DNA of 64,000 nucleotides, from NCBI GenBank assembly GCA_023105745.1, contig JALGQZ010000018.1:22404132-22468131 (forward strand), written 5' to 3'. The DNA is from Austropuccinia psidii (Eukaryota > Basidiomycota > Pucciniomycetes > Pucciniales > Sphaerophragmiaceae). A model generated the notes under the pieces. The model was not told where the DNA came from and made no database searches. It saw only the letters and a list, made by a program, of their open reading frames with translations. The position numbers and the translations under genes are program-made. Positions within the stretch are counted from its first letter, which is position 1. Each line of letters starts with the position of its first letter. Below, in pieces: positions 1-64,000 of the stretch.

Positions 1-371
1 TAAAAATATAATATGTTTAGTTTTTGATTTATAATCCAATGGTGCAATTTATTTCAAATTTTGTTTCATTGTTGTCTGAAATAAACAAGAATTTATGCCT
101 TTTGATGGAATTTTTGTTTATTACACAGTAAGTATTATCTTTACAGATATGAAATAAAAGTTTTATATGTGTATTTTGAACTGAGGAATATAATGGTATA
201 TTTCATTTCAAATTTCTCTTCATTATATTCTGAGTTAATAAACAATTTATGCCTATTTATGGCATTATTACATATTTTAAGATAATAGCTTTAATTCTTA
301 TTATTAGAATAATTATTATAATGTTATTTTGTGACCTTTTTAGATATGTGGTGATATTTCAAAGGCTCACA
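1..371 (-). repeat. 3' LTR of element A (partial)
   Basis: The right boundary at 371 is the LTR start on the minus strand (TGTGAGCCTTTG), matching the start of element B's LTR at 23000. The rest of the LTR lies outside the window. Two similar stretches (about 31-115 and 189-270), sharing a 'caaattt...ttcatt...ataaacaa...tttatgcc' order, form a direct repeat of about 155-bp spacing inside this LTR. Confidence 0.75.
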
Positions 372-400
372 GGAGGTATATTCCGGGGAACTTTACTCCT

Positions 401-3400
401 TCAGGGAAAACTTTCAGAATCACCAGATTTGTAAGGTTTTATCAAGCTTACTAGATATGTAGGATCCTTATTGCTAAGATCTTCAGAGATCTCTATAAAA
501 ACAGAATTTTCTGGAGGAAGGGCGTGAATGACAAAAGGTCCTGCAAAGGAGTCCTGAAGATTCTTGAATTCTTTGATATTATTGAAGTTGGTAGTGGATA
601 AAAGTAGCAAGTCTCTTACCTTGAAGTCTGGAGTAGCATGTGACTTATCCCATTTGTCTTTGAAATACGCAAGAGTCCTCCATGCATCTTACTGCATTAT
701 TCCTAGCTTTTTTCTAGAACTCCTTTGAAGCTAGCAGCTGTGTAATTGATCTCAACCAAATGTTTTCTCAAAGAATCTTGGGTTGGTCTGGGATTCCATC
801 CTTTCTCTAGGATAGCAGGAGTTTGATTGGTACTGGCATGAATAGATGTTTTATATTCTAGTTCCAGGGCATGTAGAAGGGTACACCAATCATGTGTTGA
901 TAAATCACAATATTTGAGAGTTAAGCCATACTCACAAAATCTTCTGACCATGTATTCCAATTTCTGGATCATTAATTCGGCTAAGCCATCAGTTTGTGGG
1001 TGGTAAGATGTATAGAAAGATAATTTGGTTCCAAACTGTTGGTGAGGTAAATTTGGGATCTTTGTCAAAAATAATGTTTGTGAATGAGCTATTTTATGAT
1101 ACTACTATATTCCATATTAAAAGCGCTGTATCCATTCATGTATCATTTTTGTGACATTGTCACAATGCTGTCTGCCAGACCTCAGCAAAGGGACCTCTTG
1201 CCGAAAAGGCTATTAAACTGGTTGAAAGACCAATTAATACTGGCAAGTTGTAGATCACATTCCACTATGTGATAGTACCCCTGGGTTTAGGGCACTGCCT
1301 CCCAAAGTGCATGTAACTGATCTTACCCACACATGTACCCCTCATGGAGTTACATTAGTCACAACAGGAGCCTACAAGGAACCCCCAAGGGGCGCAACCC
1401 TTGTACACCAATGCAGTGGAAAAACCAGTGATTTCCAGTTGTTTGATTGAGACCTCCTCTTTTCTCCAACTGGAATCAAACCCATGACATTGGTAACCGG
1501 TTTGTTGTCACAATGCTGTCTGCCAGACCTCAGCAAAGGGAGCTCTTGCCAAAAAGGCTATCAAACCGGTTGAAAGACCGATTAATACTGGCAAGTTGTT
1601 GATCACATTCCACCATGTGACAGACATGGTAAGTATATTGGAGTCTTACTAAACCTGTCAATAATTACTAGGCAGGAATTATAGCTTCTATCACCTCCTG
1701 GTGGTAGACCAGTCACCTAATCCCTATGAAGAATTTCCCAAAGACTACTGGGTTCTTGGATCTTGACCATATTTCCAAGTCTTTTCCCCTGGATTTATTT
1801 GCCTTTTGAAATATTTCACAGGTTTTGTAGTGTTCTGAAACATAATTTTTCCACATTGGCCACCATATGAAGGTCTGAATTCTCTCTCTTTTTCTATCCT
1901 AAGATGGGTATCCTGAGAAGGGGATGTCATGGCATGCTTTCAATACAGGATTGATTAAGGACCTGTCCACAACTGTCATGACACATGTGTGTTGTGTCCC
2001 ATGATATATTATGCCAACAAGTAAATGAAATCTTCCTTCATCATATGGCTTATTCCATATTTCATAAAAGAAATGTATAAAAGAGTTATATTTGGAATAT
2101 TCAGAAAGTAATTGGCACAGGATGCTACAGTCTTTATCTTGAGTATATCTGTTCCTTACTTCTTCAAAGAAGGTAGTTTTAGGTCTGTGAGACTGATTCC
2201 TTCTATTGAGATTTTTGGAGAAGCTTCTTCTGGCACATAAGCAGTACTTTTCATCTCATTTGGGAATTGAAATCTGCTTAGCCCATCTGAAATTTTGTGA
2301 ATATTCCCATCTTTGTGTAAAATGATAATATTGCCTCTATATTCCTGTAAATCTATTTGCCATCTGGGCATATGTCTGTTGGGTATTCTCATGTTCAGTA
2401 GTAATTTTAAAGCAGTAAAATCTGTTATAAATTAACAAACACATCTTTCAAAAAAATTGTTAAGTTTTTCCAAGGCCTAAATAAGACACCAAAATTCCAT
2501 CTGAGTTTCTCAATATATGGCTTCAGTTGGTTTGATTTTCCTAGATACAAAACATATGGGTCCTTCCAAATGTTTGTCATTAATCCTAGCTCATCTCCCA
2601 ATGCATCAATGTAAAGCTTGAAGCAAAGTTTAAAATCTGGAATCAGTTTAAGTGGAGCAGTGTTCAAGGCTTGTCTCAAGGATTAAAAGGCTTTGACTCT
2701 ATCAAAAGTCATTCAAAATACTGTATCCTTGTCACAAAGAATTGTAAAGAGGTCTTTCTATGGACACAAGATCTTCAATATTCTGCATTTAGTATCCTGA
2801 AAACCCTAGGAGTTACTGGATCCAGTTATTTTTCTGAGTCATAAGCTTCAATAGGACTGCTGAAACTTTATTTCTTTCTATTACAAGGGATAAACAAAAC
2901 TCCACATGTCCCAGGGCTTTAAGCTCTTTGAATCCAAAATGAGCTTTCTTTAGAGAAGTTTTCATATTTAATGATTGCATTTTACCCAAAACTCTGGATA
3001 ATCTAGATATACATTATTTACAAGTGTTGGAACAAAAAATAGTTTCATAAAAATAAATGATTAATCATCCTTCTGAAAGCTCTTCAGGAAATATTTAAGT
3101 AATCATTCTTTGGAAGTTTTAAGGTTCAGCTTTGATACCAAAAAGGCATCCTCAAGTATTATCACATGCCATTATGGACAATAATTCTCAAATATTTCCT
3201 TGCTCTTAGTTTTACTACATTATGGTGGAATCCCTTGACAGAATCCATAGTACTTATGTACAATTCTTGAGATATTTGATTAAGGAAGATTTGCATTTTT
3301 GGTATGGGATACCTGTCTGAGAAACTATAAGTATTCAGAGCTCTGAAATACCCAACCATTCTGGAGTTTCCATTATGCCATGCCACTATGACAGGGTTAG

Positions 3401-4130
3401 CTATTTCTACTTATTCATTGTGGCCAAAATTTATTATTAGAAAAGGTACAAGAGGTCTTTAATGTGGAGATTAAGGCTTCTATTGATTTTGGGATTGATG
3501 GGTATGCAGGCCTTCTTTAGAGTGGTGGATAAGGTCTCTCAATGATTAAGAGAATGTTAACTTAATTACCAATAATTTCCCACAATGGATCTTTATCTGA
3601 TTCAAAGGCTTCCTTGTGGTCATATGAAAGGGAAGAGAGTTAATTTTATTGTATTTAAGTAATATGAATATTGACTTAAGCCTCATTCATTTGTTCTAAT
3701 TTGAAACTTTCTAATTCCAAGTTGACTGGTGATACTTTATTTACTGTAATTTGTCTTTTACAAAAGGTAAGTTTCTGAAACTTAATTTTATCAATGGTAA
3801 AGTACCTGTCTTTGTTGTTAGGTAAATTTATGCCATAAATGATTAAATAATAATTTCGCAATAAAAAGCAGGTTCTAGGGCAATTTTCCATAGCAACAAA
3901 TTCAATAGTTATTCTAAAATGGCCATTAATATGAGGAAATTTTAAATTTGTCTCACATATTCCCAGTGGTTTAATTGAATTTCTTGAACTGTTGAATTTT
4001 ATTCCGTCAATTGGTATTAGTTGATCTTCAAAATTTGACACACACTCTTTAAGAAAATTTCCCAACACAAGATCAGAAGGTGTCTGGGTCAGGTAGCAGT
4101 TTAATGGGCTTGGTATCAATAACCACCTAT
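401..4130 (-). pseudogene. Element A pol remnant (protease linker, RT, RNase H, integrase)
   Basis: This is the decayed catalytic half of the Gag-Pol polyprotein. From its 5' end (high coordinate): the protease-RT linker (3676-4119, with a readable KDRYFTIDK segment), RT (3162-3386, MVGYFRALNTYS), RNase H (2425-2679, LYIDALGDELG), the RNase H-integrase connection (2156-2392, NRHMPRWQI), an integrase zinc-finger region (about 1640-2150), the integrase core (703-1068, [10 protein letters not shown]) and the integrase tail (401-610, DSFAGPFVI). Each piece aligns to the same part of element B. Frames change between pieces and in-frame stops are frequent, so no protein can be made. The TRIM-like element at 1158-1622 interrupts the integrase. 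The family normally supplies reverse transcription and integration; this copy is dead. Confidence 0.85.
1158..1622. mobile_element. TRIM-like element (465 bp, 117-bp terminal direct repeats)
   Basis: Two 117-bp direct repeats (1158-1274 and 1506-1622) flank a 231-bp centre without coding capacity. The repeats begin TGTCACA; the right copy ends TGTGACA and the left ends in a mutated TGTGATA. About 8 substitutions separate them. A 5-bp duplication GACAT lies at 1153-1157 and again at 1623-1627, and removing the element with one copy restores the integrase sequence seen in element B near 24025. These are the hallmarks of a terminal-repeat retrotransposon in miniature. No clear primer-binding site decides the strand. 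On the minus strand the right repeat and adjoining centre also resemble a tRNA-type promoter: an A-box-like TGGCAGACAGC, then GGTTTGATTCC about 43 nt later. A tRNA-derived origin is therefore possible. Confidence 0.75.
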
Positions 4131-4139
4131 TTTATACAG

Positions 4140-5957
4140 GAATTTACCGCTGTATAACCTTTCCTCTGTTTGATTTGGCTTCATATGGTGTGTATCTTGA
4201 ATTTTTGATAAGTCAGCTTGACTATGACTAAGCTGTGGTAAGTAGGAGTAAGATTCTATGAGGTAAAATGTGACATTTATATTTTATGTATATTTTCAAA
4301 AGTTATCATCTGAATTTTCTTCATTCACATCATCTTTTCCATCATCAGGTTCTTTTTCAATGTTCATTTTGGTTTTTTGCTGTCTTTTTTTCTTTGGAAA
4401 ATATGGCACTTCTTGATTGTTTCTGCCAATTTATACTTCATATTGATAAAAGTTCCTTTGGGGCTTTTGTCCACCTAATCTTTCCAATGTGTATTAGAAC
4501 CTTTTGAGATTCATCCCACTAGAACCAATTTTTGTTCTGGTGGTCACTTCTTCTAATATATTTATAATATCATCTGCTGAAGATTGTTCAGTAGTCCTGC
4601 TTTTTGAAGAATATTCTGAATCACGTGAAAATTGTCCCAGAGTTCTTATATGGATCATAAATTATGACAAGTTGGGATAAAATGTTGTTAGACTGTCTTT
4701 TTTGTTGGAAAACTATGGTAAATATCTGTCCTTGTCAGAATTATATTTTTAATATTAAAAGGCTGTCTCCACTTCAAATATCCAAGAATCATTGGCCAAT
4801 TTGATAATTATTTGGGTTTTCCACCAAGTCCAAATTTGGTGTCCATATGCCTGTCTTGACTTGATATACCATCTATGAGCTGATTTGGTAAACAAGGTGT
4901 TAAATACTTATGTTACCAATCTCTCTGGTAATTCAAAGTATTCTCTGATCATGTCAATAACTCTGGTTTTCTCCATAGGGTTATATCCCTCTTCACCACT
5001 GAACTGAGGCCACTATTTAGGTTTTGGTACTTCTTTAAAAACTGCTTTGCTCATTGATGGTTCCAAGTTATGGAAAGAGGTGAAAAATTCAGTTTTATTT
5101 TTAAATTTTCTACATTGAATACTTGTGGGTCAGAATTTATTATCCCCTGACTTTGATTGAGAGGTGTAGAGATTTGTGGAAAAGTGTGCAGTAATTGTTC
5201 AATTTTATTTCTTTTACTGTTAGTAAACCTTGTGGAATTTCTGACTTCATGGTGGAAACCCTTCATTGAATTTAATAACTCAAATTTATACATGTCTAAA
5301 TTGATTTTAATCTCTTTCCAATTTTTTTTTCTAGTATTATCAATCTCATTGTAGATCTTGATACTTCCGCTTTTGAGGTATCAAAACACTTTTTCAAGGT
5401 GATGTAATTTTCTTCAATTCAGTAAATGAGTTTGTAATATAATCAAGATTTTATTATTATCTGCTTTGATAATACATATGGCTTTTTTTATTGTTGGTTC
5501 AGTTATGTCATCAAAATTCAATTTAGCATATTTATTTGTTCATCATTTCATAATTAAATATTGCTCACTTATCTGATTTTCAAATGAAGTGTGATTTTTG
5601 ATGTTGCAATTGTTCTCAAAAATTTCTCAAAAAAATAACTTTCTCATTTATTTTACTTAAGCTCAGATTACTGTTCTCAAAATTGTTAAAAATATTTGAA
5701 TCCATATCCGAAATCTGACTTTTTATGTCATTTATGGCTTTATACAAAGCGGAATTCCATCCGAAATCTCAGAGCTCATTTTCAATATTTTAATCTGACT
5801 TCTTATCTCTTCTTCATTTATATCGTAGTTCTTGAAATCTGAAACAAATTTTCCATGCCATATTGTTGAATATTTGGGATTCTGTATGCCTGGCTAGTGC
5901 TTTACCTTTTCCCTTGTTCTGAGCTTCCAGCTGCTTTTTCACATTTTAATGGCTGCT
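4140..5957 (-). pseudogene. Element A gag remnant (protease, capsid, coiled-coil region)
   Basis: This is the decayed N-terminal half of the element A polyprotein. It matches the corresponding part of element B (26324-28300) in order: protease and zinc-knuckle region (about 4140-4500), capsid (about 4520-5040), and a lysine-rich, coiled-coil-like linker (about 5050-5890). The only sizeable open piece is 5051-5293. Stops and indels are dense and the zinc knuckle can no longer be read cleanly. Its 5' side is cut at 5957 by the solo LTR, and the sequence resumes at 7884. In family members the capsid assembles the virus-like particle in the cytoplasm. Confidence 0.75.
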
Positions 5958-7878
5958 TGTGAGCCTTGTGGTATATTTTAAATACCCAGATAAGCCACAA
6001 TTATCTTTAAAAATAAATTTTTAAATATGCATAACCCATAAGTCATGTATATATTCAAAATTAATCATTTTTGATTTCAGAAAGGATGTATCACGTTTTT
6101 GTGAGTAAGTAAATCCATGGATTTAAGGCCAAATTTGGATTCTCCACAAAAATCCACCTAGGGTAGCTCCATAGAGTGAATAAGATTAAATTAACTCTAT
6201 GAGGTAGTAATATGGAAAATACACCAATACCACATCATCAATACCACATAAAATAATTGTGAAAATTTTTGTTTTTCTCAACTTCACGCCAAAATAATGG
6301 GAATGTGAGAAATCCCATGTTAAATATGAGCTAAGAATGTTATTATGAATTTTTGTGGCACTTAATATTAGGGTATTATCACATAAAGTTGTGATACACC
6401 AATATTTGATATCAGTCTTGAAGCCTTAATTTCTATTTTTGACATGAAAATAGCTAAGGGGGACAAAAGACATCAAAGAGAGACAGGGTACCCAACTTAT
6501 GAAGCCTCTGAGCTGTGGAAAGCTCTCAATATTGGATCAATGGCTGAAAATGGCCTAATTAGTATACTAAAACCTTTTGGGAACCTAGTTACCAAGTTAA
6601 AATCTCATTAAATCATAAGAAGATTGCAAATAAGCTACTATTTTGATGTGACAGAGAGGTAAAGAGCAGCTTAGACTCCTGTAACCATGTCAATTATTCA
6701 TGATTTTCCATGAATAAGCCTTAAAAGAGTGATTAAAACCTTTTTTGGACTAGTATCCATTGATTTACCTCATAGCAACTTGTCATACTGTGATATTTGC
6801 AATTCTATGAAGAAATGAGGTAAAAGCTTCAAAAATTTATTGCAAATACAATTCTCAATTAATCTTTTTGAAACTTCAAGGACCAATGAAAAATGTTACG
6901 ACTCATTAAGAAACCAAAAGGAATTATAGTTTCATAAGTAAAATTAAAAGTTTTACTTGAAGTCAATTTTTGATTATTCCACGTGAAATACTGAATCTTC
7001 AAAAATTCACAGAAAATAAAACCCGTGAAAAAATTTCCAATGACATTGATAAATTTTGGAGACTAATGTTTTTTTGAAATAAAAGAATATTCACAGTTTT
7101 TACTCTTTTTATTCTTAACCATATATGGGTTGGCAGTCATGTAAAAGCATTAATTAAGTAATTATGATAATCTTACATGACAACAAATGATGCAATAAAT
7201 AATCCAAAAAGGATTATTGTTTTCTCACACATTCAATTTTTGGCTTTCTCAATGGCACACCTATGTGAGCTGTCTTTGACTCAAAAGAGGCCTTCTCTTG
7301 CTGCTTTTTCCAAATCATCTTATTACCCATTTATATCATTGTTACCAACAAGTAAGTATTAGTTAAACTTTTATTCAGTGTTTTCTTCTTTCAGAATCAA
7401 TCAAGAAAGATTTGAAATCATAGAAATAAGCTATATATTGTTTTAATACTGTTATAAATAAATTTTGATCCCATAAATCCACAATTTATCCACCAAATCT
7501 CTCTACCATATTATTCCCAAGGTTCATTGAATATTAGTGAGTGATTTATTATTAATTCTTAAAGTCTTTCTCTAGTATTTGTTTTCTTAAAGAATTATAA
7601 TTATAATCATTCTTGTAAAAGATAATGATATATTAAAATGATTTTCTTATTCTAATAAAGAAGCTTTATCATTTGAATACCTCTTGTAATTGATTCTTGT
7701 AGACAATTACTGCTTTCTGTTATATTAACTAGTAGTGTATAACAAGTAAAAGAAATAATTGTTTAAATAATTATTTAAATTGTGGTTTTAATAATTTTAT
7801 TATAATATTTCATAAGAACAGTCATATTATTGTTTATTAGTAGTAATATTATCAACAATCTCATAGGCACATCTCACA
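5958..7878 (+). repeat. Solo LTR (1921 bp) inserted in element A
   Basis: It starts TGTGAGCCTTG and ends ATCTCACA, with the 5-bp duplication CTGCT at 5953-5957 and 7879-7883. Joining the flanks gives the ORF1 sequence expected from element B near 39365. There is no internal region, so this is a solo LTR left by LTR-LTR recombination. Its start resembles the LTR starts of B and C, and it is closest to the solo LTR at 43808-45642, with which it shares the TAAGCCACAATTATC-type start and a 'ctccatagagtgaataag' block. Confidence 0.9.
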
Positions 7879-7883
7879 CTGCT

Positions 7884-8575
7884 GCTGCCCACTGGAGTTG
7901 TGTTTGGCACTTATTTGGGTGGTGCAGGGTTGTTTTACCTCCATTCCTCTGTCAAAAGTATTATGTTTTTCTTTTCTATCAATGGGCACCATCCATTAAA
8001 TAACTTGTAAATATTTTTCTGGCCCAGAAAATTTCTCATCATCAGGTAAGATTTCATGCCCTTTTTCCAAATTTTGTCTAGGATCTGATACTCTTTGTGT
8101 TTAAGTTAATTGTTGTATACATTCTGTCTGGAATCTTAAATGTTTACTGGGGCTTCTTATGGAGGTGTAAGCTCTGTTTGAAGACAAGACAGTGTTATCA
8201 GCTTCAGAATAGCATGATGTTTCAGTTTGGGCTTTATTTACTGACCCTTGTCCTTTTGTAACTGATTTGCTTTGGCTATAATCACATCTAAAATCTTTTT
8301 AGGAGCTTCTTGAGGGGTTATAGATGGCTCCTGAGCTGGTTGGGGGTATAATTATAAGTCAAAAAGCTCAAAAATATTAATGGTATGGGAAAAACTTACT
8401 ATTGGTCAAATAATTTGCTTTTTGGAAGCATCATTAATATAAAAATTGATTAATTAAGAAAAAATTGTTTCTGTTTTTTATTCTGAGTTATAATAACTGT
8501 AATATTATAGTTGGAAGTGACAGTACTGGCTGGAATGATGCTAGTTACTGTTGCAGCTGCCTCAATGCTTTCTTC
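7884..8575 (-). pseudogene. Element A ORF1 remnant with intron relic
   Basis: This is the 5' part of the small ORF1 gene seen in better condition in B, C and D. On the minus strand an upstream exon ends at 8400. It is followed by a GTAAGT donor at 8399-8394 and an acceptor CCAG ending at 8336, a 64-nt intron. Fourteen nucleotides before the acceptor is ATA (8349-8347), exactly where element B has the ATG of its polyprotein. Downstream, the reading resembles B's ORF1 (P-Q-E-A-P and later segments) but is broken by frameshifts and by the solo LTR. The function of ORF1 is unknown. Confidence 0.55.
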
Positions 8576-8801
8576 TGTTACAATGTTATTGGATGCTACA
8601 ATTGATTAATGAAAACATTATTTAAGTAAAAAGGGGTATTTTTCAGAAGAAAAATGAAAAAATACAGCCTCACTTATGATATTCAAAAAGAAATATTTTC
8701 CTGGATTTTTGAAATTAAAAAGCTTTATGGATTTCTAATTTCCTTAATATTGGCATTTTTCATAAAAAAAGGCAAAAAATTATGTCACAGGTCAAACATC
8801 A

Positions 8802-8815
8802 CATCTGGGTCCCCA
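8802..8815 (-). promoter_or_regulatory. Primer-binding site of element A
   Basis: Two bases inside the 5' LTR end, the minus strand reads TGGGGACCCAGATG. The position and the TGG start fit a tRNA primer-binding site, and the sequence agrees with B's site (TGGGGGCCCAGCTG). Confidence 0.65.
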
Positions 8816-8817
8816 AA

Positions 8818-10600
8818 TGTAAGGTGTGGATATGAAAGTTTGATTAAAAATACATAACCTTTTCTATCCTCCAAGTTTGTTGAAGGTAAAATTTAAGAGT
8901 TTTAAGAGAAAAAACACCAAATTTATTGTTTTTAACTCAGTCAATATGAGAAAGTAGTATTACACATATTTCTTGTTTTACCAACAACAAAAAAAGTCAT
9001 TCAAAAATCAGCTGCAAGAGATATTTATGGCTACAAAAGAAATTTCTTCAAGAGAAATCCCAATTGGAATTAATTGAGCAAAGAACTACAGAAAATTAAT
9101 ATGAGAACAGAGTCTTTCAAAATAATATAAAAGAGAAAACACACCCAAAAGTGATCAGCATGAATTTATAAACAAAGATGAAAAGTTAACATTGATGAAA
9201 CCTTCTTTAATTCACTTTTGGGATGAAACAAGGGTGAAAATGATTATAAGAGTTACAAAAAATTGTCACAATTGTTTTTCAGGTGGCTAAAAGGCTTAAA
9301 GTTTTTTCAAAATGGTAGTTGGAATGTTTCATTCATTGTTTTAACAGTGTTCAAACTAATTATAAAAGGAAAAGATTCTAACATGAAGAGAAAAGTGGGG
9401 CAAAGAAGACAATAATTTATAGTCAAAAATTCTCTTACTCCAGTCAGTTGTGACAAAAGGCTGACAGCATAAGAGCCAAGTATGGCATCATGAACCCTGG
9501 TTTGGATCAAAAAAGGGTTAGTTTTAGCCACTGTAGTCCCTTAAGCGAGGCATTGACATATAGCTATACTTTGTTTAAAGCATTCAGAACATGGCAGAAT
9601 GTGTGGAAAAGATCTTAAACCCAGTTAAAGCTTTTTTTACCAAGTGTTTTTTAAGATTAAGGGTAGCTTTACGTTCTTGGAAGCAGTTAAAGCTGCCCTT
9701 GTTGGTATCAAATCCTCATCACCAATTGAGTCACAGACCCTGTGGCTTAATTCCAGGCCAAAAGTGATAAACATTTGTATGAATTGTGAAATCCCATGCC
9801 TGTCAGAAGGGAATTTGTGGGAGTCTGACACCCTTGGAGCCAAGATACCTTTTCCTCCTCAGAATTGATCCTTCCAATTTATTTTTCCTTTACTTCCTCA
9901 TCATTTATTATACTTAAAGCTTACATATGTAGTTCAAATGAAAATTTACAGTACACAACTGTAAATATTGATTCCACATATTTCAATTCAAGATCACCTT
10001 TGCAATACACAAGCACATTTTGACATTTCAATTGAAAATACTTCAGTTCCTCATAAGTTATAAACTAAACCCAACAACTAAATTTCAACATAAAATTTGA
10101 TGGTTAACACCACATGTGGTGTGAATTTAATTAGGATTTTGATTATTTCCATATTTTCATAAACCAAATGGTAAATACTTAGTTTGAGCTTATTTAGAGT
10201 TGAGTTACAGAATTTTTTCTCAGAGGTGACCCCAACTGTTTTTTTGAGGAACCCAATGGTAAAATAATTTTCACAAGTTTATTTATTGGATCAAAGCTAT
10301 AATGGGTTTTATTAACTTTTTTGCAAAAGATATTTCAATTTTAATAATTTTGATGAAAGCTTATTTCTATTTCATCTTTCATGTTATAATATTTTTTGGA
10401 ATCTTTAAATTTTAATGTAGATTTATTATTAAATTTTTCATTATGAAGTTTATTTTTTGATTTGAATGTTATCTTTGTATTTAATTTTGTTTTTAAATAA
10501 AAAAGAAATTTAGCATTTTGAATTATAAATTATTACAATTTCTTACATTTACTTGAGTAATTATGAAAAAAACCTTGAGAATTTTATTTCATCTTGAAAG
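8818..10600 (-). repeat. 5' LTR of element A
   Basis: The left boundary (LTR end on the minus strand) is the TGTAAGGTGTGG at 8818, matching B's LTRs at 21205 and 40303. Shared blocks continue through 'cacacccaaaagtga' (about 9140), the 'gagtcacagaccctgtg' block (about 9727) and 'gaggtgacccca' (about 10225). Beyond about 10500 the similarity fades into A-rich DNA. The right end near 10600 is an estimate from LTR length. Confidence 0.7.
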
Positions 10601-10699
10601 CTTCCCATACTAACTTCTCATGTTTTCAACCTCAATAGAAAATATTATATTTGAAATAAGATAAAGAAAATATATAAATGGAAAAAACTAAAGAGTACT

Positions 10700-11750
10700 A
10701 TTTAAAATAGTATTAATCTCATTCTTAAAAACAAATCAAGTTTTTTTTGAAAACCTCAAAGAATCAAGTAGATTCCAAAAGAGTTGTAGACCAATGTAAA
10801 AATAAGCCTTTGTGTTATTTAAAAGAAAAGGCATGAAGAAAACCTAATTTTTGTTTTTTATTAACCAATTAGGAAAAAATAATAAAAAAGGAAAAAAGAG
10901 AATGATATATTCTTTTTAAATAAAAAATTAATTTTTGAGAAAACTAGAAATTAGAAACACATTTTGATAGTTCAAAATAAAAGTTATAAAATAGGATAGA
11001 AAGGAATAAAAGGGTTAGAGAAATGAAAAAATTAATCTTTGATTTCCTCAAAAAGATTAGGAGTGGAAAAAAGAATCTAGAGATGATGAAGAAAGAAAAC
11101 AATGTGACAAATAAATGTAGTTATTTATTTTGAGAACAAATCTACTTCTTCAACAAGTTTAAAATAAGATAAAAACATTTGGAATGGTTTCAAATTGAAG
11201 TGAAAATTTATAAAAATTAACTAAACAATAAAATAAAAATACAAAAAGCTTCAGAGGAATGCAAAAATAAATCCTAAGGTTTTTGAAAAGAGAAGGAGTG
11301 AAAAAAATCTGAACTTCTTTCAATTAAGAAAATAGCTAGAGATGGGAAAGAAGACAAAAATTTAGATTGACTGATTTTTTTCTTTTGTATAAAAATGAAA
11401 ATTAGAAAAAAAGTAAACTAGTTAAAAATTGGGGTTTAGATTGAAAAAACATATATTTTAAAGCAGATAACTAAGAGATAAAAATAAACATAAAAAAAGC
11501 TATAGAGCAATGGAAAATAAGTCTTGGATTTGTAAGAAAGAGAAGGAGCTATAACAAGCTTACATTCTTCTTATGAAGGAAATAGCTAGAGATAATAAAA
11601 ATTAAAAGAATTTGGATTGAGCAATTATTTTTTTGAGAAAACACTTTTCAAAAAAAATGAAAAATAGAAAAATAGAAGAATAGTCCAGAATTGAAATGTA
11701 TAATTCAAAAAAGTACTGATTTGTTGAAAACAATATAATTAATTGAAAAA
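10700..11750. repeat. Diverged A-rich tandem array, about 230-250-bp units
   Basis: Equivalent landmarks (an 'aatg...aaaaataa' block followed by 'aggagtg' or 'aggagct' and then '(aatagc)tctagagat') recur at about 10793, 11022, 11258 and 11509. The spacing is about 229, 236 and 251 bp. The two best units share 'aatagctagagat' exactly 250 bp apart (11331 and 11581). The plus strand is strongly purine-biased. Open frames on either strand here are lysine or phenylalanine runs and are not credible genes. Confidence 0.6.
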
Positions 11751-13456
11751 TACACTTAATTTCTGTTTTTTTTTTAGAAAAAAAAGAAAAAATCAAAACA
11801 AAAGGAAACATTTTAGCTCAGGCAAAAAAGGATTGTCCCTTTTTTGATAGCTATGAAAGCTCAACAGATTCTTGAACCAATGAAAATTTATGTTTTTTTA
11901 AGAACTTACTTTTTGTTGAAAAAGTAAAAAGGAAAAGGAATTGAAAATTTAACAAATTTCCAAAAATACTTTTTAATTTACTGAAACAAAAACTGTAGAC
12001 TGAAGAAAGAAAATCAGTTTTTATCTTCAAAAAAAATATGAAAATCAAAAAAAACCTTTTTTAAAAATTATCAATTTCTTTTGAAGAAAAAAGAATTATA
12101 AAAGCAAAAAATAATGGAATGAGAAAAATGTTAAGATTGGTTCTAAAAACTGAAAAATTGTAAAGAACATAAAATGACTAACATTTTAATCAAAAACTTG
12201 GAGAAATAAAAAATAAAAGTAATCCTGTTCAGAAAGTTAATATTTCCAGAACATGAACAAGGCAAAAAAAAATCTGAGAATATTTGTAACAACAAAAAAA
12301 CAGGAATATGGAAAAAATATATTTCAGTTTTTAAAAAAACGACAAAATTGTAAAAACACAAAAGAAATTTCAAGTTATTAAAAAGAAAGAGAAGAAAATT
12401 TGAATTTATAAGAAAGCTAATATGACTTTTGTGTTACATGGATTAACAAAATGATTAATTAATATTATGAAAATGGTTCAGCTAAAATTTGGATTTTTAT
12501 CTTTTTTTAGAAAAATGGATGACTTTTGGGAACAAAGCCTACTTTTTAATAAAATAACCAGAAAAAGTAGGGAAAAATAATAAAATGGATCAATAAGCAA
12601 TTTTACTTTTCAGATTTTGTTTGAGCAGAATAAAATTAATAAATGAATTACCTGATTTTCTGAAATTTATCAATATACCAATCCAAAGTGATTTTTTTAT
12701 CTTTTTGCACATATTTTTCATTGGTTGATTATCTTATAGTTTGAGTACCAATTTTAGAAATATTTCACCAATTTAATACAATAGATTATGGAAAAAAGCT
12801 TATTAACCAATCCACAAAGCTCTAAACATATTTTTGGTTCTTTGTTTGGCAGAAAATTTGTTGTAAGCTGGGCTGATTCCCCTCAGGAATCCCAATGGCT
12901 TTCTCAATATGAACCCACAATTGGGATACAAAAAATAATAACTGCTTAAAATAACTTACTTGGTTTATGCTCCCCTGATAAACAGTAACAATCAAATTTG
13001 AGCTTGAGTATTCCAAATATCAAGTTAAGTAGTGATTCTTCCAAAGAAATTTCTCTGATTCTTTATAGATATTCATATGTTTATATTCTCTTCAGTCATT
13101 TACTGAATCAGGAAGAGAAACATGTAGTTTCCTAAAGGACTTGTTCAAACCACAAGCTGGATCAATTTCCATGGAATACCTATCAAAAATTTCTTCTTAA
13201 TTAGTCAATATATTCATTAGCTAAAAATTCAAACAACATACTTATGCTTTCAAATAAAATATCTCTCTGCAACATTTGGTAGCTTATGAAAGAATTTAAT
13301 GAAGCTTCCATCAATAAAGCAAATCGAGACAGGGAATCCTTCATATTGCACTACTTGGGATAGTCCCTTTTGTTCATCAGCATTTGACAAATTAATGTAA
13401 GGATATCCATGTTTCAAAAAAGTTCTCTAATGGAATTTTGAGTATATAGTATTACT
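11750..13456. other. AT-rich region without recognisable gene
   Basis: The sequence is very A-rich up to about 12600, possibly with further degraded units of the preceding array, and of more ordinary AT-rich composition afterwards. I see no coding similarity, LTR ends or RNA genes. It ends at the TTAGC target duplication of the solo LTR at 13462. Confidence 0.6.
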
Positions 13457-13461
13457 TTAGC

Positions 13462-14898
13462 TGTCAGCTGGAGTCTATGTTGAAGCAGAAATTAGGCTAT
13501 TTACAACTAGAACTATGACTTTGACACGTGAAAATAATTTTAAAATAAGAGTTTTTAATAATATAATAGCTTATAATATAATAATGGGGTTCTACTATTG
13601 TAAAATAGTGGTGGTGAGCGCTATTGAGAACCCTGGATGCAGTCTTACCAGTTGGATTACTATAATAAGGACTACAATAATTAAGATTATAATTATACCC
13701 TGATTATTACCCAAGAGTAAAACTGTTTTGGACAGTTTACTACGTAGGATATTCAAGAGAAGGATGAGGAGACAATTCTGGCTGTGAAAAGCCTCCTTTT
13801 TATCCTGAAATGGGGTGGAAAGGGTGCTAGACCTTTCCACATAGAGGAAGTGAAGATTTTTTCGCTCTCTAGTACTGGCTTGTGGCTTGCAAGCAGCCTG
13901 TATAACCTGTATTGGGCTCAGATGTGGTTTTGAAACCACATCTGGGCAGTTTTCACCAATACAGGGTGAAAATTTTCATCTGGGGACCTCACAGCCTGAT
14001 TCTGACGTGTATGATGCGTAGAATGCTGTACAGAAGCTGTATGGGACCCCAGTATTGACTGACATATGAGGTATTGAAGTAAAAACAAGCTTCTCTGTCT
14101 ATTTGACACCTCATATTCATAGTTATGGGATATTATCCCATGGTAAGGCTGTATATTACAGCAGGTGGGAATCTGACCTTAAAACAGCCATAACTTTGTC
14201 AATTCTTGAGATATAAGCCTCAAAATTGGTTCAGTGTGTAGCCTTGTATGTGCTCTACACACTGGTACCCCATTTGATATGGGTATCATTAAATATGGCA
14301 AAGGTATCCCATGTACAAGATTTTTGTACATTTGGGTGGTATAGGCAAAAAGCTGTATTGAGCTTATTTGCCCCATAAATTTTGTTCTAGTTGAGCTATG
14401 GGGAAATGAATGAAACCATCAGATAGGCCTGATTGTGCTCTTTCCAAAAAGACCCCACATCAAGTATCTCACACGAAAACTGTAGAAGTTAGATGAGAGG
14501 TGAATGTTTTGCCCACCCTTATTTGGCCTGAAATTGACCATAACTCCAGTAATATTGGTGCTAGCTCAGTTTGGCTGGTACCATTGGATAGCCCTGGCGT
14601 AGAGCTTCATTTTGGGTACCCATTTGATGGGGTTAAGCCTCTCCTTCTAGCTTTTAGATGAGAGGTGAAAATTAAGGTTTATGCTCAGCAATAACTTTGA
14701 GCAGGAATAACTTTGTTATTTCTTGTCCTATGGTGATGGGACTTATATTTTCAGAACAGGGTGAGTTTCCTCTTTCTTTTGATACCTTTTGAGCCAATTT
14801 GGCTCAGATCCATGTTTTGGTGGTATCTTGGCTATACCATTGGTTTGTGGTATTTTGGCTGTCATGCTTGTGCTCTGGTTTTGAGTCACAGGCTGACA
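13462..14898 (-). repeat. Solo LTR of the element D family (1437 bp)
   Basis: The boundaries are TGTCAGCT at 13462 and GGCTGACA ending at 14898, with the 5-bp duplication TTAGC at 13457-13461 and 14899-14903. It shares ordered blocks with the LTRs of D: a 'gactttgacacgtg' block, 'gaaccctgg', a hairpin with TGTGGTTTT, 'aatacagggtgaaaa' and 'gagtcacaggctgaca'. The strand is given relative to D, whose genes read on the minus strand. No internal region is present. Confidence 0.9.
13906..13965. other. Double inverted repeat (cruciform or RNA stem) in LTR
   Basis: A perfect 12-bp inverted repeat, CAGATGTGGTTT (13919-13930) and AAACCACATCTG (13933-13944), is nested inside a perfect 10-bp pair, CCTGTATTGG (13906-13915) and CCAATACAGG (13956-13965). 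A related stem occurs at the same place in the D LTRs (53836-53855) with a changed but still paired base, and in the LTR at 17426. Confidence 0.7.
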
Positions 14899-14903
14899 TT
14901 AGC

Positions 14904-16560
14904 CTGAAAAATGGAAGAGCAATTTGTTTTCCTAACCAGTCTAAGAATTGCCACTTACAATTTTATACTTATATAATGTTGTTTTATTTTTCCTTAATTC
15001 CTACAGATCTTGTGATCAAAAATGAGATTGATTAGTTATTGAAAAATAAAATGAGATGTACAAAAAAATTTACAACAAAACTTCAATGTTGGCAGGTTTT
15101 CCATATAGCTAGGTTGGTAAATATATTGTGTGCTTTGATATTGGTGCCCTTTAAGATATTTTTTTTTGGATGAAAGTGGTTCAGTCTTTAAAAAACCTTT
15201 TGATGTTCTTCATCTGTTTCAGTTTCCATGGAATATAAATTTTGGGCTGAAAATAAATCAAATTGAATTTTTTTTCATTTTTACCTTTGAGACATGATCA
15301 AGGATGAAGTTGAGTAGGCTTGATCTGGATGATTATTGAGCTGATTACATTAGAAAAAAAATTAAGTATTTAACTTTGGAGAAAAAGGTTGGTGTTTCAA
15401 ACAAAAAAACAATCTTTGGGCTTCAAAAAACCAGAGAATTTGAGGTGTGGTGTTTTGAAAATACCAAATATTGAATTTGGTATTTTGTAGAGAAAAAAGG
15501 TGAGCAGGTTTTCTGTGGAATTTGGAAGATTTCAAGAGGGCTACTATTTACATTTCATTCAAACTGCAAAAAATGAGAGATGAAAAAATTGGAGAAATGC
15601 CCAATCCCTCGAATTTTCACAAACTAAGTCCTAGATATGATTCAAAATACTCCAGATATCCAGGCTGAAAGGTATTATGTACCAGATAAGAATTTCCCAA
15701 AATTAAAAGAAATCTATTTATAAAATATCCTATCTAAATTAAAAGGGTAATATGTAGTTTGCAATCAAAAATTGAATATTTTCACCCTCTACAAGTTTTC
15801 ATTTCATTTCTCCTTACATCCTTCAGATTGGCTTGAATTCTGTGCTTTGAGGGTTCCAAGACATGATAAGGTTTACAAATAATATTATAGCTTGTATAAA
15901 AATTATCTTTCAATTGAAGGCTTTTGTATATTTAAGCATATCTCATATGCATGGTAATGACCCTAGTAGAAGAATTCCCATTCGCTTTAAAATGTTGGAA
16001 GGTATTCAATTATAATGAAGTAGCTTCTGGAAATGTAATTTATCCTGTTTGATGATAATCTCTAAATTTATAGCTAAAGAGGCACAAATAATGAAAGACA
16101 ATGCCTAAATTGTTTTATTAAAACCAAGATCAGCTCTTATTTAGTGCATGTTTTGCTTTAATCAGATGTGTAGAGTCTAGAGGAAACTCCAAACCTTCTC
16201 AAAAGACTAAGGCGAGCCTTTGTTTCTACTTGAAACATTCTCCCATAATCCTTTTTAATTTTCTTATGTGGGATGGTCATCTAAGAAAGTACCATCCTGA
16301 GAATTGATTTTTCATAGCCAGAAGCTGAATTATTATATCTATCATTACAATAAAACAACTTATAGCCTTTTAACCAATTACCTTCAGTATATTAATAGCC
16401 TATTATCAATAAATTACCATTATTTAATATAATTATCCTGGTCTTTTTCTTGTACTTTTAAGGAACTTGCAATTTTTGGATTGTTTTGAAATACTCTTCT
16501 ATTTTTGGGGCTATTATGGGTACATCTATATTAGCTAGAAAACTTCAAAAGCATTTTTTT
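14904..16560. other. No gene recognised
   Basis: This is AT-rich sequence between two solo LTRs. I find no coding similarity. The only local structure noted is a 10-bp inverted repeat, AATACCAAAT and ATTTGGTATT, at about 15459-15483. Confidence 0.55.
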
Positions 16561-16574
16561 TAATTTGAAATTCT

Positions 16575-17330
16575 TTGGGGATTCACAACCATGGGAAAAA
16601 ACCCCTCCCAATTGGTGTTTATGGCAAGTCAAGCATCCACCAATGCATGGCCAATTCGCCATATTATCAACCCCAGACCAACTGACCACTCATGTCATGA
16701 AACAGACCTTTGGCCATATCCACTGCGCATGGTTATTCATAGCCCCAAACCTCAAATATGGCCCTCAGGCCATATCCCACGTCATTGGCCCTTTTGGAAA
16801 ATTTCCAATCCCACACCCCCAGGCCAATACCTTTACTTTTGGGCCTGGGGGGTCATTTAATCTTACAGCGGCCTCTAAACCCCCCTTTGATTAGGGGGTT
16901 TCTGGCCTAAATGGCCTTTTAGGCCATTTAGGCCCCCTACGGCCTCTACAGCCTGCCTTCTGTGAGCTGCGGCCTGTAAACTATTGTCCTTAAGCTGCAT
17001 CCTGTGGGCCATGGGACAATTTGGGCCCCTTTTGGCCTAATTCCAAGGGGGCAGTCCATCAGCCCCCAATGCCAGGTGGGTCCCAAACCACATGTGGGCC
17101 CAACCAATCCCATTTTGGCCAAGAACCTGAAAATACCCAAAAACCCTGAATTGGTCCAAGGGCCCAAGGCACCCAGAATGGGCATAAACTTCCATAGACC
17201 CCAAGATTAAAGTCATGGCCTCTGGTGCTCACCAGAGGAAACCAGCAACCTTCAAAAATGGGGTTCCCCTCAAGATCAGGGAAACTCTTGGCTCAGCTCA
17301 ATAAACCCAAGCCTGTAGGAACCAGAAGTG
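16575..17330. repeat. GC-rich GGCC-studded island
   Basis: Composition shifts abruptly from AT-rich to roughly half GC, with about two dozen GGCC tetramers. It contains a perfect 13-bp inverted repeat (GGCCTAAATGGCC at 16904-16916, GGCCATTTAGGCC at 16922-16934) next to a second stem (AAACCCCC... and GGGGGTTT, about 16877-16901). Several overlapping frames stay open on both strands (for example 16565-16894 and 17004-17210 plus, 16946-17185 minus) and give Trp/Pro/Gly-rich strings. That follows from low stop density and is not evidence of a gene. From memory, similar W/P-rich strings occur among hypothetical proteins of myrtle rust, so it is probably a dispersed repeat family. Confidence 0.6.
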
Positions 17331-17425
17331 GTGTATATATGATACTATGTACCATTATGAACCATTTTTACTCAGAAATTCAATGGTGACATTTTCAGGA
17401 CTCCATTATGCCATTCCAAATCAAG

Positions 17426-20400
17426 TGTCAGGCTGAGTCTATGAAGAGGTGATAATGATAGTATTTATAGCCTAAAGTATGACTGTGACACAGATAATAA
17501 TTATAAAAAGGGGTTTTCAATCAAGTGTAAGGGCTTTACTATTAGTGGAATAGTGGTAGTGAGTACTGCTGAAAGCCCTGGGTGCAGTTTTATCAGTTGG
17601 TTTACTGTAATAAAAGCTACAATACTTAATATTAAAGCATACCCGACTTAATTTTCAAGATTATAACTGTTTTTAACATTTTTACTATGTAGGAACACAA
17701 TAACAGGATGGGGATTTCTTTTCTGGCAGAGAAAAGGCCTCCTTTTATCCTGAAAAGGGGTGGAATGGCCCTCTAGACCATCCAAATTGAGGAAGTGAAG
17801 AATTTTTCACTTCAGAGTACTGGCTTGTGGCTTTCACTATGCCTGTATACTCTGTATTGGGCTCAGATGTGGTTTTGAAACCACATTTGGGCAATTTCCC
17901 CCAATACAGGGTGAAAATTTTCATCTGGGGACCACACAGCCCTTTTCCAATGTGTATGATGCATAGAATGCTGTACAGAACCTGTATGGGTCCCCAGTAT
18001 TAAAGTATAAACATGCTTCTTTTTATGCTTGACACCTCATAATCATAGTTATGGGATAGTATCCCACATAAAAGGTGTATTGGCCCAACTGTTGGATTTT
18101 AACCTTAAAACTGCTATAACTTGGTCATTTTTTGAGATATTGGGCTCAAAGTTGGTTCATTGTGTAGCCCTGAATGATATCTACAAAATGGTTCCTTATT
18201 TGGTATGGGTATACTTAAATATGGCAAGGCTATCTCATGTACAATTTTTGTTATTGAGATAAATGATTTTCTCAATATCTGTATGCAGCTTGTTTGCCCC
18301 ATACCTTTTGTTCCAGATGAGATATGGGGAAATGGATGGTAACGTCAGGTATCCCTTTTTGTGAGCTTTCCAAAAAGACTCCACCTTAAGTATCCCACAC
18401 TAAAACTGTAGAAGTTGGATGAGAGGTGAATATTTTATTCACTCTTATTTGACCTTATTTTTGGCATACCTTCTGGAGTTTTGGTACTAGCTCAGTTTGG
18501 CTAGTACCATTAGATCTCCCTGACCCAGAGCTTCCAAATAAATCCCCATTTGTTGGGGTTAAGGCTCTTCCTATGGATTTCAGATGGGAGGTGAAAATTA
18601 ACGTGTATGCTCAGCAACAACTTTGAGTAGGAATTACTTTGTTAGTCTTTTCCCTGTGACAATGGGACTTGTGTATTTGGAAACAGGTGATTTTCCTCTT
18701 TCTTTTGATACATTTTGAGCTGGATTGGCTCAGCTCCATGTTTTGGTGGTGTTAAACTCCTTTTAGTGTGGGATTGGATAAGGCAGTCCTTGGGGGGGGA
18801 AATAACAGGTAAACAGTTTTGAATTGCGGAAATAATCCTGTAACCAAGGTTGCTAATGGATTTTTAGCTGCCCCTCTGAATATACTGAAAAATCTCCCTA
18901 CAGAGCTCACAAATCAATATTTAAGATTGTGGCTCTACAACTAGAGAAGACTTTTCAGCAGTCTCCATCAGACCTATTCAATAATTAGACTAATTATAAA
19001 ATAGTAATTCTAATTTAGATAAAAAAAATTCAAAAGATAAATTTGTAGGTGATTTTAGGATAATAAAGTAATAATTGAGTAAAATAAATAGTAGATATGA
19101 TAGTACTGAGTGGGGATTTCAACTTTTTTCCTTTTCTAAAGGTATTTTTTGCTTAATGGATAATAGCTTGATATGAGAATATTTAGTATAAGTAATAATA
19201 TATAATAATATTGCTTAATATTTTAAATAGTTGTAGTTGATAACTAATTTTTATAATATGCTAGATATATTTGTGATAATAATAGTGATAGATAATAAGT
19301 AGTTATAAATTATAAATGATAACACCACTATAGCTTTAAAAATACTGGTGAAGGTTTTATAGATTAATTACTACTTATAATAGTAATAATGTATTATAAT
19401 TGGGGTGATAATAAATAACAAGATATACTAATAGTAACAGTTATGAAACTACTAGTGCTTTTTTGATTGATTTGATGATAGGAATAGTAATATAAATTCT
19501 CTTCTAGTGAGAAGAGTATAATATAAATATTCTGTTGAATTTGAGTATTTTAGTAATAGATGAATTTATAATATAGGCAGACCTTCTGTTAACTACAGAT
19601 ACTTATAAATCACTATTAATTTAATGTAATAATAATAAGAATTTCTAGATTAACGTACTAGTAATGGATGAATAGCTATTCTCCTTCTTGGTATATAACT
19701 AATTATTTTTCATGTGGAGAAGAGGCGAAAATGAGAGAGACACCTCCTTTTATGTTGTAAGGAGTACCCATGGGCTCTCCATGTAAAGTTTTATTTTTTC
19801 CCTTGAGACAATTTTGCTGTTACAGGTTTGGATAAGAGTATCAGATGAATTTCACTTTACACTGCTTTAGTCAGCTTGCAAAGCCTTGAGAGATTAAGCT
19901 GGTGTGTAAAATTGAGAATGGTGTCATGTGACTGAGATATTTTCAGCATTTGTTTAGTCAATAATTAAGATTAAGAGGTTTTGCTTGGTGGGGATTTTGA
20001 TCAAATAAATATCAGTTGACTTCTCATTTTACACTGCTTTAGTCAGCTTGCACAGCCTTGAGGAATTAATGCTGGTGAGTAAAGGATGAATATGTTGTCA
20101 TGGGAATAAGCCCATGTATAAATTCTTTGTAAGATTTATTTAGTTCCAGGTGATCATGAACTGTAATGTGGGGATATCTTCTTGGGTTTTAATTCTCGAT
20201 TACTGTAATTGCTGTGTACTTTAAAGCTTAGTGTATCTTCCTTGCATGCAGCTAGTTGAATTTTAATTGACTTGAATTTAATAATCCTGTGGCTGTGTAA
20301 TTTCCAGATCTTATGCATGTGGGATGCATAAGTCTTATTTAGGCTCCTGTATTGTTGTGTAATTTTTAAGTTTTTAGTGGATTTTCATGTATTGAGCTGG

Positions 20401-20919
20401 ATTTGATACTGTCAGATGATCCTTGTGTCACATTAACTTCATTTCTTTTTGATGAATTGGATTCTTAGTAATATAATCCTCCTGATGGATTTAGGGTGGA
20501 TATAATGTTACAATGTTACTTATCCCATATAGTGTTTGAGTTTTCTGTATGTAGTAAGCCTATATTTTTGATTCTGTAAGGCTTATATTTAGGTTTTATT
20601 CTATAAATACATAAGATTGGATTCCCCATTACTCATTTGATTATAGATATATGTTAGTTATTTCTATTGTGAATGCTAAATTCTTCCTTTCCTCCATTCT
20701 ATTGCTGCTATTACTGTGTTTTTTAATTTAATAATGTCTTCTCAGTGGTGAATTCCTGAATTAGTGATTGTAATATTGGTTTTTCCAACTTGTAATTTTC
20801 AAAAAAGTTCTCGAAACTGGTAAAAAGGCATGGAATACCACAGTGGTATCTTAGCTTTACCATTGGTTTATGGTATTTGGCTATCATGCCTGTGCTCTCG
20901 TTTGAGTCACAGGCTGACA
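17426..20919 (-). repeat. Solo LTR of the element D family, split by a later insertion
   Basis: It begins TGTCAGGCTGAG at 17426 and ends GGCTGACA at 20919, with the duplication TCAAG at 17421-17425 and 20920-20924. The left part (to 18749) and the right part (from 20843) together match the solo LTR at 13462-14898 block for block. The 2.1 kb between them is a separate insertion. Without the insertion the LTR would be about 1.4 kb. Confidence 0.88.
18750..20842 (+). repeat. Solo-LTR-like insertion of another family (2093 bp)
   Basis: It interrupts the LTR between GTGG (18746-18749) and GTGG (20843-20846). The simplest reading is a 4-bp duplication with the insert running from TGTTAAAC to ACCACA, which has LTR-style TG...CA ends. 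A 5-bp GTGGT reading would remove the leading T. It has no open frame of note. Two similar segments sharing 'acactgctttagtcagcttg' lie about 170 bp apart (about 19858 and 20028), and a TATA-like CTATAAATAC is at about 20601. These favour an LTR with repeated U3 elements in plus orientation. The family is not seen elsewhere in the window. Confidence 0.6.
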
Positions 20920-20924
20920 TCAAG

Positions 20925-21199
20925 TATCCAAGCCAATAGATCATTTTGAAGGAATCCTTCAGTCCCTCAGTATTACAACCTATGGTGGCTACCAGAGTAT
21001 CACTCCAGCATCCCAACTCCCTGGCTTTCCAGGTGTTGGTTATTTCATACCAACAGTATTCCCCCTAGGGAATACTGGCCCAGGATTCTTCAATGGAAAT
21101 TTCAAGAGGTTTTTAATTATTAATATCAGTTGTCAATGAATCAAGAGCTCCAGAGCTCTTTGGAAATAAAAATTGTTCCATACAGGCAGTATTCAGACA
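20925..21199. other. Short flank without gene; palindromes
   Basis: This is the segment between a solo LTR and element B. It holds a perfect 10-bp inverted repeat, CAGTATTCCC and GGGAATACTG (about 21053-21076), and AAGAGCTC/AGAGCTCTT at about 21145. It is the left half of the B target site; the right half resumes at 42115. Confidence 0.55.
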
Positions 21200-21204
21200 A
21201 CCTT

Positions 21205-23000
21205 TGTAAGGTGTGGATATGAAACTTTGATAAAATATCAAGTACTTTTCCTGTCCTCAAAATTTGTATAAGGTAAAATTATTTAGAAATAGTAAGAAAT
21301 AGTATTTTTAAAGAGAACACCCACCAATATTATTGTATTTAATTTTCTAAGTATAAAACAATAATATAATAAAAATTTATTGTTTTACCAACAATAAAGA
21401 TTTATCCAACAAGACTCTAGAAGAGATATTTAAGGCTACAAATGAAATTTCTTCAAGAGCAATTTAAATTGGAATTAATTGAGCAAAGAACTGCAAGAAA
21501 TTAATTAAATAACAAAGTCTTTAAAAAGATATTTAAAGAAAAAACACACCCAAAAGTGACCAGAGTGAATTTGGAAACAAAGTGACAAAGCTAACAGTGA
21601 TGAAAGATGCTTTAATTCACTTTTGGGGTGGTTCAGGGGTAAAAATGATTATAAGAGTTACAAACAATGATTATGAGGATTTTTTCACGTGGTCAAAACG
21701 TTTAAAATGATATGAAAAGGGTGGTTGGAATCTTTCATTGATTGGTTTAACAGTGTTTAAACTAACCATAAAAGGAAAAGATTCCAACATGGTAAGAAAA
21801 ATGGGGCAAAGAAGACATTCTTGTATAGCTATCAATTTTCTTACTTAAAAAGTGAAGTTTACTCTTTCCAATCGTGGAAAACACTCCGACAACAGAAAAG
21901 CCAATTATGGCATCATTGAAACTTGGTTTAGACCAAAAAAGGGATGGTTTTAGCCATTTTAGACCCTCAAATCAGCTATTACTATAGTAATACCTGGCCT
22001 AGAGCCTTCAAAACACGTCAGAATGGGTGTATAAGATTTAGAAATCAGTCGAAACTGTTTTTACTAAGATTGTTTTATCTTAAGAGTAGTTTTACCCTCT
22101 TGGAAACAGTTAAAACTACCCTGGTTGGTATCAAAACCTCATCATCAATTGAGTCACAGACCCTGTGACTCAATTCCAGGCCAGAAGTGATGAACCTTTT
22201 CATGGAATTTGAAATCTCACGCCTGTCAGCAAGGATTTTGGGGGTCTGTCTCCCCCTTAGGGCTAGAGATCCTTCCCCCCCAAATTTATTTTTTCCTTTA
22301 ATTCCTCATCATGTATTATACTTACAATTTGCATATGTAACTTAATTGAGTTTTACAGTACACTACTGTAATAATTGACACCTTATATGTAAATCAAAGC
22401 TCACTTATGTAATACATGCGCACATTTTGACAATTTGATTGAGTTCAATTGAAAAAACTTCAATTCCTCATAACTTCTAAACTAAACACAACACCTCAAT
22501 TTTAACACAAAATTTGATGGTTAACACCACATGTGATGTGAATTTGATTAAGGTTTTGAGTACTTCCAACTTTTATACAGAAAATACAAAAAACTTAATT
22601 TAAGCTTATTTAGAGTTGAGCTACAAAATTTCACTCAGAGGTGACCCCACTGAATTTTTTATAAGAAATCCAATGGTGAAATAAGTTTTATATGTTTATT
22701 TTTTAGATAAAAAGTCATGATAAAAATTATTTAACTTTTTTCTAAAATTATTTCATTTGGGTGGATTATGTGAAAAATTCATTTTTACTTAAATTTTTCA
22801 AGTAAAAATGTGTTTTTACAATTTTCAAATTTAATGTATTTTTTTTAAATTATAATGAAATTCTTGATTATGTAGATCAATTCATAATTATATTTTAATT
22901 TTTATTTTAATAATGTAAATAAACTTATTTTATTTATGCTTGTATATTAATTTTTTGTTTGTGGTCTTTTGGGTATATGAAAATACCTCTAAGGCTCACA
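21205..23000 (-). repeat. 3' LTR of element B (1796 bp)
   Basis: On the minus strand it starts TGTGAGCCTTAG at 23000 and ends CCTTACA at 21205. It pairs with 40303-42114 along its full length. A GGTAT...ATACC stem follows the start by a few bases, as in the other TGTGAGCC-type LTRs. Confidence 0.92.
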
Positions 23001-23010
23001 TTCCTTCCCC
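23001..23010 (-). promoter_or_regulatory. Polypurine tract of element B
   Basis: On the minus strand GGGGAAGGAA directly abuts the 3' LTR start, as expected for the plus-strand primer of reverse transcription. Confidence 0.8.
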
Positions 23011-23019
23011 TAAAAAGAG

Positions 23020-26000
23020 AATATTACTTTGTAATATTGTTATTTCTAGTATGTCTGAATCTTCAGAGAATTTTGGTATCTTCGGGTATGTCCTTTTATT
23101 CTAACCATTCATCTTCACAAGTTGGATCACTATACCTAACAAGGTATTCCCTTACTTTTTGGGCTCTGAAGTTTCTTTCTTTAAGAACTTTGGTAATCTT
23201 CTTAATACCAGATGTCTTAATAGGAGGTATAAATTGGGGAGCTTTATTTATCAAGGGGAATTTTTCAGCATCACTAGATTTATATGGCTTCATCAAGCTC
23301 ACTGGAAATGTAGGATGCTTATTACTAAGTTCTTCAGATAATTCTACTTCAACAGAATTTTGTTCATGGAGGGTCTTAATAGCAAAAGGTCCTGCAAAGG
23401 AGTCTTTGAGCCTTTTACATCCTTTGATGTTATTGAAGTTGGTGGTAGATACTAGTACTCAATCCCCCAATTTGAAATCTGGAGTGGAATGTGATTTGTC
23501 CCATTTATATTTAGAATATGCAAATGAGTCTTCCATGCATCTTGCTGCATGCTTTCTAGCTATGTCTAGCATTCCTTTGAAGCTGGAAGCTGTATGATGT
23601 ATTTCAACCAAATCTTTTCTTAAAGAATATTGGGGCAACTTGGGATTCCATCCCTTTTCTAGAATAGCAGGGGTTTGATTGGTACTGGCATGAATTGATG
23701 TCTTATATGCCCATTCTAATGCTGGTAGAAGAGTACACCAATCATGAGTGAATACATAAAAATCTTTGAATTCAAGGCCATATGCACAAACTCCTCTCAC
23801 CATGTCTTCCAAGGTTTGTATCATCCTTTCAGCTAGACCATCAGTTTGTGAGTGATAGGCTGTAGAGAAAGACAATTTAGTGCCAAATAATTGGTGAAGA
23901 TTTGTCCACAGTGCTTAAGTGAATTTGGGATCCCTGTCACTAATGATATTTGTGAATATGCCAGTCCATGATACTACTCTATTCCATTTTAGAAGAGCTG
24001 TATCCATGGCTGTATCATCTTTGTGACATGGTAAAAAGTTTGGAGTTTTACTGAATCTGTCTACAATCACTAGGCAAGCATTATAGCTTCTGTCACCTCC
24101 TGGTGATAGGCCAGTTACCAAATCCATATGGAAAATTTCCCAAGGTCTGCCGGATTCTTGTATTTTGATCATATTTCCAAGTCTTTTGCCTATGGATTTA
24201 TTTGCCTTTTGACATCTGTCACAGGTTTTGCAATACCGCGAAACATCTTTCTGCCACATTGGCCACCATAGGCAGGTCTTCACTTTTTCTCTTGTTCTGT
24301 CTTCAGACAGATGTCCTGAAAAGGGGCTGTCATGGCATTCTTTCAGTACAAGATTGATTAATGACCTGTCCACAACTGTCATGACACATGTGTGCTTGGT
24401 CCTGTGGTAAATTATACCATCCAGTAGGTGAAATCTTCCTTCATCATAAGATTTTTTCCATATTTCATCCAAGGCATGTATTACAGAGTTGTTTTTACCG
24501 TCTGTGTTAAGTAATTGGCATATGATTCTACAATTCTTATCTTGAGTGTATCTGTGAAGAAGCTTCTTCCAGCACATAAGCAGGAGTATCAATATTATTC
24601 GGTAATGGCAATCTGCCTAGTCCATCTGCATCTTTATGAATATTCCCATCTTTATTACCACTAGTCATATTGCCCCTATACTCTTGTATGGCTATTTGCC
24701 ATCTGAGCATATGTCTGTTGGTGTTTTCATGTTTAAAAGTGATTTAACAGTGGTACAATATGTTATTACTTCAAAAACACATCCTTCCAGAATGTAGTTG
24801 AGTTTTTCTAAAGGCCAAACAAGGCATAAACACTCCATCTGACTTGCTCTATATCTGGCTTCACTTGGTTTGATTTGCCTGCATATGAAACATATGGGTC
24901 CTTCCACAGGTTTATCATTGATAATATAGACTCCATGAAGTGCAGCACCAAGTCCATCTCCTGATGCATCAATATAAAGCTTAAAAGGAAGCTTAAATTC
25001 TGGCATTAGTAAGAGTGGAGCAGTGGTCAAGGCTTGTCCCAAAGATTCAAAGGCTTTGACTCTGTCAGCAGTAATTTCAAATACTGTGTCTTTGTCACAT
25101 AATTTATAAAGAGGTCTTGCTATGGATGCAAAATCTTTAATATGTTGCCTGTTATATCCTTCCCAAAAATGACTGAATTTCTTTCTTATTCTGAGGCATA
25201 GGTTTCAGCAATACTGCTGCAATTTTGTTTTTGTCAGTTCCAAGGGATGAACCAGATACTACATGTCCCAGTGCTTTAAGCTCTTTAAATCCAAAATGGC
25301 ATTTCTTTAAGGAAATTTTCATGTTGACAGATTGGATTTTTGTTAAACCTCTGGATAATCTGTACATATGTTTTTCCCAAGTTTTGGGACAGACAATAAT
25401 GTAATCAACTTAAATGATTAACCATCCTTCTGAAATCTCTTCAGGGAAAATTTCATTAATCATTCTTTGGAAGTGTGAAGGTGCATTTTTGATATCAAAA
25501 GGCATCCTCAAATATTCATAAGCTCCAAAATGAACAATAGTTCTTAAGTATTTCCTTGCTCTTGGTGTCACTACATTTTGATGAAATCTTTTAAGGGAAT
25601 CCATAGTGTTTATATACACTGCTTGAGATATTTGGGTGAGGGAAATCTGGATTTTTGGTATTGGGTACCTGTCTGGAACAGTGTAAGTGCTCAGAGCTCT
25701 AAAGTCCCCAAACATTCTAGATTTTTCATTATGCCATGCAACTATGACTGGTGTAGTTATTTCTACTTCTTCATTGTGGCCAACCTCTTTTATTACACCA
25801 AGATCTAAGAGCTCTTTGATATGAATTTCTAGAGCTTCTCTTGATTTAGGACTTGCTGGATATGCAGGTCTTCTTAAGAGTGGTGGATGAGGTCTTTCAA
25901 TATCAAGGATGATGTCAGCTTCATAACCAATAATTGCACCCAAAGGTTCTTTGTCTGATGCGAATGCTTCTCCGTGGTCATATAAAAGGGCAGAAAATTC

Positions 26001-28216
26001 ATTCTCCTGATTATCAGTCAGATGAAGGCTTATTTCAGTTTCATTTAACTGTTCATATTTGAATCTTTCCAGCTCTAAGCTGACTGCTGCTACTTTGCTT
26101 ACTGTAATTCGTCTTTTAAATGGTAAAAAGGCAAGTTTTTGATGCTTATTGTCTCCAATAGTAAAGTATCTATCTTTGTTGTTGTGTAAGTCTATTCCAT
26201 ACATGATCAAATAGTCATTTTTCAATATAAAATGGGTACTAAAGCAATTTTCCATAACAAAAATTCAACAGTGATTCTTGAGTTTCCATTAATATGTGGG
26301 AATATGATATTGGTCTCAAAGATTCAGAATGCTTTCATTGGATTACTTGAACTATTGAATTTTATGCCATAAATTGGTAACAAGTGGTATTCAAAATTTG
26401 GTACACAAGTCTTAAGAAAAGATTTCCCAACACAAGAGCAGAAGGCTCCTGGGTCAAGTAAACACTTAGTGGGTTTGTTATTAATCACCACTTCTGTTAT
26501 ACAGGAGTTACCAGCTGTATTACCTTTTCCCCTGTTTGGTTTGGTTTTCATAAGTTGTGCATCTTGAATTTTTGACAAATAAAGTTGACCATTGCTCAAT
26601 TGGGGCAAGTGGGAATGAGAATCCATAATTTCAAAGGTGGCATTGATACTTTCTATATCCTTTGAAGATTCAGAAAATATTGATGACTTATAATATGAAT
26701 TTTCTTCAATATTATTGTCTTTTTCAACATCAGGTTCTTTCTCAATGTCAATTTCATTGATTTTCCCCCTTTTTGGACATGTATTGGCTAAGTGGGTGGT
26801 GCTTTGGCAAATATGGCACTTTCTGATTATATCTGCAGGTTTATATTTAACATTATTACAATTTTCTTTGGGATTTTTGTTCATAGAATATTTCCAAGGT
26901 GTATTAAACCTTGCTTTGAGATTCATGCTACTAGAACCAATCTTGGTTCTGGTGGTTACTTCTTTTAATATATTGATAATATCTCCTTCTGAAGCTTGAT
27001 CAGTAGTCCTGCTTTTGACAGTATGCTCTAAGTCACCTCCACATTGTCTCAGAATCTTTCTGTGGATCATAAATTCTGACATGTCAGGATACAATTCTGT
27101 TACTCTGTCTTTTTGTTGGCAAAAGCGTGGTAAAGCTTTGTCTTCATCAGCATTAAATTTGGCAGATTCAAAGGCCCTTTCCACTTCAAATCTCCAAAAA
27201 TCATTGGCCCATTTGTTGATAATTTGGGTTTTCCACCAAGTCCAACTTTGGTGTCCATGTGCTTGTCTTAATTTGATATACTATCTGTGAGCTGATCTCG
27301 TAAACAAGGTGTTAGATTTTGCTGTTACCAATTTGTCTGGTAATTCAAAATCTTCTTTGATCATGTCAATTCCTCTGATGAATTCCATATGATCATATTC
27401 TCCTTCACCACTGAAGTGAGGCCATTCTTTAAGTTTTGGTACTTCTTTCAAATGTTCTTGGCCCATTGATGGTCCAAAATTATGAAAAGAAGTGGACAAA
27501 TCATGTTTTAACTGTGAGCTATCAGAATCCAATACTTATGGATTTGGAGTTCTTCTGCCCTCATTTTTATTTAGAAAGGCAGAACTTCTTGGTAAGGTGT
27601 TCAGTCTTTGTTCAATATCATTCATTTTACTGTTGCTACGCCTTTGGGAATTTCTGTATTCATGTTGGAAGGCTGGTATTAAATTTATTATTTCAATTTT
27701 ATACATGCCTTCTTTATGTGTCAGTTCTTGCCATAACTCTGCCGGTCTTGTATTATCAGAAGTGAATTGATTCAATTTCATTGATAATCTTGATACTTCT
27801 TCTTGTGAAGCATTGAAACACTTTTTCAAGGCAATGGTATATGTCTTTACTTCAGTAAATGAATTTGAAATGTCATCAAGAGCTTTCTTGTTATCTGTCT
27901 TGATAATATTGATGGCTTTCTTAATTCTTTTTTCAATTATGTCATCAATATTGAATTTAGAATATTTGTCTGTTAATTCTTTAATAAGGGCAAATTGTTC
28001 ATTCATCTTATTTCCAAAATAATTATCATTATTGAATCTTTTAATTTTTCTTAAAACTTTTTCAAAACACATAAGTTCTTCATAGATTTGGCTCAAACTC
28101 CAGCTATTTGTTTTAAGATTGTTCCAAATTGATGAATTTTTATCAGAAATATGACGTTTGACATCAGTTATAGCTTCATAAAATTCTGGGATAGAATCAA
28201 AGATATCAGAAATCAT
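23020..28216 (-). pseudogene. Element B Gag-Pol polyprotein (broken)
   Basis: This is a Ty3/Gypsy polyprotein, read from 28216 downward. Segments: lysine-rich coiled-coil-like region (28216-27536); capsid (27532-26900, with WPHFSGEGEYDHMEF); zinc knuckle CHICQSTTHLANTC (about 26782-26823); protease with LLDPGAF in place of the usual DSG/DTG (about 26450); RT (26255-25152); RNase H (25042-24692, [12 protein letters not shown]); integrase with an HHCC finger (HDSPFSGHLSEDRT, CKTCDRCQ) and core (HMDLVTG, SDRDPKF, SQTDGLAE; 24592-23459); tail with a chromodomain-like EYLVRYSDP (about 23130). The RT active site is destroyed: a stop and substitutions replace the YxDD box near 25405. Stops or frame changes lie near 27535, 27280, 26300, 25400, 25100, 24650 and 23900. 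Family members make the particle, reverse transcriptase and integrase; this copy cannot. Confidence 0.9.
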
Positions 28217-28339
28217 TTCTGATATTTTAATCTAGCTTCCTCCTTCTTTTGTAATTCCATCATTGTTCTGGACATCTGAAATACATTTTCCATGGCATCC
28301 TGTAGCCCTGGCTGTAAGGCTTTTTGGCTGGTGCCTTTC

Positions 28340-30527
28340 TGTGAGCCTGTGAGGTATGTATAACATACCCATAAGGCCAAAAATGATTTTATAAACAGTT
28401 AAATTTGTCTTAAACAGACTTTTTAGTTGAAATTAAAATAAAAAATAACAAAAAATAAGTATAACTTTTTTTTGGAAAAACAAAGTTATAATGATTATGT
28501 CATTTTTGGATTCTACACCAAAAATGACCTAGGGTACATCCATAAGGTGTTATACCCAAAAACACTTATTTCTTGTGTTATTAGAAGATTTAAGAATCTC
28601 ACAGTACTAATGTAGCTTTTTTAACATCTTTTTAAAATAGTTGAATTTAAGCTTAAATAAGCTTAAATTTAAAGTTGCATAAGGTTAATGCAAACTTACC
28701 AAAATTTTAGTTAAAATTGAGGTGTGGTGTATATTTACTGAATTGGCTAAGGATTTTCCATACAGAATGTAAATCCTGTGTGAGCTCAATTTAAAAGGGT
28801 TTAAAGCCATGGTATGGCTTTAAATAAATAAAAGGGAAAAATCCACGCAGAAAGGTGGGACAAAGGAAAAAGACCAAATAGAGCTGGGGTACCCAACTTT
28901 TTGGATCTGCAATGATTGAATTAAGGTTCTCCACCTGTATTGGAGGACTTTCAACCTTATTTAAACTTTAAGATTAGACTTTGATCCAACCTTAAGGTTT
29001 AAACTGGTTTTATCCCAATTTGGACAGGAATTTCAAGCTGCCAAAGGGTAAATCCCAATATGCAGGCTTGAAATCAAGGTTTTAAGAACAGTCAAAGCTT
29101 ACTCAAACTCAAAAACCTTAAATAAGCATAAAAATTTAAATTTACAAGTATCAAAACCTTATCAAAAGCTAAGGTTTGGTGTGTATTGCTATTTTACGTG
29201 GAAAAATAGCAATAACTTCAGAAATTCATTAAAAATCCAAATCTTAATGGATTTGCTTGAAAGTTTTACACAGCTTACAATTTAATATTATCTACATATA
29301 AATTAAATTTTAAGTATCTTTTATAAATAAATCTCCTGGGTAATTAGCCTGGAAATTTACTCTTTTAATTAAGCTCAAAGATAATTATGATTTCTTTAAA
29401 AATTAATTAAAAATTGAGTTCAAGAGATTCCTGCTGAAACTCTATTTTTAAGTTGTTCATGTGATCAACTTTAATATAAATAAATTTATTTATATTGAAA
29501 ACTTAAAATAATTAGTTTAAATGCGGATTAAAGTTACATGGAGTTAAGAATAACACTGGTAACTTTAAATTGGAATTAAAAACAAGTTGCCTTAAGCTAA
29601 GAACTTTGTTTTTAAGTATGATTTTTCAGTTTTGACCTGAGCACGCCCTCTATATTCATTATTAATCATGAGAGCTGCTCTGAAGACATAAAGAGAGTCT
29701 TTTCATCACTGTTTTTGTCCATCATTCATTATCAATCCAATCATATTAGAAATTTAAACAGGTAAAGTTTTATTATTTATAAAAACTTATTATTAAAGTA
29801 ATTCTTGAATTATTTTATTCTTTATTAATTGTAAATTAAAGAATTGAAATCATAGAATTCAGATTATTGTTTTAATCATCAATAATAGATTTTATATTGT
29901 AAAATTATCATCTTAAATATCTTTTAAAGTCCACAAATTCCTCTTAAAAACTCTTTAATCTTGAATTTTATTATAAAAAGTTGTTTTATCTTTAAGATTA
30001 TTGATTTTAGGTGTGTTTTCAACTTATAATAATTATTTGATACAATAACTGTTGTTGTTTGACTTTTTGTATTAAATAAATATTATAAGTAAGTTTTTCT
30101 CTAAAGTTCTATATTTTTTATCTAGTATTAGTTTTTTTATATAGAATTCTTTATTCTATAAGAATTATTTCTGCACAGTGTGTGTTATAATTCTTTTATA
30201 AATAATATTTATATTATTTATAAGTGGTTAATATTCATATTTCCACGTGTAATTGTCTCATTAAGAGCTTTACACTTCTTATTGTTATAACTGTCAGTGA
30301 CTATAACAATAATAGAATAATTATCATTTATTATAGCTATTATATTCTTGTTATTATTATATTTTTATAATAATAATTAAAGTTCTTTTTTTTATATAAT
30401 TATTTTTAATAATTATATTTAAATTTGTGGTTATAATATTCTGTTATATTATATATTTCTACTGAGGACAGTCATAGTACTCTTGATTCTGCTACTATTA
30501 TCAAGAGTTTCATAGACAAACCTTACA
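28340..30527 (+). repeat. 5' LTR of element C (2188 bp)
   Basis: It starts TGTGAGCCTGTGAGG and ends AACCTTACA. The start is fixed by the CTTTC target duplication, and the full length matches 37148-39310. A perfect 7-bp stem, GGTATGT/ACATACC (28353-28369), lies 13 bp from the end. Confidence 0.93.
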
Positions 30528-30529
30528 TT

Positions 30530-30543
30530 TGGGGGCCTGGCCA
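30530..30543 (+). promoter_or_regulatory. Primer-binding site of element C
   Basis: Two bases after the 5' LTR comes TGGGGGCCTGGCCA. It begins with TGG, as expected for pairing with a tRNA CCA end, and resembles the sites of B and D. I could not identify the tRNA. Confidence 0.7.
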
Positions 30544-30545
30544 TT

Positions 30546-31076
30546 ATTTTAAACCAATTTTTGGGACATAAATTGTATTCTAGACCTTATTTTACTGTTT
30601 TTTGACGTAAAATTGCCATATTTATCTTAATATTGGCTTTTTTGGGAGTTATCCCTTATAAATAATCTTTAAAATATTAATAAGGTTATTTTTTCTTAAG
30701 AATATTGTTTGAAACAATATACTATTGAGTGACTTGGAATAAATTTATTTTGTCTAACTAGTGGCTTTTTCACATCACAGACTTGAAACTTATTCTTTGA
30801 GTTATTCTATCATAAAGTGAATAATAATACAATTTTGATTAATTAACTTGTTAATTGCATAATTATTATTTCTTTAAAGAAAATAATAAATCAAATAAAA
30901 AAATTGAAAAATTAAAAATCTTTACTAAAAACATTTTTCTTTTATCTTAGACATTTCTTCTTTATTTTTGACGTAATTTGCCATAAAATTACATTAAAAC
31001 AACTTTATTTAATAAGTTGAGTTTATAAGTTATTTTTATTAGTTGATAAAATAACTTATATTTTTAATTTTATCTA
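30546..31076 (+). other. Element C leader with repeated TTGACGTAA motif
   Basis: This is an untranslated leader between the primer-binding site and ORF1. The motif TTTTTGACGTAA followed by TTTGCCATA occurs near 30597 and again near 30966. A third TTGACGTAA is at about 31234 in the first ORF1 intron. The leader ends in TATCTAG at 31071-31077, a possible 3' splice site, with ORF1 continuing as TG TCT at 31078. Donor candidates exist (for example GTGAAT after ATAAA near 30819) but cannot be chosen. Confidence 0.5.
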
Positions 31077-32024
31077 GTGTCTTCCATCAGAGAAAATTCT
31101 TCAAACTCTGAAGCCTCAGAGTCCAGTATTGAAATTCAAACCAGCCCACCACCAAGGGGTTTGATAACCAAAGAGCCCTTTAAAGGTCCTGCAGGTGAAT
31201 TCAATTCAATTTTACTCTATTTTTTTATTAAAATTGACGTAAAATAACTCCTACTAGAAGTGGAAGTAACTACTCCATCCAATCAAATGGATCTGGACCA
31301 GGACATTCCAGCCACAAATCCAAAAGGCAAGAATGTCTTCCCAGAGGAGAGGCACAAATGGAGGATGCCAGAACTTCCACCAGTTCCCAAAGGTTAGCCA
31401 GCACCTTTGAACCTCTTATTGAGAGTCCAGAAGCTGACATAACTGCTATTGCTGTTAGACCTGAACCATTTCCAACAGGCAGCTGTGGAAATTTATCAAT
31501 CTCAATGGAGGAACTGGTTCTTGGCGTCAAAACAACAAGGGTGGGAACTTCTCCCAAGTCTTTGGATAGGCACCATGAACTCTAATCTTCAAGTGAAGAA
31601 GTTCATGGGACCAGAAAAGACAGAAGATCTTCTGATGCGTTGGACACCCATGTCTGTCAAAGGACAAGTCCAACAGATAAAAGCTTGGTTGAAAAACCAA
31701 AGCATGTTATCAGAGGATCAGAAGAAGAAGTTGGCCCAAGGCAAGGAAGCCAGCCCAGTGGAAGCTCCCCAAGCATCCACCAGCAAAAATCCGCCTCAAC
31801 AAGGGCCAAACAAGCCCAAGCAAGCCCCAAAAACCAACCAGAAGGGCAAGCAAAAGGCAAAGGGAAAGGCAAAGCCCAAGTGGAACAAGACTTACCCTCA
31901 GAATTACAGAATCTCAAAGAAGGAAAAGACAGCCATGGACAATGTGTTCAATATGGCAAAAACCTTGATGGAATTCAAAAACAAGGAGGAGGAAAGATTG
32001 AACCGATCTTTCCCAAAGAAATAG
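31077..32024 (+). CDS. Element C ORF1, spliced accessory protein (about 272 aa)
   Basis: This small protein precedes and overlaps Gag-Pol; its function is unknown. Predicted exons are 31078-31194, 31258-31392 and 31459-32024. Intron 1 (GTGAAT...CTACTAG, 63 nt) and intron 2 (GTTAGC...TGTTAG, 66 nt, with a CTGAC branch-like sequence) are described separately. Intron 2 removes the only two in-frame stops (31395 and 31440) and keeps frame. The spliced frame is then open to TAG at 32024. It begins with TG after AG, so the A of the start codon would come from an upstream exon. The middle is Lys/Gln/Pro-rich and strongly basic, suggesting nucleic-acid binding. The C-terminus (TAMDNVFNMAKTLMEFKNKE) matches the end of B's ORF1. 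From about 31258 onward the DNA is also read as Gag-Pol in another frame. No known domain is recognised. Confidence 0.55.
31195..31257 (+). other. Element C ORF1 intron 1 containing the decayed Gag-Pol start
   Basis: This 63-nt intron has donor GTGAAT and acceptor CTACTAG, with TTGAC about 20 nt before the acceptor. ATA at 31244-31246, 14 nt before the exon, opens the Gag-Pol frame; in B the same position is ATG. The upstream stop of the polyprotein frame is TGA at 31235. Confidence 0.55.
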
Positions 32025-35000
32025 ATCTTGTGAAACTTGTAACTCACTTTGAATCTTGTAATAAAGAAATTATGGCAAAACTTAAAACATTTGATTATTT
32101 CCAACAGAAGTTGGGTAATGAGATGTTAAAAGTGAAATAACAACAAATTACCATTATTGGCCTTGAAAATGTTAATAAAGACAATATTGTGTCTTTGACG
32201 CCAATTTGTGAAAGACTTGACTCTAAAGTTACCTTACCCAATCAACCAGATGAGAACTCAATTTCTTTTATAACTGGACAGTTAAGGGAATTGAAAATAC
32301 AAGTTCAAAACTTGGAAAATTCTACTGGTAACAATGCAGTTCTTTTTCAAGAACAATTGGAGAAAAGTGATAAAGCAAGACTTGAATTGAAAGAAGACAT
32401 TCAATAAAGTATTAATAATATATCACTAAAAAATGAATTGCCAAGGCAATCCACACCAATTCTTGACAGAAATGTGCTTAACTTGAATAATGATTTACAT
32501 CATACAATTTCAAGTAATGATGTGGAAACTGCTTGCAATTTTAAGGACATTCCAAGATTAGAGGAATGGCCAACCTTCAGTGGTGAAGGAGAATATAATC
32601 ATATGGAATCTATGAAAACAATTGATATGTTCAAAGAAGACTTTAACATACCAGATGAATACATAAGTGCCAGATTACGCTCATTATTTACCAAATCAGC
32701 AAAGAAATGGTTTTATAAAATGAGACAAGACCATGGTAAACATTCTTGGCCTTGGTGGAAAGAACAAATTATTTCCAAATGGGCAAATGATTCTTGAAGA
32801 TTTAGAATGGAAAATTCTTTTGAAGAAGCCATTTTTAATATTGAAAGGGACAGGCCCATGACTTGGTTTCTTAAACAGAAGGAGAGGTTAACTGCCCTTC
32901 ATCCTGATATGTCTGAGACAATGGTACATAAAAGGATATTAAGAAAATGTGGTGGTGACCTTCAGCATGCTATAAGAAGCAGATGTATTGAGCCTTGCTC
33001 TACAGAAGATTATATCAATGCTATGGAGGACATCACTACTAGAAAAAAAATTGGAAGAAATTGGTCCAAAACCCCAATAGACAACAAGACTAGTGGGAAA
33101 CCAATTTCAAAACCAAATAAACCACATGACAGACCTCCTTTGAAATGTCATAAATGTGGAAGCAGATCTCATTTGGCAAACACTTGTCCAAAAAAGACAA
33201 GCGTCAATGAGATAAATGTTGAAAAAGTGGAAGACACAAAAGAAACTGATGTATCTTTACATGAAGGTGATTCTGAGCCTTCAGAAGAAGAAGAAGTATC
33301 AGAAGAACTTGGTATAGAAAATATTAATGTTTCTTTTGAAGTCACTGAGGTACATACTCACTTACCACAGTACAGTGATTAATGTATGGATCTCATACAT
33401 TTGCAAGATGCCAAAATGCAAAAAAACAAACCTGTCAGAGGTAAAGGTTATACAGCTGGGTCATCTTGTATCACTAATATTGTGATAAATAACACAGAAG
33501 CCAAGATACATCTTGACTCAGATGCTTTTTGCACTTGTGTTGGAAAAGATTATCTTGACAAAATCTATACCAATTGGCAAGACAAATTAATGCCAATTGA
33601 AGGTATAAAATTCAGCAGTGCTAGCCAAAATATGCACCCCTTGGGTATATTTGAAGCAGCAATCATATTTCCTCATCCTGCAGGAGGTATAAGATTGAAA
33701 GTTGAAATTGTTGTTATGAATAATTGTACTTGAAAACACTTTATACTTGGGAATGATTATCTCAATATTTATGGTATTGATATTAATAATCATAAAGACA
33801 GGTATTTCACTTTAGGGGAAAATAAAAGACAAAAATTTGCTTTTCCTCTAGAAAAAAGAGAAATTACTGTCATTAAACAAGTAAAAAATGTTAATAAGGA
33901 AAAATTTGTGTCAAGTCAATTAATTGAACAACAAATTAGTCCTGAATTAGCACTGGAAATGAAGGAAGAGCTTATTGAAATTTTATTCCAATACAGGGAA
34001 GCCTTTGCTTCAGATAATGAACCACTTGGGGCTATAAAAAGCCATGAGGTGGACATTATGCTTAATGTGGAAAGGCCTTATCCGCCACTATTAAGAAGAC
34101 CAGCTTACCCAGCTAGCCCTAGGGCTAGAGAAGCATTAGAAAATCATATTAATGAACTAATGAAACTTGGAGTTCTTAGAAAATTTGGACACAATGAGGA
34201 GGTAGAAGCCACAACTCCAGTAATCATTACTTGGAATAATGATAAGTCAAGGATGGTTGGTGATTTTAGAGCACTGAATACCTATACTATCCCAGACAGG
34301 TATCCAATCCCTAGAATTTATGAGACTTTGACTAAGTTATCCAAAGCAAGATTCATTACTTCCATGGATACTCTAAAAGGCTTTCACCAGAATGTTTTGA
34401 CAACTCATGCTAGGAAATTATTGAGACTAATTTCTCATTGTGGGATTTATGAGTATTTGAGAATGCCTTTTGGTATTAAAAAGGCACCCTCTCATTACCA
34501 AAGAATGATGAATACTCTCTTCCCACATGAATTATCAGGGCAATGGTTGATAATTTATATTGATGAAATTATCATTTGTTCAGAAACCTGGCAATTACAT
34601 TTAGAGAGACTTTCATTAGTACTCAAGAAAATTCTACAAGTGAACATGAAAATTTCTCTTAAAAAATGTAATTTTGGGTTTCATGAGTTAAAAGCTCTAG
34701 GACATGTAGTCTCAGGACTGAGCCTTGGTGTTGATAAGAACAAAGTGGCTGCAGGTTTACTGAAACAAATGCCCCAGAACAAAAAAGAAATGTTGTCTTT
34801 CTTAGGGTTTGCCAGTTATTACAGGCAACACCTTAAAGATTTTGCAATCCATGCCAGATCATTATACGGAATTTGTGATCAACAAGCTGTTTTTGAAATG
34901 ACGCAGGCGAGAATTCAAGCATATGATAAAATTAAGTATGCCATAACCAATGCACCATTATTACTGATGCCAGACTGGAAACTTCCTTTCAAGCTGTATA

Positions 35001-37011
35001 TTGATGCATGTGGTGAAGGTTTAGGAGCTGCTATTCATCAAGCTCAAATTGTCAATGACAAGCCTTATGAAGGTCCAATTTGTTTTATTTCAAGACAAAT
35101 TAAACCTAATGAGGACAGATATGGAGCTAGCCAAATGGAGTGCCTTTGCCTTGTTTAGGCTCCGGAAAAACTTCATTACTATCTTGATGGTAGTGTGTTT
35201 GAAGTAATTACTGATTGTAATGCAGTAAAATCACTTCTTAACATGAAAACTCCAAACAGACACATGTTAAGATGGCAGATTGCTATACAGGAGTATAGAG
35301 GCAATATGACCATAGTACATAAAGATGGAAATATTCACAAGAATGCTGATGGCTTAAGTAGATGGGCATTACCCAATAAACCTGAAAATCCTGCCTATGT
35401 TCCTACAAGTTCAGAACCTCAAATCCCAATTGAAGGAATGAACATCACAGATGTGGGAACAGAATTCTTGGAGGAAGTTAGAGAAAGCTATAAGCAAGAT
35501 AAAAACTGCCATATACTTACTGCTCTACTTGACAAAGATTGCAAATATGCAGCATTGGATAATTCTCTGGATGATATTTGGAAAACATCTTATGATAATG
35601 GAAGATTCCATTTTTTTGATGGTATACTATATCATAGATCTAAACACACATGTGTCATGGTCCTATGTAGTAGAATGTTAATTAACACAATACTACTAGA
35701 ATGCCATGATAACATTTATTCTGGAAATCTGTCTGAAGACAGAACAATGGAAAGAATTAAGACATGTGCCTGGTGGCCATCTTGGAGAAAAGATGTCATT
35801 GAGTACTGTCATAGTTGTGATAGATGCCAGAAAGCCAATAAAGCTACTGGTAAAACATTTGGTCTGATGATCCATATCCAAGAACCAAGTACCCCATGGG
35901 AAGTGGTTCACATGGATTGGGTAACTGCATTACCACCTGGAGGTGATAAAAGTTACAATGCATGTCTTGTTATTGTAGACAGATATAGCAAAACACCAAT
36001 CTTTTTACCATTTAATAAAGATGACACAGCTATGGATACAGCTCTTTTGATCTGGAATAGAGTAATATCCCATACTGGTCTCTTTAAAAACATAATTAGT
36101 GGCAGAGACCCACAATTTACATCAGCCTTATGGACTAATTTACATAAGCTTTTGGGTACAAAATTATCATTCTCAACAGCATACCATCCACAAACAGATG
36201 GGTTGGCAGAAAGAATGATTCAAACCCTTGAGGACATGATCAGAAGATTTTGTGCTTATGGCCTGGAGTTTAAAGATTCTGATGGCTTTACCCATGATTG
36301 GTGTACTCTTATACCAGCATTGGAATTAGCCTAAAATACCTCAATCCATGCTTCAACAGGCAAGACCCCTGCAATGTTGGAAAAAGGATGGAACCCCAAA
36401 CTTACAATTGATACTTTGAAGAAAGATCTGGTTGACATTCATCCAACTGCTTCAAGCTTTAAACTATTGCTTGATAAAGTGAGACATCATTCAAATCAAA
36501 GCATGAATGATCCCTTTGAATATGCTAAGCAGAAATGGGATAAAAGTCATAAGACACCAGAATTCAAAGTAGGGGACTTAATACTAGTTTCAACCTTGAA
36601 CTTAATAATATTAAAGGTCCAGGGAAATTGAAAGATTCCTTTGCAGGACCATTTATTATTAAAGCCCTTCATGGGAAAAATGCAGTACAAGTAAAACTGT
36701 CAGGAGAACTGGAAAATAAACATCCAACTTTCCCTGTCAGTCTAGTAAAGCATTACACTTCAAGTGATAAGGAATTATTTCCTTTAAGAAATGAAACACC
36801 CTTAGAAGTACCCCCCTGGATCAAAGTGAGGAGAAAAAGGTACTAAAATTCTTGAAAGAAAGAAGACTTAGGGGAAAAAAATGAAAGAGAATACTTAGTC
36901 AGGTATAAAGATCCACAACATGAAGATGAATGGATTGTAGAAAGCAAAATACCTGATTCCCAAAAGCTTCTCAGAAGATTCAGACATGAGAGAAGACCAA
37001 TTGCTCAATAA
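31244..37011 (+). pseudogene. Element C Gag-Pol polyprotein (premature stops, lost active sites)
   Basis: The order is: N-terminal extension overlapping ORF1 (31244-32024), coiled-coil-like region (about 32020-32410), capsid (about 32550-33020, WPTFSGEGEYNHME), zinc knuckle CHKCGSRSHLANTC (about 33146-33187), protease (DSD at 33515-33523 instead of DSG/DTG), RT (YIDE at 34556-34567 instead of YIDD), RNase H (about 34980-35300), integrase HHCC finger (about 35700-35840), core (HMDWVT; SGRDP at 36098-36112 instead of [14 protein letters not shown]) and a chromodomain-like tail (EYLVRYKDP, about 36885). The frame is continuous from 31244 to about 36600 apart from stops at 31583, 32138, 32405, 32795, 33380, 33731, 35156 and 36332. 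Frameshifts lie near 36600 and 36810, and the likely natural end is TAA at 37009. Its start codon is ATA. It is inactive as it stands. Confidence 0.92.
31393..31458 (+). other. Element C ORF1 intron 2, coding in the Gag-Pol frame
   Basis: This is a 66-nt candidate intron: GTTAGC donor (weak), CTGACATAAC branch region, TGTTAG acceptor. Its removal deletes both ORF1-frame stops without changing frame. The same 66 nt are open, and coding by family similarity, in the polyprotein frame. Confidence 0.45.
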
Positions 37012-37138
37012 AAAGTTTGAATTGTGTGCTTTGCATACTTGAAAGTATAAGTAGAGAGGTTGGACAGTGGATAATAACCCCCCCAAATAACTTGGGGGTA
37101 CACTACAAAAGAAAGATTGTGGTACAATTTTTTTTGGT

Positions 37139-37147
37139 AGTAGGGAA
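37139..37147 (+). promoter_or_regulatory. Polypurine tract of element C
   Basis: The sequence GTAGGGAA-like (GTAGTAGGGAA) directly precedes the 3' LTR start at 37148. It is short but correctly placed. Confidence 0.6.
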
Positions 37148-39310
37148 TGGGACCCTGTGAGGTATGTATAACATACCCATAAGGCCACAAATGATTTTAT
37201 AAACAGTTAAATTTGTCTTAAACAGACTTTTTAGTTGAAATTAAAATAAAAGATAACAAAAAATAAGTATAACTTTTTTTTGGAAAAACAAAGTTATAAA
37301 TATTATGTCATTTTTGGATTCTACACCAAAAATGACCTAGGGTACATCCATAAGGTGTTATACCCAAAAACACTTATTTCTTGTGTTATTAGAAGATTTA
37401 AGAATCTCACAGTACTAATGTAACTTTTTTAAATTTTTTTTAAAATTGTTAAATTTAAGCTTAAATAAGCTTAAATTTAAAGTTGCATAAGGTTAATGCA
37501 AACTTACCAAAATTTTAGTTAAAATTGAGGTGTGGTGTATATTTACTGAATTGGCTAAGGATTTGGCATACAGAATGTAAATCCTGCGTGAGCTCAATTT
37601 AAAAGGGTTAAAGCCATGGTATGGCTTTAAATAAATAAAAGGGCAAAATCCACGCAAAAAGGTGGGACAAAGGAAAAAGACCAAATAGAGCTGGGGTACC
37701 CAACTTTTTGGATCTGCAATGATTCAATTAAGGTTTTCCACCTGTATTGGAGGCTTTTCAACCTTATTTAAACTTTAAGATTAGACTTTGATCCAACCTT
37801 AAGGTTTAAACTGGTTTTATCCCAATTTGGACAGGAATTTCAAGCTGCCAGAGGGTAAATCCCAATATGCAGGCTTGAAATCAAGGTTTTAAGAACTGTC
37901 AAAGCTTAATCAAGCTTAAAAACCTTAAGTAAGCTTAAACCCTTAAAGTTACAAGCATCAAAACCTTATCAAAAGCTAAGGTTTGGTGTGTATTGCTATT
38001 TTACGTGGAAAAATAGCAATAACTTCAAAAATTCATTAAAAATCCAAATCTTAATGGATTTGCTTGAAATTTTCACACAGATTACAATTCAATATTATCT
38101 ACATATAAATTAAATTTTAAGTATCTTTTATAAATAAATTTCCTGGATAATTAGCCTGGAAATTTACTCTTTTAATTAAGCTCAAAGATAATTATGATTT
38201 CTTTAAAAATTAATTAAAAATTAAGTTCAAGAGATTTCTGCTTGAAACTCTATTTTTAAGTTGTTCATGTGATTAACTTTAATATAAATAAATTTCTTTA
38301 TATTGAAAACTTAAAATAATTAGTTTAAATGAGGATTAAAGTTACATGGAGTTAAGAATAACACTGGTAACTTTCAATTGGAATTAAAACCAAGTTGCCT
38401 TAAGGTAAGAACTTTGTTTTTAAGTATGGTTTTTCAGTTTTGACCTGAGCACGCCCTCTATATTCATTATTAATCATGAGAGCTGCTCTGAAGACATAAA
38501 GAGAGTCTTTTCATCACTGTTTTTGTCCATCATTCATTATCAATCCAATCATATTAGAAATTTAAACAGGTAAGGTTTTATTATTTATAAAAACTTATTA
38601 TGAAAGTAATTCTTAAATTATTTTATTCTTTATTAATTTTAAATTAAAGAATTGAAATCATAGAATTCAGATTATTGTTGTAATCATCAATAATAGATTT
38701 TATATTGTAAAATTATCATCTTAAATATCTTTTAAAATCCACAAATTCCTCTTAAAAACTCTTTAATCTTGAATTTTATTATAAAAAGTTGTTTTATCTT
38801 TAAAACTATTGATTTTAGGTGTGTTTTCAACTTATAATAATTATTTGATATAATAACTGTTGTTGTTTGACTTGTTGTATTAAATAAATATTATAAGTAA
38901 GTTTTTCTTTAAAGTTCTATATTTTTTATCTAGTATTAGTTTTTTTATATAGAATTTTTTATTCTACAAGAATTATTTCTGCACAGTGTGTGTTATAATT
39001 CTTTTATGAATAATAATATTCATATTTCCACGTGTAATTGTCTCATTAAGAGCTTTACACTTGTTATTGTTATAACTGTCAGTGACTATAACAATAATAG
39101 AATAATTATAATTTATTATAATTATTATATTTTATTATTATTATTATGTTTTTATAATAATAAATAATTTTTTTTTTCATAATTATTTTTAATAATTATA
39201 TTTAAATTTGTGGTTATAATATTTTGTTATATTATATATTTATACTGAGGACAGTCATAGTACTCTTGATTCTGCTACTATTATCAAGAGTTTCATAGAC
39301 AAACCTTACA
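37148..39310 (+). repeat. 3' LTR of element C (2163 bp)
   Basis: It matches the 5' LTR along its whole length and ends AACCTTACA at 39310. Its first bases read TGGGACCCTG where the 5' copy has TGTGAGCCTG, so the terminus carries three substitutions. Confidence 0.93.
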
Positions 39311-40080
39311 CTTTCCTTTGCCCTTGTTCTGGGCTTGTTGTTGCTTTTTCATGTTGAATTGCTGCTGCTGGCCACTGGGCTGTTTTTGGCACTTGTTTGG
39401 GTGGTGGAGGGTTGTTTTTCCTCCATTCTGCTGTTAAGAGCATCATGTTCTTCTTTTCAATCAATGGATGCAATCCATTGAGTAACTTGAAAGTCTTGGG
39501 ATGGACCAGGAATTTTCTCACAGTCAGGTAAGAATTCATGCAGTTTTTCCACAGATCTGCAATGATCTGGTACTCTTTGTGCTGCAATGCATTGTTTTAG
39601 GACTTCTGGCTGGCTTTGTATATGTCCACTGAGGCTTCTTGTGGCAGTGTCAGCTCTGTTTGAAGGTAAAACAGTCTTATCAGCTTCAGAATGACACAAT
39701 TCATTATTTGGAGGGCATCAACTGACCCTTTTCCTTCTGTAACTGATTGGCTTCTGCCATAATCACCTCTATGACCTTTCTGGGAGCTTCTTGAGGGGTT
39801 ATAGCTGGCTCCTGATCTGGTTGAACGCATATTTTATGATTAAAAACCTTTAAAATAGTAATTTTATTTCAAAAAACTTACTATTGGCTGAATTCTTAGC
39901 TTTCTGAAGAGTATTACTCATATCCAATTTAATAAATTCAGAAGAAATTGATTCAGGTTTATTATTCTGAGCTATAATAACTGTATTATTATGGTCAGAA
40001 TTCAAAGTACTTGCAGGAATAATGCTTGTTACTGTTGAGGCTATATCAATATTTTCTTGTCTTACCACCTTTTCAGACAC
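39311..40080 (-). pseudogene. Element B ORF1 (5' part; 3' part at 28213-28334)
   Basis: This is the small accessory gene of element B on the minus strand, cut by element C. Exon 1 runs from TG at 40079 (after AG) to 39882; a 65-nt intron (39881-39817) follows; exon 2 starts at 39816. Recognisable pieces include PAITPQEAP just after the intron, KLIRLFYLQTELTLPQ (about 39680) and KNCMNSYLTVRKFL (about 39530). After C, the end of the gene lies at 28334-28213, with DAMENVFQMSRTMMELQKK, matching C's ORF1 end. The stop TGA (28215-28213) overlaps the ATG at 28216 in the polyprotein frame. Indels near 39710 and 39375 swap the ORF1 and polyprotein frames, so this copy is broken. Both frames stay largely open (39699-39457 and 39587-39311), showing the overlap. 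Confidence 0.65.
39817..39881 (-). other. Element B ORF1 intron carrying the Gag-Pol start codon
   Basis: This 65-nt intron has a consensus GTAAGT donor and acceptor ACCAG. ATG at 39830-39828, 14 nt before the exon, opens the frame MRSTRSGASYNPS, the N-terminus of the polyprotein. Spliced RNA joins AAT across the junction in the ORF1 frame. Confidence 0.6.
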
Positions 40081-40286
40081 TAAAATTAATGAAAAAGCCA
40101 GTTAATTAAGTAAAAAAAAGTGTATTTCAAAAGAGAAATAAAAATATAAGTCTCACTTATAATATGAAAAAATTATTCTTTTATGGATTTTTGGAATTAT
40201 GAGTATTTTTATATGTTTTTTAAATTTTTTAATATAAGAAAAAGGATTAAAGAAGAGTAAAAAAATATGTCATGGGTAAAATATCA

Positions 40287-40300
40287 CAGCTGGGCCCCCA
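40287..40300 (-). promoter_or_regulatory. Primer-binding site of element B
   Basis: TGGGGGCCCAGCTG on the minus strand, two bases inside the 5' LTR end. Confidence 0.7.
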
Positions 40301-40302
40301 AA

Positions 40303-42114
40303 TGTGAGGTGTGGATATGAAACTTTGATAAAATATCAAGTACTTTTCCTGTCCCCAAAATTTGTATAAGGTAAAATTATTTAAAAATAGCAAGAAGTAG
40401 TATTTTTAGGAAGAAAACACGCCAATTCTATTGTTTTGAACCTTGTAAGTATAAAAAAATAATATAATAAGAATCTATTGTTTTACCAACAATAAAGATT
40501 TATCCAAATATACTCTACAAGAGACATTTAAGGCTACAAAACAAATTTCTTCAAGAGCAATTTCAATTGGAATTAATTGAGAAAAGAACTGCAAGCAATT
40601 AATTAAAGAACAAAGTCTTTAAAAAGAGATTTAAAGAAAAAACACACCCAAAAGTGACCAGAGTGAATTTGGAAACAAAGTGACAAATCTCACAGTGATG
40701 AAAGATGCTTTAATTCACTTTTGGGGTGGTTCAGGGGTAAAGATGATCATAAGAGTTACAAAAAGTGATTATGATGATTTTTTCACGTGGTTAAAAGGTT
40801 TAAAATGATATGAAAAGGGTGGTTGGAATCTTTTATTTATTGGTTTAACAGTGTTTAAACTAATTATAAAAGGAAAAGATTCTAACATGAAGAGAAAAGT
40901 GGGGCAAAGAAGACATTCTTTCATAGCCATCAATTTTCTTACTTCAAAAGTAACAATTACTCTTGTCAATCATGGAAAACACTCTGACAACAGAAAAGCC
41001 AATTATGGCATCATTACCCCTGGTTTAAACCACAAAGGGCTGGTTTGAGCCACTTTAGACCCTTAAATCAGCCATTACTATAGTAATACCTGGTCTAGAG
41101 CCTTCAAAACACGTCAGAATGAGTGTAAGAGATGTAGAAACCAGTCAAAACTGTTTTTACTAAGATTGTTTTATCTTAAGGGTAGCTTCACCCTCTTGGA
41201 AACAGTTAAAACTAACCTGGTTGGTATCAAAACCTCATCATCAATTGAGTCACAGACCCTGTGACTCAATTCCAGGCCAAAGTGATGAAATTTTGCGTGG
41301 ATTTTGACATCTCACGCCTGTCAGCAAGGAGTTTGGGGGTCTGGCTCCCCCTTAGAGGTAGAGTTCCTTTTCCCCCCAAATTTAATCTTTCAAATTTATT
41401 TTTTACTTTAATTCCTCATCATGTATTATACTTACAATTTATATATGTAATTCAATTGAGTTTTACAATACAATACTGTAGTAATTGACACGTCATATGT
41501 AAATCAAAGTTCACTTATGTAATACATGCACACATTTTGACAATTCAATTGAATTCAATTGAAAATACTTCCATTCCTCATAACTTCTAAAATATACACA
41601 ACACCTCAATTTCAACACAAAAATTGATGATTGACACTATATGTGATGTGAATTTGATTAAGTGTTTGAGGATTTTCAACTTTTATGCAGAAAATACAAA
41701 AAACCTAATTTAAGCTTATTTAGAGTTGAGTTGCAAACATTTTACTGAGAGGTGACCCCACCTAATTTTTTATAAGGAATCCAATGGTTAAATGAATTTT
41801 ATATGCTTATTTGTTATATAAAAAGTTATGATGAAGTTTATTTAAATTTTTTCTAAAATGATTTCATTTTGGTTAATTTTGTTAAAAATTCATTTTTAGT
41901 TAATGTTTTCAAGTAAAAATGTGTTTTTACTACTTTCAAGTTTAATGTATTTTTTATTTTAAAATTATAATTAGATTTCTTATTATGTATATAAATTGAT
42001 ATTTTTATTTTAATTCTCTTTTAATAATGTAAATAAATTTATTTTATTTATGTTTGTATATTAATTTTTTGTTTGTGGTCTTTTGGGTATATGAAATAAC
42101 CTCTAAGGCTCCTA
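40303..42114 (-). repeat. 5' LTR of element B (1812 bp)
   Basis: It pairs with 21205-23000. Its outer end is mutated (TAGGAGCC instead of TGTGAGCC), but the ACCTT target duplication at 42115-42119 fixes the boundary. Confidence 0.92.
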
Positions 42115-42119
42115 ACCTT

Positions 42120-43802
42120 TATGGCATTGGCCCATTTGAGACGATTCATATTCCACTGTGGGAATTTGAGACCCAGAGTTCATTTTTCAAGATGGAAATA
42201 TCTGTATTGACCCAGAACAGTCAATACAGTTGGGTAATCAACCCTCCAGGATCAGTCTTCAGCTTTTCACATATACTGGCCACCTTGTCTTCCCTGGGGA
42301 CTTTTTCCCCAGTTTATTAACATATTGGATTTCTTTGACTTGTTAAAGTAAATACTGATAATATTAAGTCAGTAATTTGAACTTCCTTCTTTTCCTGTCA
42401 GTGAATATTGGTGATCATATCCTTTACTAACTCCATTATTCTTTCTGGAACGTTGAAAAAGTGAATTGAGGGTTCATTTGGTTGGCTCTTTGACCTTTGG
42501 CTTTGCCTACTATCCTTTGACCTTTGGCTTCACTCTTATCTTTGTAATATCTTTTACTGCTCTCATTTTTCTTAAAGAAATATATTCTTCTTTTATTTAT
42601 TTATTCTTTGGAGCCCTACAGATGAGTTCTTGATTCCTGAGTGTGAGGCCACTCTTGCTTTCCCCAAGAACCCTGTGACATTAAGAGGGAAAAAGGAGAA
42701 GTATGTATCTGAAGATAACTTTGGGAGGCATTGAAAAAATTATTTTATGAGGCAGTATGAAACAACCTATAACTCTACCAAAGAAATATTCAAAAACTCC
42801 TTTTTTTGCTATATTTTCAAATACTCTCATGAATTAGAAGTATGGAGTGATTTATGCTTAATTTTTTCGGTAAAGGATTCCAACTCTTATTACTTTTTGT
42901 AATTGAATTAATAGTCTAAATGATAAATTACTCAACTACCTCTTATGTATACATGATAACTCAATCTCATTTGGTACCTTTTTTGTGGCATCCAGAGTAA
43001 ATATTAAGAGTTTTAATGAGCTCAGAAAGAGTGGAAATATTCTCAATCTTAATCAATAGACATGTCACTAGTGCTATAGTGATGTACTGTTGGAATTTGG
43101 GCTTCAAAAATAGAAATGAATTGTAAAAGTGAATTGAATCTCTTTGAAAGTGAGAGTGCTAATATTTCTAAGATAAAGTGTAAGTAAAATAATTGTAAAA
43201 GTATATTTGACTAAGATCTCTGAGGATTAATTCAAAGGGAATTAATCCTCTTTAAATCTTATAATTACAAATTTGAAATTAACAGAGTATATTCTGAATA
43301 AGGAAGGAGTTTTTAGTGATTAGTCTAAGCAACAATATTTGATCAATTTTGTGATAAAATCAATCTAACTATTTGAATTTTTTTGAAAAAAGAAAAATAA
43401 ATGTGGCAAACATTTAAGGAAAATAATGGGAGTTTGTATAACAAGTAGATGTTTACATGCTTTCAGGCTCACACTTGAGATTATATTTTTTACCTTTTTG
43501 ACATGAAAAGTATAAAAAATTCAATCTTTCACATTATTTAGAGTTAATTGAAAATAAAATAAATCCAATTATTATTATTTTAAGATATAAATGATCAACT
43601 CAAAACTTCCTTATTTAAAACCTTGAGGAATCTTTATTTAATGTTTTTTTTGGAAATTAGTTATATAATTAAAAGAAGAAATAATGTTTTTAGCTATAAA
43701 TAATATGCAAAGCTCAACTCTAGTGTTTATTGATATAAACTCTGTAAAAAATAAACTTTCAATCTTTTCGAAATTGATTGTGTAAATAGTAAGACTAGCA
43801 TT
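42120..43802. other. Unrecognised AT-rich DNA with a diverged repeat
   Basis: No gene is recognised. About 42200-42700 resembles about 46270-46720 in ordered blocks: a 'cacatat' block, 'cccagtt.att.aaca', 'ggtga.ca.atcc' and 'gagccct...gagt...cctgagt'. A 27-bp tandem pair containing 'ctttgacctttggctt' lies at about 42490-42535. Confidence 0.5.
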
Positions 43803-43807
43803 GTACA

Positions 43808-45642
43808 TGTAAGATGTGACTATGAAACTGATGATAATATTACTACTAATCAACAGTACTATGTCTGTTCTTATGAAATATAATTATAAAAAAAATTGTT
43901 ATAACCACAATTAAATAATTATAGAATTATTTCTTTCACGTGTTATACACTACTAGTGATTATAACAGTGAGCAGTAATTGTCTACTAGAATCAATTGCA
44001 AGAAGAATTTAATAATAAAAACTTCTTTATTAAAATAATAAAATTATTTTAATATATAATTATCTTTTACAAGAATAATTATAAATATAATTCTTGAAGA
44101 AAACTATTACTAGAGAGAAACTTTAAGAATTAAAAATAAATGACTCACTAATACTCCGAAGAGCTTATTGATAGATAAGAGTAGAGAAATTTGACGTGGA
44201 ATTGTGGATTTAAGGGATCAAAAGGATTTATAACAGTATTACAACAAAATATAGTTGGATTCTATGATTTCACGTCTTTCTGGATGATTTTGAAAGATTT
44301 AAAACACTTAAGAATAGCTTTAACTAATACTTACTTGTTGGTAATAATGATTTGATAAATTGATAAGATGATGATTATGAAAAAGCAGCAAGAAGAGGCT
44401 TCTTTTAAGTCAACAACAGCTCACAGAGGCGTGCCATGGAGCAAACTGAAAAACCAGTGAGTGAGAAAACAATAAACCCTTTTTAATTAATGATTGCATC
44501 ATCTGTTGTCACGTAAGATTATCATAATTACTTAATTGATGCTTTTACGTGACTACCAACCCCAATATGGTTAAGAATAAAAGGAGTAACATCTGTAAAT
44601 CTTCTTTTATTCTAAAATAATCATTGATTTCTCAAAGTTATCAATGTTATTGCCAATTTCATCAAAGGTTGTAATTACTGTGAATTTTTGAAGATTCAGT
44701 GTTTCACATAGAATGGTCAAAAATAAAACTTTGAATTTTACAAGTAAAACCATAATTCTTTTTGGTTGTACCATAGATAATACAGTTCTTCATTGGTCCT
44801 GAAAGTTTCAGAAGGATTCATTAAGAATTGTATTTTTAATGAATTTTTGAAGTTTTTACCTCATTTCTACGTAGAATTGCAAATAGCAGTATTTTTCTGG
44901 TTGCTATGAGGTAAATCAATGAATATAGATCCCAAAAGGGTTTAATTACTCTTTTAGGGTCTAGCCATGGAAAGTCATCAAGAATTGACGTGGTTACAGG
45001 AGTCTAAGTAGCTTATTACCTCCTTGGCACGTCAAAATAGCAGGTTATTTGCTATTTTTCTTATGATTACAGTAGGTGTAACTTGGTAACCAAGTTCCCA
45101 AAGAGTTTTAGTTTACCAATTGGGCCAAGATGAGCCATGGATCCATGCTCTGGAGCTATCCACACCTCTGAGGCCTCAGAAGTTGGGTACCCTGGCTCTC
45201 TTTGTACCAAAAGTCCATGTAAGAATACCATGATATTAAGTGCTCAAAACATGCATAACACTATTCTTAGTGTATATGTAACATGGGATTTCTCAATTTC
45301 CCATTATTTTGGCTAAAAATAAAGAAAAACAAAAATTTTCACAGATCTTTTATGTGGTATTAATGATGTGGTATTTAAGTATTTTCCATTTTACCACCTC
45401 AAATACTTAAATTGAGCTTATTCACTCTATGGAGCTACCCTAGGTGAATTTTTGTGTAGAATCCAAATCTGGTCTTAAATCCATGGATTTACTTACTCAA
45501 TAAAAAGTTATTCATCTTTTCTGAAATTGAAAATGATGAATTTTGGATATATGCATGACTTATGAGTTTTGCATAATTCAAAATTTCTTTTTAAGATAAT
45601 TGTGGCCTATTTGGGTATGTAAAATATACCTCAAGGCTCACA
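43808..45642 (-). repeat. Solo LTR (1835 bp)
   Basis: On the minus strand it starts TGTGAGCCTTGAGG at 45642 and ends ATCTTACA at 43808, with the duplication GTACA at 43803-43807 and 45643-45647. It is closest to the solo LTR at 5958-7878. Confidence 0.92.
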
Positions 45643-45647
45643 GTACA

Positions 45648-48225
45648 TATGAGAGACTTTAATAATTACATGAATCTCAAATTAAGCATTTTATTTTGTA
45701 TAAAGATTTTTTAAATTGAATTACAGCCCCTTTTCTTATATATTTTCCATGTAAAAATAAAATGCTAAAATAATGGTAGGAGCAAAGTGAGAATCATTGT
45801 GCCTCATTTTGAAACAATGCAACAAATGGAACTCTGTATCCTTCTCACATGGTACTACTGGGCGTATTGAAGATAAATTCCTCACCTTGATTCATCCCCT
45901 GAAAGTAGCTATATGAAAAGAAGGGGCTATAGGGTACACAAATGATATTGCAAATAACCATCCAAATGTTTTATTAGAGTCTGTCACATCCACCTCTAGG
46001 GGAAAGACTATTCAACCTTATCCTGACTCAAGCACATTAAAGAAGAAAATAACTGCTGTGCATGAGGATACAGTTTCATAAATCTTCTTTTGAAACACTC
46101 ATACAGACTTTCACCCCTTTTTCAGGCTGTATTAACAAAATAAGGTTTTTGATACATCAATCTGGAACTGTATACTTACTTAACCTCATCACATCTCCTA
46201 TCTGGATCTTGTGCATACACACAGGGCCTGTAATTTTCAAATGAATAACTCTTCAGAATAATTTCACTCTTTGGGCCAAGGCTGGTGGATTCTCACATAT
46301 GCAAGCCTTCCTTCATCCCTCTGGGGAGCTTCCCCCAGTTAGTTAATACATTTTATTCATTCTTAATAATATTTCATTCTTACTCTTTTAATATTGTATT
46401 GTTTATTATTCAATTATTCTTAGCCTTATATTACCTGTTTGGTGGAGGTTTGGTGACCAGATCCATATCAACCATTATCTTCTTTTTGATGAGTTAAATC
46501 AGTGATCTTGGACTTGTTTGTGGCTTGCCCTTTCATCTTTTATTGCTTATTTCTGCATTTCTTACTTCTTCCCTATGATTAATCTTACACATTTGCTGCA
46601 CTGTTAATGTTCTCTTCTTATTCCTTTTGAGCCCTTTAAAAGTGAGTCCAATCACCTGAGTTACAGGCCCTGTTGAGTTAGAACATCCTCTGTCACAGAG
46701 TTATCCCCCAATTACTTTATTTTTTATCCTTTTTACTCATTCTAGCTTCTAATTTCTCAAACTCTCACATTTATTCATAGAAAATCCTCAACTCTTGAAA
46801 TAAATTTTATTCTTAAATTCTTTTCATGTTATACATTTAGCTCTATTCAATGATATCTTAATCACTGACATGGCTTTCCATTTTGAATTAATTTTTCTAT
46901 TTCAACTATATTTTTTTGTACCACCCCATTTAAAAATACCACAGAAATTAGTGACATGGAAGAGACCACTAAGCCTTCTCCAAGTGAGTTACATTCCAGA
47001 TTCAAATGATCATATTTTTGATAATACTAAAACAATCTCAATTATGGCTTGGTTAAGCTCCAATAGGTTGATGATTGTTGGAATAATGATTGAAAAGAAT
47101 TAACAAACATCCTATTGGTAGTACAAAAGGAATGAATAACTGTCACACAGGATTGAATTAACTCAAAGATACAAGCAAATAGACATATGAGCCTCATTCT
47201 TTTCTATCTTAATTCTTGAAATAGTAGTCACAGAAGAAGGGTTGTCACCATTATTTAATATTTTTATTTATGGAATTAATAATTCTTCTCATTGACATAC
47301 CATATGTTTAGAAACCATTAAGAATGAACTGGTTTCTTTCACCTCATATCATGAGTTGTGGATTCAAATAAGCAAACAGACAGCCTTCCAGTCAATTAAA
47401 GAGGTTTGAGGTACATTTGAATTAAACCTATGTGTCTTACAAGCTTCTCTTACTTCCCAGCTTTTTCATATTTCCTTTTCCAGCAATAATATATCCACAA
47501 GCTGCTTGCAGGGATTGACCAATATATTTCTTTCACAAATTCTACTTCAGTCAGCACTAATATGAAAGCCTTAATCTATGTGAAACCCCATTCCATGGAA
47601 AACAAATCTATACCCATATTCATTTTTAGGGGCCTTAGAAAAATCAAAGGTATTTTTTGATTTCTTTGAATATCTAAAATTTTGATAATTATGGGGCTTC
47701 TATAAAGAAGGTTTGTATTAGAGTTATCTGAAAATACAACCTCAAAAAAAATTTCTTATCACCATTGAAAAATAAACAGCCAAAAATCACATTACTAAAG
47801 AAATGAAAAGCTTATCTCCAGAAAATTTGGCCAATATGCAAGGAACTGGCTGCATGGCTCAGATGACAGACCTTGAAGAACATAATAAATTGAATTCACT
47901 TTAATATGGGGCAAAAGAGACATAAAAAACCTAAAAATAGAAGTCCCATGTAAATTATGAACTTGGTAAGTCACCCAGATTAACTGAATTTTCTGAATAG
48001 GAGGGCTAGCATGACACTTTCCTGAAATCCCTGAAATTTAACAAAGTTTTTTCACAATGGTCAATCTCATATGTCAAAATTACAGAACAATCAATTAAAT
48101 AACTTCTTTTTATCACTTATTTACATAATGGAATTCTGCCTAAAATATTCTAAATAGGAAACTGATTTCAAAAGACACCTATTCTCACTTTACCTCAATA
48201 CCACATCTGGAATAATATCAAATAT
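45648..48225. other. Unrecognised AT-rich DNA
   Basis: I see no gene, LTR ends or RNA gene. It includes the second copy of the diverged repeat (about 46270-46720). Short open frames (for example 46870-47103) have no recognisable similarity. If the solo LTR at 43808 is removed, the two repeat copies lie about 2.2 kb apart. Confidence 0.5.
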
Positions 48226-48230
48226 CAAAC

Positions 48231-49643
48231 TGTCAGGCTGAGTCTATGATAAATTGATTAGAAATGTATTTAAAGTGTTGAATTTGACTGTGACGCAGAG
48301 AATATTTCTAAAAAATAGTTTAATAATTATTTTCAGGGATTTACTATTGTGGAATAGTCATGGTAAGTGCTGTTGAAATCCCTGGGTTCAGATTTATCCA
48401 TTTAATGATTCTAATAAATACTGAAATAGCTATTATTTTGGGCATGCCTAATTTTTTTTGAATAGTATAGCTGTTGGTAAGCAATTTTACTATGCATGAA
48501 TTCAAGAGCAGCATGGGCATTCCTCTTTTGGGAGGAGAAAGGTCCCTTTTTATCCTGAAAATGTGTGAAAAGGTCTTCTAGACCATTTCACATAGAGGAA
48601 GTGCAGAGTTTTCACTTCCAAGGACTAGATTCTGATTTTCACAAGGCCTGTATAACCTGTATTGGGCTAAGATGTTGTTTTGAAAGCATATATAGGAGGT
48701 TTTCACCAACACAGGGTGAAAATATCCCTTTGGGGACCACACAGCCCTTGTCTGACATGTAGGACACATAGAATGCTGTAAGGAAGCTGTATGGGACCCC
48801 AGTATTGAGAAAACTATGAGTTATTTAATGATAAACAGGCTACTTTGTCTAATTGAAAACTCATATTCAAAGATATGGGAAGTATGCCACAGTAAAGGTG
48901 TAACTGCCTAACTGTGGGATTTTAACTTTAAAAATGCTATAAAATGGTCAGTTTCAAGATATTGATCTCAAATTTGGTTAATTGTGTAGCCCTGGATGGT
49001 ATTTACACAATGTTACCTCATTTTGTATGGGTATCATTAAGTATGGCAAGGACATACCATGTTCAATTCCCATTATCAAAATATGAATTTTTGTCAAATC
49101 CTGTATGGAACCTATTTTCTGTATAATTTTGGTTCTAGAAAGGGTATGGGAAGATGTATGGAACCATCATGTATCCCTTAGTGTGCTCTTTCCAAACTGA
49201 CCACACTTGAGGTTCCTCACACTAAAACTGTAGAAGCTAGATGAGAGTTGAATATTTTGAACACACTTATTTGGCTTTAAGCTGGAAATAACCTCTGTAG
49301 TTTTGATGCTAGCTCAATTTGGCTAGTACCATTGGATAGCCCTTGCTGAGAGCTTAAATTGGAACACTCATTTCATGTGGTTCAGCCTCTTACTCTGGAT
49401 TTTAGATGCAAGGTGAGAATACAGGTTTATGATGAGAAATGCTTTGAGCCTGAATAACTTTGTTATGTTTTTCCTATTATTATAGGAAATGTATATTTAA
49501 AAAGAGGTTACTTTCCTCTTTCTCTTGATACACTTTGATCTCATTTTTCTCAGCTCCATGCTTTGGTGGTATGTTACTGTAACACTGGTTAATATTATTT
49601 TGGCAGTCGTGCTTGTGCTCTAGTTTTGAGTAACAGGCTGACT
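48231..49643 (-). repeat. 3' LTR of element E
   Basis: It starts TGTCAGGCTGAG on the plus strand and ends CAGGCTGACT, where the final A is mutated. It has the same block order as the LTRs at 13462 and 53402 and is much more diverged from D than D's two LTRs are from each other. Confidence 0.85.
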
Positions 49644-49659
49644 TAACCTCCCTCCAGAA

Positions 49660-52475
49660 AAGTCTCATCACTGATGAGACTTTTTAGCCCTCCTAGAGTT
49701 TCTGAATTCTCCTAGGTGAAGGTCTCATCTGGTATGGCATCCTCTGCCAAGCACTTGTATTTATCAGCTGTCTGATTGTTAAGTCTGACCAAATATTGTA
49801 TATGGTCTGTCTCATTGAGTCTGATGTTCCTGGCCTGCATGATCTTTTCACTTGGCCAAGGGAGTCCTCTACTTCTACTATGTCCTGTAAAGTGTTGCTC
49901 TTGATTATGGAGGGGAGCTTATCCTGTCCTGTTTGGTGGCAATTTTTTACTAAACTCACTGGAACACTGGGTGTTTCCTAGAGAATTGTTCTGTGAGTCT
50001 GATGTCTACTGCATTTTCCCTATCAATATAGTGATAGTGAATGGTCCCAAAAATAGGTCTCCTATTTTATTTGGGCCCTTGAGGTTGTTTAAATTCAGGG
50101 TAGACACTAACACCTAGTCCCTTTCTCTGAATTATGGCTCTTTATGAGTCTTGTCATGCATCTGTTTGTTACATTATTTAGCCTCAGCTATGAATCTAGA
50201 AGCTATATCAAATGCCCTATTACACATATCATGGAAGTCTTTGGCTGTGGGGTGCAAATTCAGAAGATTTCCTTTCATGTGATCCAGAGGAATTAAGGGA
50301 TTCCCCTCTTTCTCTAGCAATGAGGGTGATTTCCCTGTAGTAGCATTCTGACTTGTATTGTAAGGCATTTGGATTTCTGGTAGAAGTTTAACCCATTCAT
50401 GGGTGTACCCTTCATGGTCCTTGTATTGAATTCAATATTCAAAGAATCCCCTGATGATTACCACCATTGTTTTGATCATACTTTCAGCTAGGCAATCTGT
50501 CTATGGATGCTAAGCTGTGGAAAATGCAAGTTTTGCTGCAAGAATTTTATAGAGGTTAGTCCAAAATTCTGATGTGAATTTGGGTTCCCAATCACTAAAG
50601 ATGAATTTAGGGCCTCCACATGTAGCTATGATTTTGTTCCAGAATAACAATGCTATGTACATAGCTGTGTCCTCTTTTATGGCATGCTAGGCATCTAAAA
50701 CATTTACTATACCTGCCTACTATGACCAAGAAAGCATTTAATTCTTCTTTGCCTGCTGGGAAAAGTCCTGTTACCCAGTTTATATTAATGGTTTCCCATG
50801 AGTGCTTGGGTTCCTCTATGTGTTGGAGTAGCCCATACTTTTCCCATGATTCCTGTTTTCCGTCTGGAATCTTTCACAGGTGTTGATGTATTCACTCAAC
50901 CCTTGTTACCATGGAGGCCCCCAAGCTGTGCTCTTTAATATCTCTTTTGTCCTTTCTTAACTCATTCTGATGTGAATTTTGGGTCCCTATTGCTAATGAT
51001 GAATTTAGGGACTCCACATGGCGCTATGGTGTTGTTCCAGAATAACAATGCTATTTCAATAGCTGTGTCCTCTTTTGCAAAATATTAGTCATCCAACACT
51101 TTTACTATACCTTCCTACTATGACTAGGCAAGCATTGAAGTTTTCTTTGTCTCCTGGTACAAGTCCTGTTACCCAGTCCATGTTAATGTTTTTCCATGGA
51201 TTGTTGGGTTCCTCTATGTGCTGGAGTAGCCCATACTTCTTCCCATGTTTCCTGTTTTCCTTCTGGTATCTGTAAAAAGTGTTGATTTGTTCACTCAATT
51301 CTTTCTCCCATTGAGGCCACCAAGCTGTGCTTGTTACCCTCTCTTTTCATGGCATTATTGCAGGATAAGGGAGATATGGTCCCTGCCTATCACTGCAAGG
51401 GAAATAGTGTGATTTTCTGTGATAAAGCAGTACATCTAAAAGGAAAAAGTATTGTCCTTATAGCTCCCCAACCAGGGTTCCTCCAACTGGGATTCCAGTT
51501 CTGGGATCCTGTATTTTTGTTGAAGGAGGTGTAACATTAGGCTGCACTGTTTGTGTTTCGCATACGTTTTGATACCTGAATTAAAGAATTTATTGTTAAT
51601 TTGAGAGGAGCTTATTCCCAATATGGAAGTTTTTGTTTCCTCTGGTTCACTTTGGTTAGTGTCCGGGGTACCACTTCCTGGTGCTCATTCAGAGAATTTG
51701 AAGTTCCTCCGCTTAACTATTCCTTGGAGTGGATAGGAATTTTGGAAGCTACTTCTGGGTCATAAGGTTAGTTGCTTTTGACATTGTCTAATGGACATCT
51801 ACTGAGGGAATCAGAATTTTGGGTGGCCCTTTCCTTCCTTGTACACAATGGTCATTTTACCTCTATACTCTTGCATGACTATTTTCCACATCAACATGTG
51901 TCTATTATTAGTCTTCAATTTGAGCAAAGACTTAAGTTCTGTACAGTCTGTGTAGACTTCAAATACTTCACCTTCCAAATAATACTGGAGTTTCTCTAGG
52001 GCCCAAACCAAACATAAGCATTCAGTTTGGGTTGCTACAGCCCTGGCCTATGAATCTTTCAGTTTCCTGGAGTTGCAAAATATTACCCCTTCCCTTGGTT
52101 CACCATATACAATTTGTCTTTGGTGAAGGGGTTCCCCTAATCCTGTACTACAAGATTCATCTATGTAAAACTTGAATGGTAATTCCAATTCAGGTAGCAT
52201 GAGGATAGGGGCATTAGTAAGTTCCTGCTTGATCCTCTAACATGAATCCCTTCTCTCCTTGGTAATTTCAAAAACTAAATCATTTGAACATAACTTGTAT
52301 AAGCTACCATTTATGTGGGAAAAACATTTGATGTGGTTTCTGTAGTAGCTAGAAAGCCCAAGGAAAGATTGCACCTCTTTGATGTTCTTTTATACTGGCT
52401 TTTGAAATACTGTGGCCACTTTGCTCTGACCTATGGCCTGGCTAAGTCCTGAGACTTTATGCCCCAGTACTGTGG
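49660..52475 (-). pseudogene. Element E pol remnant (RT end, RNase H, integrase)
   Basis: This is a degraded copy of the D-type polyprotein. Recognisable pieces, from its 5' side: RT thumb (about 52475-52380, matching D's ALGHKVSG to KKPVPKN stretch), RNase H end (51811-52011, VWALEKLQYYLEGEVFEV), the connection to integrase (51436-51621, GISSSQINNKFFN), integrase finger and core (51089-51298, [11 protein letters not shown]), a second copy of finger and core (50567-50964), the integrase C-terminal region (50174-50368) and tail (49693-49959). Stops and frameshifts are frequent. The RT catalytic box, capsid and protease are outside the preserved part. Confidence 0.85.
50567..51352 (-). repeat. 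Tandemly duplicated integrase segment in element E
   Basis: Two consecutive segments of about 390-398 bp (50567-50964 and 50965 to about 51352) both align to a single stretch of D's integrase (about 55800-56190). Shared marks include 'ttctgatgtgaattt', 'ccagaataacaatgctat' and 'ggagtagcccatactt'. The copies differ by many substitutions. Confidence 0.8.
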
Positions 52476-53142
52476 TATGCCATACCATATCAGATTAATG
52501 ATTTTTTTTTGAGGAGAGTGAAAAGTAGAAGTACCCCTATGGGTAGCTTCTTTTGGAAACAAAATAAAAGGATATTTGTCCCAGTTGGTAAGGTGATGCC
52601 TTGTGTCAAGGAAAATGGCCATGTAATTGGTTCATTCCACATTGAAGATATAAAGAAAAAAAAATTAATTAAAAAAAAAATTAATCAAAAAATGTCAAAA
52701 TTTTGTAAAATCCTTTTAAAGTTTGGAAAATACCTGAAGCCTAACCCTAAAATAAAATTAGGTTTCAACCCACAAATTGGCCTCAAAAATCAAAAATTCT
52801 AAATTCAAGACATCAGAAGGAGAATAAATAAACAGATTACATAAGCAGGAAGGAGTTAAGAAAGTATTAGTAATCAGATTACTTGATTAGTAATACTTAG
52901 GGAGCTAAGGATTAGTCAGCAAGTTTAAGGATTAGTAATAAAGTTCAAATAAGCACCAGAAAAAATACCTTAAATTAGTAAGCAACCCAACAAATGACAT
53001 CATCAACCAAACAAATGATGCAATGATTTACATAAATGACATCATTTAGGTGGGACCACCAGGAAAGAATTTTCTCAGCCAAAAGAAACTGAAAAATTCT
53101 AAGTCCCTCTTTTTGAACACCTCCCATGGAGAGCCCAAAAAT

Positions 53143-53150
53143 TATAAATA
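53143..53150 (+). promoter_or_regulatory. TATA-like box
   Basis: TATAAATA is followed by GAGGGCC and a C/T-rich stretch (about 53155-53205), the arrangement of a fungal or LTR core promoter. No gene follows before element D, so activity is doubtful. Confidence 0.35.
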
Positions 53151-53257
53151 GAGGGCCTCTCCCCCCAAATTTTTCCTCTTTCCCTCATGTCTTTTATCCC
53201 CCCAAAAGTGGAAAGTGGATTTAAATTAATCCTCGACTATCAGGTTAACTAGTCTAC

Positions 53258-53396
53258 AAAAATATAATTCTATTGTATAAAGGATAAAAAGGCCTTATGT
53301 AATAGTCTTATAGTAAAATAAATCTTAAAATAAAAACAGTCTTATAAAAAAAAAGAAGAAGAAAACTTTATAATATAATTTTATTATATAAAGGAT
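53258..53396. repeat. Short tandem repeat that was the target of element D
   Basis: The block 'atataattctattgtataaaggataaaaaggcc' type occurs at about 53261. A second copy begins at about 53372 and is interrupted after its 'ggataaaaa' by element D, then continues as 'ggccttacataatagtctt' from 63602. The unit is about 110 bp. Confidence 0.7.
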
Positions 53397-53401
53397 AAAA
53401 A

Positions 53402-54874
53402 TGTCAGGGTGAGTCTATATAGTAGCTATAAAATGTAGTTACAAGCTAGTATTATGACTGTGACACGTCAAAAACAAATAAATTCAAATCTTCAGGTCCT
53501 ACTGCTACGTGGTAACAGTGGTGATGGGTCTGTTGAGGACCTGGGTTGCAATACTCTAATATCTTTGACTGTAAAGAAGTACTACAATAATTATATTCTA
53601 ATTATATCTTTAATGATAATTCTAAGGACACTACTGATTGATAACAGTTTTGTCACATAAGAATATGGATAATAAGATAAAGATGATGGGTTTTCATGGA
53701 AAAAACCCTTCTTTTTATATCTTTCAGGACTGTCAAGAGTTATTAACTCTTCACACGTCAGAGGAGTGAAAAGTTTCACTCCAATGGTCAGTCTGTGGTT
53801 CTGGATCATCAATTCTGACATCAATAGAGGCAGAATTGTGGTTTTGGAACCACAAATGATCATTCTGGATCAATACAGGGTGAAAAAACTTTTCACCTGC
53901 CATGTCAGCACTTGGATGACGTTGTTCTGGTGTCTGTATGATCAATGATGATGATTTTAGAGAGGGTATATCTTCATAAGTATATTATTTTAAGTATGAG
54001 AGCAATACTGTTTGATACAAGTTTGATACAGTCATGTATTGCTAGAAAAACCTTCTAATCAAGATATCTCAGTCAGTTCTTACGATATCAAGAAACCAAG
54101 AGCACAGAATTGAAGGGATTATTGAGCTCTTCAATTTGATATGCTTCATGTTTACCCTTCTTTAAAATAGCAAAAGTTATAAGGGTTTTAAGTTTTTGAA
54201 TGTATTTTTGTACATCGGTATGAGGCTTCAAAAACTTCCATACCAGATATCTTCTTCAATTTGGAAGATATTTGTATTCTGATGATACAGTCTTGTAGGG
54301 CTTGATTAGCTCTACAGTTTGGTATACTACACTGTACAGTTGTATGAGTGTATGCCAAGGATACAGGGGTTTGTTTACATTGTTGTTTTCAGAATATCTG
54401 TATTTTGGTTGTTAAACCTTTGAACCAAGATCCCCCAGTCAATTTAAGAGATACAGAGGTCTAAGGTGTCTCAAATTAAATCTCTTGTTTAGATCTTTAA
54501 TTTGGTTATGCTTTTGTAAAGTTGTGTACAAGCCCTCTTTGACTTTCAGGGGGGTCTTGGTTTTAAAATAAAGGTCATATGGTATCTCCAGTTGTAGTGG
54601 TGTTACAGCAACATGGATGATACCATTGTGTAGCTCTCTATGTGAACTTTAAGAAAAATACCATTTTGGTATAGGATAACTTAAATATGCATCATTTAGA
54701 TGAGAGATGAAAATAAGGGTTTTGACTTGTTTATAAGGTTGGTGTTTAATTTAAGAGGAGTTTTCTCCTCTTATTTATTACCTGTATTGCCTATGTTTGT
54801 TCAATACTTGTCATACCATTATTTATGGTATGTTGGATGTCATGCTAGTGCTCTGTTTGAGTCACAGGCTGACA
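53402..54874 (-). repeat. 3' LTR of element D (1473 bp)
   Basis: It matches 62089-63596. It holds paired stems TTGTGGTT/AACCACAA (53836-53855) and GGTGAAAA/TTTTCACC (53879-53897). Several CpG sites present in the other LTR are TpG or CpA here. Confidence 0.93.
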
Positions 54875-54885
54875 TACCCTCCCTC
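54875..54885 (-). promoter_or_regulatory. Polypurine tract of element D
   Basis: GAGGGAGGGTA on the minus strand abuts the 3' LTR start TGTCAGCC. Confidence 0.8.
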
Positions 54886-54898
54886 AAAAGAAGGCTCA

Positions 54899-57800
54899 TC
54901 ATTGATGCGACTCTTCAGCCCTTCTGGAGGCTCTGAATCTTTTGAGGTGTATTTGTCCATCTGGGATTTCTTTCTCAGTTAACCATTTATCTTTATCTGC
55001 TGGTTGATTCTTAAATCTAACCAGATATTGCCTGTTGTCTTTACCGTTAATTCTTATTTTCCTGGCTTTAATGATCTTTTTCACTGGTCCAGGTGAGTCA
55101 TCTTCCTCTACCAATCCTTCATGGGTGACTGTCTTCTTTCTGTCAGGGAATTTCTCCTCATCTGTTTGGTGATAAGGTTTGACCAGGCTCACAGGGAAAA
55201 CTGGGTGTTTCCTAGAAAACTCTTTGGTCAGGTTGACTTCTACTGCATTCTTTCCTATTAATTTAATAATGGTGAATGGTCCTATGAATGAGTCTCTCAT
55301 CTTCTTGGGTCCTCTTAGATTGTTGAAGTTAAGATTTGAGATTAGAGCTTGGTCTCCTTCTTTGAAATCAGGTTCTTGGTGACTTTTATCATATCTCTGT
55401 TTGTTGTATAATTTAGCTTCAGCCACACATTGTTCTGCTTTTTCACAGGCAGTTTTCCACATTGTGTGGAGGTCTTTAGCTGTGGGGTGTACTGAGAGGA
55501 GGTTCTTCTTCAAGTAGTCTACTGGAAGTAGTGGGTTCGATCCTTTCTCTGATGTGGCAGGGGTTTTTCCTGTCACTGAGTGTATACTTGTGTTGTATGC
55601 CAATTGTACAGCTGGTAGGAGGGTTACCCAGGTATGGATATATCCCTCATTGTCTTTATATTCCATGCCATATTCACAAAATCTTCTAATGATGTCTTCT
55701 AATGTTTGAATCATTCTTTCTGCTAGACCATCTGTTTGTGGATGGTAAGCTGTGGAGAATGCTAGTTTGGTTCCCAGCATCTCATATAGATTAGTCCAAA
55801 ATTATGATGTGAATTTAGGGTCTCTATCACTAATTATAATTCTTGGAACTCCACAGTTTGCTATCACATTGTTCCAGAACAATATGGCTGTGTCCATTGC
55901 TGTGTCCTCTTTGTGACAGGGGAGACAACTGACACTCTTGCTGTACCTGTCTACTACTACTAGGTCTGCATTAAAGCTGTCTTTCCCTCCAGGGACCAGG
56001 CCTGTCACCCAATCCATGTTTATTATTTCCCAGGGGTGTTTGGGCTCCTCTATACTCTGGAGTAATCCATATCTTTTTCCATGACCTTTTTTGGCTTTTT
56101 GGCATCTGGTAAAAGTGTTGATGTATTCACTCAAGTCTTGTTCCCACTTTGGCCACCAAGCTGTGCTAAAGACTCTTTCTTTAGTTCTTTCTTCACTCAT
56201 ATTTCCCATATATGGGCAGTCATGGTATTCCTGTAGTATCAGGGAAATATGTTCTCTAATTATTATTACCAGGGAACTTGTGTGTTTTTCCTTATGGTAT
56301 AGTAGATCATCTATCAGAAAAAATCTATTCTCTTTGAAGTTTTTGGGCCATGGCTCTTCCAATTGGCTCTCTAGTTCAGGACTCCTGTACTTTTGTCTTA
56401 ATAGTTGTATCAATATACTACACTGTTTGTGCTTATTGTATGATGATTGTACTATACTAAAGAACTCTATATTTAGATTAGAGGAGCTGATTCCTGATAT
56501 GGGTATCTCTTTGCTCTCCCCATAGCTCTGTGCTGGGTTTGATGGGTCATTCCCTAATGCCCAGTTTTATAATTTGAAGTTCTTTCTCCTATCTATCTCC
56601 ATGTATTGTATGGGTATTTTGGCCCCATTTTCTGGGTCATATGCTGGATTCTCTTGGTCATTCTTCAGTGGCCACCTGCTGAGACCATCTGCATTAGTAC
56701 GAATTTTCCCTTCTTTATAGATAATAGTCATATTCCCTCTGTATTCTTGTATGGCTATTTGCCACCTGAGCATGTGTCTGTTTGTTGTCTTCATGTTCAA
56801 CAGTGATTTGAGGCCTGTGCAATCAGTAAAAACTTCAAATACTGCTCCTTCTAAGTAGTAATGGAGTTTTTCTAATGCCCATACCAAACAGAGACATTCT
56901 GTCTGAGTAGCTCCATATCTGGCTTCTGAGTCTTGCAGTTGTCTTGATATATAGCAAATTACTCCTTCTTTGGGTATTCCATCCACTAGTTGCCTCTGGT
57001 GTAGTTCTGCTCCTAGTCCTTGGCTACATGCTGCATCTATATATAGTTTGAATGGTAGTTCAAAATCAGGAATCATTAGGACAGGGGCATTGGTCAGTTC
57101 ATATTTGATCTTCTCAAATGCATCTCTTCTTTCTTTGGTAATTTCAAAGGCTACATCTTTTGAGCACAGTTTGTATAGGCTACTTGTGATGTGTGCAAAG
57201 TTTTTTATGTGGCTCCTGTAGTAACTAGCAAAGCCCAAAAAAGATTGCATTTCTTTAATGTTCTTTGGTACTGGTTTCTTCAGTACTGCAGCAACTTTAT
57301 TTTGGTCTATGGCTAGACTTGAACCTGAAACTTTGTGTCCTAGGGCTAGCAGCTCTTGCTGTCCAAAGTTACATTTTTTAAGAGATATTTTCATGTTGAT
57401 TGGTGTACATTTTCCCAATATTTTATCAATTTTCCTCACATGGTCTTCCCATGTTTCTGAGTATATTATGATATCATCAATGTACACTACCATCCACCCT
57501 TCCATTATTTCATCTTGAAATATGGTATCCATCATCCTCTGAAAATGGGCTGGTGCATTCTTAATGCCAAATGGCATTCTAGTATATTCATATATGCCCA
57601 TATGGCATATATTTCTTAGCAATTTGATGGAATCTGGTTTCCCTCATTCTGGTGGAAGCCTTTCATGCAATCCATTTTTGCAATAAACTTGGCTTTTGCT
57701 AGCTTATCTAGTGCATGTGGTATCCTTGGGATGGGGTACCTATCTGCTTTGGTGTAATTATTCAAAGCCCTGAAGTCCCCACATAGTATGGATTTACCAT

Positions 57801-60744
57801 CATGCCAAGCTATAAGGACTGGTGTGGTGACTTCTACTATCTCATTGTGTCCTATTTTGCTTATGACCCCCATTTCTAGGAGCTCATTGATATGTTTCTC
57901 AATTTCTTTCCTAGTTTCCATTCTGGCTGGGTATGGTGGTCTCCTAAGCATAGGTGGATATGGTCTTTCTACATCCAGATATAATTCTATATCATGTCCT
58001 TTGATTTTTCCTAGTGGTTCATCTCCTATTGCAAAAGCTCCTCTATGCTTCCTCAATACTTTCAGTAAGCTGAGTTTCATTTTACTGGTGAGTTGAGTGC
58101 CATATTGGGCTTCTTTGAATTCTTCCACTAGTTCTTTCAGGGTGTTATCATTTGCTATATGATTTATGTCAAAGGAGAATTTTTTGTCTTTGTTTGTACC
58201 TATGGTAAGATATCTATTTTTACTATTGCAAATGTCCATACCATACATTCTTTGGTACTCTGTACCTAGTAAGAGTCCTTGTACATGTGCATTCTCTAGA
58301 ACTACAAATTCAGGTTCTAGTCTGATATTTCCTTTTTGGTGTGGGATAATTATCTCTTTGATTATTGTCCCCAGTGAGTGCATTTTGCCTGATGCACTTT
58401 TAAAGTTTCTAGCTTTTGTTGTGATTATATCCTCTTCCCATTTGGGGAAGTGTTGTTTTAAGTATCCTTTTGCCACTATGGAGCAACAGTTCTCAATGTA
58501 AACTGTCAATTTTGTAGGTGTTCCATGAATGAATCCCATCCCTCTATTTGGAGTTACCAGGAATGTTTGTGCATTCTGTGTGTGCTTACAGAGCTCTTTG
58601 TCTGTTGTTATTTGTGGTATTCCTGAATCTAATTCAATGTCTTGTATGTCAAGTGAACTTTCTTCATTGCATTCCACTATGTATTCTTCTATGGTATCAG
58701 GTTCACTTTGTGATTCTGCTCTCATAACATTTCCCATACTGTCAGAATCAGATTTGTCACCTGTTTGTTCTTCTTCTGATTCTTCATCAATTGCATATAT
58801 TTTCTTTTTTGGTTTTGTGCAATTGTTGGCATAGTGGTCTGGTGATCCACAGTTGTGGCACACATATTTCTTTTTTGGGTTTTCTTTCCCTTTCTCTTTG
58901 TTTGTTTCTTTAACTTCAGACTTCTTGTCTTTGAAGTTCAGTTTATAGGATGTGTACCTTCCTATGGAGGTTTTTTTCCTCACATCTTGTATGACATTTG
59001 CTATGTCATCAATGCTGCTGATGTTGTTGCATCTGCATTTGACTGCATGTTCTAGATCTCCTGGCAATTTTTTTAGGAGTTTGTGGTTTCTCATTTCTAT
59101 TGTCATATTGGGATCAATAGCTTTTAGCCTTTTTGTTTGTTTGAGACACCATTCATATAGGTCTTTTTCTGTGGAGTATGTATCACTTTCAAAGGACATG
59201 GTCTTTTGCCAGATCCAACTACCATTGCTATACTTTTGTATAATATGGTTCCTCCACCATGGCAAGCTTTTCCTGCCATGTATTTCTTTCATCTCAGTAT
59301 ACCATATGTTTGCATGGCCTCTGAATGCTGTGTTAAGTCTTGTTGTGATCCAGTAGTCTGGTATCTTTGGGACATCAACAAAGAGTCCATCAATATAGTC
59401 AATGATTTCCATATGGTCATATTCCCCAATTCCTGAGAACTTTGGCCAGTTTGCTACTTCTGGTAACTGTTTTAGTGCCTGTTTCTCTGAATAGCTGAGA
59501 TTTTCCCCATCTTGGTACATTGACTCTGATCTTGACTTTGGAATCTGATATTCAGGTTCCTGGTGATAGTCTTTATCCTCTTCTTTCAGTTTTGTAGAGG
59601 TGGTGGGTTGACCTTGTGTTGGAGGGTATTGATTGTCTTCTCTGTCATAGAGGTAATCAGTTTCTTTCTCAAAGCTATCCTGTTGCTGCTGGATACTCCT
59701 CAGATCTCTCCTCACATTTTGTTGTTCTTCTAGAATTGAATTCAACTGTCTGTTAGTTTTTTCAAATTCTGTACAAATTTTGGCCAGATTTGTATTCAAG
59801 TCTTTTATGACTGTTGCTTGGAAAGCATTTTCTTCTTTCAATGTTTCCACTTCTGTCCTCATTTTTTCTGAGGTTTAATGTGTCCAATCCATGAATTGGG
59901 CCAATTTGGTCCATGTGCATTTGTCTTCAAACTCATGAGTGTGGATTGTAGTCTCAGTTATTATTTCTGGATCAATTGAGTCAGAACTATCAAAACTATT
60001 TGTAGGTACAACTATTTTTTGCTTTTGTGTACGTCTTGGACTAAGTCCATCAGCTTTTTCATCAATGGGTCTTCTTCCTTCTTCCTCTAGTTGAAAGAAG
60101 TTTTGTTTCTCCCTTGGGCTCCTTTTCTCCTGTTGGAAACTACCTGGAATGGTTGGGGAGCCTTGGATGAAGTTTCCTTTGGCTTGTAAGGCCTGGAACT
60201 GCTGGATTGTTGTAGGGAAGATGGGACTTCTCCTTCCATTTCTGGGGGTACCTGAATCTGACTGGGCTCTTCCTTGTGCCAAGATCTCTCTATGGCTTGT
60301 ATGGCTGCCTGGTTCTCTTTGATTCTGATTGCTCTTTCTTCTAAGAGTTTGAAATTCTTGTTGGGATTCCAACATTGCATTTCTGTCATAAGTTCCATCC
60401 AAGCCATTTGCTTGAGACAGATCTTCTGAGTTGTTATCCCCACTTCTGCCCATGATGCTGCCATAGTGAACATTTTGTTGTCCATGCTCCATGTGAAGAG
60501 GTCTTTCATGAGTTTGTGTATTAGAAGGACCTGTTCTGCATCTGTCCAATCTCCTGGTTGGACTTCTGGGTTTAATTTGATTTGGAATAAGACCTTGGTT
60601 AGGAGTTCCCTGATGGTAAGTCCTTTGCTTGTCATTTTATCCAGTGATTGGCTGTCTTCTTCCTCTGTGTCTTCTTGGCCAGTGTTCTGGTTGATTTCTT
60701 GGGAATCCAAGATCTCTAATAAGTGGAGGTGTCATGTTAACCAT
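54899..60744 (-). pseudogene. Element D Gag-Pol polyprotein (few lesions, protease site deleted)
   Basis: The frame opens at ATG 60744 (or 60735) inside the ORF1 intron. Order: extension overlapping ORF1 (60744-60087); coiled-coil-like segment (about 59860-59620); capsid (about 59450-59000, WPKFSGIGEYDHME); zinc knuckle CHNCGSPDHYANNC (58860-58819); protease region (about 58500) lacking the D-S/T-G box; RT with intact YIDD (57484-57473); RNase H (LYIDAACSQGLG, about 57050); integrase finger (about 56240-56090) and core with NMDWVTG, SDRDPKF and [10 protein letters not shown]; chromodomain-like tail (QYLVRFK, about 55030). Lesions: TAA at 60639-60637, 59877-59875, 56569-56567 and 55804-55802, and a frameshift just after KGFHQN near 57650. 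All four in-frame stops are TAA. The family makes particles, replicates through cDNA and integrates; this copy cannot do so alone. Confidence 0.92.
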
Positions 60745-61108
60745 GTTAAAAAATGACAGACAATGAAAAATGTTGTATGTTTCAAGGTTTATTTACCTTT
60801 AGCAGGCCCTTGTACAAATTTATGATCTATACTCTTTGGAAATTTGCCTTTAGAGTTTACAACTGGGTTGATAACAGTGATTTTCTGTTTTGCAATTTGT
60901 TTTGGTGATCCAACTGGTTTTGTTGGAGCTTTTCTGGGTTTTTTGGCCCTTGGCACGGCTATTGGTGTCCAATCTTTTGAGTTGATTGTCACTTCACTGT
61001 GTCTTTTCTGCTTGCCCTTGGTTTTTGGCAGCACCTCTCTGTCTTCTGAGGCTGTCACATATGGATTTACTTGTGACTGGGTTTCTAATGGAATATAGTC
61101 TTTTTCCA
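60087..61108 (-). CDS. Element D ORF1, spliced accessory protein (about 313 aa)
   Basis: The predicted product joins 61108-60797 and 60715-60087 across an 81-nt intron; the junction codon is GAG. The frame is then open without any stop for about 313 codons. There is no ATG at the 5' end: the frame begins TG GAA AAA after AG, so the start A would come from an upstream exon. Exon 1 is Lys/Pro-rich (RAKKPRKAPTKPVGSPKQ) and acidic patches follow the junction (EDTEEED). The middle (about residues 125-230) looks helical with Trp and Met, and the C-terminus is basic and Ser-rich (SNRRKGAQGRNK). From 60744 to 60087 the DNA is also read as the polyprotein in another frame. No known domain is recognised. 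Similarity to C's and B's ORF1 is positional more than sequence-based. Confidence 0.55.
60716..60796 (-). other. Element D ORF1 intron carrying Gag-Pol start codons
   Basis: This 81-nt intron has donor GTAAAT and acceptor TTATTAG, with GTTAACATG as a branch-like site. ATGs at 60744 and 60735 are both in the polyprotein frame; the second is 20 nt before the exon. ORF1 reads straight into TAA within the donor region if the intron is retained. Confidence 0.6.
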
Positions 61109-61109
61109 C

Positions 61110-62071
61110 TATTTAGAAAAGATATTTCAAATTGTATATCAGTATTTTATGATAAAACAAAATGTTTTCTTCAATTCTACTGTTATTTTTTGAAATTTTT
61201 AAGTATTCTTATTATAATATGTTTTTTTTATATGTTTTTTATTGAAAAATAGTTTTTCACTTATGTTTTATAAGTGAAAACTGTAATATCCAAGTGTTTT
61301 GTGAATGATTCACTTGGATATTATTATGTTTTTGTATAAACACGTCAAATTTATTAAATTATAATAAATTTTGTTATAAATATTATTACTAATATTTCTT
61401 AATGTGAGTTTTCATGAATCAAAACTTTAATATCCAAGTGTTTTGTGAATGATTCACTGGGATACTATTGTTTTCCTTCTAAAAAAACACGTCAGATTTA
61501 GTAAATTATAAATATTATAACTAATATTTATTTTAACACTTGATTTTTGATTAAAATATCAATTAATTACGAGTTTTCATGTCAATTTGAGTGATGTCTT
61601 GTTTTAAAGGAAATATTTAACTAAAATATTCCTTATAAATAATAAAAAATTATTTTATTATTTAATATTTATTAATTATTTATTAATAAATGTTTCTTTA
61701 TTAATTTTCACTGACTTTGGTGAAAAATAATAGTAAAAAATAAGTAATATACTGTTTGTATATTATTATTTATATTGAAATTTAAATAATACTGTTGTAT
61801 TATTATCAAATTTCCTGAAAATTATTGCAATATAATGAAATAAAGAGTATTTGTACTCTTACTCTCAACAAAAATATTTGTAATATGTATTTTTGGAGAA
61901 AAAAAATTATGTATATAATATATGATGCTATATTATATATATAAAAAAATGATAATAATAGAAAATAAGATAAATTCAAAATTTTACTCACTGTAAGTAA
62001 AATACCTTTTAAATAACTGAATTTTTACGCCTAATTCAGTTCAAAACAGGTCCAATAAGGTTGAAAAACCA
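61110..62071 (-). other. Element D leader with duplicated stem-loop
   Basis: This is a long AT-rich leader between the primer-binding site and ORF1. A 144-bp direct repeat carries a stem-loop: AATATCCAAGTG (61285-61296) and CACTTGGATATT (61311-61322), a perfect 12-bp stem with a 14-nt loop. Copy 2 (61429-61440 and 61455-61466) has the same left arm and loop but two mismatches in the right arm. Each copy is followed by ACACGTCA. The sequence just before ORF1 on the minus strand ends TAAATAG, a possible splice acceptor. A GTGAGT donor lies near 61991. Confidence 0.55.
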
Positions 62072-62085
62072 CGGCCAGGCCGCCA
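62072..62085 (-). promoter_or_regulatory. Primer-binding site of element D
   Basis: TGGCGGCCTGGCCG on the minus strand, three bases inside the 5' LTR end. It resembles C's TGGGGGCCTGGCCA. Confidence 0.7.
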
Positions 62086-62088
62086 AAA

Positions 62089-63596
62089 TGTCAGGGTGAG
62101 TCTATATAGTAGCTATAAAATGTAGTTACAAGCTAGTATTATGACTGTGACACGTCAAAAAACAAATAAATTTAAATCTTCAGGTCCTACTGCTACGTGG
62201 TAACAGTGGTGATGAGTCTGTTGAGGACCTGGGTTGCAATACTCTAATATCTTTGACTTTAAAGAAGTACTACAATAATTATATTCTAATTATATCTTTA
62301 ATGATAATTCTAAGGACACTACTGATTGATAACAGTTTTTTCACGTAAGAATATGGATAATAAGATAAAGATGATGGGTTTTCAAGTAAAAAACCCTTCT
62401 TTTTATATCTTTGAAGACTGTCAAGAGTTATTAACTCTTCACGCGTCAGAGGAATGAAAATTTTCACTCCAATGATCAGTCTGTGGTTCTGGATTGTCAA
62501 TTCTGACGTCAATAGAGGCAGAATTGTGGTTTTGGAACCACAAATGATCATTCTGGATCAATACAGGGTGAAAAAACTTTTCACCTGCCACGTCAGCACT
62601 TGGATGACGTTGTCCTGGTGTCTGTATGATCAATAATGATGATTTTAGAGAGGTTATATCTTCATAAGTATATTATTTTAAGTATGAGAGCAATACTGTT
62701 TGATACAAGTTTGATACAGTCATGTATTGCTAGAAAAACCTTCCAATCCAGATATATCTCAGTCAGTTCTTAAGATATCAAGAAACCAAGAGCACAGAAT
62801 TGAAGGGATTAAAGAGCTCTTCAATTTGGTATGCTTCATGTTTACCCTTCTTTAAAATAGCAAAAGTTATAAGGGTTTTAAGTTTTTGGATGTATTTTTG
62901 TACATCAGTATGAGGCTTCAAAAACTTCCATACCAGATATCTTCTTCAATTTGGAAGATATCTGTATTCTGATGATACAGTCTGGTAGGGCTTGATTAGC
63001 TCTACAGTTTGGTATACTACACTGTACAGTTGTATGAGTGTATGCCAAAGATACAGGGGTTTGTTTACATTGTTGTTTTCAGAATATCTGTATTTTGGTT
63101 GTTAAACCTTTGAACCAAGATCCCTCAGTCGATTTAAGAGATACAGAGGTCTAAGGTGTCTCAAATTAAATCTCTTGTCTAGATCTTTAATTTGGTTATG
63201 CTTTTGTACAGTTTTGTACAAGCCCTCTTTGACTTTCAGGGGGGTCTTGGCTTTAAAATAAAGGTCATATGGTATCTCCAGTTGTAGTGGTGTTACAGCG
63301 ACATGGATGATACCATTGTGTAGCTCTCTATGTGAGCTTTAAGAAAAAAGCAATTTTGGTATAGAATAACTTAAATATGCATAAGTTAGATGAGAGGTTA
63401 AAATAAGGGTTTTGACTTTTTTATTCTCCTGTAGGTTTCCTTATTCTGTTTGGATGAGGTTGGTGTTTAATTTAAGAGGAGTTTTTTCCTCTTATTTATT
63501 ACCTGTATTGACTATGTTTGTTCAATACTTGTCATACCATTATTTATTGTATGTTGGATGTCATGCTAGTGCTCTGTTTTGAGTCACAGGTTGACA
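62089..63596 (-). repeat. 5' LTR of element D (1508 bp)
   Basis: It begins TGTCAGGG (62089) and ends AGGTTGACA (63596). Between 62150 and 62610 it carries six ACGT cores, including a perfect TGACGTCA palindrome near 62504, resembling CRE/bZIP sites. In the other LTR several of these have decayed. Confidence 0.93.
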
Positions 63597-63601
63597 AAAA
63601 A

Positions 63602-64000
63602 GGCCTTACATAATAGTCTTATAAACTTAAATTAAATAAAATAGTATTTTTTTAAAAAAGGAATTTCACCTTATTATAAGCCATCAAAGCTGAAAAGAAG
63701 GGTCATTTAGTTATTTTTTTAAGGAGTTAATATTATTATTTAATTTAATAAAGCCAAACTTTGGTCACTACAAGGACATTTTATCAATTATGAAGGAAAC
63801 TACCTATTATAGGAATAAATTAGTGCTGTCTTATTAAAAAAAGAAAGAGTTATTATCAAATTAAGTTATCAAAGAGTGGCTATTACTAGTCTGGTCATAT
63901 CAGAATTTAATTATGTAAAAAATGAATACATAATAAATCATAAGCCATATAAAAAAGTGTTTGATTGTTTCTTTGAGTATTATTATTAGCCTAGTGTCTC
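63602..64000. other. Right flank of element D, no gene
   Basis: It continues the interrupted tandem repeat ('ggccttacataatagtctt') and then unrecognised AT-rich DNA to the window end. Confidence 0.55.

Follow-up and report, generated by a model that had tools for sequence, protein, structure and literature searches.

Four Ty3/Gypsy elements (A, B, C, and D) of the fungus Austropuccinia psidii probably encode two overlapping genes that are expressed from one RNA by splicing. The elements lie within a 64-kb stretch of DNA, which we call the window. We propose that unspliced genomic RNA would carry an AUG-poor leader followed by an AUG inside a short intron (intron 1, 61-81 nt), where a single-frame Gag-Pol of up to 1922 codons would begin; the distance from this AUG to the 3' splice site is 14 nt in B and the C family and 20 nt in the D family. 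Excision of intron 1 would remove the Gag-Pol AUG and leave an RNA encoding ORF1, another frame of the same stretch, and the level of splicing would set the ratio of Gag-Pol to ORF1. As candidate additions, an upstream intron (intron 0) may create the ORF1 AUG at its junction, A/UG (the slash marks the splice site), and a further intron (intron 2) may join two parts of ORF1 in A, B, and C. If true, this would be an unusually compact route to two proteins from one retroelement RNA, in which an intron of 60-80 nt picks the overlapping frame, and it would provide a function for an intron that genomic RNA must keep.

Paired LTRs are present in elements B, C, and D; the 3' LTR of A falls outside the window. 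On the minus strand of D, the 5' LTR (62085-63596) is 94% identical to the 3' LTR (53398-54874), and an open stretch of the Gag-Pol frame (57616-59862) covers Gag, a CCHC knuckle, and the start of RT. Pfam reports zf-CCHC over the cut-off in D and an RVT_1 fragment below it; in P0072, a relative, RVT_1, RNase H, and H2C2 follow in order over the cut-off, with rve (E 0.0011) below it. Together, D and P0072 display the order expected of Ty3/Gypsy elements, namely CCHC Gag, RT, RNase H, and integrase; the LTR pairs of B, C, and D and the target-site duplication AACAC at an intron-less C copy agree with the same class. The Gag piece of D had no match in viral_contigs. The region of C has 3231 candidate places in a first count across the gigabase genome.

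Intron 1 is a short GT-AG interval in all four elements: 64 nt in A (8336-8399, minus strand), 65 nt in B (39817-39881, minus strand), 63 nt in C (31195-31257, plus strand), and 81 nt in D (60716-60796, minus strand). Relative to ORF1 it is phase 1 in each, the polyprotein start position lies within its last nucleotides, and behind it the Gag-Pol frame runs one nucleotide upstream of the ORF1 frame (4/4 elements). The original prediction had described the D interval with ATGs at 60744 and 60735, the B polyprotein ATG at 39830, 14 nt before the acceptor end, an ATA at the corresponding position of C (31244) and A (8349), and one relation of the two frames throughout; all of this was confirmed. 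Among genome copies, the GT and the AG are each conserved in 30/30 of the C family (element C included) and in 16/16 of the D family. The intron lengths of A and B (64 and 65 nt) are not divisible by 3, and the ORF1 frame is broken there unless the intron is spliced. In C, the end of exon 1 and the end of intron 1 resemble each other, both having TCCT a few bases before AG.

Intron 1 is very probably real and spliced at least sometimes, since the genome holds a full-length C relative that lacks exactly this intron, as expected of a copy made from spliced RNA. A 32-nt pattern spanning the exon-exon junction (up to 3 mismatches) matched once in 1.015 Gb, with no match for the reversed control, and a looser pattern of 25 nt for intron 1 of C again recovered only this copy, L003; the junction pattern for D intron 1 had no genome match. 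L003 has two LTRs that are 96.7% alike and AACAC on both sides, retains candidate intron 0, and is collinear with C across leader, gag, and pol except for the absent intron 1. Its first ATG behind the junction is that of ORF1, at +30, and its exon-end variant directly precedes the intron start at five other places in the genome. That L003 arose by chance deletion, with intron 1 unspliced, is extremely unlikely. It is a single case against the 3231 candidate places counted for C, and a short repeat is common to the exon 1 end and the intron end, but removing precisely the GT-AG interval reproduces L003 from 30/30 intron-bearing copies as well as any other single deletion tried (50-75 nt) does, and the tying deletions reach at most 4 nt upstream. 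Moreover, L003 is otherwise collinear and full-length, and the ORF1 phase agrees in four elements although the A and B intron lengths are not multiples of 3. Deletion mediated by repeats was rejected as the origin; a cut at the short repeats would leave other letters. Splicing in vivo, as in retrovirus-like expression, is what this one precisely intron-less, full-length copy points to.

Gag-Pol would be translated from unspliced RNA by ribosomes using the in-intron AUG, as we infer from the conservation of the ATG and the open frame behind it. In D, the start codon at 60733-60735 (minus strand) is ATG in 16/16 close relatives, and just 1/16 has an ATG at 60744; of the two ATGs named in the original prediction, it is the former that is conserved. 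The B start codon occupies 39828-39830 (minus strand). Elements A and C have ATA; at the C position (31244-31246, plus strand), ATG is found in 28/30 family copies, element C being one of the two exceptions, and both this count and the 16/16 come from copies chosen by similarity and of common ancestry, which are not independent events. In 29/30 C copies, the third codon before the start position is a stop. Among 12 C copies picked for long frames, the frame is open for 434-1922 codons from the in-intron ATG, runs uninterrupted past the Gag motif in 9, and shares an end near 1922 codons in 5; one copy is open for 1922 codons. Of the 30 C copies, 9 keep the frame open beyond the end of the locus (>559 codons) and 21 meet a stop after 6-446 codons, as expected of decaying copies. 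The Gag-Pol frame of element D is broken, with stops at about 60639 and at 59877-59875.

ATG is strongly depleted in the leaders of C and D. From the LTR end to the donor region, C has 0 ATGs versus 21.2 in shuffles (LTR end, leader, and exon 1, 29671-31194, plus strand), D has 3 versus 22.6, and B has 2 versus 8.2; the leader of A shows no such shortage (7 versus 7.6), and the U3 of D, taken as a control, is ATG-poor as well (14 versus 22.6). In the 1450 nt before the donor, 5 of the 30 C copies have no ATG, 24 have 1-6, and one has 17. About 400 nt upstream of the donor are entirely free of ATG in 13/16 D-family copies. These features bear on a second possibility, in which ribosomes translating ORF1 on the spliced RNA would slip by a -1 frameshift close to where exon 2 begins and thereby make Gag-Pol, the in-intron ATG being incidental. 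Such a frameshift would suit the arrangement of the frames: in each of the four elements, Gag-Pol lies in frame -1 relative to ORF1 and is open from the point where exon 2 starts. It leaves unexplained the conserved ATG, the C-family stop just upstream of it, and the ATG-poor leader, and visual inspection of the end of D ORF1, the only place covered, revealed no slippery heptamer; we regard it as quite unlikely.

Public gene models provide a further view of the junction. In model P0011, the link between exon 1 and exon 2 falls at the corresponding position when judged by eye (the alignment does not line up there). P0015 and P0254, which are predictions, join exon 1 to the Gag-Pol frame via other, downstream acceptors. 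Alternative 3' splice sites could, in principle, toggle exon 1 between ORF1 and the Gag-Pol frame, so that both proteins share the ORF1 start. The acceptors of P0015 and P0254 fit this scheme, as does a second AG located 5 nt behind the first in A and B, which would lead into the Gag-Pol frame. We nonetheless hold it, too, to be quite unlikely: C lacks a frame-changing AG directly behind the first, the supporting models are predictions, and the conserved in-intron ATG is again left without a role.

A more downstream Gag-Pol start (the ATG at 59862 in the case of D), with the open frame over ORF1 as a by-product, is very unlikely. A stop does precede the 59862 ORF in D, and most of 120 relatives of D Gag begin at downstream methionines among the matches listed. 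On the other hand, 117 of 120 public C-type proteins begin at the in-intron start among the matches listed (385 matches in all), and the long frames described above run on from that ATG. In addition, stops in the Gag-Pol frame are strongly depleted over the overlap when compared with synonymous-codon shuffles: 3 versus 9.0 in A, 1 versus 5.2 in B, 1 versus 11.3 in C, and 1 versus 7.7 in D, where the segments taken as exon 2 contain candidate intron 2 except in D, which lacks it, and the exon-1 rows of A and C are left out. The third frame is not depleted. Initiation within intron 1 remains the reading that we favor.

ORF1 of D consists of exon 1 (60797-61108, minus strand), which is open without an in-frame ATG and starts with TG right behind an AG, and exon 2 (60014-60715, minus strand), which overlaps the Gag-Pol frame and has one internal stop in each frame. 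Exon 1 spans 39882-40079 (minus strand) in B and 31078-31194 (plus strand) in C. Substitutions between A and B in the ORF1 exons fall by codon position as 43/191, 22/192, and 68/192 (chi-square p 6.6e-6), a pattern that shows ORF1 to be the constrained protein of the predicted overlapping pair. In the N-terminal extension of Gag-Pol, the third codon position changes least between A and B, and the extension displays no amino-acid constraint of its own. Variants in genome copies, all counted as single events, are not enriched for ORF1-synonymous changes (0.31 versus 0.38 expected); enrichment is confined to widely shared variants, with a synonymous share of 0.65 for those in at least 15 copies versus 0.28 for singletons; and by region, enrichment appears in exon 3 only (0.55 versus 0.32), with none in exon 2 (0.32 versus 0.34). 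ORF1 had no Pfam family over the cut-off, and its AlphaFold2 model is of low confidence (mean pLDDT 48).

The original prediction held that splicing removes the Gag-Pol start and yields ORF1, that retention allows Gag-Pol, and that the choice controls a ratio without any ribosomal frameshift. The core of this is supported by the conserved in-intron start, the long frame that begins there, and the intron-less copy. A ratio of Gag to Pol is not supported: ORF1 is not Gag, and, because capsid, zinc knuckle, and Pol all belong to the single Gag-Pol frame, the ratio at stake would be that of Gag-Pol to ORF1.

We know of no system with such a miniature overlapping layout. The logic is nevertheless familiar: in orthoretroviruses with a 5' splice site before the gag AUG, unspliced RNA gives Gag-Pol, and splicing removes the gag start and gives another protein, as is proposed here. 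The orthoretroviral intron spans the whole of gag-pol, with the spliced gene located 3'; here, the intron is 61-81 nt and contains little beyond the start codon, and the gene that splicing would express overlaps the N-terminus of Gag-Pol in another frame. Partly similar is Cer1 of C. elegans, an LTR retrotransposon of the Ty3/Gypsy class. Its accessory protein CERV is described as the product of a spliced mRNA, with Gag and Pol coming from unspliced gRNA (PMC10309623), a likeness to the accessory protein proposed here. CERV has five exons, of which exons 1-3 are in the gag frame (PMC10309623); ORF1 is in another frame, shares no start with Gag, and would be expressed with the gag start removed. 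Alternative splicing of an intron within or close to gag also decides which protein is made in BARE1, a Copia element with a facultative 104-nt intron (PMC3735527), and in shGAG of Arabidopsis EVD (PMC8892269); as described there, splicing yields a Gag-only RNA, whereas here the intron holds the Gag-frame start and splicing would take it away. Rice tungro bacilliform virus is likewise reported to splice part of its pregenomic RNA for one extra protein, P4, by fusing a leader uORF to a distal ORF (PMC5902531), unlike ORF1, which lies at the 5' end. Finally, the plant Ty3/Gypsy element Ogre is described with extra ORFs without known function and a putative intron, which separates Gag from Pol (PMC6431247, PMC9289625); in the present elements, Gag and Pol share a single frame of up to 1922 codons. 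The view that the design is foreign to described Ty3/Gypsy elements must be narrowed accordingly: its logic is known from retroviruses and, in part, from Cer1 and rice tungro bacilliform virus, and what is apparently new is the tiny overlapping layout. If the proposal is true, ORF1 would be an overlooked conserved second protein of elements that have candidate places in the thousands across this gigabase-sized genome. RNA-seq data are reported for A. psidii (PMC8063080), and the proposed splice switch can be tested with them.

The start of ORF1 may itself depend on splicing. An in-frame ATG is missing from exon 1 in elements C and D themselves, in 30/30 C copies, and in 14/16 D copies. Exon 1 looks coding upstream of the first in-frame ATG of B, given that A-B changes by codon position number 13/52, 6/52, and 19/52 there and 21, 22, and 18 of 66 in the leader. 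Candidate intron 0 spans 61109-61180 in D (minus strand, 72 nt), where exon 0 would end in A to give A/TG, 40080-40156 in B (minus strand, 77 nt), 31016-31077 in C (plus strand, 62 nt), and 8596-8673 in A (minus strand, 78 nt), which has CA rather than TG behind the acceptor. The acceptor AG/TG is in phase in B, C, and D; A/GT..AG/TG is complete in 25/30 mapped C copies, and D copies have AG/TG in 16/16 and A/GT in 15/16. Against a spliced intron 0, junction patterns for C and D found no genome copies without it, and L003 retains it. An ordinary ATG, as in models P0014 and P0011, which begin in exon 1, was set aside as the ORF1 start because 13/16 D copies lack any ATG in the roughly 400 nt upstream of the donor. 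Whether splicing controls both starts in opposite directions, with the Gag-Pol AUG present in unspliced RNA only and the ORF1 AUG in spliced RNA only, we judge to be about evenly balanced. If true, this two-way control and the AUG-poor leader would form a two-state switch that needs no frameshift, leaky scanning, or internal ribosome entry.

No genome copy without C intron 2 was found with its junction pattern. Candidate intron 2 spans 39656-39726 in B and 8174-8245 in A (both minus strand); in C (31393-31458, plus strand, 66 nt) it holds both early stops of the ORF1 frame, and the Gag-Pol frame is open across it. These additional candidate introns of ORF1, and an ORF1 start possibly made by splicing, had no place in the original prediction.

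The best reading of four Ty3/Gypsy elements in the window, A to D, is a splice switch between Gag-Pol and ORF1, a second protein frame that overlaps the Gag-Pol N-terminus. A short GT-AG interval (intron 1) splits ORF1 and holds the Gag-Pol start position; its retention would allow Gag-Pol to be made and its removal would yield ORF1. Self-comparison of the window places the LTR elements: A (minus strand) is truncated at the window start; B, also on the minus strand, has its 5' LTR near 42111-40303 and its 3' LTR at 22997-21205; C, on the plus strand, is inserted into B and has LTRs (95% alike) at 28340-30530 and 37148-39313; and D (minus) has LTRs at 63596-62085 and 54874-53398 that are 94% alike. 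Intron 1 measures 64 nt in A (8399-8336), 65 nt in B (39881-39817), 63 nt in C (31195-31257), and 81 nt in D (60796-60716), always in phase 1 relative to ORF1. The original prediction holds in all four elements for the interval coordinates, GT and AG ends, and start positions, and for its claim of a constant relation between the frames: behind intron 1, the Gag-Pol frame lies one nucleotide upstream of the ORF1 frame. In A, B, and C, 17-23 nt separate the last Gag-Pol-frame stop from the acceptor end, and the start position follows this stop closely; in D the distance is 77 nt. The predicted switch is right in its core, with the correction that ORF1 is not Gag; ratio control by splicing would be a further possibility.

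The proposed check on many genome copies supports conservation of the splice ends and start. From 40 listed C-family places, 30 loci were extracted, window C among them; they carry GT in 30/30, AG in 30/30, and ATG at the start position in 28, the others being ATA (window C) and ATT. Their intron 1 spans 61 nt (1 copy), 62 nt (21), or 63 nt (8). Ahead of the start position, a Gag-Pol-frame stop lies at a distance of three codons in 29 copies and immediately adjacent in one; exon 2 has its first ATG at +30, belonging to the ORF1 frame, in 29/30. Of the two start codons claimed for D, that at 60735 stands (ATG in 16/16 D copies, sampled from 40 listed places) and that at 60744 does not (1/16). 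The C Gag-Pol N-terminus matches 385 public proteins; of the best 120, 117 start with methionine exactly at the in-intron ATG. Because gene models need a methionine start and these 120 are the best-scoring third, the matches show that the ATG is present in many copies and are not proof of ribosome use. Followed from the start position in the 30 C copies, the Gag-Pol frame is still open at the locus end (>559 codons) in nine and meets its first stop 6-446 codons on in 21. Longer stretches were fetched for 12 copies chosen for long frames: the nine still open and three of the longest among the rest. Here the open frame spans 434 to 1922 codons, all 1922 in one copy, and five copies have a stop at 1922 or 1920.

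Intron-less copies provide the sharpest genomic test, since an element reverse-transcribed from spliced RNA would lack the intron in its new genomic copy. A search of the window's 1.015-Gb assembly for a 32-nt junction of the C exon ends, tolerating 3 mismatches at most, gives one match, and the reversed control gives none; a 25-nt pattern finds the same single place and no other. This place, L003/L046-L047 (G000:C3:23920046-23930975), is a full-length C relative without exactly intron 1. Its LTRs are 96.7% identical to each other, AACAC flanks it on both sides, and its leader, gag, and pol are collinear with C at ~93-97%, with small gaps only besides the absent intron. It retains candidate introns 0 and 2, which lie before exon 1 and between exons 2 and 3. 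Because the ends of the exon and of the intron have a short repeat in common, repeat-mediated deletion was considered. When all single deletions of 50-75 nt were tried on 30 intron-bearing copies, exact GT-AG excision left 3-8 mismatches to L003 in 103 nt and tied with the best single deletion in 30/30, the ties lying at most 4 nt upstream. The L003 exon-end variant also occurs directly before the intron start at five other genome places. L003 seems to derive from an RNA that had lost the Gag-Pol start by splicing before it was reverse-transcribed and inserted; lacking that start, it was probably mobilized in trans. A single copy is a low yield against the 3231 candidate places counted for the C region on a first look, and the D junction pattern has no match in the genome (2241 candidate places). 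Few intron-less copies would be expected if the packaged RNA is the unspliced form.

Both frames are maintained in the overlap. Against 2000 shuffles of synonymous codons that preserve the ORF1 amino acids, stops in the Gag-Pol frame number 3 vs 9.0 expected in A (P 0.0015), 1 vs 5.2 in B (P 0.0105), 1 vs 11.3 in C, and 1 vs 7.7 in D (0 of 2000 shuffles for each of the last two). The same shuffles reveal no stop depletion in the third frame and none that is clear in exon 1 (usable rows B, 12 vs 11.9, and D, 4 vs 6.5, P 0.13); the Gag-Pol frame is therefore kept open from the intron onward and not upstream. Gag-Pol amino acids show no visible constraint in the overlap. ORF1 does: A-B changes across its three exons are 43/191, 22/192, and 68/192 by codon position (p 6.6e-6), and 13/52, 6/52, and 19/52 in exon 1 upstream of B's first in-frame ATG, vs a patternless 21, 22, and 18 of 66 in the leader read in the exon-1 register. 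Gag-Pol replacements common to at least 15 of 120 public C-type proteins are ORF1-synonymous in 65% (n=17), vs 28% of singletons (n=139; Fisher p 0.004). The excess appears in exon 3 (0.55 vs 0.32 expected); there is none in exon 2 (0.32 vs 0.34), in candidate intron 2 (0.47 vs 0.54), or when all distinct variants are counted. A Pfam search of ORF1 returned zero domains over cut-off.

Leaders of B, C, and D are poor in ATG relative to dinucleotide shuffles: 0 vs 21.2 expected in C (29671 to the donor, 1524 nt), 3 vs 22.6 in D (TATA-like site to donor), and 2 vs 8.2 in B; A, leader alone, has 7 vs 7.6. Controls give 15 vs 17.6 (C LTR), 41 vs 41.6 (C gag-pol), 20 vs 25.9 (B U3), and 14 vs 22.6 (D U3). 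The 1450 nt before the donor hold no ATG in five of 30 C copies, 1-6 in 24, and 17 in one. Assuming an LTR RNA start and scanning, a ribosome on unspliced C and D RNA would meet the Gag-Pol AUG early.

An in-frame ATG is missing from ORF1 exon 1 in window elements C and D, in 30/30 C copies, in 14/16 D copies, and, up to 39921, in B. In B, C, and D, AG directly precedes exon 1, an in-phase TG follows, and an A/GT candidate donor lies 62-77 nt upstream; the A counterpart is 78 nt, with CA in place of TG. With L003 left out, A/GT..AG/TG is complete in 25 of 30 mapped C copies; D copies keep AG/TG in 16/16 and A/GT in 15/16. Junction patterns find no genome copy without intron 0 for C or D. The chances are about even that this candidate intron is spliced, creating an ORF1 AUG missing from unspliced RNA. 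Candidate intron 2 of C (31393-31458, 66 nt, plus strand) would link two open ORF1 parts while the Gag-Pol frame reads through; A (8174-8245) and B (39656-39726), both minus, have candidates at similar places. An expression requiring its end letters matches 26/31 C copies and misses five, and the junction pattern finds no copy without it in C. In A, B, and C, it would double as Gag-Pol coding sequence.

Retroviral expression follows the same logic as the proposed A. psidii switch. So does Cer1, whose spliced CERV protein is required for export of unspliced RNA (PMC10309623). BARE1 and EVD differ in that splicing gives Gag, and RTBV and Ogre differ as well. By analogy, it is an attractive idea that ORF1 may export unspliced RNA as CERV does. 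A search of titles and abstract starts, in a collection with few subscription journals, found no description of such a layout; the available parts of two rust papers do not mention it, and no word beginning with intron, splic, or gag occurs in the rust paper PMC12210899.

Some minor features accompany these elements. A second AG lies 5 nt past the intron-1 acceptor in A (8335-8330) and B (39816-39811) and, if used, would shift exon 1 into the Gag-Pol frame. By eye, a TTGACGT-like motif, possibly a branch-point-like element, recurs in the C leader (near 30605, 30970, and 31233), one copy within intron 1 ~24 nt before the acceptor, and similar letters occur in the D leader. C (28340-39313) nests within B (21205-42111), and A is split at 5861-7878 by a ~2-kb piece akin to 43808-45642. 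Within homologous ORF1 sequence, the insertion points in A and B are separated by ~50 nt, which may hint at a target preference. Repeats at 13587-14905, 17423-18750, and 48228-49649 form a related trio of ~1.3 kb each, 74-77% alike.
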